Of a DNA stretch of 60,472 nt, positions 1 through 60,472 are shown in pieces. The first letter of the stretch is position 1, and the number at the start of each line of letters is the position of its first letter. A program made the position numbers and the translations under genes. Source of the stretch: a virus; the IMG/VR virus record IMGVR_UViG_3300026519_000014, positions 1-60,472 of that record; one strand, written 5' to 3'. A model generated the notes under the pieces. It did not search any database. It was not told the origin of the DNA and saw only the letters and a program-made list of their open reading frames with translations.

Positions 1-2612
1 CCTATACTTATACAAAAGTAATAGGGGATTCTTTATGGCCAATAGGAAATGTGAGGCACCATAGATTTCCTACTTTACATAAATTAAGAAGTTTAAGTGC
101 TGTACCTGGAGAGATAGGAAAAACAGTGTTTCCTAAATTATCAGTAGCTGCTTCAAATGTTAATATACCTGCAGAACTTCAGGATAAAATAGTAGGATGG
201 AGAATTACTTGGGCTAAAAGAACTCCTGCAGATGCTACTGTAATGGGGCAAGCTTTATATCAATATGCAGGAATAGAAGACAATGAATATAGAGAAAACC
301 CTGGTTCTGTGGGTTCAGGGGATACCGCAATAGATAAAAAATTTAGTCCAAGTACTGGTAATTTATTGGTGGGTAATAATGTTGTAACTGGTGTAGATGG
401 AAGTAATTTTGCTCAAAGATTTATACATCAACAGGTTATAAAATTTAACTGCCCTGAATTAATTATAGGAAAGCCTTCTATGGGAAGTCTTTATCTTAGA
501 AATGAAGTAAAACTATCAGCTACAGATGCTTTTATTGATAACACTTCTATACAAGGCCCAGGAACTTTAGAATCTGGAATCTATGCTCAAGGAGTACAGC
601 TTTTAGGACAAGAAGAGAGAAGATGGCATTTTCAAAATTTTGAAAAACAATATATTACTTCTGCTACTCATCAAAATAGTTTACTTAGAGAGGTATTGGA
701 TTATTCTTACCAACCTGCTAATATTATAGATTTAACTTCTTTAGGATTAGGTTGTGATTTAAGAACAGGAGAAGAAAGTCTTTATTTAAAAGTAAAGGGA
801 GGACAGCCTGATTATTTAGATCCAAGTATAACTAATTTTGAAATTAAATCAGACCCTGATGGAGTTGCTCCTATAGAATTAGGTATTTATTATAGATTTC
901 CTGGAAATAATAGCCCTGAAACAGGTAGTACACAGGAAGACACCTACCTTACTACATTATGTCAAAGAAAAGATAATGTATATTCTCCTTTTACTGAACA
1001 ACAACAAGTGCTTACTACAGGAAAGGCGTTATCTACAGAAACTACTGGAGTTTTTTATGGGGGAGATGCCAGGGTTTCTTTTACAGGAATTAAGCAAATG
1101 GCTCCCTTTGTTTCTCATGCTACATTTAAAGATAAACATAATGACCCTACATCTATTGGAATAGCTACTCTTTCCATACGTTATTATGGTTCTTACAGTA
1201 CTAAAAACATAGGATTAAGACATCTTGATAATAGCGATATAAGTACTTTATATTTCCCTAAAGTATTAGATTTTTATAATGGTATTTTTGATACCATACC
1301 CCAACAAAAATACAGGACTTTTTTGTATAATGAAGATTACACTTTAGTCAATGAATATAATTCTATTACTGTTCATAATCCAGACACTATACCATCAGCA
1401 TTATTTTTGCCACATACAGTAGTTTCTTCAACAACTAATAAAGTGGAAGAAAGAACTATTTCATGGCAAACTTTCTTATCTGCAGACAGGTATGTAATGC
1501 CCAGAGATAAAGGGCCTGTTATTAACTTACAAGGGGTTAGCAATGATAGGTTGTTTATTCATCAAAGAGATAGTTTATTTATAACCAGAAGCACAACTAC
1601 TTTAAAAGGAGATATTACAGATATTACGTTAGGTTCTGGAGATTTATTTTCTGTAACGCCTACAGAAGTTTTATCTACAGAAGAAGGGTTTGCAGGAACA
1701 CAACATAAGTTTTCCTGTAAATTAACTAAGGCTGGTTATGTTTTTGCAGATGCTGCCCAAGGAAAAATATTTCTTCATAATGGAAGTCAGTTAGAAGAGA
1801 TTTCTAAAAATGGCCAAAGAATATTTTGGCGGGATGCTATTAATAAAGACCTTTTAGATAACCCTTTTCAAGGACAAGGAATAACCATTACTTTTGATGA
1901 AAAATATAATAGACTATTAGTGGGAGTAAGACAAGGAACTGATAAGTCATTTACAGCATCTTATTCACCTGCTACACAATCTTGGGTTTCTTTTCATGAT
2001 TATTATCCTGATTTTTTAATTGAAACCAGGAAAAAGCTTTATTCTTTAAAAAACAGCTTTCCTTCTTCTCAATATAAAGGGATATATGAACACCATACAG
2101 GAGATTATGGTATATACTATAATGTAGTAGAAGATAATCCTACCCCTTATCCTGTACTTATAGATATAGTTTATAATCCTAATCCATATATTAATAAAAT
2201 ATTTGGTGCTGTAGAATGGGCTACTGAAGTTATTCAGGCAGGAGGAGTGCAAGTTAAAGATGAAACTATAGATTATATCACCCTTTCTACTAATAATAAA
2301 ACTACAGGTAGGGTAGAGTTAGAAAGACTGGTAAACCTATCTCAAATACATTCTTCTAATATGAGAAATGTAAATGAATTTTGGAGGTTTAATGCACTTA
2401 GGGATATAGCTGTATCAGGACTTCCTTTCAGATTAGATTTTTACGATGATTTTGCTATTATAGATAGTAATTTAGATTATAACAGACCTTGGTACAGAAG
2501 GGCCAGGTTTATAGATAGGTTTATGATAGCCAGGTTTGAATATAGTAATTTATACAATAATTCATTTGCTTTTTTAAATCATAATGTTAATTTAAGGCAA
2601 AGCTACAGATAA
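1..2612 (+). CDS. Muzzle/stabilisation-type tail protein, 5'-truncated
   Basis: The reading frame is open to the first base of the window, so the gene starts upstream. The GTG at 51 is internal, because the codons before it continue the frame without a stop. About 870 residues are visible. The protein is rich in beta-strand-forming, Tyr/Thr/Asn-rich sequence, with a block around window 1500-2000 (GVSNDRLFIHQ, FADAAQGKIFLHNG, YNRLLVGVRQG) that resembles a beta-propeller. This recalls the large stabilisation or muzzle proteins that close the tail of crAss-like podoviruses. It heads the rightward virion block, 18 bp before the next gene. The general role is inferred from position and sequence feel; no enzymatic motif is visible. 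Confidence 0.6.
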   Translation, partial: YTYTKVIGDSLWPIGNVRHHRFPTLHKLRSLSAVPGEIGKTVFPKLSVAASNVNIPAELQDKIVGWRITWAKRTPADATVMGQALYQYAGIEDNEYRENPGSVGSGDTAIDKKFSPSTGNLLVGNNVVTGVDGSNFAQRFIHQQVIKFNCPELIIGKPSMGSLYLRNEVKLSATDAFIDNTSIQGPGTLESGIYAQGVQLLGQEERRWHFQNFEKQYITSATHQNSLLREVLDYSYQPANIIDLTSLGLGCDLRTGEESLYLKVKGGQPDYLDPSITNFEIKSDPDGVAPIELGIYYRFPGNNSPETGSTQEDTYLTTLCQRKDNVYSPFTEQQQVLTTGKALSTETTGVFYGGDARVSFTGIKQMAPFVSHATFKDKHNDPTSIGIATLSIRYYGSYSTKNIGLRHLDNSDISTLYFPKVLDFYNGIFDTIPQQKYRTFLYNEDYTLVNEYNSITVHNPDTIPSALFLPHTVVSSTTNKVEERTISWQTFLSADRYVMPRDKGPVINLQGVSNDRLFIHQRDSLFITRSTTTLKGDITDITLGSGDLFSVTPTEVLSTEEGFAGTQHKFSCKLTKAGYVFADAAQGKIFLHNGSQLEEISKNGQRIFWRDAINKDLLDNPFQGQGITITFDEKYNRLLVGVRQGTDKSFTASYSPATQSWVSFHDYYPDFLIETRKKLYSLKNSFPSSQYKGIYEHHTGDYGIYYNVVEDNPTPYPVLIDIVYNPNPYINKIFGAVEWATEVIQAGGVQVKDETIDYITLSTNNKTTGRVELERLVNLSQIHSSNMRNVNEFWRFNALRDIAVSGLPFRLDFYDDFAIIDSNLDYNRPWYRRARFIDRFMIARFEYSNLYNNSFAFLNHNVNLRQSYR

Positions 2613-2630
2613 TTTATTATTTTTATTAAT

Positions 2631-5600
2631 ATGAAAAAAACCTCATTTAAATATAAGAAGAAAAAACTAAATCCTGGAGGACTTATTAATTCAGCAGGAG
2701 AGTTTACAGAAAAGGGTTTAGGAATAACTGGAGCTGGAGCTGTAGGAATGATAGGAGATATAATAGCAGCCAATTCTGAAAATATTTCTGTGACTGGAGG
2801 AGCATTAAGTGGTGCTGGAAAAGGAGCTTCAATGGGAATGGCTTTTGGTCCTATAGGAGCAGCTTTAGGAGGAATAGGTGGAGCTTTATTTGGTGGAATT
2901 AATGCTAATAAAATAAAACAAGAGCAAGAAAGAGCTAAAATTGAAGCTGATGACCTTAGAGAAAAAAAGCAAATTTTTTCTTCTCAGGCTATATTAAACA
3001 ATTATAACAACAGAGGAATAGGGGCAGGAAGTTCTTTTAAAAAAGGTGGAATGATAAATTACCCTTATCAAGACCAGGATAAAGGGTTATTGATAAACCC
3101 TACTATTCAATTAGCTGATGGGGGGTATCTTAAACCTATATCAGATACTTCTGTAGAAGTAATAGGAAATAATCCACAAGAGACTGATGGAGTAGAGTTA
3201 GAGAATGCCTTTGTTAATCACGGAGAAAGCATAGAAGAAGATAAAGTATATACAGATGAGTTTGGTATTAATGGTAAAAAAGCAACCAAAAAAAACCCCT
3301 CATTTGCTACTTTACATAAAAGGCTTCAAAAACAAAAAACAGGGGAAGACAAATTTACAGAATTTGATGCTTTTATAGATAGAAAAAGTGAAGCTTTATT
3401 TGCTCAACAAGAAGCTCTAAAAGAAGGGCAAGAAGGAGAACCGGGGCTTAAAAAAGGAGGAAAGATATATATCAAACCTTCTAAAAGAGGGACTTTTACT
3501 GCAACAGCTACTAAAGCAGGATATGAAGTTCAGGAATATGCCTCTAAAATACTTGCTAACAAAAAAAAGCATTCTCCTATAATGGTGAAAAAAGCAAATT
3601 TTGCTAAAAATGCGGCTAAGTGGAATAAAGAATTAGGTGGAAAAATAAGTTATCAGGATGGAGGAACTCCTGAAGACAGAAAATTTGCTTTAGAGGAACA
3701 GGCTGCACTTTTTAATAGAGAACCTTCTACTCCTGAAGAATGGAAAGTAGAAATGGAGCTTAGAAAATATGAGCAATCACCTGAAGAAATAAATCAAAGA
3801 ATACAGGATGCTGAACTATCAGCTAAAAATTTTCTTTATGAGAAAAAAAGAAAAGGAAATCCTCAGTTTGAAACTATAGAGCCTAGTGGTGCAAAACCCT
3901 ATATGACATATAAACCAGGTTCTTTAAATAGCTGGTATCAACAAAGAATAGGAGGAGAGGTACAAGGCATACCTTTACAGGAAAGACTTGCTACAACTTC
4001 TTCAAAATTAGGATTAGACCCTGTTGAATTTACTGCAGCTATGGTTCAAGAAGGGGTAAATGCAGAATCCTTTAATACTAATTTAAAAGAAGCCGGTAAT
4101 ATTGATAGTTATGGATTTGGGCTAGATACTGTAGGAGAATATTCTGATGCTATAGAAAAAAAACTAGGCAAAGAATATAGCAGAGAAACACTTAACCTAT
4201 ATCCTGGAGAAAATGAAAGGAGACAAGCTGTAACTCCTGCCCTTTTCAAAGATTCACAAAGATTTTTAGATACAGCAGGAGCTTTATATCAGCATAGGGC
4301 AGATATAGTAGACAAAACCGCTAAAGATTTAGGTATAGAACTGTCTCCTTGGGAAAAAAGATATTTTAATTATATGAGTTATAATACTCAACATAATGCC
4401 CCTAATGCTGTTGTTTTTGATAAAGAAAATGCTGGAGAAGAATATAATTCTTCTATAAAAAGAATGATGAATAAGTTTAGGGAAGCTAAAAAATTAGGTT
4501 TGTCTGAAGATGAGTTTCATAAATATATAGATGTATCTGGAGATGCTTTAACTACACCATTTGGTGCTGTAGATAAGGGAGACGGACAACTTTTTTATAA
4601 TGCTGGAAACTATGCCAGAAGATTAAAAAAATTACAAGGGGCTTATGAGCAAGATATACCTTTTTACCTTAAAGCCCCGGATAAAGAAGAAATCAATACT
4701 GTTCCTAAATTAAATAAAGGGGGATATACAGACATGAACACTTTAAGTGCTAAACATATGGAAGCTAATTTAACAAAAAGAAAAAAAAAGAAAAAAGGTT
4801 ATCAGGGAGGTGGAGATAAACTTGATAGGTATTCTCAGGGAAATCCTACAGGTGCAGAAGACTTTTTTCCAGGAAAACCACAAAGATATTCTCAAATGAC
4901 ATTAGGTGCTGAAAGTACTATTTTACCTAAGCCTATCAGATATTCTCAAATGACATTAGGAGCAGAATCTGCAATGCCAACAGATAAAACTATTCCTGTA
5001 GCTGCTGATGCCACCAATCTACAATTGCAAAAGCCTATAAAAAAAATACCGTATTCTAATGTTGACTATCAATCTTTATTTAAAGAATATAAAAACGGGG
5101 GAAAAATGAAGAAAAAGTATATACATGGAGGAAAAGACCCTGTTTTAAAAGATATTCAATATGAGGAAAAAGGTACTTTATTTAACCCTTCTCTTAAAAC
5201 TCCTGAAGTTCCTGAGGCTGAAGGACTTGGGTATATACCTATAAGTGACCTTAAACCACCTAACCCAATAAGACTTATGGGAAAAAAGAGTACAAGTACT
5301 CCTACCTATTCTGCTTCAGAAAATAAGTCTTTTGATTTTCAGAAATTAGGAGACGCTTTTGGTACTTATGGTGCTAATATAGCAGGAATGACTACCAGAT
5401 TACCCGAAGTACCTAAACCTGAAATGTTATCTCCCACTAAACTAGCAAGAATAGAAAATGCAGAAGAGTTAGATAGAATTAATAGGGGATATAGAGGTAG
5501 TGTAGCAGGTGTAGACCAAGGAGTAGCTCAGGCAGGAGCAGCAGAATCTACTAAAGCAAGTTTGCTAGCTAAAAAATTGGCTGCTGAAAATGCAAGTTTT

Positions 5601-6008
5601 GATAGGACTGATAAAACTAATATTGCTATTCAAAACCAAGAAGCTGCTATTAATGCTCAGCAAGATGCTACTAATACCAGGATACAAAATCAATTTTTAC
5701 AAGATCAATTAGGTAGAGATTTAAAAGAACTTGAAATAAGAAGGGATTCTCTTACTAATATGGCTGATAAATATATGTTGGGCAGAAGTGAAGATAAAAG
5801 GAGGCTACTAGATTTAGATAAAATGAATCTTACTAAAGAAATGTTTGCTGGAACTCAGGTAGATACCAGAACTATGGAAAGATTAAAAGAATTAAATCCT
5901 GAACTATATAAGATTGTAGGAGGAAAAAAATTCGGTGGTCTCATTAAGAGAAAACCTGGAATGAAAGTTAAAATGAAGAAAAACAAATTCCGTAAAATGA
6001 AGTATTAA
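2631..6008 (+). CDS. Large virion protein with muramidase-like region and repeated KxGG motifs
   Basis: 1125 residues. A Gly/Ala-rich hydrophobic segment (about residues 25-90) could insert into or cross a membrane, and is followed by a charged helix. A central region (about 455-680) has an AAMVQEG segment, a SYGFGLDT segment and a helical core, which together recall lysozyme/transglycosylase folds; a catalytic Glu cannot be proven. Short basic motifs ending in Gly-Gly (KKGG, LNKGG, YKNGG, YIHGG) recur along the chain, and the C-terminus is strongly basic. The gene lies between the muzzle-like protein and the cargo/polymerase genes, so it is probably an ejected or tail-associated protein that assists cell-wall passage. 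Confidence is good for a virion protein and modest for the hydrolase role. Confidence 0.55.
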   Translation: MKKTSFKYKKKKLNPGGLINSAGEFTEKGLGITGAGAVGMIGDIIAANSENISVTGGALSGAGKGASMGMAFGPIGAALGGIGGALFGGINANKIKQEQERAKIEADDLREKKQIFSSQAILNNYNNRGIGAGSSFKKGGMINYPYQDQDKGLLINPTIQLADGGYLKPISDTSVEVIGNNPQETDGVELENAFVNHGESIEEDKVYTDEFGINGKKATKKNPSFATLHKRLQKQKTGEDKFTEFDAFIDRKSEALFAQQEALKEGQEGEPGLKKGGKIYIKPSKRGTFTATATKAGYEVQEYASKILANKKKHSPIMVKKANFAKNAAKWNKELGGKISYQDGGTPEDRKFALEEQAALFNREPSTPEEWKVEMELRKYEQSPEEINQRIQDAELSAKNFLYEKKRKGNPQFETIEPSGAKPYMTYKPGSLNSWYQQRIGGEVQGIPLQERLATTSSKLGLDPVEFTAAMVQEGVNAESFNTNLKEAGNIDSYGFGLDTVGEYSDAIEKKLGKEYSRETLNLYPGENERRQAVTPALFKDSQRFLDTAGALYQHRADIVDKTAKDLGIELSPWEKRYFNYMSYNTQHNAPNAVVFDKENAGEEYNSSIKRMMNKFREAKKLGLSEDEFHKYIDVSGDALTTPFGAVDKGDGQLFYNAGNYARRLKKLQGAYEQDIPFYLKAPDKEEINTVPKLNKGGYTDMNTLSAKHMEANLTKRKKKKKGYQGGGDKLDRYSQGNPTGAEDFFPGKPQRYSQMTLGAESTILPKPIRYSQMTLGAESAMPTDKTIPVAADATNLQLQKPIKKIPYSNVDYQSLFKEYKNGGKMKKKYIHGGKDPVLKDIQYEEKGTLFNPSLKTPEVPEAEGLGYIPISDLKPPNPIRLMGKKSTSTPTYSASENKSFDFQKLGDAFGTYGANIAGMTTRLPEVPKPEMLSPTKLARIENAEELDRINRGYRGSVAGVDQGVAQAGAAESTKASLLAKKLAAENASFDRTDKTNIAIQNQEAAINAQQDATNTRIQNQFLQDQLGRDLKELEIRRDSLTNMADKYMLGRSEDKRRLLDLDKMNLTKEMFAGTQVDTRTMERLKELNPELYKIVGGKKFGGLIKRKPGMKVKMKKNKFRKMKY

Positions 6009-6033
6009 AGACACTATTTATATTTTTGAAGAT

Positions 6034-6062
6034 AAACCCTGGCTGTTTAGTTGGGGTTTTTT
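6034..6062 (+). terminator. Intrinsic terminator after the 1125-residue gene
   Basis: AAACCC at 6034-6039 pairs with GGGTTT at 6054-6059, and the right arm runs into a T tract. It ends rightward transcription 25 bp after the stop codon of the preceding gene. Confidence 0.6.
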
Positions 6063-6066
6063 AATA

Positions 6067-6098
6067 AAAAATCCCTAAGTTTTTTGCAAAATTTAGGG
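6067..6098 (-). terminator. Minus-strand intrinsic terminator at the end of region A
   Basis: CCCTAAGTTTT at 6073-6083 and AAAATTTAGGG at 6088-6098 form an 11-bp stem with one G-U pair and a 4-nt loop. Read leftward, it is followed by ATTTTTTATT. Confidence 0.55.
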
Positions 6099-6600
6099 AG
6101 TTGTGCTACTTTTATAATTCTGGTTATAACAGTTACCACAAAGGCAAATCTACAAAGAGCCTATTGTTTAAACAAACTGAGAGCTTAAAACTTTTTGATA
6201 AAATACTAAAAAGTCCCTTATTGTTCTTAAGCTACCTTAAAAGGCTGAAATCTTAACATAGTAGTAGCGTTGTTATAAGAAGTATAGGCAACAAGTATTT
6301 ACTAACAAGAATATTCACTTATTTAAGCAAAACCCAGGCTCTATCCAACCTGATAACCTGGTGGGTGAAGTATGAACCAGAATATTCTTCTTTAAACCAT
6401 TGAAATAGCTTAAATGCCACCAATCATTTAAGTGAGAGCTTAACAGGGCAGGTTCTATCCTAAGTTAAGTGTTAGTAAGGCTTCTTCCTCTTTGAGTTCA
6501 TTTCACCCAATAGTGGCTATTGGTATCTCTAATTTTGTAATTATCTAAATTTAGGTTACCTTTAAATTGTGGTTTAAAGGAAGTATGGGCATTTTATAGT
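6073..6600 (-). ncRNA. Candidate large structured non-coding RNA (region A)
   Basis: The 636 bp between two virion genes holds no convincing ORF but is dense in hairpins. Perfect stems include 6182-6188 with 6227-6233 enclosing 6190-6196/6208-6214; a 10-bp stem 6307-6316/6380-6389 enclosing a branched domain; an 8-bp stem 6409-6416/6425-6432; 6507-6513/6517-6523; and 6559-6566/6573-6580. The loop TGCCACCA around 6417-6422 can pair with TGGTGG at 6359-6364, a possible kissing or pseudoknot contact. The hairpin at 6073-6098 is followed by a T tract only on the minus strand, which favours a leftward RNA of about 500 nt convergent with the upstream gene. Size and style recall the large phage RNAs ROOL and GOLLD, but I see no signature that assigns it to either. 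Confidence 0.5.
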
Positions 6601-6644
6601 AAGTATTATGTGTTTACTTATATTCTAAATTAAAAATTAAAAAT

Positions 6645-8600
6645 ATGGCAAGTCCTTATGACAATCTAAGGTTTTCTCAATCACAAGTTATTCCTCAATA
6701 TGCAGGAGCTCCAGTAGAAGAATTTAGTAAATTATTAGCAAAAAGGGAGGCAGAGTATAAATCTAATTTAGCAGATATAGACCAACTAGAATTAGCTGCC
6801 AGTACTTTGGATGTTAATGATGCAGATTATGAAGTAAAAAAAGCTGCTTTAGATAAAGTAAGAGAAACTATTCAAGGAATAGCAAATTCTGGAGGGGCTT
6901 ATGAATTTGCTGGAGATAAAATAAGGGCTGCAGCCAGAAATTTTATGGGAAATGAAGCTTTGCAAGCAGCTATGAAAAATCAAGCTACTATTAAGACTAA
7001 AAAAGATGAATATACAAATTTATATCTAAATAAAAAAATATCTGAAGTAGGATATGCAGAAGCTATGAGAAGATTAGCTGATTATCAGGGAATTGGGGAA
7101 GGGGAAAACGGCATCTATGCTACTCCTGATTTATATACTCCTGTTAAATATACAGACTATACTAAAAAATTAGATGATTTTGGCAAAGGGTTTAAAGCAG
7201 ACTTAATAGATAGTGGATGGGTACAGAGTGAAGATGGGAGATGGTTAAACAGAGTTACTAAAAGAGAACTTTCTGCAGATGAAGTAGTAAAAGCAATGAG
7301 AGAGTATGCTGAATCTGATCCTGATATAATGGCTACTATTAATGAACATCAGACTATAACAGGAGAAGATATTTTAACTAAAAATATAGTAGCTCAAGGA
7401 ATTAAGTTAGGTTTTAAAGAAGAACAGTTTGACACTAAAGCACAACCTTATACATTGTCTGCCTATAGGGAAAGAGTAGGTAAAGATAAAACAGATGATG
7501 CTTCTATTCCTTATGATATTATTACAAGGGTGCCTGGTTCTAAAATTAAATCTATAGAAGATTATCATAAAGAAGTGCAAACTATAGAAAAATCTTATGA
7601 TACCTTATTAGAAAAAAGAAATAAATTAAGTATTGACCCTTATACTAATAGAACTGAACTATATAAAATAAACCAAGACTTGGAGGCTTTAGCCGGACAA
7701 AAAGAAGCCTATGAAAATACATATAAAAAGTATGAACAGAGAGCACTTAAAGAGTTAGGCAAAACTTCTGCTCAGTATGCAGAAAATATTATTCCTTTTG
7801 AAGAATTTAAACAACAAAAAAGAATAGATGCCAGCCCTAATTTACAAGACTTTTATTTTACTAAAGAAGGTATTAAAGACTTAGAAAATCAATATAAAAA
7901 ATATTTAGAGGTTGAAGCTCCTATAGCTAGTAAAATTAATGAGTATTTCATTAAAGCAGGAGAAGATAAGACCATGTTAGGAACTGCCAGAGTTTTATCT
8001 ACTGAAAAAGAAAGGAAAACCTTAGGTGCTATTTTTGATTCTACTTTTGGGCTAGGGGCATTATATAAAGGCAAAACTTTAGAAGATAAAGCTGCTGACA
8101 CATTATTAATGGGAGCAACTTTTGTAGGTACTGAAAAAGGCGGTCAACAAGTAGATAATGATACTTTAGAAAAAGTAAATAGTAGGGGGGAAGTTAACTA
8201 TTATACTGATCCAGCTACAGGAAGACAAGGGTTAATTACTGACCTTTTAGATAAAGATGGAAGGTCATTAGGAAAGGTGTTTATTTCTACTCCAAGTTTG
8301 CAAGAATATATACTACAAAAAAACCCTGATGCTTTAGGTGCTATAGTAGGAGGGCAAATTACAGAAATTACTTCTTCTTTAGATGGAACAGGAAAAGTTA
8401 ACTTATCAGCAACTAAAGAATATCCTCCTTTATCTGTAGACGTAGAATATTTGGGAAATGATTTAGAAGCCTCTGAACAAGGACTTTATAAGCTTACATA
8501 CACTATGCCATCGGGAAAAGAAAAAACAGGGTATTTTGTTAACAATCTAGCTTTGATGAAGGCTATTAAAAACCTATACTTACTACAAAAAAATCAATAA
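6645..8600 (+). CDS. crAss-like internal virion (cargo-like) protein
   Basis: 651 residues, mostly alpha-helical and charged, with the N-terminal phrase YDNLRFSQSQVIPQYAG and a long coiled region (residues 25-90). No enzymatic motif is visible. The start is preceded by an A-rich leader, typical of Bacteroidota genes that lack a Shine-Dalgarno box. The stop codon is separated from the next ATG by one base, so translation is probably coupled to the giant polymerase-like gene. In crAss-like phages, proteins in this position are packaged in the head or tail and ejected with the RNA polymerase; that role is inferred here from position. Confidence 0.55.
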   Translation: MASPYDNLRFSQSQVIPQYAGAPVEEFSKLLAKREAEYKSNLADIDQLELAASTLDVNDADYEVKKAALDKVRETIQGIANSGGAYEFAGDKIRAAARNFMGNEALQAAMKNQATIKTKKDEYTNLYLNKKISEVGYAEAMRRLADYQGIGEGENGIYATPDLYTPVKYTDYTKKLDDFGKGFKADLIDSGWVQSEDGRWLNRVTKRELSADEVVKAMREYAESDPDIMATINEHQTITGEDILTKNIVAQGIKLGFKEEQFDTKAQPYTLSAYRERVGKDKTDDASIPYDIITRVPGSKIKSIEDYHKEVQTIEKSYDTLLEKRNKLSIDPYTNRTELYKINQDLEALAGQKEAYENTYKKYEQRALKELGKTSAQYAENIIPFEEFKQQKRIDASPNLQDFYFTKEGIKDLENQYKKYLEVEAPIASKINEYFIKAGEDKTMLGTARVLSTEKERKTLGAIFDSTFGLGALYKGKTLEDKAADTLLMGATFVGTEKGGQQVDNDTLEKVNSRGEVNYYTDPATGRQGLITDLLDKDGRSLGKVFISTPSLQEYILQKNPDALGAIVGGQITEITSSLDGTGKVNLSATKEYPPLSVDVEYLGNDLEASEQGLYKLTYTMPSGKEKTGYFVNNLALMKAIKNLYLLQKNQ

Positions 8601-8601
8601 T

Positions 8602-11600
8602 ATGGCGCTAACTGAAGAACAGGTTAATGCTGCTTTAAATGGAGAGGTTAAACCAGCTTCTGAAGCATCTACAGAACCAAAATTAACTGAGGAACAAGTT
8701 GAGGCAGCTATGAACTCTGCCAATATTTTATATGGTTGGGGACAAGGGGAACAAGTAAATCCTGATGATTTTGGTTTTAATTTAAAAACAGGAGATTTTG
8801 ATAATTTTTTATACAGGGCTCAAGACCAGGGCTGGGGAGTTCAGTTAGGAAATGCTGCTGCCAGAATAGTACCTAATGCTGCTTTAGAAATAATAGGGGG
8901 AGTGGGTTCTATATTTGATTTTGAAGACTACTTAAATCAAGATAATGAGGTAGGAAATTCTTTAGTAAGAGCTTCTAATGAAGGAAAAGAAGCAATAAAT
9001 GAAGCTTTTCCTATTTACAGGGAAAGGCCGGGAACTTCTTTAGATATAGGAGATTCTGCATGGTGGTTTGAAAATGGTTCTGGAATAGTTTCTTCTGCTG
9101 CTGCTTTTGTAGGAATGGGTATGGGAACTGGAGCAGTTCTTTCTAAAGGAGCTCAAGCTTTACAATGGGTGGCAAAAGCTGGTGGAATGGTAAGAACTGC
9201 TGTTAGAATACGTAAAGCTTCTAAACTTATTATTCCTGGGCTTAATACTTTAGCTTTAAATCAAGCTGAAGGAATGCTTACTGCAACTGAAATATATGAT
9301 GAAACTTTAAAAAGGGGAATAAAACAAGGACTATCTCAAGATGAAGCTAAAAGAATTGCTGCAGCATCAGCTTCTCATTCCATTAATGTAAATAGAGCTA
9401 ATATTCTACTTAATGCTACTTCTGTAGCCGCTATTACTAAAGGAGTGAATAAAGGGGTTACCAGACAAATTCTTAAAAAAGAAGCTATGGGAAGAGCCGT
9501 AGCTTTAGAATCTGCCCAAGAATATGCTGAAGAAGTAATAAATCTATATGCTGAAAAGGAAGGTAAAAGAAAAGCTGATTTTGATTTATTAGGAAAATAC
9601 TATGAAACTAAACCTACTACTTGGGCAGAAAGGTTGTCAAATACTGTGTTTTCTATAGAAGGATTAGAAGCTGGTATTTTAGGGGCTGTAGGAGGGGCTG
9701 CTCAAACTGGGTTTACTCATGCAGGAAGGAATATAGCTATTAATGGAAAAAGTAAAAATGCAGAACTTAATGAAAGAATACAACAACAACAAAGCTTTAT
9801 TTCTAATTTAGATGGGGTATTAAAATCTCAGGGCACTAAAAATTTTACTACTAATTCTGCAGGTTTGGACGAACTTAGAAAAAGTGTAGAAGAAAGAAAC
9901 AATCTTTTAGCTTTAGCTGAAGAATATACCAAAAAGGGAGAAGAAGTGCCTTCCAAACTTGCCACTAAGATATTAATATCTGGAGATGCCATCTTAACAG
10001 ATCAAGCTCTAGCTAATTTTCAACAAGGGACTACTGAGTATTTAGAAAGCTGGTATAAAGATGTGCAAAAAGCTACTGTAGAAGAAGCTGTTGCTATGGG
10101 ATATACTGGAGAACAACTTAATGAAAATTCTCCTGTACATTATTCTAAAATGGCAGAAAGAGCATTGACCAAAATAAAAGAATTTGAAAAAATTTATCAG
10201 CAACATTATGCTTATAAAGGACTAGGCTCTATTATGGCTAATAGAATAGCTGCTAAAGCCACTATTGAAAGTATTAAAGAAGCTAATATAGAATTAGACA
10301 AGTTAAAAACAGAAGCAGAAGAATTTAATAAAACACTACCTTTATATGGCAATGAATTTAGGGTTTTAGTAGAAGATTTTGATAGGGTTTCTAAAACAGG
10401 AACACCTAAAGCAAAAAGATATATTACTCAAGCTAAAAAGAAAAGGGGATTACAACCTTATTTAAAAGCTGTTGAAAGACAAAAAAACATTATTAAAGAA
10501 TTAAAAAACCTGGAAAAGGAGTACAAAAAACTTATCTCTGATGAATATCAAAATAAATTAAAAAAGATAGAAGAAGAAATAGAAAAAAAGGAGATAGAGA
10601 AACAGGAAAAAGCTGTTGTAAAAGCTAAAGAAGATAAAGACTTAGCTGAAATTCAGGATGATACTGAAGACCAAGCAGAAGCTGTTAATGTTCCTGAAGC
10701 TTCTGTAAATACCCCTATAGAAGAGACAAGTCCAGAAGTTGAAGGCCATAGAGGATATGTAGGGCCTATAGTAGAAATATCTGAAGAGGAAGCAGAAAAA
10801 CAAGCCATCTTAGAAGAAATAATTGGTGAGGTAAAAAGAAGCTATGAAGAAGAAATAAAAAAAGAAGTTGGAATATCTGAAACTGAACAAAGAGAGGAAA
10901 TAGCTGAAGAAAATGCTAAGTATATTGAAGATATTCAAGAAAGTAGAGATATAGCTGAAGGTAAAAGTTTTGATGTAAAAGACCAAACTACGATTAAAAA
11001 TAATATAGTAGCTATAGATGAAAAACTATCCAGTCAAAATAAAACAGATAATAAGGCTTCTTCTGTAGCTTATTTGGCAGAAACTATCTTATCAAAAGAA
11101 AATACAGAAATAGACCCTATAGTATTTAATTATAATGAAGTTAATGTAGGAACTCCTGTTACTTTAAGAGTAGATACCTCTTATACTGGTAATGTTTATT
11201 ATAAAGGAAACGAAGTTCCCTGGCAAGGTTTAAAGTCCAGTTTAACTGAACAAGAACTTTTGGAAAAAACACCTATTGTTATTATGGTAGGAGATAAAAC
11301 AATAGGGTATGTGCATGATACTGAGTGGTTTACTTTATATAATATAGGAAAAGGGGCCCTTGAAAAATCAGAAACAGAGCCTTCTTTAAAAGAAAAAAAG
11401 ATTGCTGAAGAAAAACTTGCTGAAGAAAAGGAAAGAAATAGAGCTATCAGAAAATCTGTTTTGGAAAAAGGCTCTATAAATACTACAATTTCTTATAGAG
11501 GAAATGGTATTATACCTACTATAGAACAGGGAACTAAGCCAGTGTCTGAAGCTTTGCCTGGAATTAAGATAGCAGTTATAAAGAAAAATACGTTATCTGA

Positions 11601-14600
11601 TTATGAAGACTTAAATATTTTAAATAGAGAAACAATAACTAATGGAGAAAGGGTAAAAGATGGATATACTGTAGCTATTGTTCCAGTTAATAAAAATGAA
11701 GTGGGAGAAGAGCAATATATAGCTTATCCGCTATTAAGACAAAAATTAAATACAAAAGCTAAGTCTTCAATAGTAAAGGCTACTACCATTTTAATGAAAT
11801 CTTTATATTATCCAAAAGCCATTAGTTCAGAAGAAACAAAAATAGCAGATACTATAAAAGAGTTAATTGATGTAGATATAAGAACTATAGAAGGATTTGA
11901 AAAATATTTAACTTTATTTACTCATAATACTTATCCAGAAGGTAGTGGTAACCTTTCTCAATTTATGCTTACGCAAAATGAGAATAAATACGCTATCAAT
12001 GTTACTAGTAAAGGATCAGCAGGAGTATCTTTTGGTAAAGGAGGAAAACAAATTACTAAGACTACTAAGAATGTAATTATCCCTCAAATGTTCAAATCTA
12101 ATCCTGATACTTATATAGAAGGGTTGGAAAATATAGTAGAACACTTGTATGCAAATATTAATGATGCTTTATTAGATGCTGATGTTACAATTCCTGTTAT
12201 CACAGAAGAAAATAAAGTAGAGACTTTGTTTTCAGGAAAGTATACTGAATATGTTAAAACTTACGGCTTACATACCAATGCTACTTATCATGAAATAGGC
12301 ACTGAAGAAAATCCCAAGAGAGTTTATACTATTCAGAGTGTTATTTCTTATGACGATAGTTTTTCTGGTTTTATACCTAAATCCAATCAAAATGAAACAG
12401 TAGCTGCTACTGAAAAACCTGACATAGATAAAGAAACAGTTTTAAAAGAACCTTTTGAACCTTCTGAAAAAGTAAAAAAAGCTCCTCCAGGATTGGAGTT
12501 TATGGATGATTTTGACTTCACTCATTTAGAAGATAAAAATAAAGACATAGAAAGTGAGGAATTGTTTGCACCTTATACCGGAAAAACAGTTTCTGATTAT
12601 ATTATAGAGGGCATTCCAGCACACACACAAAATTTGCTTATAGATAATATTATCTTTAATGTACTCAATACTGTTGAAAACGATGATTTAGTTTTATCTA
12701 GAGTACAAGAAGCTTTAAGTTATTTAACTGAAGTTAAGTTTCCTATGATTAAATCAGAATCTTGGAAACTTAAAGAACTGGTAAGACTTAGATTGCAAAA
12801 TTTAACTAATACTGTTATTCAAAATGAAGAAGAATCTTTAGATTCTACTGAAAATAAGGATGAGGCAAGATCAGTAGAAGAAAAAGATCAAGCTTGGGGA
12901 ATAGATATTTTGACCATTAATCCTAAAGACAGTTTAAGCAGTAGATTAAAACAATTATTTTCTTTTATCCCTTTAGTTAATAAAGAAGATGGAACACCTT
13001 TAAGAACTAAAGAAGGTCTTATTGTTTTTGCTGGGTTTGATAAAACTTATGAAATAGTAATGTCAGAACTTTCTACTAATTTTGATAAGGATACTCCTGC
13101 CCCAAGAACTTTTGATTCTATGATGGATACTCTATTGGCTGCTAAAGATATTTATACTTTTTTGCCTTTTGTTGTAGATAGGCTTAAAAAAGCTCCCAGA
13201 CAACTTAAAAATGAATTTATGGTAAATGCTGATAAGCATTATACTGTTATGCACCATGTATGGAAAAAACAAACCTCAGATGGAAAATTTTATTATAACG
13301 TTTTAAATGATAATGCTAACTCCAGAACTCTTATTATAGAACAAACTTGGAGAAATAATAATTTACAGGTATCTAGGATTTCTAATAATCTTTTAGCTAA
13401 TGGAGAAGTAGTGGAAGAACTTAAAGCCGAATTTGATAAATGGATAACTAAAGATAAACAAATTGAAGATAAGAAGGTACTTAAATGGCTTTCTGATATG
13501 GGTATAACCATTAATCAAAAAACTTTAGATTCCTTTAAAGAAGAAGATATATATGGCTTATCCTATGTAAAACATTTTACTACAAAGGAAGGAATATTTA
13601 AAAATATAAGAGAGGCTCTTAATTCTATAAAAGACGGTAATGAGTTGTTAGAAACTACTTTATATAGAATGAGTGCTTTTAGTAGATTGGCAGCACAAGA
13701 GGGTTTAAACAATAGTATGTATATCCCTGATTCTTTCAGGTCAGGAGATAGTAATATTTATGGTTATCAGGAACAAAAGTGGGCTGTTAAAAGAACTTCA
13801 GATTTAAAATACGATGAAGAAGAGCTAACAAGATTGGCTAAAAATCCTATAACTAAAAACATATCTTGGCTAAAAAAATTAGGAAAACTAGACCCTTCTA
13901 CAGGTAAATTTGTTATAGATAAAGAAAGTAGGTTTTATAAAAATTTTTCTTTTGGTTATGTAGGATTAGCAGCTTTACAGGAAGAAGGTAAATTCTATGC
14001 AAATAAGAAAAAACTTTCTGAGCTGAGTTCTTCTGCTCATGAAGAAGTAAAAAAAGGTTTTTTTGAAAATAGGGCATTAGCTGATAAGTTTGGAAATAGA
14101 GTTGTTAGATTCTTTTTTCCTACTATGTCTGATAAGTCTACAATGTTTACTCTTAAAGTAGAACCTATCAAAATAGCTTATGATATTAATGGAAAATTAA
14201 CTAAAGAAACTATTGATGCTTTATATGATACTATTCTGATTCCTGAAATTAATAGAATGGTAAATCATATAGAAGGAGAAACCAATATAAAAAACTATGA
14301 CCAGGGAGCTATGATGTTTTATAGTGTTCCTGAATTAAATAATATTCCAGAAATATGGAATGGCACAGGAAGTACAAGAAGATTAAATTTAAAAGTAGGA
14401 AGAAAAGGAATAGAAGGAGATACTGTTAAAAAAATTATCAGGGAAAACTTTGAGAAACACTTAAACAACTTAGTGGAAGAACAGTTAAAAGACTGGGAGA
14501 GTTTAGGTTTATATAATGCTGATACTCATGTTTTTAGAGCAGGTTCTGAATATAAAGAATATTTAGATGGTTTAGTTTATGGAGAAATTGGCAGTTCTGA

Positions 14601-17600
14601 AAGAGAGTTTAATAAAGCAAAATTAGCAGCAGCAGATTTTGCTTTAAACTATATGGCAGCCAATGCTAATTTTCAAGTACTTTATGCAGGAGATGCAGCA
14701 CAATATTATGTTGGGGAACCTACATTCAAAGAAAATATAAAAACTGAAGAAGGGGAGTTTAAAAAAGGAGATAAAATACCTGTAAATCATTCATTATATT
14801 ATACTACTATAGCTAAAAATACTTTTATTAATATAGGTAAAAGACTAACTCTTTTAGCAGGGCCTAGAAGAAGTCCTGTATTTATTGAAGGAAAAACCAC
14901 ATATAGACAAGGTTTTGTAGAAGATAAAAGAACTGCTTCTTTAGCAATAGATTATATAAGTTCTATTTATGAAGACAATCCTGAATTTATAGAAAAATAT
15001 AAAAATATAGTAGGTACCGATGCTGTAGAACTTATAACAGTATCTGAAAAAATAGAAATTCTTTATAGAGATGGAAAATTAGACAATACAGATTATAAAA
15101 GACTATTAGAAATTGCTAAAAAAGGAGGAGATTTTTCTTCTTCTGATTTAGGTAAACTTAAAGTATTTCAAGCTGATAAGCCATTATATGCAGGCAAAGC
15201 AGTAGAGCCTAATTCTTTAGTTGAAAGAAGAATATATATTAAATCTGCTGCTATTACTTTAATCCCACAATTTACCAGAGGACTTGAAATAGATAAATTA
15301 AGAGTTCTTATGGAAAATAAGAAAAATCCTGTAAATAGAATAGCTTTTTCTTCTGCTGTTAAAGTAGGAAATGTTAAAAACCCTTTAAATATATGGAATG
15401 AAGATGGCAGTATTAAGGAAAATCTAAGTTTTTCTGAAGATCAGATACTGACCTTAAATAGAAATGAGCATGGCATACAACAAGACATTCCTTATAAAGA
15501 AAAGGATAGTATAAAAAGAGTAGTTCAAGCTTCTAAATTGTCTTTTGTTAATCTGTTGAATAGAGATATTTTGGTAGATAGTAAAAAAATTAAAGGCAGA
15601 GAACTATATGAAAGATTTCAAAAAAATTGGGAATCCTTATATTCTTTAGCAAAAGAGGAGTTTTTTGAAGAATTAGAAGTAGATGTTTCTAAAGATGTTT
15701 GGATACCAAACAGTAAAAAATTAAGTCGCTATATTAAAAGAGAAGCTGAGCTTAGAAACCTTTCTTTACAAGATTTAGAAGGTTTAGAACTTAGAGAAGA
15801 TGGTACTTTTGAATTACCTTTATGGGCTAATGGAGCTAATAAACAGTTTGAAGCTCTTTTAAATTCACTTATTACTAATAAAATACTAGAACAATCTATT
15901 CCAGGCAAAGCTTATGTTTTAGCTTCTGAGGAAGGTTTTCAAAAACAGGTAAAAACTATAGAAGATGTACTAGAAGAACAAAACATTAAAGACATAGAAT
16001 CTTCTGGAATTGTATTTACTGAATTTTGGAATGGTAAAAGTTTAATGCCTTCTATAGAAGGTAGTAATAATCAAGTATTTATACCTTGGCCTTTTAAAGA
16101 TGTTCCTATGGAACATTATATAAAGGATGGTAAAATAGACATGAGTAGAATAGATGCTGATTTATTTACTATGTATGGTATGAGGATACCAAATCAAGGG
16201 CCTAATTCTACAGGAAATTTGGAAATAGCTGGATTTCTACCTGAAGTTATGGGCGATATTATTATAGCTCCCAGAGATTTTGTAACTCAAATGGGGAGTG
16301 ATTTTGATGTGGACAAACTTTATACTTACAGATATAATTATATAGTTACAGATAATGGAGACATACGAAGAATTAAAGAAGAATATTTAAATCCTGAAAA
16401 ATTAAAACTAAGATTAAGTAAAGCAGAAAAACGGCTAAATGAAATTATTCTGTTAGATTTAAAAAAAGACAGACAAAGAGAAAAAAATTTACTTTATATT
16501 CAAATAGAAAAGCTAAACAAATTGCTTGAACCTAATGCTTTAGCCAAATTAAAATTTCAGGATGATATAGTAAAAATACATAGGTTATTAAATGCAGACC
16601 CCTCTAATTTTGTACAAAGACAGATAAAAGCCCCTTTAGGAGAAGGCAGGTTAAAGGAATATTCAGATATTATAGAAAATTCAAAAGATTCTTCTTTTTT
16701 TAGTCCCTATTCTTCTATTTATCAAAGAAATAAATTTAAAAATGCTTCTTCTGGAAATAAAGCTATTGGTGTTTTTGCTATAGCAAATACTTTTAATGCT
16801 TCTGCACAAACTGTTGAAGGCCCTTTAAAAATAGTAGATGGTGATAAAGATTTATATGTAAGATTTGGAAATCAAGTTAGTTATGGAGTGTTAAATAATG
16901 AATTAGCATTAGATAATAAAACATATATTTCTGAGAATATTTCTAATTACCTTTCTGTTGCTGTAGACAATGAAAAAATACAAGCTCTTCATAATTTGAA
17001 CATTAATGATGTTACTTATGGTATAGTAAATTTATTAACCCAACTAGGATTTACTCATGATGTTATTAGTAGTTTTTTAGGTCAGGATATACTTTTTGAA
17101 TTGGTAAAAAAAGTAGAGGAATTTCAAGATAAAGGAGAATCTTCAATTTCTGCTTTAAACAAGGCTTTTAGTGTGCTAGAAAAAGATTCCAAATACTCTG
17201 AAAAAGTTTTTGATGCTTTAGATGAAGATAATAAAAATAAAATATTAAAAAAATATGCAGACAGTAGTAGCGCATTTTTATTTGAAGTTATAAAAAAAGG
17301 AGAAGACCATCCTGACTATAAAATCACCCAAAAAGCTATATTGAAAAAATTTAAATTTCTTAGTAAAAAAGCTGTTTCTTTACAAAATTTACAAAGAATA
17401 ACTAATATAGATTCTTCAGGGATAGGAAAAAACCTAATAGAGAGTAAAGTAAAAGAGGAAGCTTTTGTAGAAGCACTTACAGATAAAAATATTATAGGAG
17501 CTTCTAAGCTATTTGGAGAAATTTCTTATACACCTTTAAAAGGATACCAACAATTTGGAAATATTTACTTTAAGCCTACTTCTATTTCTGGATTTGCAGT

Positions 17601-20600
17601 TATCTATGGAGTTATTCCTAATAATAGGCTATGGAATCAATCCAGATATTTTCCTTATACAGATAAAGCAATTAATGATGTAGTAAAAACTATTATTGAT
17701 ATAAGCAATATTAGAGAATTTGATGAATATCAAAATGTTTCTATAGAAAGTAGAATATTTAATGCTATAAAAAGTTATTATTTTAGTAATCTTGGTGAAT
17801 TAGGGTTTGTAGATACTTCACTACAAAAAGACACCGGTAGATTAGTAAGATATAATTTACTTTCTGAAGAAGGTGTTCTTCAAAATATAATTGCAAAATA
17901 TAGTAATACTTCTTTGTTTATAAATAATCCTTTTTTAAATAAGCTTTCTATTAGAAAAAGGAAAGCTGGAACTCCAGGAAGTATTAATTTTTCTTCAAGA
18001 GATACAGATGTTGTAAGTAAACATAATATTTATGGAGGATTAATAAAACTGCTAAATTCTACTAAAGAACTTCCTGAGCAGATACAGATTAATAATGATA
18101 AAGTTAAACTTATCACTGAACAAGATTTAGCTAGAGCTTTAATAGTTTCTCAATATGCTACAGGAGGTATACAAAAATACACACAATTTTTAAGATATAT
18201 CCCATTAGATTATTTGAAAAAAATAGGATTTACAGAATCTGCTAGAAACTTAGACTTTGCAAAACTTCTTAATGAAGGTAGAGGTAATAATAAATTTCAA
18301 CTTCCCTATATGGTTATTCAATTTTTTCAGCATAATCCCTATTTACTTAATACCCCAGAAGTAAGTATAAGAGAATTTGTAACTAAAGATGCTGAAAAGG
18401 AAGAAGATATAACTAGATTTTCTGTTCCACTACCTTTAAATAAAGCAAAAATAGAAGACCCCACTCTATTAGACCCTATGGTTAAGTTAAAAGGAGAAAA
18501 TAAAGACCATGTTTTTCTTTTTGATGGGAATGAATATATAAGACTAGATAATCTGGGAAGTGTAGATTTTAATGAATATCAAAGTAAAGAAATAACCAGA
18601 AGTGTTATTTATAACAATATAGCAAAAGATAAAAAAGGGGTACCGGTATCTTATTATGATCAAGTAGCAGCTAATACCCCTAAAAAACCTATCATTAATA
18701 AGGCTGATCAACTAAACCACATCACATTAGACCAAAAATATGGTTTTAATGAGGCTGAGCCAACTATCTCTAAAACCTTAATGGCTATATCCAATAATGG
18801 CCCTACTGCTCACAGAGCTCTTGCAGAAGATTATTTGCAAGTGTTTAAAGACGGAGAATACAAATTAGTAATAGATAGAAACTTACCTGCTAAAGGAAGA
18901 CACATAAGAAGTGAAAAAACTGTATTTATTAATCCTGATTTACTAACAGGGGATGAGGATTATAGCAAAACTTTTTTACATGAGGTTACACATATGCTTA
19001 CAGTAGAAGTACTAGAAAATCCTGTTACAGAACAACAAAAGAAAGCCAAAGCAAGTTTAACAAGATTATTAAATGCTTACAGAAAAACTCTCAAATCAGG
19101 AGAACTGGAGTTAGTAAAGAAACAAGTTTCAGAAGCTAAAGAAAAAGGCGTTTCTCCTAAACTAACTGAAGAACAACTTGTAAGAGTATATCCTGCTATT
19201 AATTTAAAAGAATTTGTAGCTGGTTTTATGACTGATGTCAAAGTTCAAAATCATTTAAATAAAGTAGATTTTAATGAAAATACTACTTATGGACAAGAAT
19301 ATGAAAAAAGACTGTTAAAGATTTTAAATTCTATAAAAGGTTTTGAATTAACTTCTACTTCTGCTCAAGCTATAAGAGAAGTAATTGCTTTAATAGATTA
19401 TCAAGATGAAGTTAAATTAAATCCAGTAGTTTTAGCTAAAATGGAAAATTCTACTTCTAATAGTGTAGATGCAAACTCCAGAGTTAGAAAAAAATCTATT
19501 AAACATACTGAAGAAGATGTAGGCATAAAAAGTTCTATAGCACAGGCAGAGGCTAATTTCTTAGAAGACAATTATGAAAATATGATAACTTCTGCTATAA
19601 ATAAAGCTGTGGATAGAATGGCTCCTATTGATGAAAATAATATTCCGCCAGAACCCACTACTTTTGAAGATTTACCAGCAGCCACTAAAAAAGAAAAAGA
19701 CGAAGAAGCACCAATATCAGATTTAGTCCATCCTTCTATTAAAAATAAACAGGCTATTTTAAAAGCTTTAAATAAAAAAGTTAATAGGGACAAAAAAAGG
19801 ATGCATGATTCTACTGATCCTAAAGTAGGAGTTTATTATGAGAATAGAATAATAAGAACTAAAGAAAAAATAGCTGAAATAGAAGAACAAATTGCTGCTA
19901 TTACAGGAATGAATACTTATTCCACTACTTTAAAGATAGCTGAAGAAGATTTATCTTATGTAGATACTTTAGTTAGTAGTGATATAAGGCTTATTACTTC
20001 AGAAGATATGGAAATAGTGGATAGTATTATTACACTATGGAAAAATTTTAAAAAAGAAGAATTTGTTGAAAAAATTTATAGTTCTTTAGACACTGAAAAA
20101 GATTTTAACAATATAAAAAATAAAGCCGAATCTTTAGAGGATAAGTTACATGATATAGCTATAGAAAAGACCAAATCTTTTATTAAAAGAGAGTTGCCTA
20201 AAGCTACTTCTGAAGATATTAAAAATCTAATGGCTATATCTGATGATATAGGAGTAGCTTCTTCTTATATATATGACCTTTCGAGGGTAGATAATGTAAT
20301 AGCTCAAGCTATGTCCAAATCTATTTTAAGAACTAATGACTATATAACTGAAGAAGTTACTAAAGTAGCAGAAGAAATAGACCCTATTTTACAAAATGCT
20401 GAAAAAGCGTTAAAAAAGCTGGGTCTTACTTTTGATGTTTTTATGCAAAAAGATGAAAAAGATAGATATACTGGTAGAATAATAATGCCATACTCCCAGA
20501 AATTTTTTAATTTGCTTAAAGCTAATTCTGAAAAAGCCTTTAGCCCAGAGGCTAGTAAAGAAGATAGACAAGCATATAGAGAATGGAGAAAACTTACTCA

Positions 20601-23001
20601 AATAACAATAAATCCTTCTAAATTGGAAGATAAAAAATATGTTGAAACTCTAATTAAAGAGGTAGGAAATGAAAATATAGAATATATTAAAAAACAAGCT
20701 ATTAGAAGGCAGGAATACTATAATAAAGCTTTAGAAAGAGAGCAAATAAGAATAGATACTAATCCTGACTTATCTAAAGAAGAGAAGAAACAAGCTATTA
20801 AAAAATGGGCAGAAGAAAATAAATTTAAATATCAAATATCTATCCCAAGAAAAATAAATACCAGAGGAGAACCTACTGGGTTTTATGATAGCAAGTTTGA
20901 AATAATTCAAAATAACCCAGACTTAAAAGTATTTCATGAATATACAATAGATTTACTTTCTAAATTAGGTAAATATTCTACTAACAAAAGAACCCCTGTA
21001 AATAGTATTCCTTTAATGCAAAAGGAGTTTTGGGAGGCGGCTAAAGGGAAAGACAGTCAAGGTATTTTTAACCTTATGGCTGATGCCATGAAAAAAGGGT
21101 TGAGGGCTAAAGGTGCTTATGAAGATTATATTACAGAAATAACTTCTGGAAAAAGAACCCTTTCTAATAATTTTAATGAAGTTACTAAAAGACAGTTGGC
21201 TGATAGATTAGTAGTTAAAGAATTACAGTATAAGCAGAAAACAAATAAAAACCCTACTAAAACACAAATTAAAGAATGGAAAGCTGATATTATGGATGAG
21301 CTTACTAAAGAAAGCTCTTTAGACATTGGTAAAATATTAAAAACTTATGCTGCCACCGCTATTGCCTATAAGCATAAAAGTCAAGTAGAAACACCTTTAA
21401 GAATAGCTGAAAAATTATTAAAAGAAGTAAAAGCTGCTGAAAGAAGTTCTTCTGGAGCTATTATTAATGACTTGGTAAATAAAGGTATAGATGAACAAGG
21501 GCTTATCAATATTAATAACATGGTTACCAGTACTTTAAATCATTGGTTTGGTGTTAAAAAGCCTGAAAAAATAAACAAAAAAAGTAAAGTAAAATATACT
21601 TCCGAAGAGAAAAAAACCAAAATTAAATTAGATAAAATAATAGCTACAGCTAAGGAGAATATTGAAAAATTAAACAAAAGCTTAAAAAATGCTTCTATAA
21701 CAGAAGATAGATATATAAAAAAGATAGCTGTAGAACAAAATGCTATAGATACTGCTCAAAAACAATTAGATAAACTAGGAGGTGTGATTTCTAAAGAACG
21801 TATCTTTAAAGGTACCATGAGATATATGCAACTTTTAGGTATGGGTTGGAATGCTGTAGCTGGAATAGCTAATTTAGGTTTTGGGCTTATTTCAAATACT
21901 AATGAGGGAATAGGAGGAGAATACTATACTACAAAAGAATTTTTTAATGCTCTTGGGGATGTTATAAAAGGGACTTTATTTGGTATAAAAACTGAAGATG
22001 GTAAAAAACAATCTATTCTTATGAAAAGATGGGGAATCTTACAAAAATCTTCACAAGAAACTTTCAAAAGAAAAACAGCAACCAATAAGTTACTTAATTT
22101 TTTAAATCCTTATAAGATTCAAGATACTACTGAGTATCTTAATCAAGCTCCTATAATGGTATTAATGCAGAAAAAAACTCCTGTATTAGATTCTAAAGGA
22201 GAGCCTGTAGTAATAAATGGAACTAAAATAAATTTTTATAATGCTTATGATAAAGATGGAAATTGGAAAACAGGTATTTTAGGAGAAGAAAAAAACTATC
22301 AAAAACAGAAGGACGACCTTAGAATACTTATAGGAGATTTAATAGCCAGAAATCATGGTAATTATAATAATGAGGGCAGACATTTAATGGTGAAAGATAG
22401 TTTAATAGGGCAATCATTAACTCAATTTAGGACTTGGATGTTAGAGGGCATAGGAAACAGATTTAGAGAGGAGTATTTTGATAGAATTACAGGAACTATT
22501 AAAAAAGGTAGATATGTGACTATTTATGAAGATTGGGAGAGAGCAGCTAAATTATTATATAGTGCTAAAACATGGAAAGAGTTATCTATTGTAGATAGAG
22601 CTAATGTAAGAAAAACATTAGCAGATATAGGAATGCTATTATCTTTTATGGGGTTTGTTACTTTACTTAAAGGTGCAGCAGAAGATGAAGACGATGAAGA
22701 TAAATTAGCAGTATTGCATTTACTTATTAATATTGGTTTAAGGATGCAAACAGATATAGCTTTTTATGTTAATCCAATGGAAGCTGAAAGACTTACTCAA
22801 TCTACTATTCCTGTAGCATCTTTAGTTTCCAGAGCTTCAGGATTAACGCAAGCTATGTATAAATATATAATGGACGAAGATGAAATAACTAATGGAATAT
22901 ATGCAGGGGAAAGCAATTTATTACATAAAGGATTTAACTCTATACCATTTGGAAAAGCTATATTACAAGTTCATAAAACAGCAACAAGACCATTCAGATA
23001 A
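8602..23001 (+). CDS. Giant virion RNA polymerase-like protein with zincin protease domain
   Basis: 4799 residues in one frame. The N-terminal ~330 residues hold hydrophobic segments, including a Gly/Ala-rich stretch near residue 165. Residues 2567-2571 read DFDVD within GSDFDVDKLY, matching the metal-binding DxDxD loop of the single-chain crAss-like and YonO-type RNA polymerases. About 160 residues later the phrase GNKAIGVFAIANTFNA resembles another conserved segment of these proteins. Residues 3460-3464 read HEVTH, the HExxH motif of zincin metalloproteases. Long coiled and charged regions follow, and near the C-terminus (about 4690-4760) are membrane-like helices. By analogy with phage phi14:2 gp66 it would be ejected to transcribe early genes. 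Fusion with the zincin suggests self-processing or processing of virion partners. Polymerase assignment is fairly secure from motif and position; domain limits are not. Confidence 0.75.
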   Translation: MALTEEQVNAALNGEVKPASEASTEPKLTEEQVEAAMNSANILYGWGQGEQVNPDDFGFNLKTGDFDNFLYRAQDQGWGVQLGNAAARIVPNAALEIIGGVGSIFDFEDYLNQDNEVGNSLVRASNEGKEAINEAFPIYRERPGTSLDIGDSAWWFENGSGIVSSAAAFVGMGMGTGAVLSKGAQALQWVAKAGGMVRTAVRIRKASKLIIPGLNTLALNQAEGMLTATEIYDETLKRGIKQGLSQDEAKRIAAASASHSINVNRANILLNATSVAAITKGVNKGVTRQILKKEAMGRAVALESAQEYAEEVINLYAEKEGKRKADFDLLGKYYETKPTTWAERLSNTVFSIEGLEAGILGAVGGAAQTGFTHAGRNIAINGKSKNAELNERIQQQQSFISNLDGVLKSQGTKNFTTNSAGLDELRKSVEERNNLLALAEEYTKKGEEVPSKLATKILISGDAILTDQALANFQQGTTEYLESWYKDVQKATVEEAVAMGYTGEQLNENSPVHYSKMAERALTKIKEFEKIYQQHYAYKGLGSIMANRIAAKATIESIKEANIELDKLKTEAEEFNKTLPLYGNEFRVLVEDFDRVSKTGTPKAKRYITQAKKKRGLQPYLKAVERQKNIIKELKNLEKEYKKLISDEYQNKLKKIEEEIEKKEIEKQEKAVVKAKEDKDLAEIQDDTEDQAEAVNVPEASVNTPIEETSPEVEGHRGYVGPIVEISEEEAEKQAILEEIIGEVKRSYEEEIKKEVGISETEQREEIAEENAKYIEDIQESRDIAEGKSFDVKDQTTIKNNIVAIDEKLSSQNKTDNKASSVAYLAETILSKENTEIDPIVFNYNEVNVGTPVTLRVDTSYTGNVYYKGNEVPWQGLKSSLTEQELLEKTPIVIMVGDKTIGYVHDTEWFTLYNIGKGALEKSETEPSLKEKKIAEEKLAEEKERNRAIRKSVLEKGSINTTISYRGNGIIPTIEQGTKPVSEALPGIKIAVIKKNTLSDYEDLNILNRETITNGERVKDGYTVAIVPVNKNEVGEEQYIAYPLLRQKLNTKAKSSIVKATTILMKSLYYPKAISSEETKIADTIKELIDVDIRTIEGFEKYLTLFTHNTYPEGSGNLSQFMLTQNENKYAINVTSKGSAGVSFGKGGKQITKTTKNVIIPQMFKSNPDTYIEGLENIVEHLYANINDALLDADVTIPVITEENKVETLFSGKYTEYVKTYGLHTNATYHEIGTEENPKRVYTIQSVISYDDSFSGFIPKSNQNETVAATEKPDIDKETVLKEPFEPSEKVKKAPPGLEFMDDFDFTHLEDKNKDIESEELFAPYTGKTVSDYIIEGIPAHTQNLLIDNIIFNVLNTVENDDLVLSRVQEALSYLTEVKFPMIKSESWKLKELVRLRLQNLTNTVIQNEEESLDSTENKDEARSVEEKDQAWGIDILTINPKDSLSSRLKQLFSFIPLVNKEDGTPLRTKEGLIVFAGFDKTYEIVMSELSTNFDKDTPAPRTFDSMMDTLLAAKDIYTFLPFVVDRLKKAPRQLKNEFMVNADKHYTVMHHVWKKQTSDGKFYYNVLNDNANSRTLIIEQTWRNNNLQVSRISNNLLANGEVVEELKAEFDKWITKDKQIEDKKVLKWLSDMGITINQKTLDSFKEEDIYGLSYVKHFTTKEGIFKNIREALNSIKDGNELLETTLYRMSAFSRLAAQEGLNNSMYIPDSFRSGDSNIYGYQEQKWAVKRTSDLKYDEEELTRLAKNPITKNISWLKKLGKLDPSTGKFVIDKESRFYKNFSFGYVGLAALQEEGKFYANKKKLSELSSSAHEEVKKGFFENRALADKFGNRVVRFFFPTMSDKSTMFTLKVEPIKIAYDINGKLTKETIDALYDTILIPEINRMVNHIEGETNIKNYDQGAMMFYSVPELNNIPEIWNGTGSTRRLNLKVGRKGIEGDTVKKIIRENFEKHLNNLVEEQLKDWESLGLYNADTHVFRAGSEYKEYLDGLVYGEIGSSEREFNKAKLAAADFALNYMAANANFQVLYAGDAAQYYVGEPTFKENIKTEEGEFKKGDKIPVNHSLYYTTIAKNTFINIGKRLTLLAGPRRSPVFIEGKTTYRQGFVEDKRTASLAIDYISSIYEDNPEFIEKYKNIVGTDAVELITVSEKIEILYRDGKLDNTDYKRLLEIAKKGGDFSSSDLGKLKVFQADKPLYAGKAVEPNSLVERRIYIKSAAITLIPQFTRGLEIDKLRVLMENKKNPVNRIAFSSAVKVGNVKNPLNIWNEDGSIKENLSFSEDQILTLNRNEHGIQQDIPYKEKDSIKRVVQASKLSFVNLLNRDILVDSKKIKGRELYERFQKNWESLYSLAKEEFFEELEVDVSKDVWIPNSKKLSRYIKREAELRNLSLQDLEGLELREDGTFELPLWANGANKQFEALLNSLITNKILEQSIPGKAYVLASEEGFQKQVKTIEDVLEEQNIKDIESSGIVFTEFWNGKSLMPSIEGSNNQVFIPWPFKDVPMEHYIKDGKIDMSRIDADLFTMYGMRIPNQGPNSTGNLEIAGFLPEVMGDIIIAPRDFVTQMGSDFDVDKLYTYRYNYIVTDNGDIRRIKEEYLNPEKLKLRLSKAEKRLNEIILLDLKKDRQREKNLLYIQIEKLNKLLEPNALAKLKFQDDIVKIHRLLNADPSNFVQRQIKAPLGEGRLKEYSDIIENSKDSSFFSPYSSIYQRNKFKNASSGNKAIGVFAIANTFNASAQTVEGPLKIVDGDKDLYVRFGNQVSYGVLNNELALDNKTYISENISNYLSVAVDNEKIQALHNLNINDVTYGIVNLLTQLGFTHDVISSFLGQDILFELVKKVEEFQDKGESSISALNKAFSVLEKDSKYSEKVFDALDEDNKNKILKKYADSSSAFLFEVIKKGEDHPDYKITQKAILKKFKFLSKKAVSLQNLQRITNIDSSGIGKNLIESKVKEEAFVEALTDKNIIGASKLFGEISYTPLKGYQQFGNIYFKPTSISGFAVIYGVIPNNRLWNQSRYFPYTDKAINDVVKTIIDISNIREFDEYQNVSIESRIFNAIKSYYFSNLGELGFVDTSLQKDTGRLVRYNLLSEEGVLQNIIAKYSNTSLFINNPFLNKLSIRKRKAGTPGSINFSSRDTDVVSKHNIYGGLIKLLNSTKELPEQIQINNDKVKLITEQDLARALIVSQYATGGIQKYTQFLRYIPLDYLKKIGFTESARNLDFAKLLNEGRGNNKFQLPYMVIQFFQHNPYLLNTPEVSIREFVTKDAEKEEDITRFSVPLPLNKAKIEDPTLLDPMVKLKGENKDHVFLFDGNEYIRLDNLGSVDFNEYQSKEITRSVIYNNIAKDKKGVPVSYYDQVAANTPKKPIINKADQLNHITLDQKYGFNEAEPTISKTLMAISNNGPTAHRALAEDYLQVFKDGEYKLVIDRNLPAKGRHIRSEKTVFINPDLLTGDEDYSKTFLHEVTHMLTVEVLENPVTEQQKKAKASLTRLLNAYRKTLKSGELELVKKQVSEAKEKGVSPKLTEEQLVRVYPAINLKEFVAGFMTDVKVQNHLNKVDFNENTTYGQEYEKRLLKILNSIKGFELTSTSAQAIREVIALIDYQDEVKLNPVVLAKMENSTSNSVDANSRVRKKSIKHTEEDVGIKSSIAQAEANFLEDNYENMITSAINKAVDRMAPIDENNIPPEPTTFEDLPAATKKEKDEEAPISDLVHPSIKNKQAILKALNKKVNRDKKRMHDSTDPKVGVYYENRIIRTKEKIAEIEEQIAAITGMNTYSTTLKIAEEDLSYVDTLVSSDIRLITSEDMEIVDSIITLWKNFKKEEFVEKIYSSLDTEKDFNNIKNKAESLEDKLHDIAIEKTKSFIKRELPKATSEDIKNLMAISDDIGVASSYIYDLSRVDNVIAQAMSKSILRTNDYITEEVTKVAEEIDPILQNAEKALKKLGLTFDVFMQKDEKDRYTGRIIMPYSQKFFNLLKANSEKAFSPEASKEDRQAYREWRKLTQITINPSKLEDKKYVETLIKEVGNENIEYIKKQAIRRQEYYNKALEREQIRIDTNPDLSKEEKKQAIKKWAEENKFKYQISIPRKINTRGEPTGFYDSKFEIIQNNPDLKVFHEYTIDLLSKLGKYSTNKRTPVNSIPLMQKEFWEAAKGKDSQGIFNLMADAMKKGLRAKGAYEDYITEITSGKRTLSNNFNEVTKRQLADRLVVKELQYKQKTNKNPTKTQIKEWKADIMDELTKESSLDIGKILKTYAATAIAYKHKSQVETPLRIAEKLLKEVKAAERSSSGAIINDLVNKGIDEQGLININNMVTSTLNHWFGVKKPEKINKKSKVKYTSEEKKTKIKLDKIIATAKENIEKLNKSLKNASITEDRYIKKIAVEQNAIDTAQKQLDKLGGVISKERIFKGTMRYMQLLGMGWNAVAGIANLGFGLISNTNEGIGGEYYTTKEFFNALGDVIKGTLFGIKTEDGKKQSILMKRWGILQKSSQETFKRKTATNKLLNFLNPYKIQDTTEYLNQAPIMVLMQKKTPVLDSKGEPVVINGTKINFYNAYDKDGNWKTGILGEEKNYQKQKDDLRILIGDLIARNHGNYNNEGRHLMVKDSLIGQSLTQFRTWMLEGIGNRFREEYFDRITGTIKKGRYVTIYEDWERAAKLLYSAKTWKELSIVDRANVRKTLADIGMLLSFMGFVTLLKGAAEDEDDEDKLAVLHLLINIGLRMQTDIAFYVNPMEAERLTQSTIPVASLVSRASGLTQAMYKYIMDEDEITNGIYAGESNLLHKGFNSIPFGKAILQVHKTATRPFR

Positions 23002-23032
23002 AAAAAGGGAGAAAATTACTTCTCCCTTTTTT
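23001..23032. terminator. Bidirectional intrinsic terminator between convergent blocks
   Basis: A six-A run plus GGGAGAA (23001-23013) pairs perfectly with TTCTCCC plus a six-T run (23020-23032). Each strand reads a GC-containing stem followed by a T tract. It directly abuts the stop of the giant virion gene and that of the leftward gene at 23033. Confidence 0.85.
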
Positions 23033-23491
23033 CTATAGAAACCACTCTTTTTTAGGGGCTTCTAATAATTCAGCATGATCTTCTATTATTATATTTAATT
23101 TTTCTTCAAGATACTTTTTTAATCTGGGGTCTTTATCTAACCCAAGAATAATATCATGGGTAGCAGGTAGCCCGGAATTTTTTTTGATATGCTGTTTAAT
23201 AGAACCAGGAATAGTACTATATTTACCTGTTACAAAGGCTTTTATAGTTTTTGTTAATCTGGCAGGAAAGTTATAAATAATGATATTATCATTTTCTATC
23301 TTCTTATCAAAAGCAGCAACATTAAAAGCAGTATAATGAACGTTAGCTATATTATAAGTGAAACAAATTAATTTTAAATTTTTAATATCAAGTTTTACAG
23401 ATTTTAAATTGCTTTTTCTTTGATAACTTCCAAAACTACAAAAATTGACCCCTGCTAATGGAAGTAAATAATACGTTACTAAGTTATGCAT
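23033..23491 (-). CDS. Uncharacterised 152-residue protein
   Basis: Function not recognised. The N-terminal half is hydrophobic and beta-rich; the C-terminal third is charged and helical (DPRLKKYLEEKLNIIIED). It ends in TAG immediately before the bidirectional terminator, so it is the last gene of the leftward block. Its frame is uninterrupted and its base composition matches phage genes rather than the island beside it. Confidence 0.55.
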   Translation of the reverse strand: MHNLVTYYLLPLAGVNFCSFGSYQRKSNLKSVKLDIKNLKLICFTYNIANVHYTAFNVAAFDKKIENDNIIIYNFPARLTKTIKAFVTGKYSTIPGSIKQHIKKNSGLPATHDIILGLDKDPRLKKYLEEKLNIIIEDHAELLEAPKKEWFL

Positions 23492-23774
23492 TAAAGCAAT
23501 ATTTAAAAAGTTCTTAAATATTAAAAGGTAATTTTTGCCCTACTAAGATAAAGGGATACTAAGAAATAAGCAAAAACAACAAACCCTATTTAAAGGGTAT
23601 TTAGTCTATCTTAGATAGTCTTTCTTAACCAATAATATTGTAATAAATTTTCCAAAGTTTTCCATTATAATATATTTTAATGCAGTATAGTGGCTAAAGT
23701 TAATAGCCTTGCAAGGTCTTGTTGTAATTTTATGGTTAGTCATTAAGACTACTAGTCTTGTCCGTTGTAGTGCA
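23492..23774. other. 283-bp gap with several hairpins, no convincing gene
   Basis: Contains a 9-bp inverted repeat (AATATTTAA/TTAAATATT near 23497-23521), ACCCT/AGGGT at 23583-23598, CTATC/GATAG near 23608-23620 and AAGACT/AGTCTT near 23744-23758. A 61-codon minus-strand frame crosses it but shows no coding character. It could be a leader or a small structured RNA. Confidence 0.35.
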
Positions 23775-23993
23775 CTAGTACCTGTGAGCATTTTGAGCGT
23801 TATTAATAGCTCTCTTTAGTTCATTTGCTAATACAGTCATTTTCTTGTCATCTATTTCTATAACAACAAATTCTTTTCTGTTCCAATGCTCTCTAACCTT
23901 TATTTTAGATTGATCACTTTTTAGTCTTTTTTCTTCTGTTCCGTTGATTTCGTATACTTTAATTAGGTTAGTACTTTCAAATCTGCTGCTCAT
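23775..23993 (-). CDS. Small charged protein of 72 residues
   Basis: The start is placed at the internal Met beginning MSSRFESTN because an A-rich leader precedes it and the upstream codons are low-complexity Lys/Gln. The protein is beta-rich at the front (FVVIEIDDKKMTVLA) with a C-terminal helix LKRAINNAQNA. This layout is common among small proteins of Bacteroidota mobile elements. Function unknown. Confidence 0.55.
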   Translation of the reverse strand: MSSRFESTNLIKVYEINGTEEKRLKSDQSKIKVREHWNRKEFVVIEIDDKKMTVLANELKRAINNAQNAHRY

Positions 23994-24097
23994 ATTTTTC
24001 TTTTTTTGTTGTTTATAACTAATATTAAATTTTTTTTTCACGTTCTTCTTTTTTTTGCTGATACTTCTAAAATTTAGGAATTGCTAAATATTTGAAT

Positions 24098-24373
24098 TTA
24101 ATTATCAGTATTATTATCAGATATTAATCCTAGGTTACTTTCATTTATTCCTTTCAATAAAGTATAACCTATAATATTAGGTTTGTATGTTCTTTTATAA
24201 CTTGGAAGTCCTTTAAGAGTTACATTAACCAAAGGCGTCCATTGGCTGTCCCACACACTACCATCTTTGTTAATACTTTTTAACCAATTGTATATTTTTA
24301 TACAGTCTTCAGCATCTTTTTTGGTGTCAGGATTTTTTAGTTGTTTTTGTAATCTATCTAATAATTTTCCCAT
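24098..24373 (-). CDS. Uncharacterised 91-residue protein
   Basis: Begins with a basic amphipathic helix (MGKLLDRLQKQLKN) and contains the phrase SVWDSQWTPLVNVTL. No known domain is recognised. It is one of a run of small leftward genes in a region whose composition is less AT-rich than the phage core, which suggests recent acquisition. Confidence 0.5.
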   Translation of the reverse strand: MGKLLDRLQKQLKNPDTKKDAEDCIKIYNWLKSINKDGSVWDSQWTPLVNVTLKGLPSYKRTYKPNIIGYTLLKGINESNLGLISDNNTDN

Positions 24374-24433
24374 GACTTAAAACGTTTATAATAATGTATT
24401 TTATTAGCAGCGTTGTAATTAACATAATCCTAT

Positions 24434-24640
24434 CTAAAATTCTTCACCACATTTTGTGCATTTATTTAAAACGGCATCATCTCCAATTACAACATAATCA
24501 AATGGATGATTACAATTTTTATTGCTAATTTTTTGTAGTTTAATCCTTGCAATAGTTATCCTATCGCTAATTTCTTCGTGAATTGCATCCTCAAACTCAC
24601 GGAGTACCTCATCTATATATTCTGTATTATCCGTATTCAT
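24434..24640 (-). CDS. 68-residue protein with C-terminal zinc-ribbon-like pair
   Basis: An acidic N-terminal helix is followed by CNHPFDYV and CTKCGEEF, giving a C/H and CxxC arrangement like a small zinc ribbon. Ends in TAG. Function unknown; probably a nucleic-acid or protein-binding adaptor. Confidence 0.55.
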   Translation of the reverse strand: MNTDNTEYIDEVLREFEDAIHEEISDRITIARIKLQKISNKNCNHPFDYVVIGDDAVLNKCTKCGEEF

Positions 24641-24723
24641 AATTTATATAGTTAAATTTGTTTTTTGTTTACTTTCCTAATAACAGCAACTTTTGTTGCG
24701 CTTGACCCCTGTTAGCAACCATA

Positions 24724-24957
24724 CTACAATAGTTGGTTGCATTTAGCGGATGGGTCTTTACTCCCTCCTCCATATTTACATTCATCACAATCAATCTTAG
24801 TGTTATATTCACAATCATATTCTATGCCCCATCCTATGTCTGGTATTTCATATCCTTTGCATTTTGGGTGTCTTGTGTCAGTACGGTTGCTAACAATAGA
24901 TATACCCAAATTGGCAAATCTTTTGTTGACTGAAACATTTTCCTTTTTATTACACAT
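24724..24957 (-). CDS. Cys-rich 77-residue protein
   Basis: Seven cysteines, including CDECKYG, CEYN and CKGYE, suggest metal binding or disulfides. The minus-strand frame is preferred over two plus-strand frames through the same bases because its direction matches the neighbours and its leader (TTTAAAACA before ATG) is A-rich. Function unknown. Confidence 0.5.
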   Translation of the reverse strand: MCNKKENVSVNKRFANLGISIVSNRTDTRHPKCKGYEIPDIGWGIEYDCEYNTKIDCDECKYGGGSKDPSAKCNQLL

Positions 24958-25028
24958 TGTTTTAAATTTTTAATTACTATTATTTTAATTGCCAATCAGT
25001 GTGTATATCCCAATCCGTTGGTTGCTAT

Positions 25029-25124
25029 TTAATTTAAAAAAAGCTCATCCAACTGTTCAGCCATAGCTTCTGCTGGCCACTGATGCCCAACACCGTATAC
25101 AATTAAAAAATTGGAGTTAGTCAT
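25029..25124 (-). CDS. 31-residue protein coupled to the gene before it
   Basis: The ATG overlaps the last codons and stop of the 110-residue gene just upstream, the usual sign of translational coupling. The peptide begins MTNSNFLIVYGVGHQW and ends in an acidic helix. A longer frame in the same phase starts inside the neighbouring gene and is not preferred. Unknown function. Confidence 0.4.
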   Translation of the reverse strand: MTNSNFLIVYGVGHQWPAEAMAEQLDELFLN

Positions 25125-25449
25125 TTTTAGAAGTTTTAGTTGGGTCAACCATGAAATAATAAATGTTTTTTGTTTCTTTATCATACCTTCTTTTAATTTC
25201 TTCATGCCATTTTTTAATAAGATACATGGCAACCTTTAATTTGTAGAAACCACAATTCCTTTTATTTAAAGGATAATTAATGCTTGGATTGAATTTTTCG
25301 TAATTTCCAACTTCCGTACATATTCCTATCCATGACCTTTTACCAAGAATACCAATCTTTGACAATGACATTTGGGGATAGTAAACTTTATCTCCATTAT
25401 TTTTCTCTTCTACTTTAATTCTAAATTTTGGGTCTGTGAATGTTCTCAT
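25117..25449 (-). CDS. Uncharacterised 110-residue protein
   Basis: Contains beta-strand-rich sequence with WIGICTEVGNYEKFN followed by a helix KVAMYLIKKWHEEIKRRY. No family is recognised. Translationally coupled to the 31-residue gene after it. Confidence 0.55.
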   Translation of the reverse strand: MRTFTDPKFRIKVEEKNNGDKVYYPQMSLSKIGILGKRSWIGICTEVGNYEKFNPSINYPLNKRNCGFYKLKVAMYLIKKWHEEIKRRYDKETKNIYYFMVDPTKTSKND

Positions 25450-25506
25450 TTTTTATATTTTTAGTTAACTAATTTTCTAATTATATACTTTTTTCGTTAC
25501 CCACCA

Positions 25507-25698
25507 TTAAGGCAGTTCGGTAATTATATAGTTTATAGCCATATTTATATCAGTTTCAATCTGAAATTTAAAGCCTTTGAAATCATACACTTTTTTATCC
25601 TTTACTCTTTCAAGGCTGTATTTTTGCAATAGTTCATAAATCTCTGGGAGTGTAAGATTATCCACGTTTGCTTCTATATTTAAGTTTATTGTCATCAT
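25507..25698 (-). CDS. Uncharacterised small acidic protein, about 63 residues
   Basis: The frame could begin at 25722; 25698 is chosen because it is the first of two adjacent Met codons near the end of the overlapping upstream gene, consistent with coupling. The sequence includes LTLPEIYELLQKYSLERV and KVYDFKGFKFQIET. Function unknown. Confidence 0.45.
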   Translation of the reverse strand: MMTINLNIEANVDNLTLPEIYELLQKYSLERVKDKKVYDFKGFKFQIETDINMAINYIITELP

Positions 25699-25840
25699 AG
25701 TTTCTATTTTGCCTGCGCTCATGTGCTTTTAATCTATTTTCTCGTTTGATATCAGCCATCCATTGCAGCACTTGAATAATTCCAATGGTTTCATATCCTT
25801 GTTTCTGCAACTCTTTTAATCTTTTTTCAAGTTCTTTCAT
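25658..25840 (-). CDS. 60-residue basic helical protein
   Basis: N-terminal coiled-coil-like helix (MKELEKRLKELQKQGYE) and a C-terminus rich in Arg, Lys and Asn. A-rich leader before the ATG. Possibly nucleic-acid binding; no family recognised. Confidence 0.45.
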   Translation of the reverse strand: MKELEKRLKELQKQGYETIGIIQVLQWMADIKRENRLKAHERRQNRNYDDNKLKYRSKRG

Positions 25841-25865
25841 TTTTTTCAGTTACCCATAATAAAAA

Positions 25866-26072
25866 TTACTTACGTGTGTATGTGTCAATACCACCCTCAT
25901 AGTTTTCATAACCTAAAGCCATTGCAATACAAAACATTTTAGTTCTTGCGTTACATTGTTCCATATAGTCAAGAGCTTCATATAGTATTTCAATCTTCTT
26001 AGCTTGTGTTAATTCACTAAATTGTTTTGCTATAAAAGCTTGTGTGTACTTCTTTTTAACTTCTGTTTTCAT
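25866..26072 (-). CDS. Uncharacterised 68-residue protein
   Basis: The start is placed at MKTEVKKKYTQAF rather than a Met 17 codons upstream, since the upstream part lies in spacer-like sequence. Helical, with FSELTQAKKIEILYEALDYM. Unknown role. Confidence 0.45.
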   Translation of the reverse strand: MKTEVKKKYTQAFIAKQFSELTQAKKIEILYEALDYMEQCNARTKMFCIAMALGYENYEGGIDTYTRK

Positions 26073-26123
26073 AATCCGTAATTTTAAAATATGCCTAACA
26101 ATAAATATAGCAGAGTGGGGCAT

Positions 26124-26223
26124 CGTCCCAAATCGCCATATAGTACCTTTTATTTAATTTAGTGCAAGATTGAAAGTTGGTACTGCTATCTTCCCACCTT
26201 GCCATATTTTTGTAACGTTATAT
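26124..26223 (-). repeat. Recombination-site-like spacer with inverted arms (attC-like?)
   Basis: Read on the minus strand, the spacer runs from TATAACGTTAC to TTATTGTTAGGC (the latter just beyond 26090-26100). Between these lie complementary inner arms ATAGCAG and CTGCTAT. The imperfect pairing with a terminal GTTAGGC resembles integron attC sites, but no integrase is in the window and the identity is unproven. Confidence 0.25.
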
Positions 26224-26340
26224 TTAAGTTTGCTTAAATAAGGAACATTTTTTTAAACATACTGAATCCGTCAACCATGAATCACAACTTTTCCATGCGC
26301 CAGTATCCTTGCAAACATCCGCTCGTGCCTCGCTAAACAT
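26224..26340 (-). CDS. Possible 38-residue Cys-rich peptide
   Basis: Frame starts MFSEARADVCKDTGAWKSC and contains four cysteines in the last 30 residues. It fills an otherwise empty spacer, but there is no A-rich leader and the local composition is unlike phage genes. It could also be chance. Confidence 0.25.
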   Translation of the reverse strand: MFSEARADVCKDTGAWKSCDSWLTDSVCLKKCSLFKQT

Positions 26341-26359
26341 AACAACTGCTATGTCAGTA

Positions 26360-26848
26360 TTATTTTTTCTCTATATCTGACACAATTTCACACTCGGAAG
26401 ATGGAACAAAAAACATATTTTGTCCTTCCGAAACTGTAATACCTAACTTCATATCCTCAAAATCAACACCAAGCAATATAAAATCTACAGATTCAGCGTA
26501 GTATCCGTTACTTTCTCCATACCATCTAATATCTACATATCCTTTAATTGTTGCGAATTTATAATAAGTCCAAGTACAAGACCCCCGAAGATTCCCTTGC
26601 TTTGTTAGTTCAATGTCTTCTTTAGAAGATGGCTCATAATTAGAAACTTCTTCTGCTTTTAGTATTGGGCCCCCAACCAAATCTTGTAAGTCACCAACTA
26701 TATCTTGGATCGAGACACTTTCGCAACAATCTTGCCTGTGATACATTTTATATTACTTTCCATCTTCGCAAGTGAATATTATCTCGTCATTATCTATTTT
26801 TTCTACTTTTGTAAGTGTTTTGCCAATCAATTCTTTTAATCTTGTCAT
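26360..26848 (-). pseudogene. Two halves of one small phage protein separated by an in-frame TAA
   Basis: A 31-codon frame starting at 26848 (MTRLKELIGKTLTKVEKID) ends at TAA 26753-26755. The same frame then continues through Tyr-Lys to a Met at 26746 and 127 further residues containing [28 protein letters not shown] and [15 protein letters not shown]. Joined, they make a continuous ~160-residue protein that recalls the DUF7448-type family common in Bacteroidota phages, whose usual form runs through this junction. The second part has its own Met and may still be made. A natural nonsense mutation or an assembly error are both possible. Confidence 0.6.
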
Positions 26849-26968
26849 TTTATTTAAGTTTTATATTTACAAACCGCGTATGTATTTAATTCAATCACGC
26901 CACGTTACCATCATCTAATTTTTCAAAAGTTATTTTGTCCATAATCTATGTAATTTCATATTTTAAAT

Positions 26969-27196
26969 TTAGTTTTCACGAACACGAGCATTCCACTTTT
27001 CTTCTAATATTAACCCTATTTCTTTTTTAGACTTTCTACCACCTAAATATGGATTTTCGGCATAAGTCATCTGACAGCCGCATACGCTACATTCTAAATA
27101 ATGTATTTCTTCACCATATCTGCTGTTTGTATTTTCTTCTCTATATTTTTTTGAGATAGAATTATTTCCACAAAAAGGACAGTTTAATAATTTCAT
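26969..27196 (-). CDS. Lar-like zinc protein (restriction alleviation family)
   Basis: 75 residues. Starts MKLLNCPFCG, has a second CxxC in LECSVCGCQ and ends EKWNARVREN. This CPFCG...CxxC...W(N)xR layout is the signature of small Lar/restriction-alleviation-type phage proteins. The start at 27196 lies 2 bp after the preceding TAA and is preferred to a longer frame that would overlap the membrane-protein gene. Whether it counters a restriction enzyme here is not known. Confidence 0.6.
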   Translation of the reverse strand: MKLLNCPFCGNNSISKKYREENTNSRYGEEIHYLECSVCGCQMTYAENPYLGGRKSKKEIGLILEEKWNARVREN

Positions 27197-27198
27197 AA

Positions 27199-27372
27199 TT
27201 ACAACTTTAATAATCTTAAAAATGTTATGCTTATCAACGCGAACCCGCAAATTAGCTGATAAGGGAACCATCCCAAACCAACATAATAAATAGCTCGAAA
27301 TTTCCCAAATTTAGAATCACGGTAAACAAAGTAAATTCCTATTATAGGAATCCAATATTTAAATTCAGACAT
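27199..27372 (-). CDS. 57-residue two-helix membrane protein
   Basis: Two hydrophobic segments (WIPIIGIYFVY and QLICGFALISITFLRLL) flank a basic loop. The ATG follows the preceding TAA by one base and the stop lies just before the Lar-like start, so it sits neatly in the operon. Function unknown; position with small accessory genes fits a host-interaction role. Confidence 0.55.
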   Translation of the reverse strand: MSEFKYWIPIIGIYFVYRDSKFGKFRAIYYVGLGWFPYQLICGFALISITFLRLLKL

Positions 27373-27373
27373 A

Positions 27374-27823
27374 TTATAAAGTAACTTTAATTGTTTCTAT
27401 ACCTTGAGTTTTTACTTCTACTTTAGGTACTTCAATCCCTTCATTATCGTAGATAGGCTCTTGCATTTTTTTAGCCATTTTAAGGAGTTCTGTTCTCTCT
27501 TTAAGCTTAGTGGATAGTTCTGTCCAGATAGGGTCTTGAGAGTAATTTAAAGTAGCCCCAGAGCTTGATAGGACTATGTTAGTACTTCCTACTTTAGTCT
27601 TGCCATTGTATTTAGATAGTTCTTCAGTAGCAGCTTCTTTTATGGCTTTATTAAAAGCTGTAAGTACTTCTAAATACTTTTTTGCTGAAATAGTTAATCT
27701 TATAGGATCAGCCCATCCACTATCTATTAATTCTTTGGCTTTATTTTCACCATAGATTTTTAATTCTTGCTTATTTAATTCTAAAATATCTCGATTTAAA
27801 ATTAATTCTGTAGTTTGTTCCAT
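27374..27823 (-). CDS. Uncharacterised 149-residue protein
   Basis: Start chosen at MEQTTELILNRD, which follows the upstream stop. Mostly helical with a central beta segment (KVGSTNIVLSSSGATLNYS) and a Lys/Glu helix, then a beta-rich tail ending in TIKVTL. Function not recognised. It lies between the secreted glycosidase-like protein and a membrane microprotein. Confidence 0.55.
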   Translation of the reverse strand: MEQTTELILNRDILELNKQELKIYGENKAKELIDSGWADPIRLTISAKKYLEVLTAFNKAIKEAATEELSKYNGKTKVGSTNIVLSSSGATLNYSQDPIWTELSTKLKERTELLKMAKKMQEPIYDNEGIEVPKVEVKTQGIETIKVTL

Positions 27824-27834
27824 AATAAAGATTT

Positions 27835-28632
27835 TTAATAAAATACTAATGCCCAAGGAATATTTTGAAACTTTGTATTATCATAATATTCATAATATCC
27901 TGTCTCATAACTGCCCATTCTTTGATTTCCTAATTGATGTGGTTTTAAAGGTCTGCTAAAATGACCATAAATAGCAATAGAAGATTCAGGCCCTCCTTCT
28001 AAATAAACTGCTCTATAGATTTTTAGCTCTTTGTGGTTTAAAAGAATATCTATAAAATTATGCATAGTATAGGGTTCTCTACTATGAATGAATAATACAT
28101 AGCCATCTGTAGTAACAGCAAGCATTGCTACTGACCATTTTTTTTGGTCTATTTGCCATCTGTTTCTTTTACCTTCTTCTATAATTGTTCTTATATTTTG
28201 ACTTATATTAGGCCATTTCATAATAGCTTCCAAACCGTCTTTATACTTATCTAAAATAAGTAAGGTGTCTTTATTCCAAACTATAAAACCATTATAATCT
28301 TTCCTTATTTCAGGCTGAATAACTTTATTGTTAATTTTAGTGTATCCCATAGGCAGGTATCCTAATCCCCACATATTAAGATTAATACCTCCATCGTACC
28401 ACTTAGCCCATTCAGGAAGAGTTTTAATGTTATCTTGATTTCCAACAGCTTTAAACGTATATTCTTTTTGATCTATTTTAAAAACCCATATATTTTTATC
28501 TACTGTTGTTTTACTTATCCCTTCTTCGGGATAAGTCCATAAAAGCTGAGCATGAATCATTGTACTCCATAAAAGCAATCCTATAGCAAATGTTAAAGCT
28601 ATTAGTAGTTGTTTAATTTGTCTTTGTGTCAT
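27835..28632 (-). CDS. Secreted phosphodiester-glycosidase-like (NAGPA family) protein
   Basis: 265 residues. Residues 1-28 form a signal peptide: a basic start, a hydrophobic core LLIALTFAIGLLLW and likely cleavage after MIHA. The mature part has YDGGINLNMWG, LPMGYTKINNK, KKWSVAMLAVTTDGYVLF and YRAVYLEGGPESSIAIYG, the order of motifs in the NAGPA/phosphodiester glycosidase family, including the late GG motif (LEGGPES in place of LDGGGSS). It would act in the periplasm or on the surface, on cell-wall or capsular phosphodiesters, or on receptors. The ATG overlaps the RusA stop (ATGA). Family fit is good; substrate unknown. Confidence 0.65.
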   Translation of the reverse strand: MTQRQIKQLLIALTFAIGLLLWSTMIHAQLLWTYPEEGISKTTVDKNIWVFKIDQKEYTFKAVGNQDNIKTLPEWAKWYDGGINLNMWGLGYLPMGYTKINNKVIQPEIRKDYNGFIVWNKDTLLILDKYKDGLEAIMKWPNISQNIRTIIEEGKRNRWQIDQKKWSVAMLAVTTDGYVLFIHSREPYTMHNFIDILLNHKELKIYRAVYLEGGPESSIAIYGHFSRPLKPHQLGNQRMGSYETGYYEYYDNTKFQNIPWALVFY

Positions 28633-29066
28633 TTTTTTAAATTTTTAATTAATTTTTTAGTAATAGGAACTATCCATATTCCAGGATTATCTTTGTTGTA
28701 AGTGTAGTATTTACCTTTTAGTTTAAAAGGCACAGGAATTATTTCATCAGAATTATCGTCTTTTATATATTCATATTCTACCATTAAATCCTGAACTCCC
28801 TGAACTAAGTTTACCCAATCTTGTTTATGTTTAGTTCCTCTTATAAAATGAATACCAATTTTAAAAGGCTTTTCTTCTTCTCTAACAAGAGATAAAAAAT
28901 CTTTTTTCTTCAGTAACCACTCTATTTTTGAAATTTTCTTGTATTTCATAACAGTCTTAGAATGAATAAGACGAGGTTTTTGCCCTTTCTTGATTATCAT
29001 TCTTTTACTATTTTTAAAACTAGGGAAATTACCTTTTATAAATATTCCTTGTGCTTTAATTTTCAT
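28629..29066 (-). CDS. rusA: RusA-like Holliday junction resolvase
   Basis: 145 residues, starting MKIKAQGIFIKGNFPS inside the end of the upstream gene (11-bp overlap). The C-terminal half shows the RusA pattern: a beta strand FKIGIHF, then DWVNLVQGVQDLM, then IKDDNSDEI. The acidic residues correspond to the RusA metal-binding aspartates; the usual first DxDN is reduced to QDWVN. It would resolve branched DNA during replication or before packaging. Confidence 0.75.
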   Translation of the reverse strand: MKIKAQGIFIKGNFPSFKNSKRMIIKKGQKPRLIHSKTVMKYKKISKIEWLLKKKDFLSLVREEEKPFKIGIHFIRGTKHKQDWVNLVQGVQDLMVEYEYIKDDNSDEIIPVPFKLKGKYYTYNKDNPGIWIVPITKKLIKNLKK

Positions 29067-30777
29067 AATGTAATACTTCCTTCTCTGTAAAATTATAATA
29101 TGTAGATAGAGCAACATCTTGACCAGAAAATAGCAAAGGATTAGGCATATTTTCAATGTGTTTTATTACTTTCTCCAAAGAGATTGGAGAATCAGATAAA
29201 ACCTCTCCTTTTAAAATATGCTCTTTTATTATTTCTACTTTATCATAAATAGAATCAATTTTTGCTTTAAATAATAAAGTATTATAAACTATAAAAAGAA
29301 CATGAATATCCCAAATATAAACTAAATCATATTTATCTGCCTTTTTTCTATTGTTCAATAATTCACTAAAAGTTATTAATAAAATATTAGTATCTTCAAA
29401 AAGGTTTTCAACATATGTAATTTCACATAAAGAAAGTGTAGTTAGATATCCATTTAGTTTATTGTCATAAAACACATAACCTTTAGTCTTATCATCCCAT
29501 ACTTTGTCTGGATATTTTTCATTTAATTTATGTTTTATAGCCTTAAAGTTTTTTATCTCATAAACTATATTGCTGTCTATAGTTGGACTTTCCCAGTATT
29601 CTACATAAGTAGATAAAGAAGAATTAGTTAATTTGCTTTCTATAATAACAATACAATCATCAAAATTAGAAATAGGGGTTTCTATACTTTCTTCTTCAAG
29701 TTCTTTTAAAGTAGAAAAAACAACAAGCAATGCATTTGGAATTTGTACTATTTCTTCAGTAATCCACTGCCCTTCAAAATAAGTTTGTTTTATGCTTCTG
29801 CCATTAGCTCCTATTTTAAGCAATCTTTGCATACCTTCTACTAATTCTATACCTTTATAATAGGTCTTATCTACATATTCGATAAAATTATATAGTGTTA
29901 TAAAAGCACTTCTACGTTTAAGCCAAGCATTATAAATTATTTGAGAATTTAAACCTATTTCAATCTCTTTTTTTTCCTTTATTTCTTGTTTTTCATGGGC
30001 TAAAAAAGAAAGTAAAACGGCTTCCATTTCTTTTTTCTTGTCTTCCCTTTTTTTGGCTTTCGGAGACCATACTGATCTATCTATTTGAGTATAAGAGAGC
30101 TTTTCTAATATCTTATCTGTATAGACAATTTCAATATTTTTCTTTTCAAAGGGAGTAATAAATCTGTCTTTAAATGCTTTAGAATATCCTCTGGAGTTAG
30201 TTACTAAAGGAAAGTCTTTTTCTATAAAAACAGTAAACCATTCACTTTTTACATTTCTACCTGAAATTAGCGCTTTTTGTAGTTCTTTTATATATTTTGT
30301 TTTAAAGGTAAAGACATATAAAAAACCAAGCTTATCCTTTTGTTTATAATATATTAATGTTTTTGCTATACCTCTAAACTCTATATTATCTACTCTAAAC
30401 GGAGTTCCATTAAAAGCTTTATGATAAGAAAATTTAGTCAAATATTTTACATTAGGAAAAGCTATGTTAGATCTAAGATGAAAAACAAGATCATCTAACC
30501 TTAATACTTTTTCAATAAATTCTTTTTTAGGGCTTAGATAATCAGAAAAAGGATATCTTCTGTTGTAATAACTAGTAAATTTAAAGTTTAAGTATTTATT
30601 GATATTTATTGAATCACAACAACTACTACTTAAAAACAAATTATGTGTATATATTAAATGTTCAATAGAATCAAATGTAGTTAAAATAGGGATATATTCA
30701 GATTTTTTCATACTGAAATTAAATTTTCCATCTATTTCTACTTCATTAAATAATCTTTGTGCTCTATGACTTATCAT
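29056..30777 (-). CDS. 573-residue protein of the ubiquitin-like cassette, function unknown
   Basis: Start at MISHRAQRLFNEVEID, 4 bp after the E1 stop with an A-rich leader. Two alpha/beta regions flank a charged coiled segment (KKREDKKKEMEAVLLSF). A stretch with FEGQWITEEIVQIPNALLVV has a weak resemblance to PRTRC protein B. It is always in frame and co-directional with the E1/JAMM/E2 genes and RusA, so it could be a conjugation target, adaptor or a large E2/E3-like partner. No catalytic motif is identifiable. Confidence 0.5.
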   Translation of the reverse strand: MISHRAQRLFNEVEIDGKFNFSMKKSEYIPILTTFDSIEHLIYTHNLFLSSSCCDSININKYLNFKFTSYYNRRYPFSDYLSPKKEFIEKVLRLDDLVFHLRSNIAFPNVKYLTKFSYHKAFNGTPFRVDNIEFRGIAKTLIYYKQKDKLGFLYVFTFKTKYIKELQKALISGRNVKSEWFTVFIEKDFPLVTNSRGYSKAFKDRFITPFEKKNIEIVYTDKILEKLSYTQIDRSVWSPKAKKREDKKKEMEAVLLSFLAHEKQEIKEKKEIEIGLNSQIIYNAWLKRRSAFITLYNFIEYVDKTYYKGIELVEGMQRLLKIGANGRSIKQTYFEGQWITEEIVQIPNALLVVFSTLKELEEESIETPISNFDDCIVIIESKLTNSSLSTYVEYWESPTIDSNIVYEIKNFKAIKHKLNEKYPDKVWDDKTKGYVFYDNKLNGYLTTLSLCEITYVENLFEDTNILLITFSELLNNRKKADKYDLVYIWDIHVLFIVYNTLLFKAKIDSIYDKVEIIKEHILKGEVLSDSPISLEKVIKHIENMPNPLLFSGQDVALSTYYNFTEKEVLHYEN

Positions 30778-30781
30778 TTTT

Positions 30782-31456
30782 TTACTTTTTAATTTCAATT
30801 AAAAACAGATTACCTTCTTCCCTAATGTGAAAAGGTAGACTATAAAACATATGCTTAGAATAAAAATTAGTCAAGCCGTGTACCATTCTTCCTGCACAAA
30901 TATGAGCCCAATGATTAGTTTGTTTGATGGTACATCCTACTTCAGGGATTTCACTATCCTCAAATAAAGTAGCTTCATAAGCTTCTTCCTGTCCTTTTTG
31001 GACAAAAAAAACCTCATATTGGTCTAGCAGCAATCTTGCCTCAATAAGCAATTCTCTATCTTCTTTCTTTTTCCAGATTTCAAATAAATCTTTTCTTGCC
31101 TGCATATTATCAAAACAAGAAAATATTACAGTTTCAGGAATATCGGTCTCTTTATCTACTTTTTCATTATAGGGGTATATTTTTGCAGTACCGAGGTCCA
31201 TTGCTATCTCAGTAATTGCATTTACTTTAAACTTGCCTAATTGATGTATAGTAAATGTTTGACTTGCCAAATTTACTTTTTCTACAATATCGTAGTCATA
31301 GATATAAATAGAAGACACTATTCTTGAAAGCATAGGAACTAAAGCAGAACCTATTCCTCCTATTCCACAAACAGCTACTGATTTTTTTACTAGTTTAGAG
31401 AAAAAAGGAGCATCTCTAAATCTACTGTGTCTTGTATTAATTTTATTTTCTAACAT
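30782..31456 (-). CDS. ThiF/E1-like ubiquitin-activating enzyme
   Basis: 224 residues, start at MLENKINTRHSR with an A-rich leader, 11 bp after the JAMM stop. A Rossmann fold begins SVAVCGIGGIGSALV (nucleotide-binding GxGGxG, residues 31-36). It is followed by YDYDIVEKVNLASQ (acid and Asn that hold ATP in E1 proteins), GKFKV, then FSCFDNMQAR. Cys175 in EVGCTI is the candidate catalytic cysteine. Length is that of minimal prokaryotic E1s. It adenylates the C-terminus of a Ubl protein; the presumed partner genes are directly upstream. Confidence 0.82.
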   Translation of the reverse strand: MLENKINTRHSRFRDAPFFSKLVKKSVAVCGIGGIGSALVPMLSRIVSSIYIYDYDIVEKVNLASQTFTIHQLGKFKVNAITEIAMDLGTAKIYPYNEKVDKETDIPETVIFSCFDNMQARKDLFEIWKKKEDRELLIEARLLLDQYEVFFVQKGQEEAYEATLFEDSEIPEVGCTIKQTNHWAHICAGRMVHGLTNFYSKHMFYSLPFHIREEGNLFLIEIKK

Positions 31457-31467
31457 TTTTTTAATTT

Positions 31468-32412
31468 TTAAGCTTCTTTCCAAATAGTTTCTAATAATTC
31501 TTCTACATTATCGCCTATTCCTTCCATTTCAGCATCTTCTGCATAAAGCATAAAATTTTCTTTTTGCCAAGGGGTAGCTAATTTAAATTTTTCTACAAAA
31601 TTTAAAATAATTTTATTCGCTTCAACAAAAGATAGAGCATTAAAATAGTCTATTGTTTCTGTAATTACTACATTTCCATTAAACTCTCCATGTAAAAAAT
31701 CTCTTAGAAATATCTTACCTTGTTTTTTTCTATACTCTAGTTGCATATCGAAAGAATCTATATTCTTAGCAGTATATGTATTAAAATTTGGAGTATAGGT
31801 TTTAGGTTTACTTACTATGTAATCTACTCTGTCTTTTAAAGTTTTAGGTATGGTAATGTGAGTTTTTGGCATTTCTATCTTAAAATTAATAACTACCATA
31901 ACTTCTTTTTTAGGTAGTTGCCATTTAGCTCCTTTAAATTTCTTGGGGTGTATTTTTTGACTGGGTAGTTCAGCTTGAAAAGCTAATTTAGCATCAAACT
32001 CCAGATCATTATTAGAAATTAAAGAAAAGTAGTACTCTTCATAAATGTTTATCTTATCTTTTAAATCTTCAATATCAGTGGAAGAATGGAAAACAGCCAT
32101 ATTATTATGTGAGTGATGCTTTCCTGTCCTATAAATAGTATTATTAAAAGGGTCTAATTCTTGTTTTTTATCATATAACTGAATAATGCTTTCATCAGAA
32201 TCAAATTCAGTATAACTTACATCCCCTTGGTCCATAAGATGAATATAGTAAGGAATTATTTTAAATGTTGATAATTTAGAAGGTACCCCTTCTATAGCAT
32301 AAAATAAAATACCTGACCATTCTATACTTGATATTTTATTGTTAATAAATTTCACTTGGTTTAAAAAATCCTCTGTAATTACTACAGTAGCTTTTTCTTT
32401 GATTTCTATCAT
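31468..32412 (-). CDS. JAMM/MPN-family metalloprotease (JAB-like deubiquitinase)
   Basis: 314 residues. A complete JAMM signature is visible: Glu31 (IEWSG), then H100-S-H102, seven residues, Ser110 and Asp113 (KHHSHNNMAVFHSSTD). These coordinate the catalytic zinc in Rpn11, AMSH and the bacterial Cap3 and PRTRC-A proteins. The C-terminal half (about 190-314) is a separate unassigned region. In prokaryotic Ubl operons this enzyme trims Ubl precursors or removes conjugates. Neighbouring E1 and E2 genes support that role. Confidence 0.85.
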   Translation of the reverse strand: MIEIKEKATVVITEDFLNQVKFINNKISSIEWSGILFYAIEGVPSKLSTFKIIPYYIHLMDQGDVSYTEFDSDESIIQLYDKKQELDPFNNTIYRTGKHHSHNNMAVFHSSTDIEDLKDKINIYEEYYFSLISNNDLEFDAKLAFQAELPSQKIHPKKFKGAKWQLPKKEVMVVINFKIEMPKTHITIPKTLKDRVDYIVSKPKTYTPNFNTYTAKNIDSFDMQLEYRKKQGKIFLRDFLHGEFNGNVVITETIDYFNALSFVEANKIILNFVEKFKLATPWQKENFMLYAEDAEMEGIGDNVEELLETIWKEA

Positions 32413-32423
32413 TGTTCTGTTTT

Positions 32424-33398
32424 TTAGTTTGTTTTGTCTGTTAAATATATGTGTAAGCGGTTTCCTATTATTTCTATAATTATTCTAAATAATGCTGGAT
32501 GTACAACTCTAACACCTTTTTCTATTTTTATATTATTGTTAGAACCAGTAAAATTTATTTTAGGAAATCTGTTTTTTCCTTTAAAAAAGAAACTTCCAGT
32601 TAAGTTTATATTTTCTGCATAATTTAATATTTCAGAATAGTCTTCATTTTCTACATAATAAGTATTGTTGTATTTAATTGCAGGGTTAACTATAAGGCTA
32701 TAGTAAGGGTCTTCTGAATATATTTTTTCCCATTCTTCAAGAAGTTCTAATGAGTTAAGTATAGTCACACTGTCTAAATTAAGCACAAAATATAACTTTT
32801 TTATAAAGTACTCTGGTACAGTAGTGATAAAATGTTCAGCTACTTCCTGTTTATCTACAGAAATATAACTAGTCATATCTACCGAAGTGTATTCATTAAT
32901 AGCATCTTGTACTTCTGTCATTTCAATATAAGGCCCTCCTTCTAAAGATTCCCATCTTATAAAATCATTTATGAAGTTTAATAAGATAATAAAATTATCT
33001 ATAGTAAATTGTAAATTTAAACTAGCTAAAACTACACTAATACCGTCTGACCCTAAACAAAAATCTGTAAAAGATATGCGTACATTTTGTTCTTCTTCTT
33101 CTTCTTCTATATCTAGTGTAGGTAAATGAGAGTGAATATATCCTTTATATATTTCTACAGGAGAGAAAGATAATCGTATTCCTTTTAAAGTATTGTAGAA
33201 TATGCTTACATTTCTATTACTATCATATCTCCAACCTAGTTGTATGTATAGATCAGTAATAGTATGTTCATCGTTTTTACTGTTTGTAATAGTTATCTTA
33301 GGAAAATGAATAATACATCCACCATCTTCTTTTATGTCTACATACTTTTCCCCAAATATCTGATAAAGTTTTTCTTTGATTTTTTCTTCGTCACTCAT
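32424..33398 (-). CDS. E2-like (UBC-fold) conjugating protein
   Basis: 324 residues. The first 150 have the strand order of a UBC fold: CIIHFPKITI, TDLYIQLGWRY, GIRLSF, then KGYIHSHLP, and SFTDFCLGSDGI with Cys114. A final helix (NFIILLNFINDFIRW) closes it. The H-x-H about 25 residues before a CLG cysteine is the arrangement of divergent prokaryotic E2s. An acidic run lies between them. Residues 160-324 are a C-terminal extension of unknown role. Assignment rests on this pattern and on adjacency to JAMM and E1. Confidence 0.6.
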   Translation of the reverse strand: MSDEEKIKEKLYQIFGEKYVDIKEDGGCIIHFPKITITNSKNDEHTITDLYIQLGWRYDSNRNVSIFYNTLKGIRLSFSPVEIYKGYIHSHLPTLDIEEEEEEQNVRISFTDFCLGSDGISVVLASLNLQFTIDNFIILLNFINDFIRWESLEGGPYIEMTEVQDAINEYTSVDMTSYISVDKQEVAEHFITTVPEYFIKKLYFVLNLDSVTILNSLELLEEWEKIYSEDPYYSLIVNPAIKYNNTYYVENEDYSEILNYAENINLTGSFFFKGKNRFPKINFTGSNNNIKIEKGVRVVHPALFRIIIEIIGNRLHIYLTDKTN

Positions 33399-33411
33399 AA
33401 TATTTTAACTT

Positions 33412-33440
33412 AAAAAAGGGCTGCTATAATAGCAGCCCTT
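33412..33440 (-). terminator. Intrinsic terminator between the Ubl and E2-like genes
   Basis: GGGCTGCTAT at 33418-33427 and ATAGCAGCCC at 33429-33438 form a perfect 10-bp stem. Read leftward it is followed by TTTTTT. It lies after the Ubl stop and before the E2-like ATG, so it would raise Ubl expression over the enzymes if readthrough is partial. Confidence 0.8.
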
Positions 33441-33471
33441 AACTAACTTACATATAACTAAAACCTATTTT

Positions 33472-34008
33472 TTAATTCCAAAAAGAATCTTCTTCAGGAG
33501 TAACGCCAGAAGACAATCTCTTTTCTAAAAAGGAAACTCTTTTTTCAAGTTTTTTCAATTTGGTTTCTAAGTTTAAGGATTTGTTTGATGTAGAAGAAAC
33601 AACAGAAATAGTTTCTTTTACTGTTTTTTCTTTCTTTTTTGTAGTGTTTTTATTATAGAAAGAATCTAAGGCATCAATACAAGCTTGTTTACCATTAGGA
33701 GCAAATCCTGTAATTTTCTTACAGTAAGTTCTAAGTTCAGAAAAATTTGCTTTGTGGTAATTAGCTTTTGTTATAGTTCCTGATTTATTTTTATCAGTAC
33801 TTACTATAAGTTGTAAATTTTCCATTGGTAATTCTGCAGAAGCACTACTGTAATGATGGTTAGTTTTTCTGTCTCTTACTTTAGTGTTTTCAAAACTTAT
33901 GTTTAAAGTTTCTTCTAACTCTTTTTGCAAAACTCCCCAAGTAGTTGCATTACTTTGCATTTCTTTAGGGGCTGCTGCTCCTGGTAATGAAATTTGTACT
34001 CTTCTCAT
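33472..34008 (-). CDS. Ubiquitin-like/beta-grasp protein with SAP-like and coiled-coil parts
   Basis: 178 residues. Residues 1-85 fit a beta-grasp: strand VQISLPG, helix WGVLQKELEETL, strands around KVRDRKTNHHY and ENLQLIVST. Next comes a SAP-like helix-loop-helix (NFSELRTYCKKITGFAPNGK), a Lys/Ser/Thr linker and a coiled coil ending near residue 167. There is no C-terminal Gly-Gly, so the Ubl domain would have to be released by cleavage or act in non-covalent form. The Ubl assignment is inferred from this pattern and from the E2, JAMM and E1 genes that follow. Confidence 0.5.
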   Translation of the reverse strand: MRRVQISLPGAAAPKEMQSNATTWGVLQKELEETLNISFENTKVRDRKTNHHYSSASAELPMENLQLIVSTDKNKSGTITKANYHKANFSELRTYCKKITGFAPNGKQACIDALDSFYNKNTTKKKEKTVKETISVVSSTSNKSLNLETKLKKLEKRVSFLEKRLSSGVTPEEDSFWN

Positions 34009-34034
34009 AATTTTAATTTGTTAATAATAAACGT

Positions 34035-34307
34035 TTATTTTAATTTATTTAAGTGTTCTTGGATTTTGTAAATTAGTACACCTAATTCTCTTCTTTCTAA
34101 AGTATCTTCTTTAATAGAGTTTCTATTATTTTTTAAAATAATAACTACTTCATTTAGAAAAGAAAAAGCATCCTTACTCCATAATGAGTGTTTATCATCT
34201 TCCAAAGCTTTTGTTATTTCTTCAGAAACAGTATTAATAACTTTGTCACTAAGATTAAACTCATGTTCTTCTAAAACCTCAACAATAATATCTTTGGTGT
34301 TTTTCAT
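34035..34307 (-). CDS. Uncharacterised 90-residue helical protein
   Basis: Entirely predicted helix, acidic front and Lys-rich tail, no motif. It overlaps the primase stop by 4 bp (ATGA) and precedes the Ubl gene, so it belongs to the primase operon. Unknown function. Confidence 0.55.
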   Translation of the reverse strand: MKNTKDIIVEVLEEHEFNLSDKVINTVSEEITKALEDDKHSLWSKDAFSFLNEVVIILKNNRNSIKEDTLERRELGVLIYKIQEHLNKLK

Positions 34308-35284
34308 TCTAATAGGTTTAAAAGTATTTTTTTAGCTTTAACTAAACCTTCTCCTTTAACAAAATCACTTATATCTTTATATCCTGTAGAAATAGGTAAT
34401 TCTATTTTAGGATAAGGATATAAATGAGCATTATGGCGTAAATCATTATCAAAGAATACTACTATTTTGCTATATTTGGCTTCTATTTTATTTAAGATAG
34501 CCCTGGTTATTAATGTAGATTCTGATTTTGGTGAAATAGCCTCAAAACCTAACTCATGTAATACCATTACATCTTTCAAAGATTTAGTAATGATAAGTAA
34601 GTTTTTGTTTTGTTTAAGTTGTAATAAACCTTCTACATAATTACGAGGATAGTTATTAATAAATTTATACTTTTTTTCAAAAGGAGAATAAATTTTATAA
34701 TACTTACCTATTCTATATGCAAAAGACAAACTCTTAGGCTTAACTGGAATATTGTTCCATAATAAATAATCTACTGAAAAAACACTATATTTTTTTAGTG
34801 TAGATAAACTTATTTTAAAACTATTCCAAAAAGCTAAGTCTTTATTTGTAAAAGATTTTATTTTAACTTTTAATTTCTTTTTTTTCTTGATGGGTCTACT
34901 TCTTACAGAGAGTTTATATTTAGCAGTAGTGTTGGTTAATCCAAAATCATTTGCTATTTTTTTTAAAGCTTCTTTTTCTGTAATAGAAAATAAAGAAGCT
35001 ACAAAAAATACAATGTCCCCTGTTTTATTATTATTACCATAGTCTGTGAACATAAGTGTTCCACTTGAATTATAATATAGTCTAAAAGAAGCATTAGTAT
35101 CTGTATCCCTTAGTACAGAAATAATATTTTCTCCTATTTTTATATTTATATTTCCTAATATTTGTTCTATATAATAAGAATAAACAGTAAATTCATCAAG
35201 AATAGAAAACATAGAAAATCTGCTTAATCCTAATCTAGCTGTAACTAGATCATAGGTATTAATTAGATTTTCTTTGTTACACAT
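34304..35284 (-). CDS. DnaG-like primase with TOPRIM domain
   Basis: 326 residues. The N-terminal third keeps the CHC2 zinc-domain layout (FRLYYNSSGTLMFTDYGN, GDIVFFVASLF) but lacks the zinc cysteines. After a basic linker comes a TOPRIM fold: LLIITKSLKDVMVLHELG near 215-235 and VVFFDNDLRH near 275. The usual catalytic Glu of TOPRIM is replaced by Lys in ITKSLKD, a variant I associate with phage primases. It would prime DNA synthesis for the family A polymerase with the DnaB-like helicase encoded nearby. Confidence 0.75.
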   Translation of the reverse strand: MCNKENLINTYDLVTARLGLSRFSMFSILDEFTVYSYYIEQILGNINIKIGENIISVLRDTDTNASFRLYYNSSGTLMFTDYGNNNKTGDIVFFVASLFSITEKEALKKIANDFGLTNTTAKYKLSVRSRPIKKKKKLKVKIKSFTNKDLAFWNSFKISLSTLKKYSVFSVDYLLWNNIPVKPKSLSFAYRIGKYYKIYSPFEKKYKFINNYPRNYVEGLLQLKQNKNLLIITKSLKDVMVLHELGFEAISPKSESTLITRAILNKIEAKYSKIVVFFDNDLRHNAHLYPYPKIELPISTGYKDISDFVKGEGLVKAKKILLNLLE

Positions 35285-35292
35285 TATTATTA

Positions 35293-36024
35293 TTATTCAG
35301 AATCTCCAAACATTTCTTTAGCGGCTTTAGCCTCTTCAGGATCAGCCTCTGATTCTTCTATTATAGGGTTAGGATTACTTAAATCTACACCAGATGGAGT
35401 GCTTTTATCTCCCTTTCTGTATCCAAGTTCATAGTTACTATATTTAACATTAGAAGCTTCTTTTTTAATGTCCATAGATTCCCAAAAAGCTTCTTTCTCT
35501 AAATCAGCATATTGCCCTACTTTAGGAAAAGAGGAAAAAGCTTTCAATTTAGACTGTCTGTTTAATCTAACTCTAAACAGCAGTCCTTTTCCAATAAATG
35601 GAGTAACCATATCAATAAATTGAGTTACTATATTATTGTACATTTTAGACATGACTGTATCAGTTATAAGTATTTCTCCTATTTCTTGGTCATTTTTGTT
35701 TGCAATATCAATTCCTTTAAAAGGATTAAATTTTTCAGCTATTTTATCTTTTTCCAAGTATCCTTTTAGTATGTGTATTAACATTCTTTTAAGGGAATCA
35801 AATTCCCTTACTACATCATCAGGAGTTTTTACATATTCTCCTAAAGTTACAGGCCAAATAAAAAAATCTTGTCCTTCCTCTACTGAAGATTCATCAGAAC
35901 CACTGCTTAGCCTTTCAGTAAGGGATTTTTCTCCACCTTTTTTTAAGCCTATTATAAGTGTTCCTTTGTCATTAATTTCTGCTTTTACAAGTTCTATATT
36001 TTCGTGTATTCCGACTTTTAACAT
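35293..36024 (-). CDS. Candidate single-stranded DNA-binding protein
   Basis: 243 residues. Beta-rich in the middle (GLLFRVRLNRQSKLKAFSS), with a disordered acidic tail ending EMFGDSE. Acidic C-termini like this recruit partners in phage SSBs such as T7 gp2.5 and T4 gp32. It sits between the primase and a recombination ATPase. No OB fold can be proven by eye, so the assignment is tentative. Confidence 0.4.
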   Translation of the reverse strand: MLKVGIHENIELVKAEINDKGTLIIGLKKGGEKSLTERLSSGSDESSVEEGQDFFIWPVTLGEYVKTPDDVVREFDSLKRMLIHILKGYLEKDKIAEKFNPFKGIDIANKNDQEIGEILITDTVMSKMYNNIVTQFIDMVTPFIGKGLLFRVRLNRQSKLKAFSSFPKVGQYADLEKEAFWESMDIKKEASNVKYSNYELGYRKGDKSTPSGVDLSNPNPIIEESEADPEEAKAAKEMFGDSE

Positions 36025-36048
36025 ATGTTTTATTATTTATAAGGTTTA

Positions 36049-36711
36049 TTATTGATTTTCAAAGGGTACTTCTTCTATATTAGCTTTTTGTGGTTCTTCA
36101 CCAATAGGTTCTGTGTTAACCACTATTAAAGGATAAATCTCACAATTTTCCCTTCTTACACTTTTTATAACACCAGCTTCCTTTCCTTTAGCTACTACAT
36201 AAGGTAGATTATAAATACCATTATTTGAGCTTAATTTACGCTCTCTAACAAGCTTTAAATCTAAATAAGGTTCATCACCCATCTCTACACCTAAAACAAC
36301 ATCAAGATAGCTTAAAAGTGTTTTACCAGCACTTATGGAACCTTGAGACATTACAGAATGTACGGGTTTTCCATCTTTCATTCTATATTTTCCAAACAGC
36401 ATAGGTTTTCTGGCAGATGCTCTATTTACAGTAGCTATTGCTAAAAATCTAGGAGTGTCTTTTGGCAGCATTCCCCATAAAGCAGTATCTATAAGGTCAA
36501 AACCATTTTCTACTATATCAGAACCTTCTGATTGATATTCCAGATTAAATTCCTCTACTAGTTTTTCAGATGGGTAAATAGCCCCATCTGCAAATACTCT
36601 AATATCAGCTTCAGTAGGATTTTTTTCAACTTTACTACTTCCCATTTGCTGTTTAGGAATAACTTCAGATAATTCTATGTTATCTAAAAAACTAAAAAAA
36701 CTTTCATTCAT
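36049..36711 (-). CDS. Conserved-looking 220-residue replication-module protein
   Basis: Function not recognised. A central stretch (FLAIATVNRASARKPMLFGKYRM) precedes VMSQGSISAGKTLLSYLDVV, which looks P-loop-like but lacks GxxxxGK[ST] spacing. The C-terminus is acidic. Lies between the ATPase and the SSB-like gene, so it probably handles single-stranded DNA or assists recombination. Confidence 0.5.
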   Translation of the reverse strand: MNESFFSFLDNIELSEVIPKQQMGSSKVEKNPTEADIRVFADGAIYPSEKLVEEFNLEYQSEGSDIVENGFDLIDTALWGMLPKDTPRFLAIATVNRASARKPMLFGKYRMKDGKPVHSVMSQGSISAGKTLLSYLDVVLGVEMGDEPYLDLKLVRERKLSSNNGIYNLPYVVAKGKEAGVIKSVRRENCEIYPLIVVNTEPIGEEPQKANIEEVPFENQ

Positions 36712-36775
36712 AATAATTTGTTTTTAAAATTATACTTTAATGGTTGTCCACTCTGAACAACCAATCTTAAAAATT

Positions 36776-37489
36776 TTATTGCTGAGTAGGTGTTTTAAGC
36801 GGTGTAGGATTTTCAGACAATGTAGAATTTTCATATAATTTTATAGTTTTTATAACTTCAGCAATGTCATTAGGTATATATAAATCTTTAAATAAATTCA
36901 TAGGGGTTTTAGCTTCTTTATTGTTAGCAAAATTAGTTTGAAAAACATATTCTCTTTTTTCATCTTTTTCTAATACTACACTATGTAAAACATAAGTAAA
37001 ATAGGATACCGGTTTTATTTCTCTATCTACAAGATTTCCTGAAGAAGCAAAGCCCTCTACACTATCCTCTCCTACCTGTGTATGATGAATAATCACTACA
37101 GCATCTAGTTCTCTGAGTTCTTCTGTAGCTTGTTTAATAATAGCATGAATATCCATTGCATAAACTCCCCATCTTCCCCATTTATCTCCTGCATTTTGAA
37201 AAGCAGAAGACATGGTTCTTGCAGAGAAAAAGTGACTTAAGTCTTCTACTACTATTGTTTTAGTATTTGGTCTTTCTTGTGGAATTTTTTCCAATATGAC
37301 CTTTAATTGGGTTAAACTACTGGTAATAAACCTGTTTTTCCCTTCTATATACATAGAACTGCTTCCTGGAAAAGGAATAGGTTTAGTATTTGGAGTAATT
37401 AAAACTGTTGTTTTTGGGTCTAAATTTCTTAGACTTGTGCTTTTACCTGTAGAAGGTCTTCCAAGCACCAGGATTCCTGATACACTCAT
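36776..37489 (-). CDS. Sak4-like RecA-fold recombination ATPase
   Basis: 237 residues. Walker A GRPSTGKST (10-18), Walker B TIVVEDLSHF (about 78-87), then AVVIIHHTQVG, which matches the sensor-like strand of RecA-fold ATPases. Length and motif order fit the Sak4/AAA_24 single-strand annealing ATPases of phages. It lies between the replicative helicase and ssDNA-binding candidates, consistent with recombination-dependent replication. Confidence 0.75.
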   Translation of the reverse strand: MSVSGILVLGRPSTGKSTSLRNLDPKTTVLITPNTKPIPFPGSSSMYIEGKNRFITSSLTQLKVILEKIPQERPNTKTIVVEDLSHFFSARTMSSAFQNAGDKWGRWGVYAMDIHAIIKQATEELRELDAVVIIHHTQVGEDSVEGFASSGNLVDREIKPVSYFTYVLHSVVLEKDEKREYVFQTNFANNKEAKTPMNLFKDLYIPNDIAEVIKTIKLYENSTLSENPTPLKTPTQQ

Positions 37490-37512
37490 AATTTATTTGT
37501 TTTTAATTATAC

Positions 37513-37710
37513 TTACTTAATTATTTTTTCCAGTTTGTTTTTAAAGTAATCTTGAATAAAAGGCAAACATATAGTAATGCCTAACCTTACCCCCTTACTA
37601 AATGCTGTAGAGGGAGTTACCAAATAACCACTATCTCCTCTTTTATCATATTTTAGAGCCTCCTTTACTAATTCTTTTTTATCAGGAATTTGTTTTTCTT
37701 TAAGTTCCAT
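37513..37710 (-). CDS. Uncharacterised 65-residue protein
   Basis: Overlaps the end of the helicase gene by 11 bp, so is coupled to it. Contains a Lys/Glu helix, then YDKRGDSGYLVTPSTAFSKG and a short hydrophobic helix. Function unknown. Confidence 0.5.
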   Translation of the reverse strand: MELKEKQIPDKKELVKEALKYDKRGDSGYLVTPSTAFSKGVRLGITICLPFIQDYFKNKLEKIIK

Positions 37711-38794
37711 CTTCTACAATATTTTGAATTATATTTAAATTAGTATAAGGCTCATAACCAGAAACTTCTAATATTTTAGGTGTTGGTAATTCTTTAAAAA
37801 CGCCTACTTCACCTATAAAATTTAATCCTAATCCCACATCTGCTTCCCCATCTCTATTTTTAAGTACAGATAAATATCTATATCTATCTAAAAATTTGGT
37901 AATGTCGTAACCTCTGTGTTCTTCAAAATCATACCTTGCCGGAGAAAAAAGAGAAAAAACAATATTAGCATCTTCTTGAGTATTGGCAGTTTGTTTTAAA
38001 TCACTAAGTTGAGGTTCTACTCTTTTTAATTTAAACCTGTCTGTAGAAGACATAGCTCTGGATATTTGTTGTACCATTACTGGAGTATAACCATAACTAT
38101 TTCTTAATCTGACCATATACTCAGACATTTTATCAATAGTTTGCTTACTGTCAAACCCTCTTTCTTTTCTCAATAGCCCTACATGATCTATAATAATAAT
38201 TATATATTCATTAGGATTATTAGGAATATATTTATCAAAGGCTTTTTTCTCTACTCCATTTCTATCTGTATAAGTTTTATAGATAATTTCTCCATTTTTT
38301 CTTGCGTAATCTACCATTGTATGATAAATTCCTGTTGGGTTTTCTGGAGGATAGATATAAAAAATATCTTCTAATTCTTCATAAAAGTAAGATAATCCCA
38401 TAGCATCTTTATACACTTCTTCAGTGATTCTATTTTTACCTTTACTCAAAACAAAATTTATATCTACTATATAGTTGTATTTAAAATACAATTTTCTACA
38501 TACTGCTTTAGTTATAATATCTATTATAGGTATTTCCAAAGCCCACATAAATACTTTAAAAGTTAAATTATTAGGGTTATTTGCTCTTAATAAACTAAAA
38601 GGATTATATAAAAAAGAATTTAAAGCAAAGCTGCTTTTTCCTCCACCTGGCTCTCCTGCTACTAAATAATAAGTTCTTTGTTGAATATTAGGAACTATAT
38701 TTATTAGCTTATCTAAATTTCCCATTGGTAAGCCAGTATTTAAACCTTGTTTGCCTCTTTCAATGGCTTTTTGTAATTCTGAAAAATACCCCAT
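37700..38794 (-). CDS. DnaB-like (SF4) replicative helicase
   Basis: 364 residues, only the C-terminal motor of a DnaB. It begins with LNTGLPMGNLDKLINIVP, then Walker A GEPGGGKSS (47-55), a Walker B strand IIIIIDHVGLL near 205, and PVMVQQISRAM near 245 (the H3/Gln sensor). There is no N-terminal primase-interaction domain, as is common in phage SF4 helicases. Its start overlaps the preceding stop as TAATG. Confidence 0.85.
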   Translation of the reverse strand: MGYFSELQKAIERGKQGLNTGLPMGNLDKLINIVPNIQQRTYYLVAGEPGGGKSSFALNSFLYNPFSLLRANNPNNLTFKVFMWALEIPIIDIITKAVCRKLYFKYNYIVDINFVLSKGKNRITEEVYKDAMGLSYFYEELEDIFYIYPPENPTGIYHTMVDYARKNGEIIYKTYTDRNGVEKKAFDKYIPNNPNEYIIIIIDHVGLLRKERGFDSKQTIDKMSEYMVRLRNSYGYTPVMVQQISRAMSSTDRFKLKRVEPQLSDLKQTANTQEDANIVFSLFSPARYDFEEHRGYDITKFLDRYRYLSVLKNRDGEADVGLGLNFIGEVGVFKELPTPKILEVSGYEPYTNLNIIQNIVEDGT

Positions 38795-39246
38795 TAGTTT
38801 AAATCTCTAATTAAGTTGTCTTTATCTGGAATACTTAAATTACCTTCTATTAAAAGATCACAAAGGCTTTCTAATTCTGAACTACCATTTTTAGAAATAA
38901 AATAATCTGCTGAAATAGTAAATTGCCAATTATTTTGCTTAGCTTTTTTGAGATAAATATCAGTAGCTTCTAAAATAATTTTATAAGGAATGTCTTTTCT
39001 TTTATTAACAAAGGCTTTCATTTTAGCTTTTAAGCTATTTACTGATCTTCTTATTAATCTATTTCCAGAAGTGATTTTTTTAGGCCACAAGTCTGCATAT
39101 TGTTGTAATAAATTTTCAAAGTTTTCATCAATTTTAGAAGTTTTATAGTTTTTAGGATAGTACTCTTTAGCTAAAACTATAGTTCCTTGTTTCTCCATAA
39201 GAACTTTTTCTTTTAAAAAAAGTTCTATAACTTCTTTCCTTGTCAT
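38794..39246 (-). CDS. Uncharacterised protein upstream of the helicase
   Basis: 150 residues, helical and basic (NSLKAKMKAFVNKRK) with an acidic C-terminus. Its one-base overlap with the helicase start suggests the two are made together; a helicase loader is possible but no motif shows it. Confidence 0.5.
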   Translation of the reverse strand: MTRKEVIELFLKEKVLMEKQGTIVLAKEYYPKNYKTSKIDENFENLLQQYADLWPKKITSGNRLIRRSVNSLKAKMKAFVNKRKDIPYKIILEATDIYLKKAKQNNWQFTISADYFISKNGSSELESLCDLLIEGNLSIPDKDNLIRDLN

Positions 39247-39267
39247 GATAATTTCTTTTTCTTGGTC

Positions 39268-39297
39268 AAAAAAGCCTTCTGGGTTATCCAGAAGGCT
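39268..39297 (-). terminator. Intrinsic terminator after the membrane microprotein
   Basis: AGCCTTCTGG (39273-39282) and CCAGAAGGCT (39288-39297) make a perfect 10-bp stem with a 5-nt loop, followed leftward by a T tract. Confidence 0.85.
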
Positions 39298-39320
39298 ATA
39301 AAATTGTTTTCATACTTACT

Positions 39321-39437
39321 TTAAGCTGCGATAAATAAGGCCATAACCATAGATATTACACTAGCAGCAAATGCTGTAATAAATATCAATATAAACGGCC
39401 ATAAACTCACTTTTTCAGCTTCTTTTACATATCTCAT
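39321..39437 (-). CDS. 38-residue single-span membrane microprotein
   Basis: Begins MRYVKEAEKVSLWPF, then one hydrophobic helix (ILIFITAFAASVISMVMALF) to the end. It sits alone between the zinc-ribbon gene and a strong terminator, so is the last gene of its transcript. Role unknown. Confidence 0.55.
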   Translation of the reverse strand: MRYVKEAEKVSLWPFILIFITAFAASVISMVMALFIAA

Positions 39438-39506
39438 ATAGAAATATTTGGTAAGACATAAAGGAGAATTTCAACTCCTATTTATATTTTGAAAATAATA
39501 TCTAAG

Positions 39507-39659
39507 TTACTGTAATCTTTTTAAAGTAGGAAGATAAAACACAATTTGTTTTACATCATTACATATATCACACCAACCTTGATATAAAGGTAAATTATCA
39601 GGTAAATCTTTTCCCCAACAATTTAAGCAGTAGTATTTTGCTTCTTTTTTTCTTCCCAT
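39507..39659 (-). CDS. 50-residue zinc-ribbon protein
   Basis: Start at MGRKKEAKYYCLNC; a longer frame exists inside the helicase gene. Two CxxC pairs (CLNC and CDIC) 20 residues apart define a zinc ribbon. Overlaps the SF2 helicase 3' end by 37 bp. Confidence 0.55.
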   Translation of the reverse strand: MGRKKEAKYYCLNCWGKDLPDNLPLYQGWCDICNDVKQIVFYLPTLKRLQ

Positions 39660-40738
39660 TTTTTTATAAGTAAATTCTTGAAATTTGCTGTGGTATTTCT
39701 CATCCACACTTCTTCCTGGGTATTTTCAGCTACTAAAACAACAGCAACAGCTTTCTTATCAGGGTTATTAGGGTCTTTACGAAGACTTCTGCCAAGTACC
39801 TGTATAAGGTTCCTTTCTTTAGCATCAACTCCAAGTTTTAATAAACTATCACAAGGAGCATTAATTCCTTCTATTAGTTTGCCCACAGAAGATAATACAT
39901 TAAAGTTACCTTTTCTATAATTCTCTAATAGTTCTTTATCAGATTTACTATGATAGCTATATTTACAAAGCCTATCACTTTGTTTAATATTGGCAGCAAA
40001 TACTAAATTTCTTTTATCTTTAGGAAATCTTTTTATTATTTCTTTAGCTACTATTTCTTTGCTTGGTAAACCCGCTAATAATTGTTTCCTCCAAATAGAT
40101 AAAAAGCTAACTTTATTCCAATCCATATTTCTTTTAGCAATATTTATACTAGAAGTTAACCACTCATAAGCTTTAGTTTCAGAAATAGGATATTTAAATC
40201 TTGGTAAATCCGCTCTTTTTTCAGTACCTAATGGTATAGTATAAACTATCATTTGATAGTCTACAATAAATCCTGCTTTAACTGCTTGGTCTGTATTAAA
40301 ATTAACATAGTGTTCTGCCCTAAGTCCTAACTCCCTTAAAATTTCCCTTTTATCCTTTGCTATAGTAGCTGATAGAGCTATTATTTTAGTTTCTGGAGTA
40401 AGGTATGCCTTAAGATAAGAAAGTCTGTTATATGTTATCCTATGAGCTTCATCCATCACATAATCTATCCCATGTTTCATATTTTTATGTAAACTTTGGT
40501 AGCAATATATTTTTAGGTAAGGAAGAAGATGTTGCATTTTCCATCTTTCAATTTCATCTTTCCACCCTTTAGCTATATCTGTAGTTGGAGTAAGAATATG
40601 GGTTTCTTTAGTAGTATCTTTTATTAAGTTTAAGGTTATTTGTGTTTTACCACTACCTGTTGCCGCTTGGATTACTACTTTTCCTTCTTTTTTATAAATT
40701 TTCTTAATCTTTTCAAATAATTTTTTTCTTTCTTCCAT
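39623..40738 (-). CDS. SF2 DEAH-box helicase
   Basis: 371 residues. Motif I AATGSGKT (25-32), motif II DEAH (96-99), motif III LSATIAK (about 120), and in the second RecA domain SSVGKLIEGINAP and LIQVLGRSLR (motifs V and VI). It is a compact translocase without extra domains, like those of phage replication blocks. Probably remodels forks or recombination intermediates. Confidence 0.88.
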   Translation of the reverse strand: MEERKKLFEKIKKIYKKEGKVVIQAATGSGKTQITLNLIKDTTKETHILTPTTDIAKGWKDEIERWKMQHLLPYLKIYCYQSLHKNMKHGIDYVMDEAHRITYNRLSYLKAYLTPETKIIALSATIAKDKREILRELGLRAEHYVNFNTDQAVKAGFIVDYQMIVYTIPLGTEKRADLPRFKYPISETKAYEWLTSSINIAKRNMDWNKVSFLSIWRKQLLAGLPSKEIVAKEIIKRFPKDKRNLVFAANIKQSDRLCKYSYHSKSDKELLENYRKGNFNVLSSVGKLIEGINAPCDSLLKLGVDAKERNLIQVLGRSLRKDPNNPDKKAVAVVLVAENTQEEVWMRNTTANFKNLLIKKWEEKKKQNTTA

Positions 40739-40808
40739 AATTTTATTAATCTTACATCGCTTTAGAATTTATTCATAATTTTTGTTTTGTTACTTAATTA
40801 GATGTAGA

Positions 40809-40842
40809 TTAGCCTTGGATTGATTTTCAAGGCTAATTTTTT
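40809..40842 (+). terminator. Hairpin with T tract on the plus strand, antisense to the operon
   Basis: TTAGCCTTG (40809-40817) pairs perfectly with CAAGGCTAA (40828-40836), and the T tract follows only on the plus strand. Genes on both sides run leftward, so it would stop antisense transcription, or act as a leader hairpin of the helicase mRNA. Confidence 0.5.
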
Positions 40843-40881
40843 GTTTTATAAACAGCTTTTCTTTTTTACTTATAGCCTTTA

Positions 40882-41121
40882 TTATGCTCTAGTTAAAATA
40901 TCCATAAGTTGCTTACTCATAGAAAGTATAGAATTATAAACTCTGCCAGTACCTTCAGGTTTAAGCTTTTCCAGCTTTTTAAACTCATCAATAGACCCTT
41001 TAAAAGCTGTTTCATCTTCTCTTATTACCTGGATAGTTTGGGTAGTTAAATCTATACTTGTAGCCCAATTTTCTTCTTCAAGAAATGTACTAAATCTAAT
41101 AGTATTCTTAAGTTTGTCCAT
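40882..41121 (-). CDS. Uncharacterised 79-residue protein
   Basis: Alternating beta and helix (STFLEEENWATSIDLTTQ) with a helical C-terminus; no motif. Overlaps the upstream gene by 14 bp. Unknown function. Confidence 0.5.
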   Translation of the reverse strand: MDKLKNTIRFSTFLEEENWATSIDLTTQTIQVIREDETAFKGSIDEFKKLEKLKPEGTGRVYNSILSMSKQLMDILTRA

Positions 41122-41422
41122 CTTTTTTTATTTTATAACAATTATCATCTATAATTTCTCTTACTTTAATAGCTTCGTCATCAAAATTATATATAATTTT
41201 CCATTCATCTTCCGGCATAAGATATTCTGCTTCACTAATAGCAGCATTTTCTTTTTTACTCATAGGTTCAGCGGTATTTAAAAGATACTCTACAGGTGAA
41301 TCATTGTTTTCACCTTTTAAAACTTTCTTTTTGGCTTCTTCTATGTTATCGGCTTCTATTTCTATAGTGTATCTTCTCCAGATAGTACATTTTTCATCTA
41401 ATATAATATTAAATTTATCCAT
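41108..41422 (-). CDS. Uncharacterised 104-residue acidic protein
   Basis: Start at MDKFNIILDEKC, whose ATG overlaps the preceding stop region. Opens with a beta-helix unit (YTIEIEADNIEEAKKKVLKG), the pattern of small ferredoxin-like phage proteins. Function unknown. Confidence 0.5.
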   Translation of the reverse strand: MDKFNIILDEKCTIWRRYTIEIEADNIEEAKKKVLKGENNDSPVEYLLNTAEPMSKKENAAISEAEYLMPEDEWKIIYNFDDEAIKVREIIDDNCYKIKKDGQT

Positions 41423-41423
41423 T

Positions 41424-41792
41424 TTAATCAACACTTATTAGTTGAAACCATACAAAATCTTCTTTAACAATAGGATCAGAAAAATTATATTTTCCTTTTG
41501 GTATGTGCATTAAAGTTAAAGAAGCCACATAGTGAATAGCACTTTTTTTAGGTTTTTTTACTGAATAGCCATATAGCCCTTTTCCCAAAGGTCTTTTAGC
41601 TATAAAATTACTGTTTCCTACTTTACCAAAAATAACATAATTTCCTTCTTTTATGTTTAATTTTTTAAGTGCTTCTGCACTAAAAGCCACTCTTCCCTTT
41701 CTTCCTACAGCTATCATAGAACCCATAGTTTTTTGGATTTGGCTATCTATTATTTCAATGTTTAACTCTTCAATATTTAGTAATTCACTCAT
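41424..41792 (-). CDS. Uncharacterised 122-residue protein
   Basis: Contains GRKGRVAFSAEALKKLNIKEGNYVIFGKV, here cited only as residues about 29-57, which recalls an AbrB-like or small beta-barrel DNA-binding unit. The rest is beta-rich. A regulatory role is possible but unproven. Confidence 0.5.
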   Translation of the reverse strand: MSELLNIEELNIEIIDSQIQKTMGSMIAVGRKGRVAFSAEALKKLNIKEGNYVIFGKVGNSNFIAKRPLGKGLYGYSVKKPKKSAIHYVASLTLMHIPKGKYNFSDPIVKEDFVWFQLISVD

Positions 41793-41803
41793 TTTTTTTA
41801 TTT

Positions 41804-41962
41804 TTAAGCTCTGAATAATTTTAGACCATTTTTTATTTGTTTTACTCTACTTCTTTTAGGTTGTAAATCAGAAGCTACGGTTTTTTTCATTTTTACTTTA
41901 GGTTCTTCTATCTCTACTTTAATAGCTTCTTTTATATCTTGTAAATCAGTTAGTTTTTTCAT
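41804..41962 (-). CDS. 52-residue basic protein
   Basis: MKKLTDLQDIKEAIKVEIEE followed by a Lys/Arg-rich tail. Overlaps the gene before it by 17 bp and has a good A-rich leader. Could bind nucleic acid; no family recognised. Confidence 0.5.
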   Translation of the reverse strand: MKKLTDLQDIKEAIKVEIEEPKVKMKKTVASDLQPKRSRVKQIKNGLKLFRA

Positions 41963-42170
41963 TTTTCTTGGGTTTTATTGTATCAATATTTCTTCTTATA
42001 TGCCATTTTAGAATTTCCTCTAAAAATATTTTTTGCCGTTCATACTCTTTTCCAATCTCAAGTAACATATCTTTTAACTGTTTTGATGCTTCAGTATTTT
42101 TTGCAATAGCTGTAATGGCTCCAAATTTTTCTCCTAGAAGTCCGATTTGCTTTATTATTTTTTCTTCCAT
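41946..42170 (-). CDS. Uncharacterised 74-residue helical protein
   Basis: Start at MEEKIIKQIGLLGEKFG, chosen over a Met inside the upstream gene. Entirely helical and charged. Unknown function. Confidence 0.45.
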   Translation of the reverse strand: MEEKIIKQIGLLGEKFGAITAIAKNTEASKQLKDMLLEIGKEYERQKIFLEEILKWHIRRNIDTIKPKKNEKTN

Positions 42171-42175
42171 TGTTT

Positions 42176-42610
42176 TTAATATTTTGCATGTTCTTGACAA
42201 AATGTGCCTTTTGATGTTGTTATTATTATAGAAGGATAATGTCCACAGACATCACAGGAAACTCTATAATGTTTAATATCTTTTAGTCCTTTTATATTAG
42301 TAATAAGTTTAGCTTTTTCCTTAATACATTTATTCAATTCTTCTTTTAACTCAAGATAAAGTTTATGTAAATGTTTATTTTCTTTAATAAGAGTATCAAA
42401 CACCTCTATATGAGCTCCATATTCACCCCATTTAGTAACAATGTCTTTTCTCAAGGCATCTTCATTAAATACTCTTGCTTTTCTCTCTTTTAACTTTTTA
42501 TTTTCTTTTTCTAATTTTTCAATTCTAGTTAAAAGACTTTCTATATGGTTTATATACCTTTTAATCCATTTCTTAATTGTGGAAAGCCAATTATGTTTAC
42601 ATTTATTCAT
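42176..42610 (-). CDS. Coiled-coil protein with C-terminal zinc finger
   Basis: 144 residues. A Cys/His pair at the start (MNKCKHNW), a long coiled coil over residues 20-110, then CDVCGHYPSI and TFCQEHAKY, which together form a CxxC...C..H zinc-binding unit. Likely an adaptor; function unknown. Confidence 0.55.
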   Translation of the reverse strand: MNKCKHNWLSTIKKWIKRYINHIESLLTRIEKLEKENKKLKERKARVFNEDALRKDIVTKWGEYGAHIEVFDTLIKENKHLHKLYLELKEELNKCIKEKAKLITNIKGLKDIKHYRVSCDVCGHYPSIIITTSKGTFCQEHAKY

Positions 42611-42849
42611 ATCTTTTCTAGTTTAAATGTACAGGTATCAATTTTTACCCAACCTAATCTGGTAGTCTGGATAAGAATACCTAAACTAAAGGTTTTCTTT
42701 ATGTCCCAAACTTCTTCATAAACAGGTCTTTTTCTTCTATCTTCAGTTGATTTAACCATTAATTTAAGATTAAGAAACTCTTCTAGGATATATCTAAGTA
42801 CATTAAATGGATAAACTTTTATATAGTCTTCAAAATCAGATAATTCCAT
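42607..42849 (-). CDS. Uncharacterised 80-residue protein
   Basis: Overlaps both neighbours by 1-4 bp, so is translated in a tight operon. Mixed alpha/beta with LGWVKIDTCTFKLEKI at the end. No motif. Confidence 0.5.
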   Translation of the reverse strand: MELSDFEDYIKVYPFNVLRYILEEFLNLKLMVKSTEDRRKRPVYEEVWDIKKTFSLGILIQTTRLGWVKIDTCTFKLEKI

Positions 42850-43118
42850 TATGATATACCTTTTCTTTTCATATATTCAATTAATCCAGCAGTTAAAGCT
42901 GGTATATTTTTATCACTTAGGCCAATAATAGTAAACTTAGCCCCTAATCTACTTTTAAATTCAGTAGTAGGTTCTTCAGGATTTTCTCCTTCGTGCATCA
43001 TCCTGGCAAAATTTAAAACACATATATCACTACCTTCTTCCCATTTAATAGTAAGTTTTACATTCTTTTTGGGTTTAGTAGTTAAACTATGTATTAATAC
43101 TTTATCATCTTTAGTCAT
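42849..43118 (-). CDS. Uncharacterised 89-residue protein
   Basis: Lys-rich front, beta-rich middle (VKLTIKWEEGSDICVLNFAR). Overlaps neighbours by a few bases. No recognised family. Confidence 0.5.
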   Translation of the reverse strand: MTKDDKVLIHSLTTKPKKNVKLTIKWEEGSDICVLNFARMMHEGENPEEPTTEFKSRLGAKFTIIGLSDKNIPALTAGLIEYMKRKGIS

Positions 43119-43309
43119 CTTCTTCTAGTTATCTGAATATATAGTACTGAATATAATGCAATAAGAGATATATCAATCAGGGTTGCTTCCGTTAATGGTG
43201 TTCTTCCCCATTCATTTATCTCTTCCTTATAGGAAAATAAAGTACCTATTATTATAAGTGCTATTATGACACTAAATAGCCATTTCCATTTTTCTATAAA
43301 TCTAATCAT
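43115..43309 (-). CDS. 64-residue two-span membrane protein
   Basis: Start at MIRFIEKWKWLF, whose ATG overlaps the TAG of the preceding gene; a start 7 codons earlier is possible. Hydrophobic segments SVIIALIIIGTLF and LIDISLIALYSVLYI flank a short acidic loop; the tail is RRR. Function unknown. Confidence 0.5.
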   Translation of the reverse strand: MIRFIEKWKWLFSVIIALIIIGTLFSYKEEINEWGRTPLTEATLIDISLIALYSVLYIQITRRR

Positions 43310-43688
43310 CTTTAATTTGTTTAAGTCCATATTGTAGTCCAGCTTCTAAGGCTTTTTCATAGGTGTTATGATAAATTCCCCATTCTTTCTTACCTTCTTT
43401 TACATCTGTATTGTTGACCCAAACTACTTGTTCAATAATTAATTTAGGCATAACATATATCCAAATTTCATGTCTTTCCCTTAACCAGCGTTGTAAAAGG
43501 CTTTGTGAAGCTGCAGTTATAGCGCCTTTTCTGTAAGCAAAGCTTAATCTTGAATTTCTATAAGTAATAGAAAGTTCATGAGGTTCATGAAAATCATTAT
43601 CTGGATAGTATATTGATAAACATTCTTCATCAAAGCCTTTTTCTTTAGCTAAAACTGCTGTTTCAAATGTTATAAGTTCTTCAGTCAT
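43302..43688 (-). CDS. Phage protein with SLLQRWLRE motif, 128 residues
   Basis: Opens ITFETAVLAKEKGFDEE and has AASQSLLQRWLRERHEIWI, a pair of phrases I associate with a widespread family of uncharacterised Bacteroidota phage proteins. Ends in TAG. No biochemical role is known to me. Confidence 0.6.
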   Translation of the reverse strand: MTEELITFETAVLAKEKGFDEECLSIYYPDNDFHEPHELSITYRNSRLSFAYRKGAITAASQSLLQRWLRERHEIWIYVMPKLIIEQVVWVNNTDVKEGKKEWGIYHNTYEKALEAGLQYGLKQIKDD

Positions 43689-43840
43689 AATTTTGTTTTT
43701 AAATATTCAATTAAATATTTAGCATAATCTGGAATAAATGGAGCACCTTCAAAAACAAATACTTCTTTATCTTTATTCTTTTTATACACTTTTTCAAAAG
43801 CATTTAATTTCTCTTTAGTCCATTCTATTTCTTCTGTCAT
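43685..43840 (-). CDS. 51-residue protein after DNA polymerase
   Basis: MTEEIEWTKEKLNAFEKVYK, then a short beta segment and helix. Its stop overlaps the next start (ATGA), and it begins just after the polymerase stop. Unknown function. Confidence 0.55.
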   Translation of the reverse strand: MTEEIEWTKEKLNAFEKVYKKNKDKEVFVFEGAPFIPDYAKYLIEYLKTKL

Positions 43841-43842
43841 AA

Positions 43843-45969
43843 TTATTTAGTCCAATAAGGTTGTACATCTACATCTGCTTTTAATTCTAAAAAACCATCC
43901 ATATATTTAGCTGCTACTCTTTCCATAAGTTCTCTTGCTCTTTCTGGAAACCAAGTAAGTTCAGTTTTAAACATAAAAACAATTTCATCATGTATTGTTA
44001 ACATTATAAAAGCATCTATTTTATATAAATTAATCCATTTATCAACAGTTACAATAGCTTCCATAACCATATCTGCTTGGGAAGATTGTATTTTTGTATT
44101 TCTGGCTTGACTTTCAGTATCCCTTTTAACCATAAAAGAAGGTTCCCTGTGTGCTTTGTTGGCTGCTAAAATATCAGGAAACCATCTTCTGCTATTAGTT
44201 CTGGTATTATTTATAATGTAGCCTTTACTAAGAGCAAATTTTGAAGCGGTTTCTACCATAGATATGGTTTTGGGTATTTCAGAAGTAATAGTTTTAATAG
44301 CTATTCCCCCTTCTTTACTTGTTATATTAAGGGTTTGAGCAGCTTTCTTATCTCTAAGACCATATACTACACCAAATAACATAGGTTTATAGGCAGTTCT
44401 TTTTTCTTTATGGTTAGATTTAGAGATAATATCTTCCTCTTTCCAGTCTAATCCTCTGTTATTATAAATAGCTTTCCATCCTTTATTAGCAAAATAACTA
44501 TGCATATCTTGTTTAGATAATTCTATTAATCTATCATCTTTAGCAAGAGCTGCCATAAAACATAATTCAGCTCCAGCATAATCTATAGTTGCAATAGAAT
44601 AACCTTCATCTGCTAAAAAACAATGTCTAAAAGTATTGTTTGCAGGTATTTGTTGGCTATTGTATAATCCTTCTTTAGCATTGCCGGAAGTCAGTCTTCC
44701 TGTAGCTGCGTTTTGTCTATAAGAAGTATGTACTCTATTTGTTATTGAATTAAGGTATTTTTCTACCCAGTTTTTACCAAAAGAATTAACTAAATGCAGT
44801 TTATTCTTAAACTCATGAAATAGTTGCATAAGCTCTTCCCATTTATGCCCTTTATTTTCAAGTAGCCAACTATCTCTTGCAGCATGACTTACAGAGGGTT
44901 GTATAAGGTGTGTAGTAGAAGATTTAGCTTGTGGTAAAGGGTCTATTCCTAATTGAGTAAAGGTCTCTAATACTTGCTTAGAACTACTCCAATTAATGCC
45001 TATATTGTTATCAAAAGAAATAAGATTATAGTTTACTAATTCTGTTTCAGCTTTTTTTAAAAGATTTAGATTAGTTTGGTAAGACTTAAGATGAGTTTTA
45101 CCCATAGTTTCTTGTATGGAGATAGTTTTTTTTAGCTTTTTTATTCTTTCCTCACTTCTTTTAATTCCTTTATCTTTTTTTTCTTTTTCTTTAGCAAAAT
45201 CAGCATTGATTTCTTGCCAATTTACTATTGGCATCACTATGTTATTTAGTTTTTGTATAAGTTGTTTACATTCTTCTTCTATTTTAGAAGCATTTTCTAA
45301 CCACTTATCAGCATCTAACTTAAATCCTTTTAGTTTTATTTTGGCTAAAATTAAACTTAAGGGGTTATGAATACTTTTAATAAAGAAATTAAGTTTAAAA
45401 GTGTTTATATTTTGTTGTTGTTTTTCTTTTAAAGCAGGAAGGGCTAAAACATCTGCTGCTGAATAAATAATATGTTGTTCCTGAAGTTGAAAATCTTCTT
45501 GGGTAAAATCTATTCTTAAATTTTTATCCATGCCTTCTGGCAGAGGAATATCTCTCCTTTCTAAGGTATGTTTTAAAGCTGTAGAATAATTACTTCCTTG
45601 AAGTAGCTTAGCTTCAGTTACCATTGTATCCCAGGTTCTTTTAATATAGATTTCTTTTAATGCTAAAAAGCTATATTCAAATTGAGAATTATGGCATATT
45701 ATTAGTTTTTTATCTAGATTAAGCTCTTTTAAAATAGCTATGTCTATTGATTGTAGATCAATAACTAAAACCCAGTTATAGAGAGGGTTATAAAGAGAGA
45801 TAAGTAGTATTTTACCTGTCCAGGGATTTAGTGAAGTAGTTTCAATATCCAGATAAATTTCATCTACTTTATTAAAAGCAGCAATAGCATAGTGTATATT
45901 TTTTAAACCTAAGATATTTACTTTATTGAATGTTAAATTCTTTCTTTCTGTAATAAATATATAATTCAT
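43843..45969 (-). CDS. polA: Family A DNA polymerase with 3'-5' exonuclease
   Basis: 708 residues. The N-terminal exonuclease starts LDIETTSLNPW (DxE, 41-43). Polymerase motif A is IDYAGAEL near 460 (in place of the usual DYSQIEL), motif B is KRTAYKPMLFGVVYGL near 525, and motif C is TIHDEIVF (HDE 660-662). A charged coiled insert lies near 235-300. No 5'-nuclease domain is present. It is the replicative polymerase expected for the PolA-bearing crAss-like lineages. The Ala-Gly change in motif A is notable. Confidence 0.9.
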   Translation of the reverse strand: MNYIFITERKNLTFNKVNILGLKNIHYAIAAFNKVDEIYLDIETTSLNPWTGKILLISLYNPLYNWVLVIDLQSIDIAILKELNLDKKLIICHNSQFEYSFLALKEIYIKRTWDTMVTEAKLLQGSNYSTALKHTLERRDIPLPEGMDKNLRIDFTQEDFQLQEQHIIYSAADVLALPALKEKQQQNINTFKLNFFIKSIHNPLSLILAKIKLKGFKLDADKWLENASKIEEECKQLIQKLNNIVMPIVNWQEINADFAKEKEKKDKGIKRSEERIKKLKKTISIQETMGKTHLKSYQTNLNLLKKAETELVNYNLISFDNNIGINWSSSKQVLETFTQLGIDPLPQAKSSTTHLIQPSVSHAARDSWLLENKGHKWEELMQLFHEFKNKLHLVNSFGKNWVEKYLNSITNRVHTSYRQNAATGRLTSGNAKEGLYNSQQIPANNTFRHCFLADEGYSIATIDYAGAELCFMAALAKDDRLIELSKQDMHSYFANKGWKAIYNNRGLDWKEEDIISKSNHKEKRTAYKPMLFGVVYGLRDKKAAQTLNITSKEGGIAIKTITSEIPKTISMVETASKFALSKGYIINNTRTNSRRWFPDILAANKAHREPSFMVKRDTESQARNTKIQSSQADMVMEAIVTVDKWINLYKIDAFIMLTIHDEIVFMFKTELTWFPERARELMERVAAKYMDGFLELKADVDVQPYWTK

Positions 45970-46039
45970 TTCAAATGGTTTAAAAGTAGATAAAATAGGA
46001 AATAAGCGTTATCCCTTATCTCCCTAAACTATGGAAATA

Positions 46040-46324
46040 TTATAATTCTAATTTAAGAATTGATAATTTAGTAATAATATCAGACAACATTTTCATTTTA
46101 ATTTTATTTGTCTGTAAGTTTTCTTTTCTAAAACTATCTACTGCTGTTTGAAAAGCTTCAGGATAAGTTTTTTTAAGCAGTTTAATTGTCATAGGTAAAG
46201 GTTCATCATCTCCTGCAAATATCTTTTCTATTTTTTTCTGGTTTTTTCTAAAGATTTCAAATTCTTCTTGAAGTATTTCAATAATATAATTTATTTCTTT
46301 TTCTGTTAGTTTTTCTTCTTGCAT
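46040..46324 (-). CDS. Uncharacterised 94-residue helical protein
   Basis: Start at MQEEKLTEKEINYI. A frame 29 codons longer exists, but it would run through the intrinsic terminator at 46346-46385, so the internal Met is preferred. Helical, charged, no motif. First gene of the transcript that continues into the polymerase. Confidence 0.55.
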   Translation of the reverse strand: MQEEKLTEKEINYIIEILQEEFEIFRKNQKKIEKIFAGDDEPLPMTIKLLKKTYPEAFQTAVDSFRKENLQTNKIKMKMLSDIITKLSILKLEL

Positions 46325-46345
46325 AGTTATAAAATTATAAAATTT

Positions 46346-46385
46346 AATTAAAAAGCCCCCCAGAAAGCTATTCCTGGAGGGCTTT
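46346..46385 (-). terminator. Intrinsic terminator ending structured RNA region B
   Basis: A 12-bp stem (46352-46363 with 46374-46385, one mismatch) containing six C residues, followed leftward by TTTTTAATT. It lies between the non-coding region and the next start codon. Confidence 0.8.
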
Positions 46386-47160
46386 CCCTTACTATCCCCT
46401 GCACTTTGCAAGGGATTAAAGGATTAAATAAAAACAAAGGCTTTAATGGATTCCTTGATATAATCTGAAGGTATAACGTAGTTTCCTACTTCCAAACTAG
46501 ATTAGTGGGGGCCAGCACCATCTCCTGTTCTGTTTTATAAAGCCTTTGTACCTAATTAGCATACTTCTATGTTTTACTATTACCCTACAATAGGATATAA
46601 TAGTCTAATCAGGATTAGTATTTTAAAAAAATGGTTGTAGTTTATAGTGGAAACATTACCCTTCGATAACTTCAATCATCACTAAACCTCTTCAGGTTGC
46701 CTAGCTATCCTAACACTAAAGGCTTTAACGGATGTTTTAAGTGTTTTTGCATTTCTGCCCAACCATCTTTTATATTTTTAAATAGGTTTGGGAAGGAAGC
46801 CAGAATCTTACAACTGGTATACAGATTTTTAATTTACCACACCTCCCCTAAACACTATTACTTCTATAATATCTGTCTTTCCAGATTGTCATACTTTGTC
46901 AATATCAATCTTTAAAAATTACCTGTGCCTCTAAGAGCAATGTTAATGTTAGCTGGATTAAAGATTTTTTCTTCTCCTCAATTTAAAGGGCTTTCCCTTA
47001 CTTTTTAACACCTTTCAATAGACTAATCATCTTAGACTGATTAATAATAACACAACTCCTGATGATAACAAAGGTTATCCCTTTGGGAATAAGTTGTCTA
47101 CTGATATTATTTGTCTATCTTCAGACAGGTAATTTTATATTTTAAAATATTGTAAGATGT
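46346..47160 (-). ncRNA. Candidate ~0.8 kb structured non-coding RNA (region B)
   Basis: Between two terminators and with no credible ORF lies 0.8 kb of hairpins. A 12-bp perfect stem 46434-46445/46538-46549 encloses a branched ~90-nt domain near the 3' end. Others are 46576-46582/46598-46604, 46605-46609/46614-46618, 46712-46717/46740-46745, 46883-46888/46906-46911, 47052-47057/47092-47097 enclosing 47064-47069/47074-47079. A 15-nt direct repeat GGGCTTTCCCTTACT occurs at 46379-46393 and 46988-47002, in each case within a hairpin. The upstream gene is closed by its own terminator (47164-47192) and region B by another (46346-46385), as expected for an independent RNA gene. Size is similar to GOLLD; I cannot assign a class. 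Confidence 0.6.
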
Positions 47161-47163
47161 CTT

Positions 47164-47192
47164 AAAAAGGGCTACAACTTTTTGTAACCCTT
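47164..47192 (-). terminator. Intrinsic terminator after the 87-residue gene
   Basis: GGGCTACAA (47169-47177) and TTGTAACCC (47182-47190) pair with one G-U; read leftward a five-T tract follows. Ends the transcript before region B. Confidence 0.75.
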
Positions 47193-47262
47193 ACCAGTAG
47201 GAATTAAGAAAAGCTTTCGGGGACAGTTCTTCTACTGGATTTTTAGCTAATGAAAGTTAGTG

Positions 47263-47526
47263 CTAAAATAATTCTTTTTGCAATTCTTCAATAGCTTTTA
47301 AACCTCTTTTATAGGCTTCAACTTCGTCTTGGGTCTTAAGAATATTTTCTACCCGCAATGGGTATGAATTTTTTAGATTTTCTAAATGCAATTCTACCTC
47401 TGCCAATTTGGATTGGGTTTCCAATAAATCCCCTGAAAGTTGTAATTTTGCTAATTCCACTTGTTTTTTTAATTGGTTGTCCTCCAGTTCTTGTGGGCTT
47501 TGTTTGAGCCTGGCTAAATACTTCAT
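47263..47526 (-). CDS. 87-residue coiled-coil protein overlapping the previous gene by 191 bp
   Basis: Mostly helix with a regular Leu/Glu/Lys pattern (QVELAKLQLSGDLLETQSK). Its first 191 bp lie in another frame of the 360-residue gene. Both frames show protein-like character, but this one is the more regular. Last gene before a terminator. Unknown function. Confidence 0.6.
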   Translation of the reverse strand: MKYLARLKQSPQELEDNQLKKQVELAKLQLSGDLLETQSKLAEVELHLENLKNSYPLRVENILKTQDEVEAYKRGLKAIEELQKELF

Positions 47527-48418
47527 TTGTAGTTTGTTTATTGTTTAAAATTGATTTAAATTCTTGTAAAGTGTAAATTGGAATAGTTGTTCTATTAGTT
47601 TTTACAAAACATATATACTCCCCTTCTCTAACACCATAAAAGGAGACTTTAAAACTATCTCCCCTCCATCCAACATTATATTTTATATAATGTTTTATAC
47701 ATAATTCTATATATTCATTAAATTCTTTTTTAGATTTTAAATTTAGATAGAAATTATTTTTATCAAATGATAGATGACTTTTATTTGGGGTTAATGGGTA
47801 TTTAATAGGTTCATGCCATTCAGTAGCAAAAGTTTTAACTTTTAATTCTGCTCTGATAGCATCTAAATTAGTAAGATGATATGTATTAATCATATTAGTT
47901 ATATTTTTACTGCTATACATTATAATTTTATCTTTAGAGATAACTAAGTAAGGTTTGTCAATAAAAGAAATAACTTTACCTTTATTATTCCAACTATATC
48001 CTAATTGAAATAATACATTTTGTATTTCTTCAGAATGAGCTTTATCTTCTACTTTAAAATATTTAGGCCAGTTATCTTCTTCAACCAATTCTATCATATC
48101 TTCTAAAAAGTATACTAGTTGTTCTGAAGTATATACATATTGGTTATTATAGCAATTAAATTTAATACTTTGTATTCTGTGTATTGTATTAAGAAAAGGT
48201 GTGCCTATACCATAATCCAGTTTGATTACCTTTACTTTATCTCCTACTTTAAATTTAGGTAGCATTGTTGCTCCTTCATTATACCATACTTCTTCTTTTG
48301 GAGTAGCTTTTCTCCAACACAGAGAAATTAATGAGCTTGATGAATTGTATAGTTCCCCTACTATATTTTTTCCAATATAAGGCCCCCTATCATATTTTTT
48401 TACTCTTGTGTGTATCAT
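47336..48418 (-). CDS. 360-residue protein with SH3-like region
   Basis: After the front comes LPKFKVGDKVKVIKLDYG, an SH3-like barrel start, with FLEDMIELVEEDNWPKYF after it. The last 63 residues are basic and Thr/Gly/Lys-rich and lie within the overlap with the next gene. Its ATG overlaps the upstream TGA. Function unknown; the C-terminus may be an overprinted extension. Confidence 0.6.
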   Translation of the reverse strand: MIHTRVKKYDRGPYIGKNIVGELYNSSSSLISLCWRKATPKEEVWYNEGATMLPKFKVGDKVKVIKLDYGIGTPFLNTIHRIQSIKFNCYNNQYVYTSEQLVYFLEDMIELVEEDNWPKYFKVEDKAHSEEIQNVLFQLGYSWNNKGKVISFIDKPYLVISKDKIIMYSSKNITNMINTYHLTNLDAIRAELKVKTFATEWHEPIKYPLTPNKSHLSFDKNNFYLNLKSKKEFNEYIELCIKHYIKYNVGWRGDSFKVSFYGVREGEYICFVKTNRTTIPIYTLQEFKSILNNKQTTNEVFSQAQTKPTRTGGQPIKKTSGISKITTFRGFIGNPIQIGRGRIAFRKSKKFIPIAGRKYS

Positions 48419-48750
48419 TTTTCCTGGTCTTTAAGTTGGCAAATATATACTATGCCATAACCTATTTGAGCTTTAGCATGGTTTTTTTCTATTATACCTT
48501 CTTTAAGAAGGAGTTTATACAAATCTTTGTTTTCTCCCCAAGTTTTTATTGCTACTTCATCATCAGCTAAATCTGTAAGTTCGGCATTTACTGATGGAAT
48601 GGCATATAGTTCCTCCATACCTAGTTCTTCATTCCAAGAAAATATAGACACAGCATTAATATTGCTACTTGGATAAGTACCTAGAGCTATCCTGATATTT
48701 TCTCCTTTAAAAGAAATAGGATAGTATTTTTTTATTTCTTCTTCTCTCAT
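48415..48750 (-). CDS. DUF4313-like protein, 111 residues
   Basis: Pattern IRIALGTYPSSNINAVSIF, VNAELTDLADDEVAIKTWGEN, LYKLLLKEGIIEKN. This order (beta sheet, a ...KTWxEN phrase, then a helix ending GII) recalls DUF4313 proteins of Bacteroidota and Firmicutes mobile elements. Function unknown. Confidence 0.5.
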   Translation of the reverse strand: MREEEIKKYYPISFKGENIRIALGTYPSSNINAVSIFSWNEELGMEELYAIPSVNAELTDLADDEVAIKTWGENKDLYKLLLKEGIIEKNHAKAQIGYGIVYICQLKDQEK

Positions 48751-48752
48751 AG

Positions 48753-49283
48753 TTATTTATAATTGTTATAGGAATTAGGATAAATATGTTGATAGGCCTC
48801 AGCAAATTTTGTAGTATTGATTGTTATCACAAGTTCTTTATCTTCTTCTAAACTAATGATAAATTTAAGCTCTTTTTCTGCTAAAAGCATATTTACAATT
48901 ATATTTGCATAATCATCCGGATTAGAATACATAATATAGTTTTCTTTGTAATTTACTTTTGGCCTTTTTTCTTTGATATAATAAATTTCTTTATTTATAT
49001 CTTTGAATTTTATTAGTGTGCTGTATTTAGGAGCTTCTACTTTTTTGGTAAACCTGTTATAAACTTTTATTTTTATACTATAATTATCTATAATAAAGAT
49101 AATATGAGCATATTTTTCTGTGTTTACATCAGTTATATAAAGTAGATGAGGAGATGAGTAAATAGGGTCCTCAAATTCATCTACATAATAAACTGTGTTC
49201 CAGGTGTTTATATTGAAATTTGATTTTTGGCTATAACTAAGTGTAGTTATAAACAATAAGGCAATAAGAATTAAATTTTTCAT
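48753..49283 (-). CDS. Secreted 176-residue protein with signal peptide
   Basis: MKNLILIALLFITTLSYSQ is a typical Bacteroidota signal peptide with cleavage after SYS. The mature part is beta-rich (IIFIIDNYSIKIKVYNRF, AEKELKFIISLEED). No enzyme motif. It should act in the periplasm. A phage early gene encoding a small exported protein suggests superinfection exclusion or envelope change, but that is inference. Confidence 0.55.
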   Translation of the reverse strand: MKNLILIALLFITTLSYSQKSNFNINTWNTVYYVDEFEDPIYSSPHLLYITDVNTEKYAHIIFIIDNYSIKIKVYNRFTKKVEAPKYSTLIKFKDINKEIYYIKEKRPKVNYKENYIMYSNPDDYANIIVNMLLAEKELKFIISLEEDKELVITINTTKFAEAYQHIYPNSYNNYK

Positions 49284-49317
49284 GATTTTATAAATTTTAG
49301 ATTGTTTTTAAATTTTA

Positions 49318-49346
49318 AAAAAAGAGCTACTTAATTGTAGCTCTTT
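49318..49346 (-). terminator. Intrinsic terminator
   Basis: AAAGAGCTAC (49321-49330) and GTAGCTCTTT (49337-49346) form a perfect 10-bp stem, followed leftward by a T tract. Ends the transcript of the 163-residue gene and the membrane microprotein. Confidence 0.85.
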
Positions 49347-49360
49347 TAATATTATGAGTA

Positions 49361-49456
49361 TTAATAGTCTAGTTTTTTAAGTTCATTGTCCAACTTAAAA
49401 TAACTAGTTAATACTACTCCTAATAATAGGAGCAGTATTACTATTGTGATTGACAT
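49361..49456 (-). CDS. 31-residue single-span membrane microprotein
   Basis: MSITIVILLLLLGVVLTSYF then a short charged tail. Starts just after the stop of the 163-residue gene, before the terminator. Unknown function. Confidence 0.5.
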   Translation of the reverse strand: MSITIVILLLLLGVVLTSYFKLDNELKKLDY

Positions 49457-49458
49457 TG

Positions 49459-49950
49459 TTAGGCCTCTGTTTCTTCAGGAACTTCATCCATTTTAATATC
49501 CTGATTTTCAGGGGCTACAAATGAATCTTCAGGCAACTGATGTCCCGCCCTTCTGAAAGCAGCTAAAATATTGTTGTGGAAAAGTTCTTTGTCAGTGTCG
49601 TCACCAAATACTGCTGTAGTATATGATGAAGCTGTAACTTCATCTCCTTCTGCATTGATGAAAGAATATTCTTCCACTGATTTGGAGATGATTTTTCCTG
49701 GGATTAAGGTACCTACAGGAGCATTGTAAGCTGGGTCTTTGCTTCCATCTAAATATGATTCTTCATATTGATTGAAGCTGACCTCCCTTGCTGTAAGATC
49801 AATTACAGGATTAATTTCTCCTGTTACAGGGTCAATCCTTGTTCCTGCCAAAGGCTTGACAGAAATTCTTTTGTAATTTCTGCCGTTTTTGTCTACCGCT
49901 ACTTCACTAACTTTAGTTACTTGTAGCATTGAGCTTTCTTGATTTTCCAT
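49459..49950 (-). CDS. Uncharacterised 163-residue protein with acidic tail
   Basis: Beta-rich with NYKRISVKPLAGTRIDPVTG and PVGTLIPGKIISKSVEEY, ending in an acidic disordered tail (DEVPEETEA). It stands in its own terminator-bounded unit with a membrane microprotein, consistent with a highly expressed early protein. The tail resembles phage single-strand-binding proteins, but no such domain is proven. Confidence 0.55.
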   Translation of the reverse strand: MENQESSMLQVTKVSEVAVDKNGRNYKRISVKPLAGTRIDPVTGEINPVIDLTAREVSFNQYEESYLDGSKDPAYNAPVGTLIPGKIISKSVEEYSFINAEGDEVTASSYTTAVFGDDTDKELFHNNILAAFRRAGHQLPEDSFVAPENQDIKMDEVPEETEA

Positions 49951-50117
49951 TTTTCAATTTGTTTTTGTTAATTAAATTTTTCAGATTTTCTGAAGTTTGT
50001 TATTACTTCTACTTCTTAGGTTATTAAAAGTTTATAGATTTTAGAGTTTTGCTAATTTAGTTGTAGCCTGAGTTAATCTTATAAACTTGTTTAATCTTTA
50101 AAATATAGGTAATAGTT

Positions 50118-50183
50118 CTATCCTTGCTATTGAAAGCAACAGCATACTGAGTTCAACTAAGTTGTAACTTGGTATCTGGATAG
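50118..50183. ncRNA. Three-way-junction structured element (region C)
   Basis: In the 300-bp gap 49951-50252 with no ORF. CTATCC (50118-50123) pairs with GGATAG (50178-50183). Within this closing stem are TTGCT/AGCAA (50124-50128/50135-50139) and a 14-bp arm 50144-50157/50161-50175 with one bulge and two wobbles. The result is a compact 66-nt folded RNA or a DNA cruciform. Strand not determined; it is not a tRNA. Confidence 0.45.
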
Positions 50184-50193
50184 AAAATAGTTT

Positions 50194-50222
50194 AAAAAGG
50201 GGAAGATATTTCTATCTTCCCC
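50194..50222 (-). terminator. Strong intrinsic terminator
   Basis: GGGGAAGATA (50199-50208) and TATCTTCCCC (50213-50222), a perfect 10-bp stem with a TTTC loop and a five-T tract leftward. Ends the transcript of the 119-residue gene. Confidence 0.88.
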
Positions 50223-50252
50223 ATAAACTATGAAATGGTAGTAAGTTACCAG

Positions 50253-50612
50253 CTATTTTTTCCATTCTCCAAATTTTGGTGCTCCCATATAACTTTTGGG
50301 AACTGTGGAAATTTTTTTAAATTTCGGATTAAATTTGTTTATTGGAATGTAGTTTAATCCTACCAGATAACAAAGGTCTTCTAAATCCCTGAGAAAATTG
50401 TTATTGGTGAGCATATTATCAGATTCCTTGTTTACTGCTTCAAAGAATCTTTCTGCGTGCTTTTGTTTTTTGAATTGGAAACTTAAATTTCCATATAGAG
50501 GAACATATCTTGTTATTTCCTCTTTTTGTTTTTCTTCTATATAAGAATACATATCTATCTGTATTCTTTTTGCTAATAGAATTTTTGGGTTTTCTGTTTT
50601 TTCGATTTTCAT
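50253..50612 (-). CDS. Uncharacterised 119-residue basic protein
   Basis: Helical front (ILLAKRIQIDMYSYIEEKQK) then a Lys/Pro-rich C-terminus (FNPKFKKISTVPKSYMG). No family recognised. Last gene before the terminator at 50194-50222. Confidence 0.5.
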   Translation of the reverse strand: MKIEKTENPKILLAKRIQIDMYSYIEEKQKEEITRYVPLYGNLSFQFKKQKHAERFFEAVNKESDNMLTNNNFLRDLEDLCYLVGLNYIPINKFNPKFKKISTVPKSYMGAPKFGEWKK

Positions 50613-50623
50613 AATTTTAGTTG

Positions 50624-50794
50624 TTAGTGTGAAATTAAGGAAAGGTATATTATTACCAGTAATAGTATTGTCAGGTAATAAAGGAATCCTGGCATTTCTT
50701 TACCATTTACTGAATAGCCATAACTTCCTCTTTCATTTATGTAAATAAAGACTAAAAGTGAGGCTACAAATAAAAATATGAGTGCTAAAATCAT
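50624..50794 (-). CDS. 56-residue two-span membrane protein
   Basis: Hydrophobic MILALIFLFVASLLVFIYI and FLYYLTILLLVIIYLSLI around a short polar loop. ATG overlaps the TGA of the next membrane gene (ATGA). Small paired membrane proteins like these are candidates for holin or envelope functions; no proof. Confidence 0.55.
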   Translation of the reverse strand: MILALIFLFVASLLVFIYINERGSYGYSVNGKEMPGFLYYLTILLLVIIYLSLISH

Positions 50795-50994
50795 GATTCC
50801 CAGGATGAAGATGAAGTAAGTATTGTTATTATAGCTAAAATAGCTATAAATAAAGCTAAGAGCAAATAAGGAAGTAAAGCTGGTATTAATGCTAATGTTC
50901 CTAAGATATATAAGGATTTACTTTTTAGTTTAAGCCCTAATCCTAATAGACCTAATCCTGAGAATATTAATATTGCTAAAATAGTATTTGTCAT
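50791..50994 (-). CDS. 67-residue hydrophobic membrane protein
   Basis: Nearly all hydrophobic: a Leu/Gly-rich first helix (ILIFSGLGLLGLGL) and a long second (LLPYLLLALFIAILAIITIL). Overlaps both neighbours by 4 bp. A holin-like role is possible given size and topology. Confidence 0.5.
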   Translation of the reverse strand: MTNTILAILIFSGLGLLGLGLKLKSKSLYILGTLALIPALLPYLLLALFIAILAIITILTSSSSWES

Positions 50995-51254
50995 AGTTTT
51001 GGGATTCTAGGTGTTTTGTAAGTATTTACAGGAGGGTTTAAATAGTCCTCCTTGATGGTTAGGAGCTCTTGTGTGAGCTTATCTATTTCTTGGTGATACT
51101 TGGTATCAGAAATAATTCCCATGTCTTTAAAAGCTTCTAAAGCAGCTAATTTATTGGCTAAAGAATTTAACCTGGCTTTAAGCTCAACTTCTCTTAGATT
51201 AATTATACCGTTGTTTTCTAAGATGGCTTTTCTAAGTAATTGATGTACATTCAT
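50991..51254 (-). CDS. Uncharacterised 87-residue helical protein
   Basis: MNVHQLLRKAILENNGIINL opens a coiled helical protein with a Pro-rich tail (PPVNTYKTPRIPKL). Overlaps the membrane gene after it by 4 bp. Unknown. Confidence 0.5.
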   Translation of the reverse strand: MNVHQLLRKAILENNGIINLREVELKARLNSLANKLAALEAFKDMGIISDTKYHQEIDKLTQELLTIKEDYLNPPVNTYKTPRIPKL

Positions 51255-51354
51255 AGTTTTAAAAGATTTTAAGATGTAGTAATTTTAGTTTTTAGGAAAG
51301 TAATTAATGATGTAATTTGATTTACCCTAAAATGTGGAGTTTTAATGAAAGAAA

Positions 51355-51443
51355 AATATTATGTTAAATAGGAATAGAGTTGAGAGAGAACTGATTATCA
51401 GCTACTTAGCTACTCAATTTACTCCTCTATTTAACATAATATT
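51355..51443. ncRNA. Closed structured element with 17-bp perfect stem (region D)
   Basis: AATATTATGTTAAATAG at 51355-51371 is the exact reverse complement of 51427-51443. The loop holds CTGA/TCAG and AGCT/AGCT hairpins and a further imperfect inner stem. Read leftward the stem is followed by TTTTTC. It lies in the 240-bp gap after the AcrIII-1-like gene. Either a small stable RNA with its own terminator or a cruciform-forming control site. Confidence 0.5.
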
Positions 51444-51495
51444 AATTTAATCTAACCATAATAGTAGTATAAATACTAATTATAGCTAACAATCA

Positions 51496-51813
51496 TTAAG
51501 CAGTTCTAACTAACATTCCAAATTTATAGCCTATAGCTTCAATTTCAGAGGCAGTTAGAATTTTGCCCTCTTCTGGTCTCCCATTAAGCTTGAAAACTAA
51601 GGCAATATCCCCCACTTTTTGGGAATATTGTGCCCTATTCATAGGGATATTAACCCCTAATAGAGTTTTCAGAATATCGCAAGTGGACTGATGGCCCACG
51701 TAGCTTTCTACGCCCCTCTTGACCATTTCCCTGGCATCCTCCAGGGAAACTTCAGTGTATCTATACTCCCCGAAGGAAGTTAAGATACTAGTATTTAAAA
51801 CTGCTGTCTTCAT
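51496..51813 (-). CDS. DUF1874/AcrIII-1-like ring nuclease (anti type III CRISPR)
   Basis: 105 residues, beginning MKTAVLNTSILTSFG. Family landmarks are VSLEDAREMVKRGVESYVGH, LLGVNIPMNR and NGRPEEGKIL. His41 (VGHQST), Arg79 and Glu82 occupy the places of the active-site His, Arg and Glu of AcrIII-1 (SIRV1 gp29). That enzyme cleaves cyclic tetra-adenylate, the second messenger of type III CRISPR. Length is close to that family. Lies near the head of the leftward early block, a sensible place for a counter-defence gene. Confidence 0.75.
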   Translation of the reverse strand: MKTAVLNTSILTSFGEYRYTEVSLEDAREMVKRGVESYVGHQSTCDILKTLLGVNIPMNRAQYSQKVGDIALVFKLNGRPEEGKILTASEIEAIGYKFGMLVRTA

Positions 51814-51903
51814 TTTTTTATTATTTAAGGTTTAATTGCCTACTCTATTAAATAGAGCTATCCTAAGTGAAATAAAGGAAGGAAAGGGGTTTCCCCCTTA
51901 CCA

Positions 51904-52128
51904 CTACATTATTACTGTAGTTCCTATTTTGAGCCTCTCTAGGCCCACTCCAGTGAGGCACTCAATGCCCTCTTTGATGAACTTATTACCATCCCATCCT
52001 CCTTCGAGGATGACAACAACATACTCACCAATTTTTTCAGAAGTGAAAACTTCGGGGTTTTCTCCCCTGGTTCTGCTTCCCTTTTCTCCTACCAGGAAAG
52101 CAGAAATTTTTCTTTCAATGTTATTCAT
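51904..52128 (-). CDS. Uncharacterised 74-residue protein
   Basis: Beta-rich; phrases SEKIGEYVVVILEGGWDGN and GVGLERLKIGTTVIM. The plus strand is also open here, but lacks gene-like sequence and direction agreement. First gene of the leftward block. Unknown function. Confidence 0.5.
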   Translation of the reverse strand: MNNIERKISAFLVGEKGSRTRGENPEVFTSEKIGEYVVVILEGGWDGNKFIKEGIECLTGVGLERLKIGTTVIM

Positions 52129-52158
52129 AGTTTTACTTGTTTATAGGTAGGGGGATAT

Positions 52159-52190
52159 CCCCCACCAACCAGGATTAAGTGGGGGTTTTT
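52159..52190 (+). terminator. GC-rich hairpin with T tract (plus strand)
   Basis: CCCCCAC (52159-52165) pairs with GTGGGGG (52179-52185), then TTTTT. It overlaps the first palindrome, so alternative folds are possible. Confidence 0.5.
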
Positions 52191-52206
52191 ATGGGGGTAC
52201 CCCCTC

Positions 52207-52284
52207 ATTTAGAACACTTTTATAATTTCTCAAATTTTTAACAAAATTTTTTTCTGTTCTCTACTATTTAGAACACTTTTATAA
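52207..52284. repeat. Pair of 19-bp direct repeats
   Basis: ATTTAGAACACTTTTATAA occurs at 52207-52225 and again at 52266-52284, 59 bp apart start to start. Possible iteron-like binding sites in the candidate origin. Confidence 0.75.
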
Positions 52285-52696
52285 CTTTCTAAAGCAGGGA
52301 AAGGGGGGATAGCTATAAAGAAAGGGAAAACCAGATATAAGATGGAGTTTTGATTTTCAGAAATATAAAAATTTTTTAAGGTGGGGGATAATAAGTTCAA
52401 CTATATTTTATGAAGGGTGATAAGTAGTAAATCACCTTTTTTCTTTATAGAAGGTCTATAACCTACCTTTATTGTTATTTTCATTATAGCTGCTTGAAAT
52501 TTACAAAAGCAACCATAGGTGTTTTTCATTAGGGGGTAAGGTATTTTTATTATAGCCTTAACTGGAGATTTAGATAGGTGGGAGTTAATGATGGAAGCTG
52601 GGGTAGCCATAGGGAAGAAACGCATTACTTATATTTTTCTTTTTTTTAATTGTTTCCTTATTTCTCCTTCTTCTTTAATAGGGTTACGGCTATTAA

Positions 52697-52753
52697 ACAT
52701 TATAGCTACTGTAAGGTCTTAATTAAGACATTATAGCTACTGTAAAGTCTTAA
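52697..52753. repeat. Pair of 26-bp near-identical direct repeats
   Basis: 52697-52722 and 52728-52753 are the same except for one base; the period is 31 bp. Each carries the core TATAGCTACTGTAA. The second copy can form a TTAAGAC/GTCTTAA hairpin. They follow the winged-helix gene's stop codon. Confidence 0.8.
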
Positions 52754-52754
52754 A

Positions 52755-53174
52755 CTATTTATTAAGCCCTTTTTTAATATCTGAAAGGAGTACTTGACTT
52801 AGTTTTTCCATTACTCCATAGGGGTTTGCATCTACTATCCAATGAGTTCCTTTTCTTAAATATTCTTTTTTTAGATAGCCTTGTTTAACAAGTAATGTCC
52901 AGGCTCTATTGAATCTTTGTATTCCCATTCCTGCTTGTCTATGAACTTTATTTTCTTCTTTTAAAACAAAGTGATTTTGGATTATAGATTTATGAATAAT
53001 ATAATCTGTTCCTGAGTATGAATAGATTTTCCAAAATATAGCAAAAGTTTCTGGAAAAGCTAAAAGAGCTTTATCATTAATAATATGATCTGGAAGAGAA
53101 GTAAAGGGATTCTTAGTTTCCTGATAAGTATCTGGAAGATAAGAGGTTTTATTATTGCTTTTAAATTCTTTCAT
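52755..53174 (-). CDS. Winged-helix (replication-initiator or regulator-like) protein
   Basis: 139 residues. The middle reads FAIFWKIYSYS, IIHKSIIQNHFVL, QRFNRAWTLLVKQGYLKKEY and KGTHWIVDANP. This order of helices followed by a beta wing resembles the N-terminal winged helix of DnaD/Rep-type proteins. Position directly beside direct repeats suggests it may bind them as initiator or regulator; this is inference. Confidence 0.5.
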   Translation of the reverse strand: MKEFKSNNKTSYLPDTYQETKNPFTSLPDHIINDKALLAFPETFAIFWKIYSYSGTDYIIHKSIIQNHFVLKEENKVHRQAGMGIQRFNRAWTLLVKQGYLKKEYLRKGTHWIVDANPYGVMEKLSQVLLSDIKKGLNK

Positions 53175-53206
53175 TTTTTATAAGTTTAGTGAGTTACTAA
53201 TATAGC

Positions 53207-53246
53207 AAAAAAATAGGGGGTTCACTACTCCCCCCTTGTTTTTTTA
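53207..53246. terminator. Bidirectional GC hairpin between divergent genes
   Basis: A seven-A run and GGGGG (53216-53220) face CCCCCC (53230-53235) and a seven-T run. Both strands read a hairpin followed by Ts, oddly placed between divergent starts, so it may insulate the promoters or be part of the origin. Confidence 0.55.
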
Positions 53247-53311
53247 ACTTATATCATGAATGAATTATTCAAATATAGTTATATTTATGCCAAATTCTAA
53301 ATTTTACTATC

Positions 53312-53815
53312 ATGCATGAAGAAATTATTTCAAAACTTAATAATGCTTTAGCTACCCTTCAGGTGCATAAAGCTAATATTCAGGGGGCTCATTGGAATAT
53401 GCGGGGTTGCCATGTGTTTTTGTTTATGCATAGATATTTTGATGAAATGTATGCTGGTAATGCTGCCCATATTGATTTTATAGCTGAGGCTATAAGGATA
53501 TTAGGACAAAATCCTAATTATACTCTCACTAAGTTTTTAGCCAGGAGTTATATTTCTGAAGCTTCTTTAGAACAGGTTATAGATTTTAAGAAAGTATTGA
53601 AAAAAGCTTTGGAAGATAATCAAAGGATGTTAGAGTTATCTAAAAAGCTTTTTTCTGCTTCTGCTGCTTATCCTGATATAAATGATTATGCTGCTGGTAT
53701 GGTAGCAGATTTTGGCAAGAGGATTTGGTTTCTAAAAAGCTCTATAATGGAAGATAAAATGGAAGAAAAAAAAGAAGAACCTACTGAAGAAGGCTCTTCT
53801 TATGATGAAGATTAA
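53312..53815 (+). CDS. dps: Dps/ferritin-like protein
   Basis: 167 residues. Signature phrase ANIQGAHWNMRG near residues 19-30, then HRYFDEMYAGNAAHIDFIAEAIR, the ferroxidase His and Asp/Glu arrangement of Dps. Four-helix bundle with a long acidic C-terminal extension (KEEPTEEGSSYDED). Dps proteins store iron and protect or condense DNA; in a phage it may guard the genome against oxidative or copper/iron damage. Confidence 0.8.
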   Translation: MHEEIISKLNNALATLQVHKANIQGAHWNMRGCHVFLFMHRYFDEMYAGNAAHIDFIAEAIRILGQNPNYTLTKFLARSYISEASLEQVIDFKKVLKKALEDNQRMLELSKKLFSASAAYPDINDYAAGMVADFGKRIWFLKSSIMEDKMEEKKEEPTEEGSSYDED

Positions 53816-54039
53816 GTTTTATTGAATCTTTCTTCTACAGTTTCTTTTATAGCTTTACTTAATTTTCTACAACTTTTACAATTTGGATTATTACATAGGT
53901 TAAAATCTAAACTTGATCTTGTAACCATACCTTTTGTTTCACACCAATTAGAGAATATTATAAAGGATTCTTTTTTTGTATCTTCAAGTGTTTCTTCTAT
54001 AAGTTTAATTAATTTCTTTTCAGTAAATTTTTCCATCAT
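53812..54039 (-). CDS. 75-residue Cys-containing protein
   Basis: Contains NLCNNPNCKSCRKLS, a CxxxxCxxC cluster likely to bind a metal. Its stop overlaps the end of dps on the other strand by 4 bp. Follows the nuclease gene in a two- to three-gene leftward unit. Unknown function. Confidence 0.5.
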   Translation of the reverse strand: MMEKFTEKKLIKLIEETLEDTKKESFIIFSNWCETKGMVTRSSLDFNLCNNPNCKSCRKLSKAIKETVEERFNKT

Positions 54040-54887
54040 TATTTATAGTTTAACATTCTAATTACATCTTCTTTTAAATAGGGCATAGTATAAGATTTTA
54101 CTCCTGCTTCTCTTTTGGTATCTAAGGCATCTTTACCATGTATCCAATACATTGTCAGGCTTCTTACTATATAGCCTAATTCTTCTAACATCCATCCATA
54201 CATACTTAGTTGTAAAGCTGTTGTCCAATAATTAGCATTTGGTATATGAGATAAGGGTTTTAATAACATTTCTCCCCTAAAACCTTCCATATCAAGTTTC
54301 TTATAGGTCTTATAGTCTCCAAGATCGAGGTGTCTACCTTCTTTATTACAATTATCAATTTGTCCACTAATTTTATATTCATCATTATATATTAATAGTT
54401 CAGGATAACTTTTATTGCTAGTAAAATCTTGTATCTCCAAAATACTTTCCTGAGACACTTCATAGTTTATATGTCCTTCTCTTATTACTTTGCTGTGATA
54501 AAAGGCATTTTCTAAATCTTCATGAATTTTACTTCCTTTTTCATTGGCTATTTTTCCTTCGTTTTCCCATTTTTCTAAATACCATTGTTGTCTTTCAGCT
54601 ATGGCTTTTCTACTTTCCAAAGTAGTAAAACCTATGTGATATTTTTCAAAGTAGTCTACTGCATTTTCCCATCCTCCTGCTGCTCTTTTTAACTCATACC
54701 ATTTTCCTTTTTTCTCTAAAATATCTTTTATAGCTTTATATAGGCTCCAGTATTCTCCATTAAATTTAGGCCTGAATTTAGCTATTAAGGTAGTAACACT
54801 AGTATATCTATCTCCTGTATCTAAGTGGGTATAGGTATGGTCTTTTTCTCTAAACCCTACCCTGCCTCCTATTTTAGTATATGTCAT
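54039..54887 (-). CDS. PD-(D/E)XK (Cas4/RecB-like) nuclease
   Basis: 282 residues. Motifs: HEDLENAFYH (about 140), KISGQIDN near residues 172-178, and HLDLGDYKTYK near 186-196, which form the D...DxK catalytic core. The C-terminal helix region ends LTMYWIHG. Length and layout match phage exonucleases used in single-strand annealing recombination with Sak4-like partners. The N-terminal part has helical RecB-like features. Confidence 0.75.
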   Translation of the reverse strand: MTYTKIGGRVGFREKDHTYTHLDTGDRYTSVTTLIAKFRPKFNGEYWSLYKAIKDILEKKGKWYELKRAAGGWENAVDYFEKYHIGFTTLESRKAIAERQQWYLEKWENEGKIANEKGSKIHEDLENAFYHSKVIREGHINYEVSQESILEIQDFTSNKSYPELLIYNDEYKISGQIDNCNKEGRHLDLGDYKTYKKLDMEGFRGEMLLKPLSHIPNANYWTTALQLSMYGWMLEELGYIVRSLTMYWIHGKDALDTKREAGVKSYTMPYLKEDVIRMLNYK

Positions 54888-54890
54888 ATT

Positions 54891-55151
54891 TTATTTTTCT
54901 ATATTTCCTAAAAACTCCACTTCTTCTATTTCTTCAGGTTCTTCTTCTTTTGCCATAGCCATTTGTAATTTATAATATTCTATAGTTTGACTATCATGTA
55001 AATCTTTCATAGTCTCTATTATATTTTCTTGAGCAATGGGTTGAGTAGGAGTTGCAGTTTGTTCTGTTCTAGTTAATACTCCATTCATATATACATAAGT
55101 AGAATTAGTATTAATACCTATATAAAAATCACCATCTTGCATTTCAGCCAT
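54891..55151 (-). CDS. Uncharacterised 86-residue protein
   Basis: Starts MAEMQDGDFYIGINTNST and ends in a Glu-rich helix. Follows a 28-residue gene that overlaps its start. Immediately precedes the nuclease gene. Unknown function. Confidence 0.5.
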   Translation of the reverse strand: MAEMQDGDFYIGINTNSTYVYMNGVLTRTEQTATPTQPIAQENIIETMKDLHDSQTIEYYKLQMAMAKEEEPEEIEEVEFLGNIEK

Positions 55152-55204
55152 TCTTTCAAGTGGAGGGGGTATTCTTCAACAAAATATCCTTGATTTTCTT
55201 CCAT
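55118..55204 (-). CDS. 28-residue leader peptide or microprotein
   Basis: Begins MEENQGYFVEEYPLHLKEW and ends at TAG within the next gene. Its ATG is 13 nt after one arm of the 14-bp inverted repeat; the gene on the other strand begins exactly 13 nt after the other arm. That symmetry is the main argument for this start. Confidence 0.45.
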   Translation of the reverse strand: MEENQGYFVEEYPLHLKEWLKCKMVIFI

Positions 55205-55217
55205 TGTTTTTTATTTG

Positions 55218-55271
55218 TGATAAAAGTATAAAATAATTTGATATATACCTAACTTTGTTATACTTTTATCA
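55218..55271. promoter_or_regulatory. Divergent promoter/operator with 14-bp perfect inverted repeat
   Basis: TGATAAAAGTATAA (55218-55231) and TTATACTTTTATCA (55258-55271) are exact reverse complements, 26 nt apart. Each arm ends 13 nt from an ATG. The spacer holds TAACTTTG at 55250-55257, which fits the Bacteroidota -7 consensus TAnnTTTG. Likely a paired promoter or a repressor site controlling both directions. Confidence 0.6.
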
Positions 55272-55284
55272 AAAATATATACTT

Positions 55285-56052
55285 ATGGCACAAAAAGAAA
55301 AAGAAATTAATGTTAATCAGGTAAATTATAGGGTTTATGAATCCCTTATTAAAGCTTGTCTAAATGATTATAAGAACGCTTTTAATCAGATGAATCCTGA
55401 AAGAAGGGTACAGTTTATTTTAACTTTACATCCTGCCAAATTAAAGTCTCATGATATATTAAAAAGGCAGGGACTAAGTGAACAAGAAATTAAAAAATAT
55501 AAAAATGAAAAAATTGAGGTAAGGTATCTTAGATTAGGAAAATTTTTTGAGAGAGTTTCTTTTTACATTCCTATCATAGAGGAATTTAAGCCTGGGTTTG
55601 TTTATCAGAAATTAAATATTGTAAATAAAGTATGGGAAGAAGTAGAATTTAAGCAAGGAGATATTATAAATCAAGAATTATTGGATAAGGAACAAATTAG
55701 AGTAGCTAAAATAAGCAAAGAAAAAGAAACACCTATTTATCAACAATCTATAAGATTAAAAACCAAACAAGAAGTGTTAAATGATAAATGGTGGAAAAGA
55801 GTTTTATATCTTGATTTGCTTAACACCTTAATGGCTAAGGGAATAGAGTATGGAGAAGTTTTGGAATTAGTTAGAAGGGGGGAGGAAGAAAAAGCTGTTC
55901 TTGCTAAAGAATTAGGGGAAAGTGCTAAACAAGTACTGGAAGCTAATAAGATAGTAATAAGAAAAGATATGCCTAAGAAATTATCTAAAGAAGATAAGGC
56001 TTATGTAGAGTATATCAAAAAGGAAAAAGAAAAACTAAAGAAGAAGGGATAA
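55285..56052 (+). CDS. Uncharacterised 255-residue packaging-module protein
   Basis: Start at MAQKEKEINVNQVNYR; an upstream Met in the same frame lies inside the inverted repeat and is not used. Largely helical and charged, with a segment of beta character around IVNKVWEEVEFKQGD. Heads the rightward packaging operon. No recognised family. Confidence 0.55.
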   Translation: MAQKEKEINVNQVNYRVYESLIKACLNDYKNAFNQMNPERRVQFILTLHPAKLKSHDILKRQGLSEQEIKKYKNEKIEVRYLRLGKFFERVSFYIPIIEEFKPGFVYQKLNIVNKVWEEVEFKQGDIINQELLDKEQIRVAKISKEKETPIYQQSIRLKTKQEVLNDKWWKRVLYLDLLNTLMAKGIEYGEVLELVRRGEEEKAVLAKELGESAKQVLEANKIVIRKDMPKKLSKEDKAYVEYIKKEKEKLKKKG

Positions 56053-56144
56053 GCATATCCGATATTTTAATTAAAGATTGGTTTTTGTATTAATAGTGGG
56101 TTTTTATATATACTTTCTTATATTTGAATAAAAAATAGATAATT

Positions 56145-56414
56145 ATGGCTAAAGGAAAAACAAAATCTGTATCTAAACCCAAGGTAAAGAAAGCTCTTTC
56201 TAAAAAGAAAGAAAAACCTATTGAGGAAGTTATTTTAGAAGCTGAAAAAGTTTCTGATAAAAAAATAGAAAAAAAGAATAAAAAAAGTAAACACAGTTTT
56301 CCTGATAAAGAAAAATGTAAACATACACACACTAAAAAGAAATTAAATAAAAGATTAAGAGTAGAATATATTTGCACTGAATGTGGCAAAGTAGTTAGAT
56401 TTGGTGGCAGATGA
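56145..56414 (+). CDS. Lys-rich 89-residue protein with zinc-binding tail
   Basis: The first 50 residues are mostly Lys/Glu/Ser. The end, KCKHTHTK...YICTECGK, places Cys/His and CxxC residues like a small zinc ribbon. TATATTTG upstream (near 56118) fits the Bacteroidota -7 element. Could be a nucleic-acid-binding protein; function unknown. Confidence 0.5.
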   Translation: MAKGKTKSVSKPKVKKALSKKKEKPIEEVILEAEKVSDKKIEKKNKKSKHSFPDKEKCKHTHTKKKLNKRLRVEYICTECGKVVRFGGR

Positions 56415-56435
56415 GAAATAGTAAAACATATAATA

Positions 56436-56582
56436 ATGAAAAACCCTCTTTCCAAAGGAAGGGCTATTATTATAGAAGCCCTATTGGAGAGGTTAGCTCT
56501 TGAAAAGCTAATCTCTGCTACAGAGCTTAAAAGATTACAAGTCTTGAAAGCACTGGAAGTAGAGGAGTTGTTTAAATTTTAA
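56436..56582 (+). CDS. 48-residue helical protein
   Basis: MKNPLSKGRAIIIEALLERL and a Leu-rich amphipathic helix continuing to VEELFKF. It is co-directional and fills the gap between two packaging-module genes. Unknown function. Confidence 0.45.
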   Translation: MKNPLSKGRAIIIEALLERLALEKLISATELKRLQVLKALEVEELFKF

Positions 56583-56613
56583 AAAAGTTTTCTGACACAA
56601 AACACAAGAAAAA

Positions 56614-56952
56614 ATGCAAAAAGAGTTAATAGTAACTAAAGCGTATGCTTATGTTACTGCAATCTCAGGGGTATTTATTACTGCCGCTAATCCATCTGGA
56701 CTTACTGTAAGAGAAAGAGAAGTTGTTGCTGTTTTATTGGATTTAATAGATGATGAAAAAATCAACCCCAGGATTCAAAAAGTAAAATGGCAAATATTTA
56801 AAAAAGCAGTCAATCTTAAAACTCAGTCTATGAGTAATATGATGAGGGTGTTAAAAAATAAAAAGGCTGTTTTTTTAGACAATGGTTATTACACCTTACA
56901 TCCTATTTTAAGAAAAGATAAAAGTTTAGTTATAAGGTATGAAACTAACTAA
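56614..56952 (+). CDS. HTH-like 112-residue protein
   Basis: Helical first half, with LTVREREVVAVLLDLI then a pair of helices (AVNLKTQSMSNMMRVLKNK) followed by a beta wing (AVFLDNGYYTLHPIL). A winged-helix fold is likely, so a DNA-binding role in packaging or late regulation is possible. Overlaps the next gene by 14 bp. Confidence 0.5.
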   Translation: MQKELIVTKAYAYVTAISGVFITAANPSGLTVREREVVAVLLDLIDDEKINPRIQKVKWQIFKKAVNLKTQSMSNMMRVLKNKKAVFLDNGYYTLHPILRKDKSLVIRYETN

Positions 56953-57301
56953 AGAAGAAATAGAAAACGGCAAATTCACTAAAAAGTTAAAAAATATAAA
57001 AGAAAAAGATGTTTCTGATATTTTAATGAAGCAAGTAGCAGAGGAGTTAAATGTGCCTTTAAGTTGGGTAAGAGAAGCTATTGTTAATGGACAAAGTAAG
57101 TATACTGCACATACAATGAAAAGTGGTTCATTTGATGGAGTAAGGTGGCCTTTTCTAGGAAAATTTACTGTTAAAGCAAAATCCGCCCAAGTATTAAAGC
57201 ATTTGAAAGGACTTACCCCTATTCAAAAAGATTTCTTTTTAATGAGAAAGGAGTTTGCTTTTTTTAAAAGAGTTTTTGATAATGGAAGAAAAAGAAGATG
57301 A
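56939..57301 (+). CDS. Uncharacterised 120-residue DNA-binding candidate
   Basis: VAEELNVPLSWVREAI looks like a helix-turn-helix; then GVRWPFLGKFTVKAK and a helical basic end (RKRR). Close to packaging genes. Its stop overlaps the next start (ATGA). Confidence 0.5.
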   Translation: MKLTKEEIENGKFTKKLKNIKEKDVSDILMKQVAEELNVPLSWVREAIVNGQSKYTAHTMKSGSFDGVRWPFLGKFTVKAKSAQVLKHLKGLTPIQKDFFLMRKEFAFFKRVFDNGRKRR

Positions 57302-57513
57302 GCAATAAAGAAACAAAAAATAATAAATTGGACGAGTTTAATGTTGTGGAGATTCCTTTTGAAAATAATGAACATACTACAGTTACTTGGAAAGTAGATA
57401 TTGTAGAGGAAGTAATATGTTCAGTATGTGATAAATTATTTGTACCTGATTTAAACAGGCCTCCTATTTTTTGTCCTGTATGTAAAGAAAAATTGAAAGT
57501 TTTAGTTTCATGA
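57298..57513 (+). CDS. 71-residue zinc-ribbon protein
   Basis: Two CxxC pairs, CSVCDKLF and CPVCKEKL, separated by 13 residues define a zinc ribbon; the first half is acidic. Overlaps both neighbours by 4 bp (ATGA). Confidence 0.6.
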   Translation: MSNKETKNNKLDEFNVVEIPFENNEHTTVTWKVDIVEEVICSVCDKLFVPDLNRPPIFCPVCKEKLKVLVS

Positions 57514-57926
57514 AAACAGTAGCAATAGATTTTGATGGAGTGATTCATAGCTATACAAAAGGTTGGCAAGATGGTTCTATTTATGATACAGAAGTAAAGG
57601 GGGCTTTAACTGCAATTTTAAAATTTAAAGAAAAAGGGTGGTCAGTATATATTTTGTCTACAAGAAATCCTTATCAAATAAAAAAATGGTTAGAGAATCT
57701 ACAAAACATTCACTATATGTTTCAAAAAGAAGCTAAATTGTCTTTTAAAGTTATACCTTGGTGGATGTTTTGGAAAAAATTTTGGAGTGGTGAAAATAAA
57801 ATAGCTATAACACAAAAGAAACTTGCTGCTCATATTTATATAGATGACAGAGCATATAAATTTACAGGTTTTTGGGATAACGCTACTTTTAAAGAAATAG
57901 TTGAATTTAAAACATATCAACAATGA
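57510..57926 (+). CDS. HAD-superfamily phosphatase
   Basis: 138 residues. Motif I VAIDFDGVIH (two Asp), motif II ILSTRNP, and IYIDDRAYKF for the acidic motif. Length fits small HAD hydrolases with no cap domain. It could hydrolyse a nucleotide or polynucleotide 3'/5' phosphate; substrate unknown. Overlaps neighbours by 4 bp. Confidence 0.75.
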   Translation: MKTVAIDFDGVIHSYTKGWQDGSIYDTEVKGALTAILKFKEKGWSVYILSTRNPYQIKKWLENLQNIHYMFQKEAKLSFKVIPWWMFWKKFWSGENKIAITQKKLAAHIYIDDRAYKFTGFWDNATFKEIVEFKTYQQ

Positions 57927-58495
57927 GTTTAACTTTGTTTGTTATAGAAGATTATGAACCTGCTCTTTCTAGAGAAGCTTTACTTATAGAGGAGTTTAAA
58001 GCTTTATATTCTAATAACTATAACAAACAAAAAGGAGATACTCAAGGAAGAAAAAAATTTAGGGCTATTCAGGAATGTAGGTTTATTTATCATTATTGTG
58101 ATTATAGGTCAGAATATTCTGAGTATGACGATCATGAAAGAAAATTAGAATCTTTACTTGCTGCAGGATTGCCTGAAAATTATAAATTCAGTCCTCAAAT
58201 GGAAGCCTGTATCAAGGTTTTTATTAAATTACAGGAAACAAGAATGCTTAAAACTTTAAAAGTAGCAGAAGAAGCTCTTGATAAGTTAAGAGTTTATCTT
58301 AGTAGTATTGATTTTAGTGAGAAAGATAAAAATGGGGCTTTAATACATAAACCAAAGGAAGTTATGGGTTTAATTGGAGATTTAGGAGTATATAATAAAA
58401 AACTTTCTACTTTGCAGAAGCAGGTAAAAGCAGAACTTAAAGAAACTGAATCTTTAAGGGGGGACCATAAAGGGGGATTTGATGGAGCAATCTAA
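57923..58495 (+). CDS. TerL-adjacent protein, candidate small terminase
   Basis: 190 residues. A Tyr/Cys-rich region (CRFIYHYCDYRSEYSEYD) then a long helical, coiled region near 110-180. One small gene separates it from the terminase large subunit, the usual place of a small terminase or packaging co-factor. No DNA-binding motif is visible, so the role is inferred from position. Confidence 0.4.
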   Translation: MSLTLFVIEDYEPALSREALLIEEFKALYSNNYNKQKGDTQGRKKFRAIQECRFIYHYCDYRSEYSEYDDHERKLESLLAAGLPENYKFSPQMEACIKVFIKLQETRMLKTLKVAEEALDKLRVYLSSIDFSEKDKNGALIHKPKEVMGLIGDLGVYNKKLSTLQKQVKAELKETESLRGDHKGGFDGAI

Positions 58496-58709
58496 ATATA
58501 GGATAGTAAAAGAAACTACTAGTAAAACATTAGTTTCAAGATACTATATAGAAAGAAGAAATAAATTTTTATGGTGGACTTGGTGGAGTAAGCTTGCTTT
58601 TTTTTCTCCTTTATATGATACTAGTTTTATAGAAAGTTTTACTACTTTGGCAGAAGCTGAAGAAAGAGTTAGAGAACTTAAAGATACAATAATACGTGAA
58701 ATCATTTAA
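58482..58709 (+). CDS. Uncharacterised 75-residue protein with Trp-rich segment
   Basis: ATG at 58482 is preferred over a TTG one codon earlier. Contains RRNKFLWWTWWSKLAFF, a Trp-rich hydrophobic patch, and an acidic helix at the end. The stop overlaps the terminase ATG as TAATG. Confidence 0.5.
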   Translation: MEQSKYRIVKETTSKTLVSRYYIERRNKFLWWTWWSKLAFFSPLYDTSFIESFTTLAEAEERVRELKDTIIREII

Positions 58710-60472
58710 TGGAAGATCAAGTCCCTATTATAGAAGTAGATCATGAAGCTGCTGCAGGATTTGCTTACCTTGGAAGTGAAGAAGGATTAGATGAGGCCAT
58801 AAAAGCCCAAAGAATACAAAAACTCAGAAAAACTATTAAAGGTACTTATAATAAAGAAGTACTGTATAATACTAAATTTACCCACACTGATTTATTTTCT
58901 GTTGCTGCTGCCCATAAGAAAAAATATGGGGTTTATTGTACTGCTCCTTTTGGTTCTAAAGCCTATAGGGAATATTGGTTGGAGCAGGGAAGAAGAAGTT
59001 TAGAAGGGTATAAGAATCCTGTTACCGGAGTTTGGGTTACCGGCTATCATTACTTTTTTCTTAATTTTAAACAACTGGAAATAGTAGATGACCCTTATTC
59101 TCCTGTTTCTACTAAAAGTACGTCTTTTCCCAGGTTTTGGGCTATTCACTGGCATTGGTTTATGGCTGTACAAGAAGCCGAAGAAAATGGTAAACATATT
59201 TGTTTACTAAAACCCAGAGGAACTGGTTTTTCTGAATTATTTTCTTCTATGGGAGCCAGGGATTATACTTTAAGAAAGAGAAAAAAGAGTTTTTATTTTG
59301 CTTCCCATAAAGATTATCTTTTAGGTGAAGGTATTGTACAAAAAGTATGGGATAACCTTGAATATTTAAATCAACATACAGAAAGAGGATTTAAAAGGTT
59401 AAGACAAAAAAAAGATACAGACTACCATAAAAGAGCATCTGAAGTTACCAGAAAAGGAGATGAAGTTTGGAAAGGTGGAGAAATTTTTGCCAGGATTTTA
59501 GATAATCCCAATAAAGCAAGGGGAGCAAGGGGATATAAGATATATTATGAAGAAGGAGGTTCTTTTGATAAAGTTGATATAGCCTGGAATATTGCCAGAC
59601 CTTTAGTAGAACAAGGAGGCATTGCTACAGGAACTCAAATATTATGGGGAACAGGAGGTGAAAGTGGGGCTGGTATTGCAGGACTTGAAGATATATTCAG
59701 GCATCCAAAAGCTTATAATTGTTTGGAGTTTGATAATTGTTGGGAAAAAGACCAAGGAGGAAAGCCTCATGGATTCTTTTTTCCAGTAGAAGCCTGTATG
59801 GATAGGTTTATGGATAAAGATGGAAATCCTGATTTTGAAGCTGGCAGAGCTTATCATTTAATGGAAAGAGCTACTATTAGGGAGGATAAACCTGAAAAAG
59901 AAGATAAATATATTGCAGAATATCCATTTACAGTTACAGAATGTCTTTTAAGAATTTCTTCAAATCATTTTCCTATTGCTGAACTGCAAAGACAAAAACT
60001 AAGGGTGCTTAATGATAAAGGAATACAGGGCTTCTTAAAATATGGGGATATAGTAAGAGATACGGAAAAAGGAGGATTTAAGTTTAAATTAGACCCTAAA
60101 GGTAAAAAAAGAGCAATTCAGGAATATCCCCATGACCAGGGGGGAGATTTATCTGGATGTGTAACTATGATAGAAGCTCCTTATACAGACCAATTAGGCC
60201 ATGTTCCTGCTAATATGTATTATGTATTAGTTGACCCCTTTTATAAAGATGATTCTACAGATAGAACTTCACTTGGAGCTATTTATGTCTATAAAGCAAT
60301 TAATAATTTTTCTGCTTCTGAAGGAGATATTATAGTAGCTTGGTATGTAGGCAGACCAAGAACTACAGATAAATTTCATAAAATAGTTTTTGATTTAGCC
60401 AGATTTTATGGAGCTACAGTACAGTCTGAAATTGCAGGAGGGGGAAAAGGGCTGTATGATTATGCTAAAATA
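58709..60472 (+). CDS. terL: Terminase large subunit, 3'-truncated
   Basis: 588 codons are visible and the frame is still open at the window end. The ATPase begins CLLKPRGTGFSEL (P-loop 168-175, with the Lys shifted upstream of GTG, as in several terminases). Walker B is IYYEEGGSF near 280. The nuclease domain starts YVLVDPFYKDDSTDRTSLGA near 505 with the first metal-binding Asp. It packages concatemeric DNA into the procapsid. The C-terminus and the portal gene are expected just outside the window. Confidence 0.88.
   Translation, partial: MEDQVPIIEVDHEAAAGFAYLGSEEGLDEAIKAQRIQKLRKTIKGTYNKEVLYNTKFTHTDLFSVAAAHKKKYGVYCTAPFGSKAYREYWLEQGRRSLEGYKNPVTGVWVTGYHYFFLNFKQLEIVDDPYSPVSTKSTSFPRFWAIHWHWFMAVQEAEENGKHICLLKPRGTGFSELFSSMGARDYTLRKRKKSFYFASHKDYLLGEGIVQKVWDNLEYLNQHTERGFKRLRQKKDTDYHKRASEVTRKGDEVWKGGEIFARILDNPNKARGARGYKIYYEEGGSFDKVDIAWNIARPLVEQGGIATGTQILWGTGGESGAGIAGLEDIFRHPKAYNCLEFDNCWEKDQGGKPHGFFFPVEACMDRFMDKDGNPDFEAGRAYHLMERATIREDKPEKEDKYIAEYPFTVTECLLRISSNHFPIAELQRQKLRVLNDKGIQGFLKYGDIVRDTEKGGFKFKLDPKGKKRAIQEYPHDQGGDLSGCVTMIEAPYTDQLGHVPANMYYVLVDPFYKDDSTDRTSLGAIYVYKAINNFSASEGDIIVAWYVGRPRTTDKFHKIVFDLARFYGATVQSEIAGGGKGLYDYAKI

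Follow-up and report, generated by a model that had tools for sequence, protein, structure and literature searches.

Does the replication module of this virus encode a complete ubiquitin-like (Ubl) conjugation pathway, and, if so, to what end? The window, which is the whole stretch of DNA analysed, is a 60,472-bp virus record in which four consecutive leftward genes had been proposed from the letters alone to specify a Ubl modifier, an E2, a JAMM protease and an E1. We examined the fold, the active-site residues, the gene order and the phylogenetic spread of these proteins, and compared the cassette with characterized systems.

Genomic setting of the cassette

The window encodes a 4,799-residue giant RNA-polymerase-like protein with matches in 138 GenBank records, chiefly from crAss-like and Flavobacterium Fpv-type phages, in which the matching proteins are virion RNA polymerase or structural proteins. 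It also carries replication genes of phage type, namely Sak4, a DnaB-like helicase, a primase and a DNA polymerase. Judged by these matches and genes, the window is a fragment of a crAss-like phage, as had been proposed, and its nearest annotated phages are of the Flavobacterium Fpv type. The leftward open reading frames of the original prediction were all recovered at their coordinates, including a 573-residue partner (its length from the ATG) followed by a RusA gene. The four cassette genes are real, contiguous and strongly constrained, and all lie on the minus strand. The features discussed below are as follows.

34304..35284, minus strand: DNA primase (context, outside the cassette; phrog_12622, 5e-32)
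33472..34008, minus strand: Ubl candidate (178 aa), with beta-grasp residues 1-72, K-S-G77 and then a 101-residue helical/coiled-coil extension
33778..33780, minus strand: codon of Gly77, where the mature modifier is predicted to end and the JAMM protease to cut
32424..33398, minus strand: E2-like (UBC-type) candidate (324 aa), with a second, C-terminal domain from about residue 180
33057..33059, minus strand: Cys114 codon (motif FCLG), predicted catalytic Cys of the E2, kept in 77/77 sequences
31468..32412, minus strand: JAMM/MPN+ metalloprotease (314 aa), with a complete E...HxHx7SxxD motif
30782..31483, minus strand: E1-like adenylating enzyme of the ThiF family, 233 aa from TTG or 224 from the ATG at 31456, which is the likely start
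30932..30934, minus strand: Cys184 codon (Cys175 from ATG), kept in 77/77 sequences; it lines up with the Cys conserved in PRTRC ThiF
29056..30798, minus strand: fifth cassette protein ("partner"), 580 aa from TTG or 573 from ATG
28629..29066, minus strand: RusA-like Holliday junction resolvase (context; phrog_1682, 3e-12)

Gene order and distribution across phages

When viral contigs were scanned with the single E1 or E2 sequence of the window, no relatives were returned, whereas a scan of IMG/VR based on an alignment brought 188 E1 relatives to light, the best 80 of which were fetched. The 89 loci compared here are these 80, eight phages from GenBank and the window itself. All four genes were recognised by profile in the order Ubl-E2-JAMM-E1 in 86 of the 89; the exceptions are two loci at contig ends and one (L013) whose 81-aa Ubl, ending in KAG-N, was overlooked by the profile. 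The order thus holds in 87/87 loci that are not cut by a contig end, among them crAss001 (gp79–gp76) and Flavobacterium phage FpV4, so that the arrangement sought in other crAss-like genomes is indeed present there. Because the same order is found for all four proteins in 86/89 loci, their grouping is not due to chance. The active-site residues described below are retained although the cassette relatives are mostly just 20-40% identical.

In GenBank, relatives of the E1 occur in 74 phage records and relatives of the JAMM protein in 74, with identical organism counts; carriers include crAss001, Kolpuevirus, the Fpv phages and Dulem virus 41. A whole-genome profile search found neither E1 nor JAMM in five whole Intestiviridae/Suoliviridae genomes, and the neighbourhood of the primase in four of these five holds no such cassette. 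Relatives in the viral library fall among crAss-like and other phages. A scan of genome contigs also yielded two short MAG contigs (L090 and L091) that are probably stray phage DNA.

The surroundings of the cassette are likewise constant: of 84 testable loci, 83 have a primase upstream; an exonuclease lies downstream in 50 of 62; and the fifth protein directly follows the E1 in most loci. BLAST with the 580-aa fifth protein of the window found no phage relatives; HHalign aligns its residues 155-273 with the protein lying downstream at 17 other loci (93%) and ties together several clusters of this protein. By these comparisons, the fifth protein is fast-evolving.

A predicted beta-grasp modifier with one invariant residue

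The Ubl candidate has no convincing family match in scans of databases of the Pfam, PHROG and NCBIfam type, and BLAST with the window sequence found no phage relatives, which were reached instead by gene position and profiles. An AlphaFold2 model built from a 50-member alignment contains a beta-beta-alpha-beta-beta domain at pLDDT 95-98; the chain is flexible near Gly77 and then enters the helical extension. When the model was compared with the PDB using Foldseek, the matches at a probability of 1.00 were mostly ubiquitin-fold proteins and include ubiquitin, NEDD8, SUMO, ISG15 and archaeal and bacterial Ubl proteins. Structure prediction therefore confirms the beta-grasp ubiquitin fold that the original prediction had assigned to 33472-34008.

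Gly77, in the context K-S-G or a variant of it, is kept in 74/74 Ubl sequences and is the sole invariant residue of the family. In 17 phages (16 loci recognised by profile, plus L013) the Ubl is encoded as a small free-standing protein that stops 1-5 residues beyond the equivalent of Gly77, with ends such as KSG-K, KAG-A, KSG-F, KSG-R and KAG-N, and many Ubls are single domains of 72-83 aa. The remaining proteins carry from about 20 to >200 extra residues at the same point after the Gly. Short tails past an invariant Gly resemble the precursors of ubiquitin and SUMO, which suggests that this Gly marks the functional end of the modifier.

The activating enzyme and the protease

The E1 belongs to the ThiF family (Pfam PF00899, 1e-16). 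A nine-member E1 profile searched against the PDB matched UBA5, MccB, MoeB and the eukaryotic E1s (UBA1, SUMO E1 and NEDD8 E1). Among 77 distinct relatives, the nucleotide-binding residues Gly40 and Gly42, together with Asp65, Asn71, Lys86, Arg130 and Cys184, are all invariant (77/77). The candidate Cys175 put forward earlier is this same Cys184 in numbering from the TTG; we predict that it is the catalytic Cys. The best NCBIfam scores of the E1 are against ThiS-adenylyltransferase models, at 71 of 159 and 55 of 152 bits and hence below the cut-offs.

In the JAMM protein of the window the motif E31...H100xH102x7S110xxD113 is complete, in agreement with the original reading, which profiles also support. 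Glu31, His100 and His102 are found in 78/80 sequences and Ser110 and Asp113 in 80/80. The best matches of its profile to solved structures are CSN5 and archaeal JAMM1, both of them weak. The enzyme is predicted to act in both maturation and deconjugation of the Ubl.

The candidate E2

Identification of the fourth protein was less direct. It has no match in Pfam or NCBIfam and matches phrog_15310, a family of unknown function, at 1e-20. The family motif consists of H-[SP]-H, usually 12-18 residues, F-C-x-G, helices and then W-E-S-L-E-G-x-P. His91, Cys114, Gly116 and Pro156 are invariant in 77/77 sequences, and His91 and Cys114 are predicted to be catalytic. The "HxH...CLG" signature noted earlier thus survives for its second His (His91), Cys114 and Gly116; its first position is usually His but not invariantly so, and the middle residue is Ser in 73 sequences and Pro in four (HPH). 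A reading of the HSH as a second, degenerate JAMM site was rejected, as only the second His is invariant, matching Glu and SxxD elements are missing, and the HPH variant occurs.

In the AlphaFold2 model of this protein (pLDDT mostly >90 over residues 1-150), a helix, strands, a loop bearing the His, a loop bearing the Cys and further helices follow one another as they would in a UBC domain, and a second domain is also present. A Foldseek search of the model against the PDB gave no significant matches, UBC included; Atg10 and RWD-type CENP-O/P chains appear in the top 50 at E >0.2 and were not taken as evidence. Human E2 sequences, set against the candidate, yielded no signal, and HHalign against Prok-E2_D (PRTRC-B) gave a weak one that is nevertheless above every control. 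Because Foldseek returned no significant UBC match, the UBC fold is graded as probable: the predicted topology, the motif and the gene context all fit the E2 assignment originally made for 32424-33398, the fold search did not corroborate it, and the product is probably an E2.

Relation to known systems

The closest parallel is PRTRC, the ParB-Related, ThiF-Related Cassette of plasmids; a similar operon of Ubl, JAB, E1 and E2 genes is row 6d of Iyer 2006 (PMC1779556). The comparison set consisted of named PRTRC plasmids, in which the fetched cassettes are ordered ParB-E-C(Ubl)-F-B(E2)-A(JAMM)-ThiF(E1). Thus, the genes common to phage and PRTRC stand in the same order, Ubl(C)-E2(B)-JAMM(A)-E1(ThiF), with F interposed in the plasmids. 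The alignment of the E1 with PRTRC ThiF spans the entire enzyme and places the two Cys residues opposite each other (HHalign 98.6%), and the JAMM protein aligns with protein A (HHalign 79%), with which it has the motif HSH...FFSxTD in common. For gene order, E1 and JAMM, the PRTRC parallel that had been drawn is therefore sound. The two cassettes also resemble each other in a Ubl that ends in K-x-G or x-K-G plus 0-5 residues or an extension, in the CxG at the E2 cysteine, and in carriage by mobile replicons close to replication or partition genes.

The phage cassette differs in that it lacks the ParB, E and F genes; no member of the ParB family was found among the scanned window proteins, and the constant upstream neighbour is a primase. 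An HHalign comparison made directly between the phage Ubl and PRTRC protein C showed no signal, and homology of the two modifiers is accordingly not claimed. For the phage Ubl and E2 there is no match to Prok_Ub or Prok-E2_D, and scores remain under the PRTRC family thresholds (37 bits for the E1 against the PRTRC ThiF model, with a cut-off of 144.75). The E2s of row 6d have no His before the Cys and one after it (PMC1779556), whereas the conserved His of the phage E2 precedes the Cys. A search for Prok-E2_D in Spirochaetota and pMOL30 found none.

BilABCD likewise has its Ubl, E2, JAMM and E1 as separate proteins and covers all four activities. BilA, however, carries two Ubl domains where the phage Ubl has one beta-grasp domain followed by helices, and BilABCD is a bacterial defence operon rather than part of a phage replication module. 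CBASS Cap2/Cap3 and Iyer types 6a-6c have E1, E2 and JAMM activities in common with the cassette, and their E1 is related by profile; in Cap2-like proteins E2 and E1 are fused, whereas in the phage they are separate and no nucleotidyltransferase accompanies them. The tail-assembly proteins TAPI (a Ubl) and JAMM-bearing TAPK of lambda and T1 also place a phage Ubl beside a JAMM domain, but they lack E1 and E2 and belong to the tail module, whereas the cassette has all four and lies in the replication module. The cassette would work like systems of the PRTRC and BilABCD type and, given PRTRC scores under the family thresholds and the double Ubl of BilA, is by the tests run a member of none of those compared.

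Proposed function and alternatives

We consider it likely that these genes constitute a complete phage-encoded system for Ubl conjugation and deconjugation. From the parts described above we infer the following route. The JAMM protease would trim the Ubl precursor after K-S-G, removing either a tail of 1-5 residues or the long helical extension. The E1 would then adenylate the Ubl glycine with ATP and hold the Ubl on Cys184, from which the modifier would pass to Cys114 of the E2 and on to a lysine of target proteins. The fast-evolving fifth protein may serve as target adaptor, and the JAMM protease would also undo the modification. Given the position of the cassette among genes for a primase, a resolvase and an exonuclease, its targets would most likely be proteins that act on phage or host DNA, and it is from the fixed gene position that we infer a function in replication.

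The main biochemical alternative is a sulfur carrier pathway, in which the Ubl would be a thiocarboxylate donor like ThiS or MoaD, the JAMM protease would remove its tail, the E1 would be a ThiF, and the fourth protein would be a sulfur acceptor that modifies a nucleotide, a tRNA or a DNA base. An E1, a Ubl and a JAMM protein on their own occur in such pathways too; JAMM enzymes trim short tails of sulfur carriers, as in QbsE/QbsD, and ThiF likewise uses a conserved Cys. The two readings part over the fourth protein, which would be an E2 in one and not in the other; its UBC-like element order and PRTRC-B-like CxG motif point away from an acceptor. The NCBIfam models nearest to the E1 are those of ThiS adenylyltransferases (71 and 55 bits), but 71 of 159 bits is far under the ThiF cut-offs; in annotated records the neighbours of the cassette include no recognised cysteine desulfurase, rhodanese or known acceptor enzyme, and the long extensions of many Ubls would be atypical. 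Taken together, these observations make a sulfur carrier quite improbable.

Two other explanations concern the purpose of the cassette or the direction in which it acts. It could exclude superinfecting phages in the manner of BilABCD by tagging the virion proteins of competitors, which would leave the biochemistry unchanged. The four activities are those of BilABCD, Bil is reported to hinder phage assembly through tail modification (according to work cited in PMC12135933), and rapid divergence of the fifth protein would fit an arms race; the fixed place in the replication module, with the primase upstream in 83/84 loci, is unlike that of accessory defence genes, and one Ubl domain stands against the two of BilA. 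We therefore regard exclusion as unlikely, if worth keeping in view. Counter-defence, in which the cassette, and the JAMM protease especially, would strip Ubl tags applied by the host (Bil, CBASS Cap2/Cap3) or compete with host E1 and E2, appears very unlikely. The JAMM protein is intact with all catalytic residues present and Ubl-type defences exist in hosts (PMC12135933), yet a protease directed against foreign Ubl tags would need no Ubl, E1 and E2 of its own with conserved catalytic residues.

Implications for crAss-like phages

The preferred reading, a phage-encoded conjugation and deconjugation system, has been hidden because databases name the E1 a thiamine biosynthesis protein; the remaining cassette proteins are labelled in GenBank as metalloprotease-domain or hypothetical proteins. 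Neither the crAss001 genome paper nor a 2021 survey of crAss-like phages mentions ThiF or ubiquitin in its text, and no description of the system was found in the open-access literature; most subscription papers and preprints lie outside that scope, and earlier recognition is possible. Bacterial Ubl conjugation is known mainly as an anti-phage defence and from an unexplained plasmid cassette. Here the entire set belongs, almost without exception, to the replication module in a phage lineage that is abundant in the human gut, and its carriers include the culturable phage crAss001. If the assignment is true, it would provide a tractable system for learning what purpose Ubl conjugation serves on a mobile element, and would bear on the role of PRTRC and on the movement of such systems among phages, plasmids and defence islands. 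Somewhat more tentatively, at just short of an even chance, much of the crAss-like phages (Steigviridae, the Flavobacterium Fpv type and many environmental relatives) might run a SUMO-like reversible modification at the core of the DNA replication programme, for which they would supply modifier, E1, E2 and isopeptidase themselves, along with a fast-evolving subunit that selects targets. Such a tagging kit may allow these phages to regulate replication or to combat rivals through the tagging of proteins.

Neighbourhood and divergence of the cassette

The fifth cassette gene (29056-30798 (-) in the window; the gene after E1 elsewhere) diverges far faster than its four neighbours, and its clusters are connected by profile comparison only. 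In many phages (loci L003-L009 and others), the cassette is flanked on one side or the other by a uracil-DNA glycosylase gene, which lies downstream in 34 of 62 and upstream in 25. Two further genes of the window, and one plasmid gene, are as follows.

8602-23001 (+), crAss-like virion RNA polymerase/structural-type ORF (phrog_16227, 1.5e-98)
27835-28632 (-), NAGPA phosphodiester glycosidase-like protein (PF09992, 1.4e-7)
L102:1261-1656, PRTRC protein C with a long post-TKG extension (plasmid, Xanthomonas hortorum)

The first is a single ORF of 4,799 aa. The NAGPA-like gene, whose product has a hydrophobic N-terminus, adjoins that of the RusA-like resolvase on the replication strand; a glycosidase gene of this type is unusual in a phage. 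The L102 protein C, the Ubl of the plasmid cassette, carries a long tail beyond TKG, the same variation in tail length as is found among the phage Ubls.

Annotation and distribution of E1

Phage-type E1 is present on two bacterial MAG contigs (L090 and L091; Clostridium and Spirochaetia), which are probably phage DNA binned with bacteria. In GenBank records of crAss-like and Flavobacterium phages (L002, L006, and others), E1 genes are labelled 'thiamine biosynthesis protein', a misleading and widespread annotation under which the phage E1 could pass for a metabolic gene.
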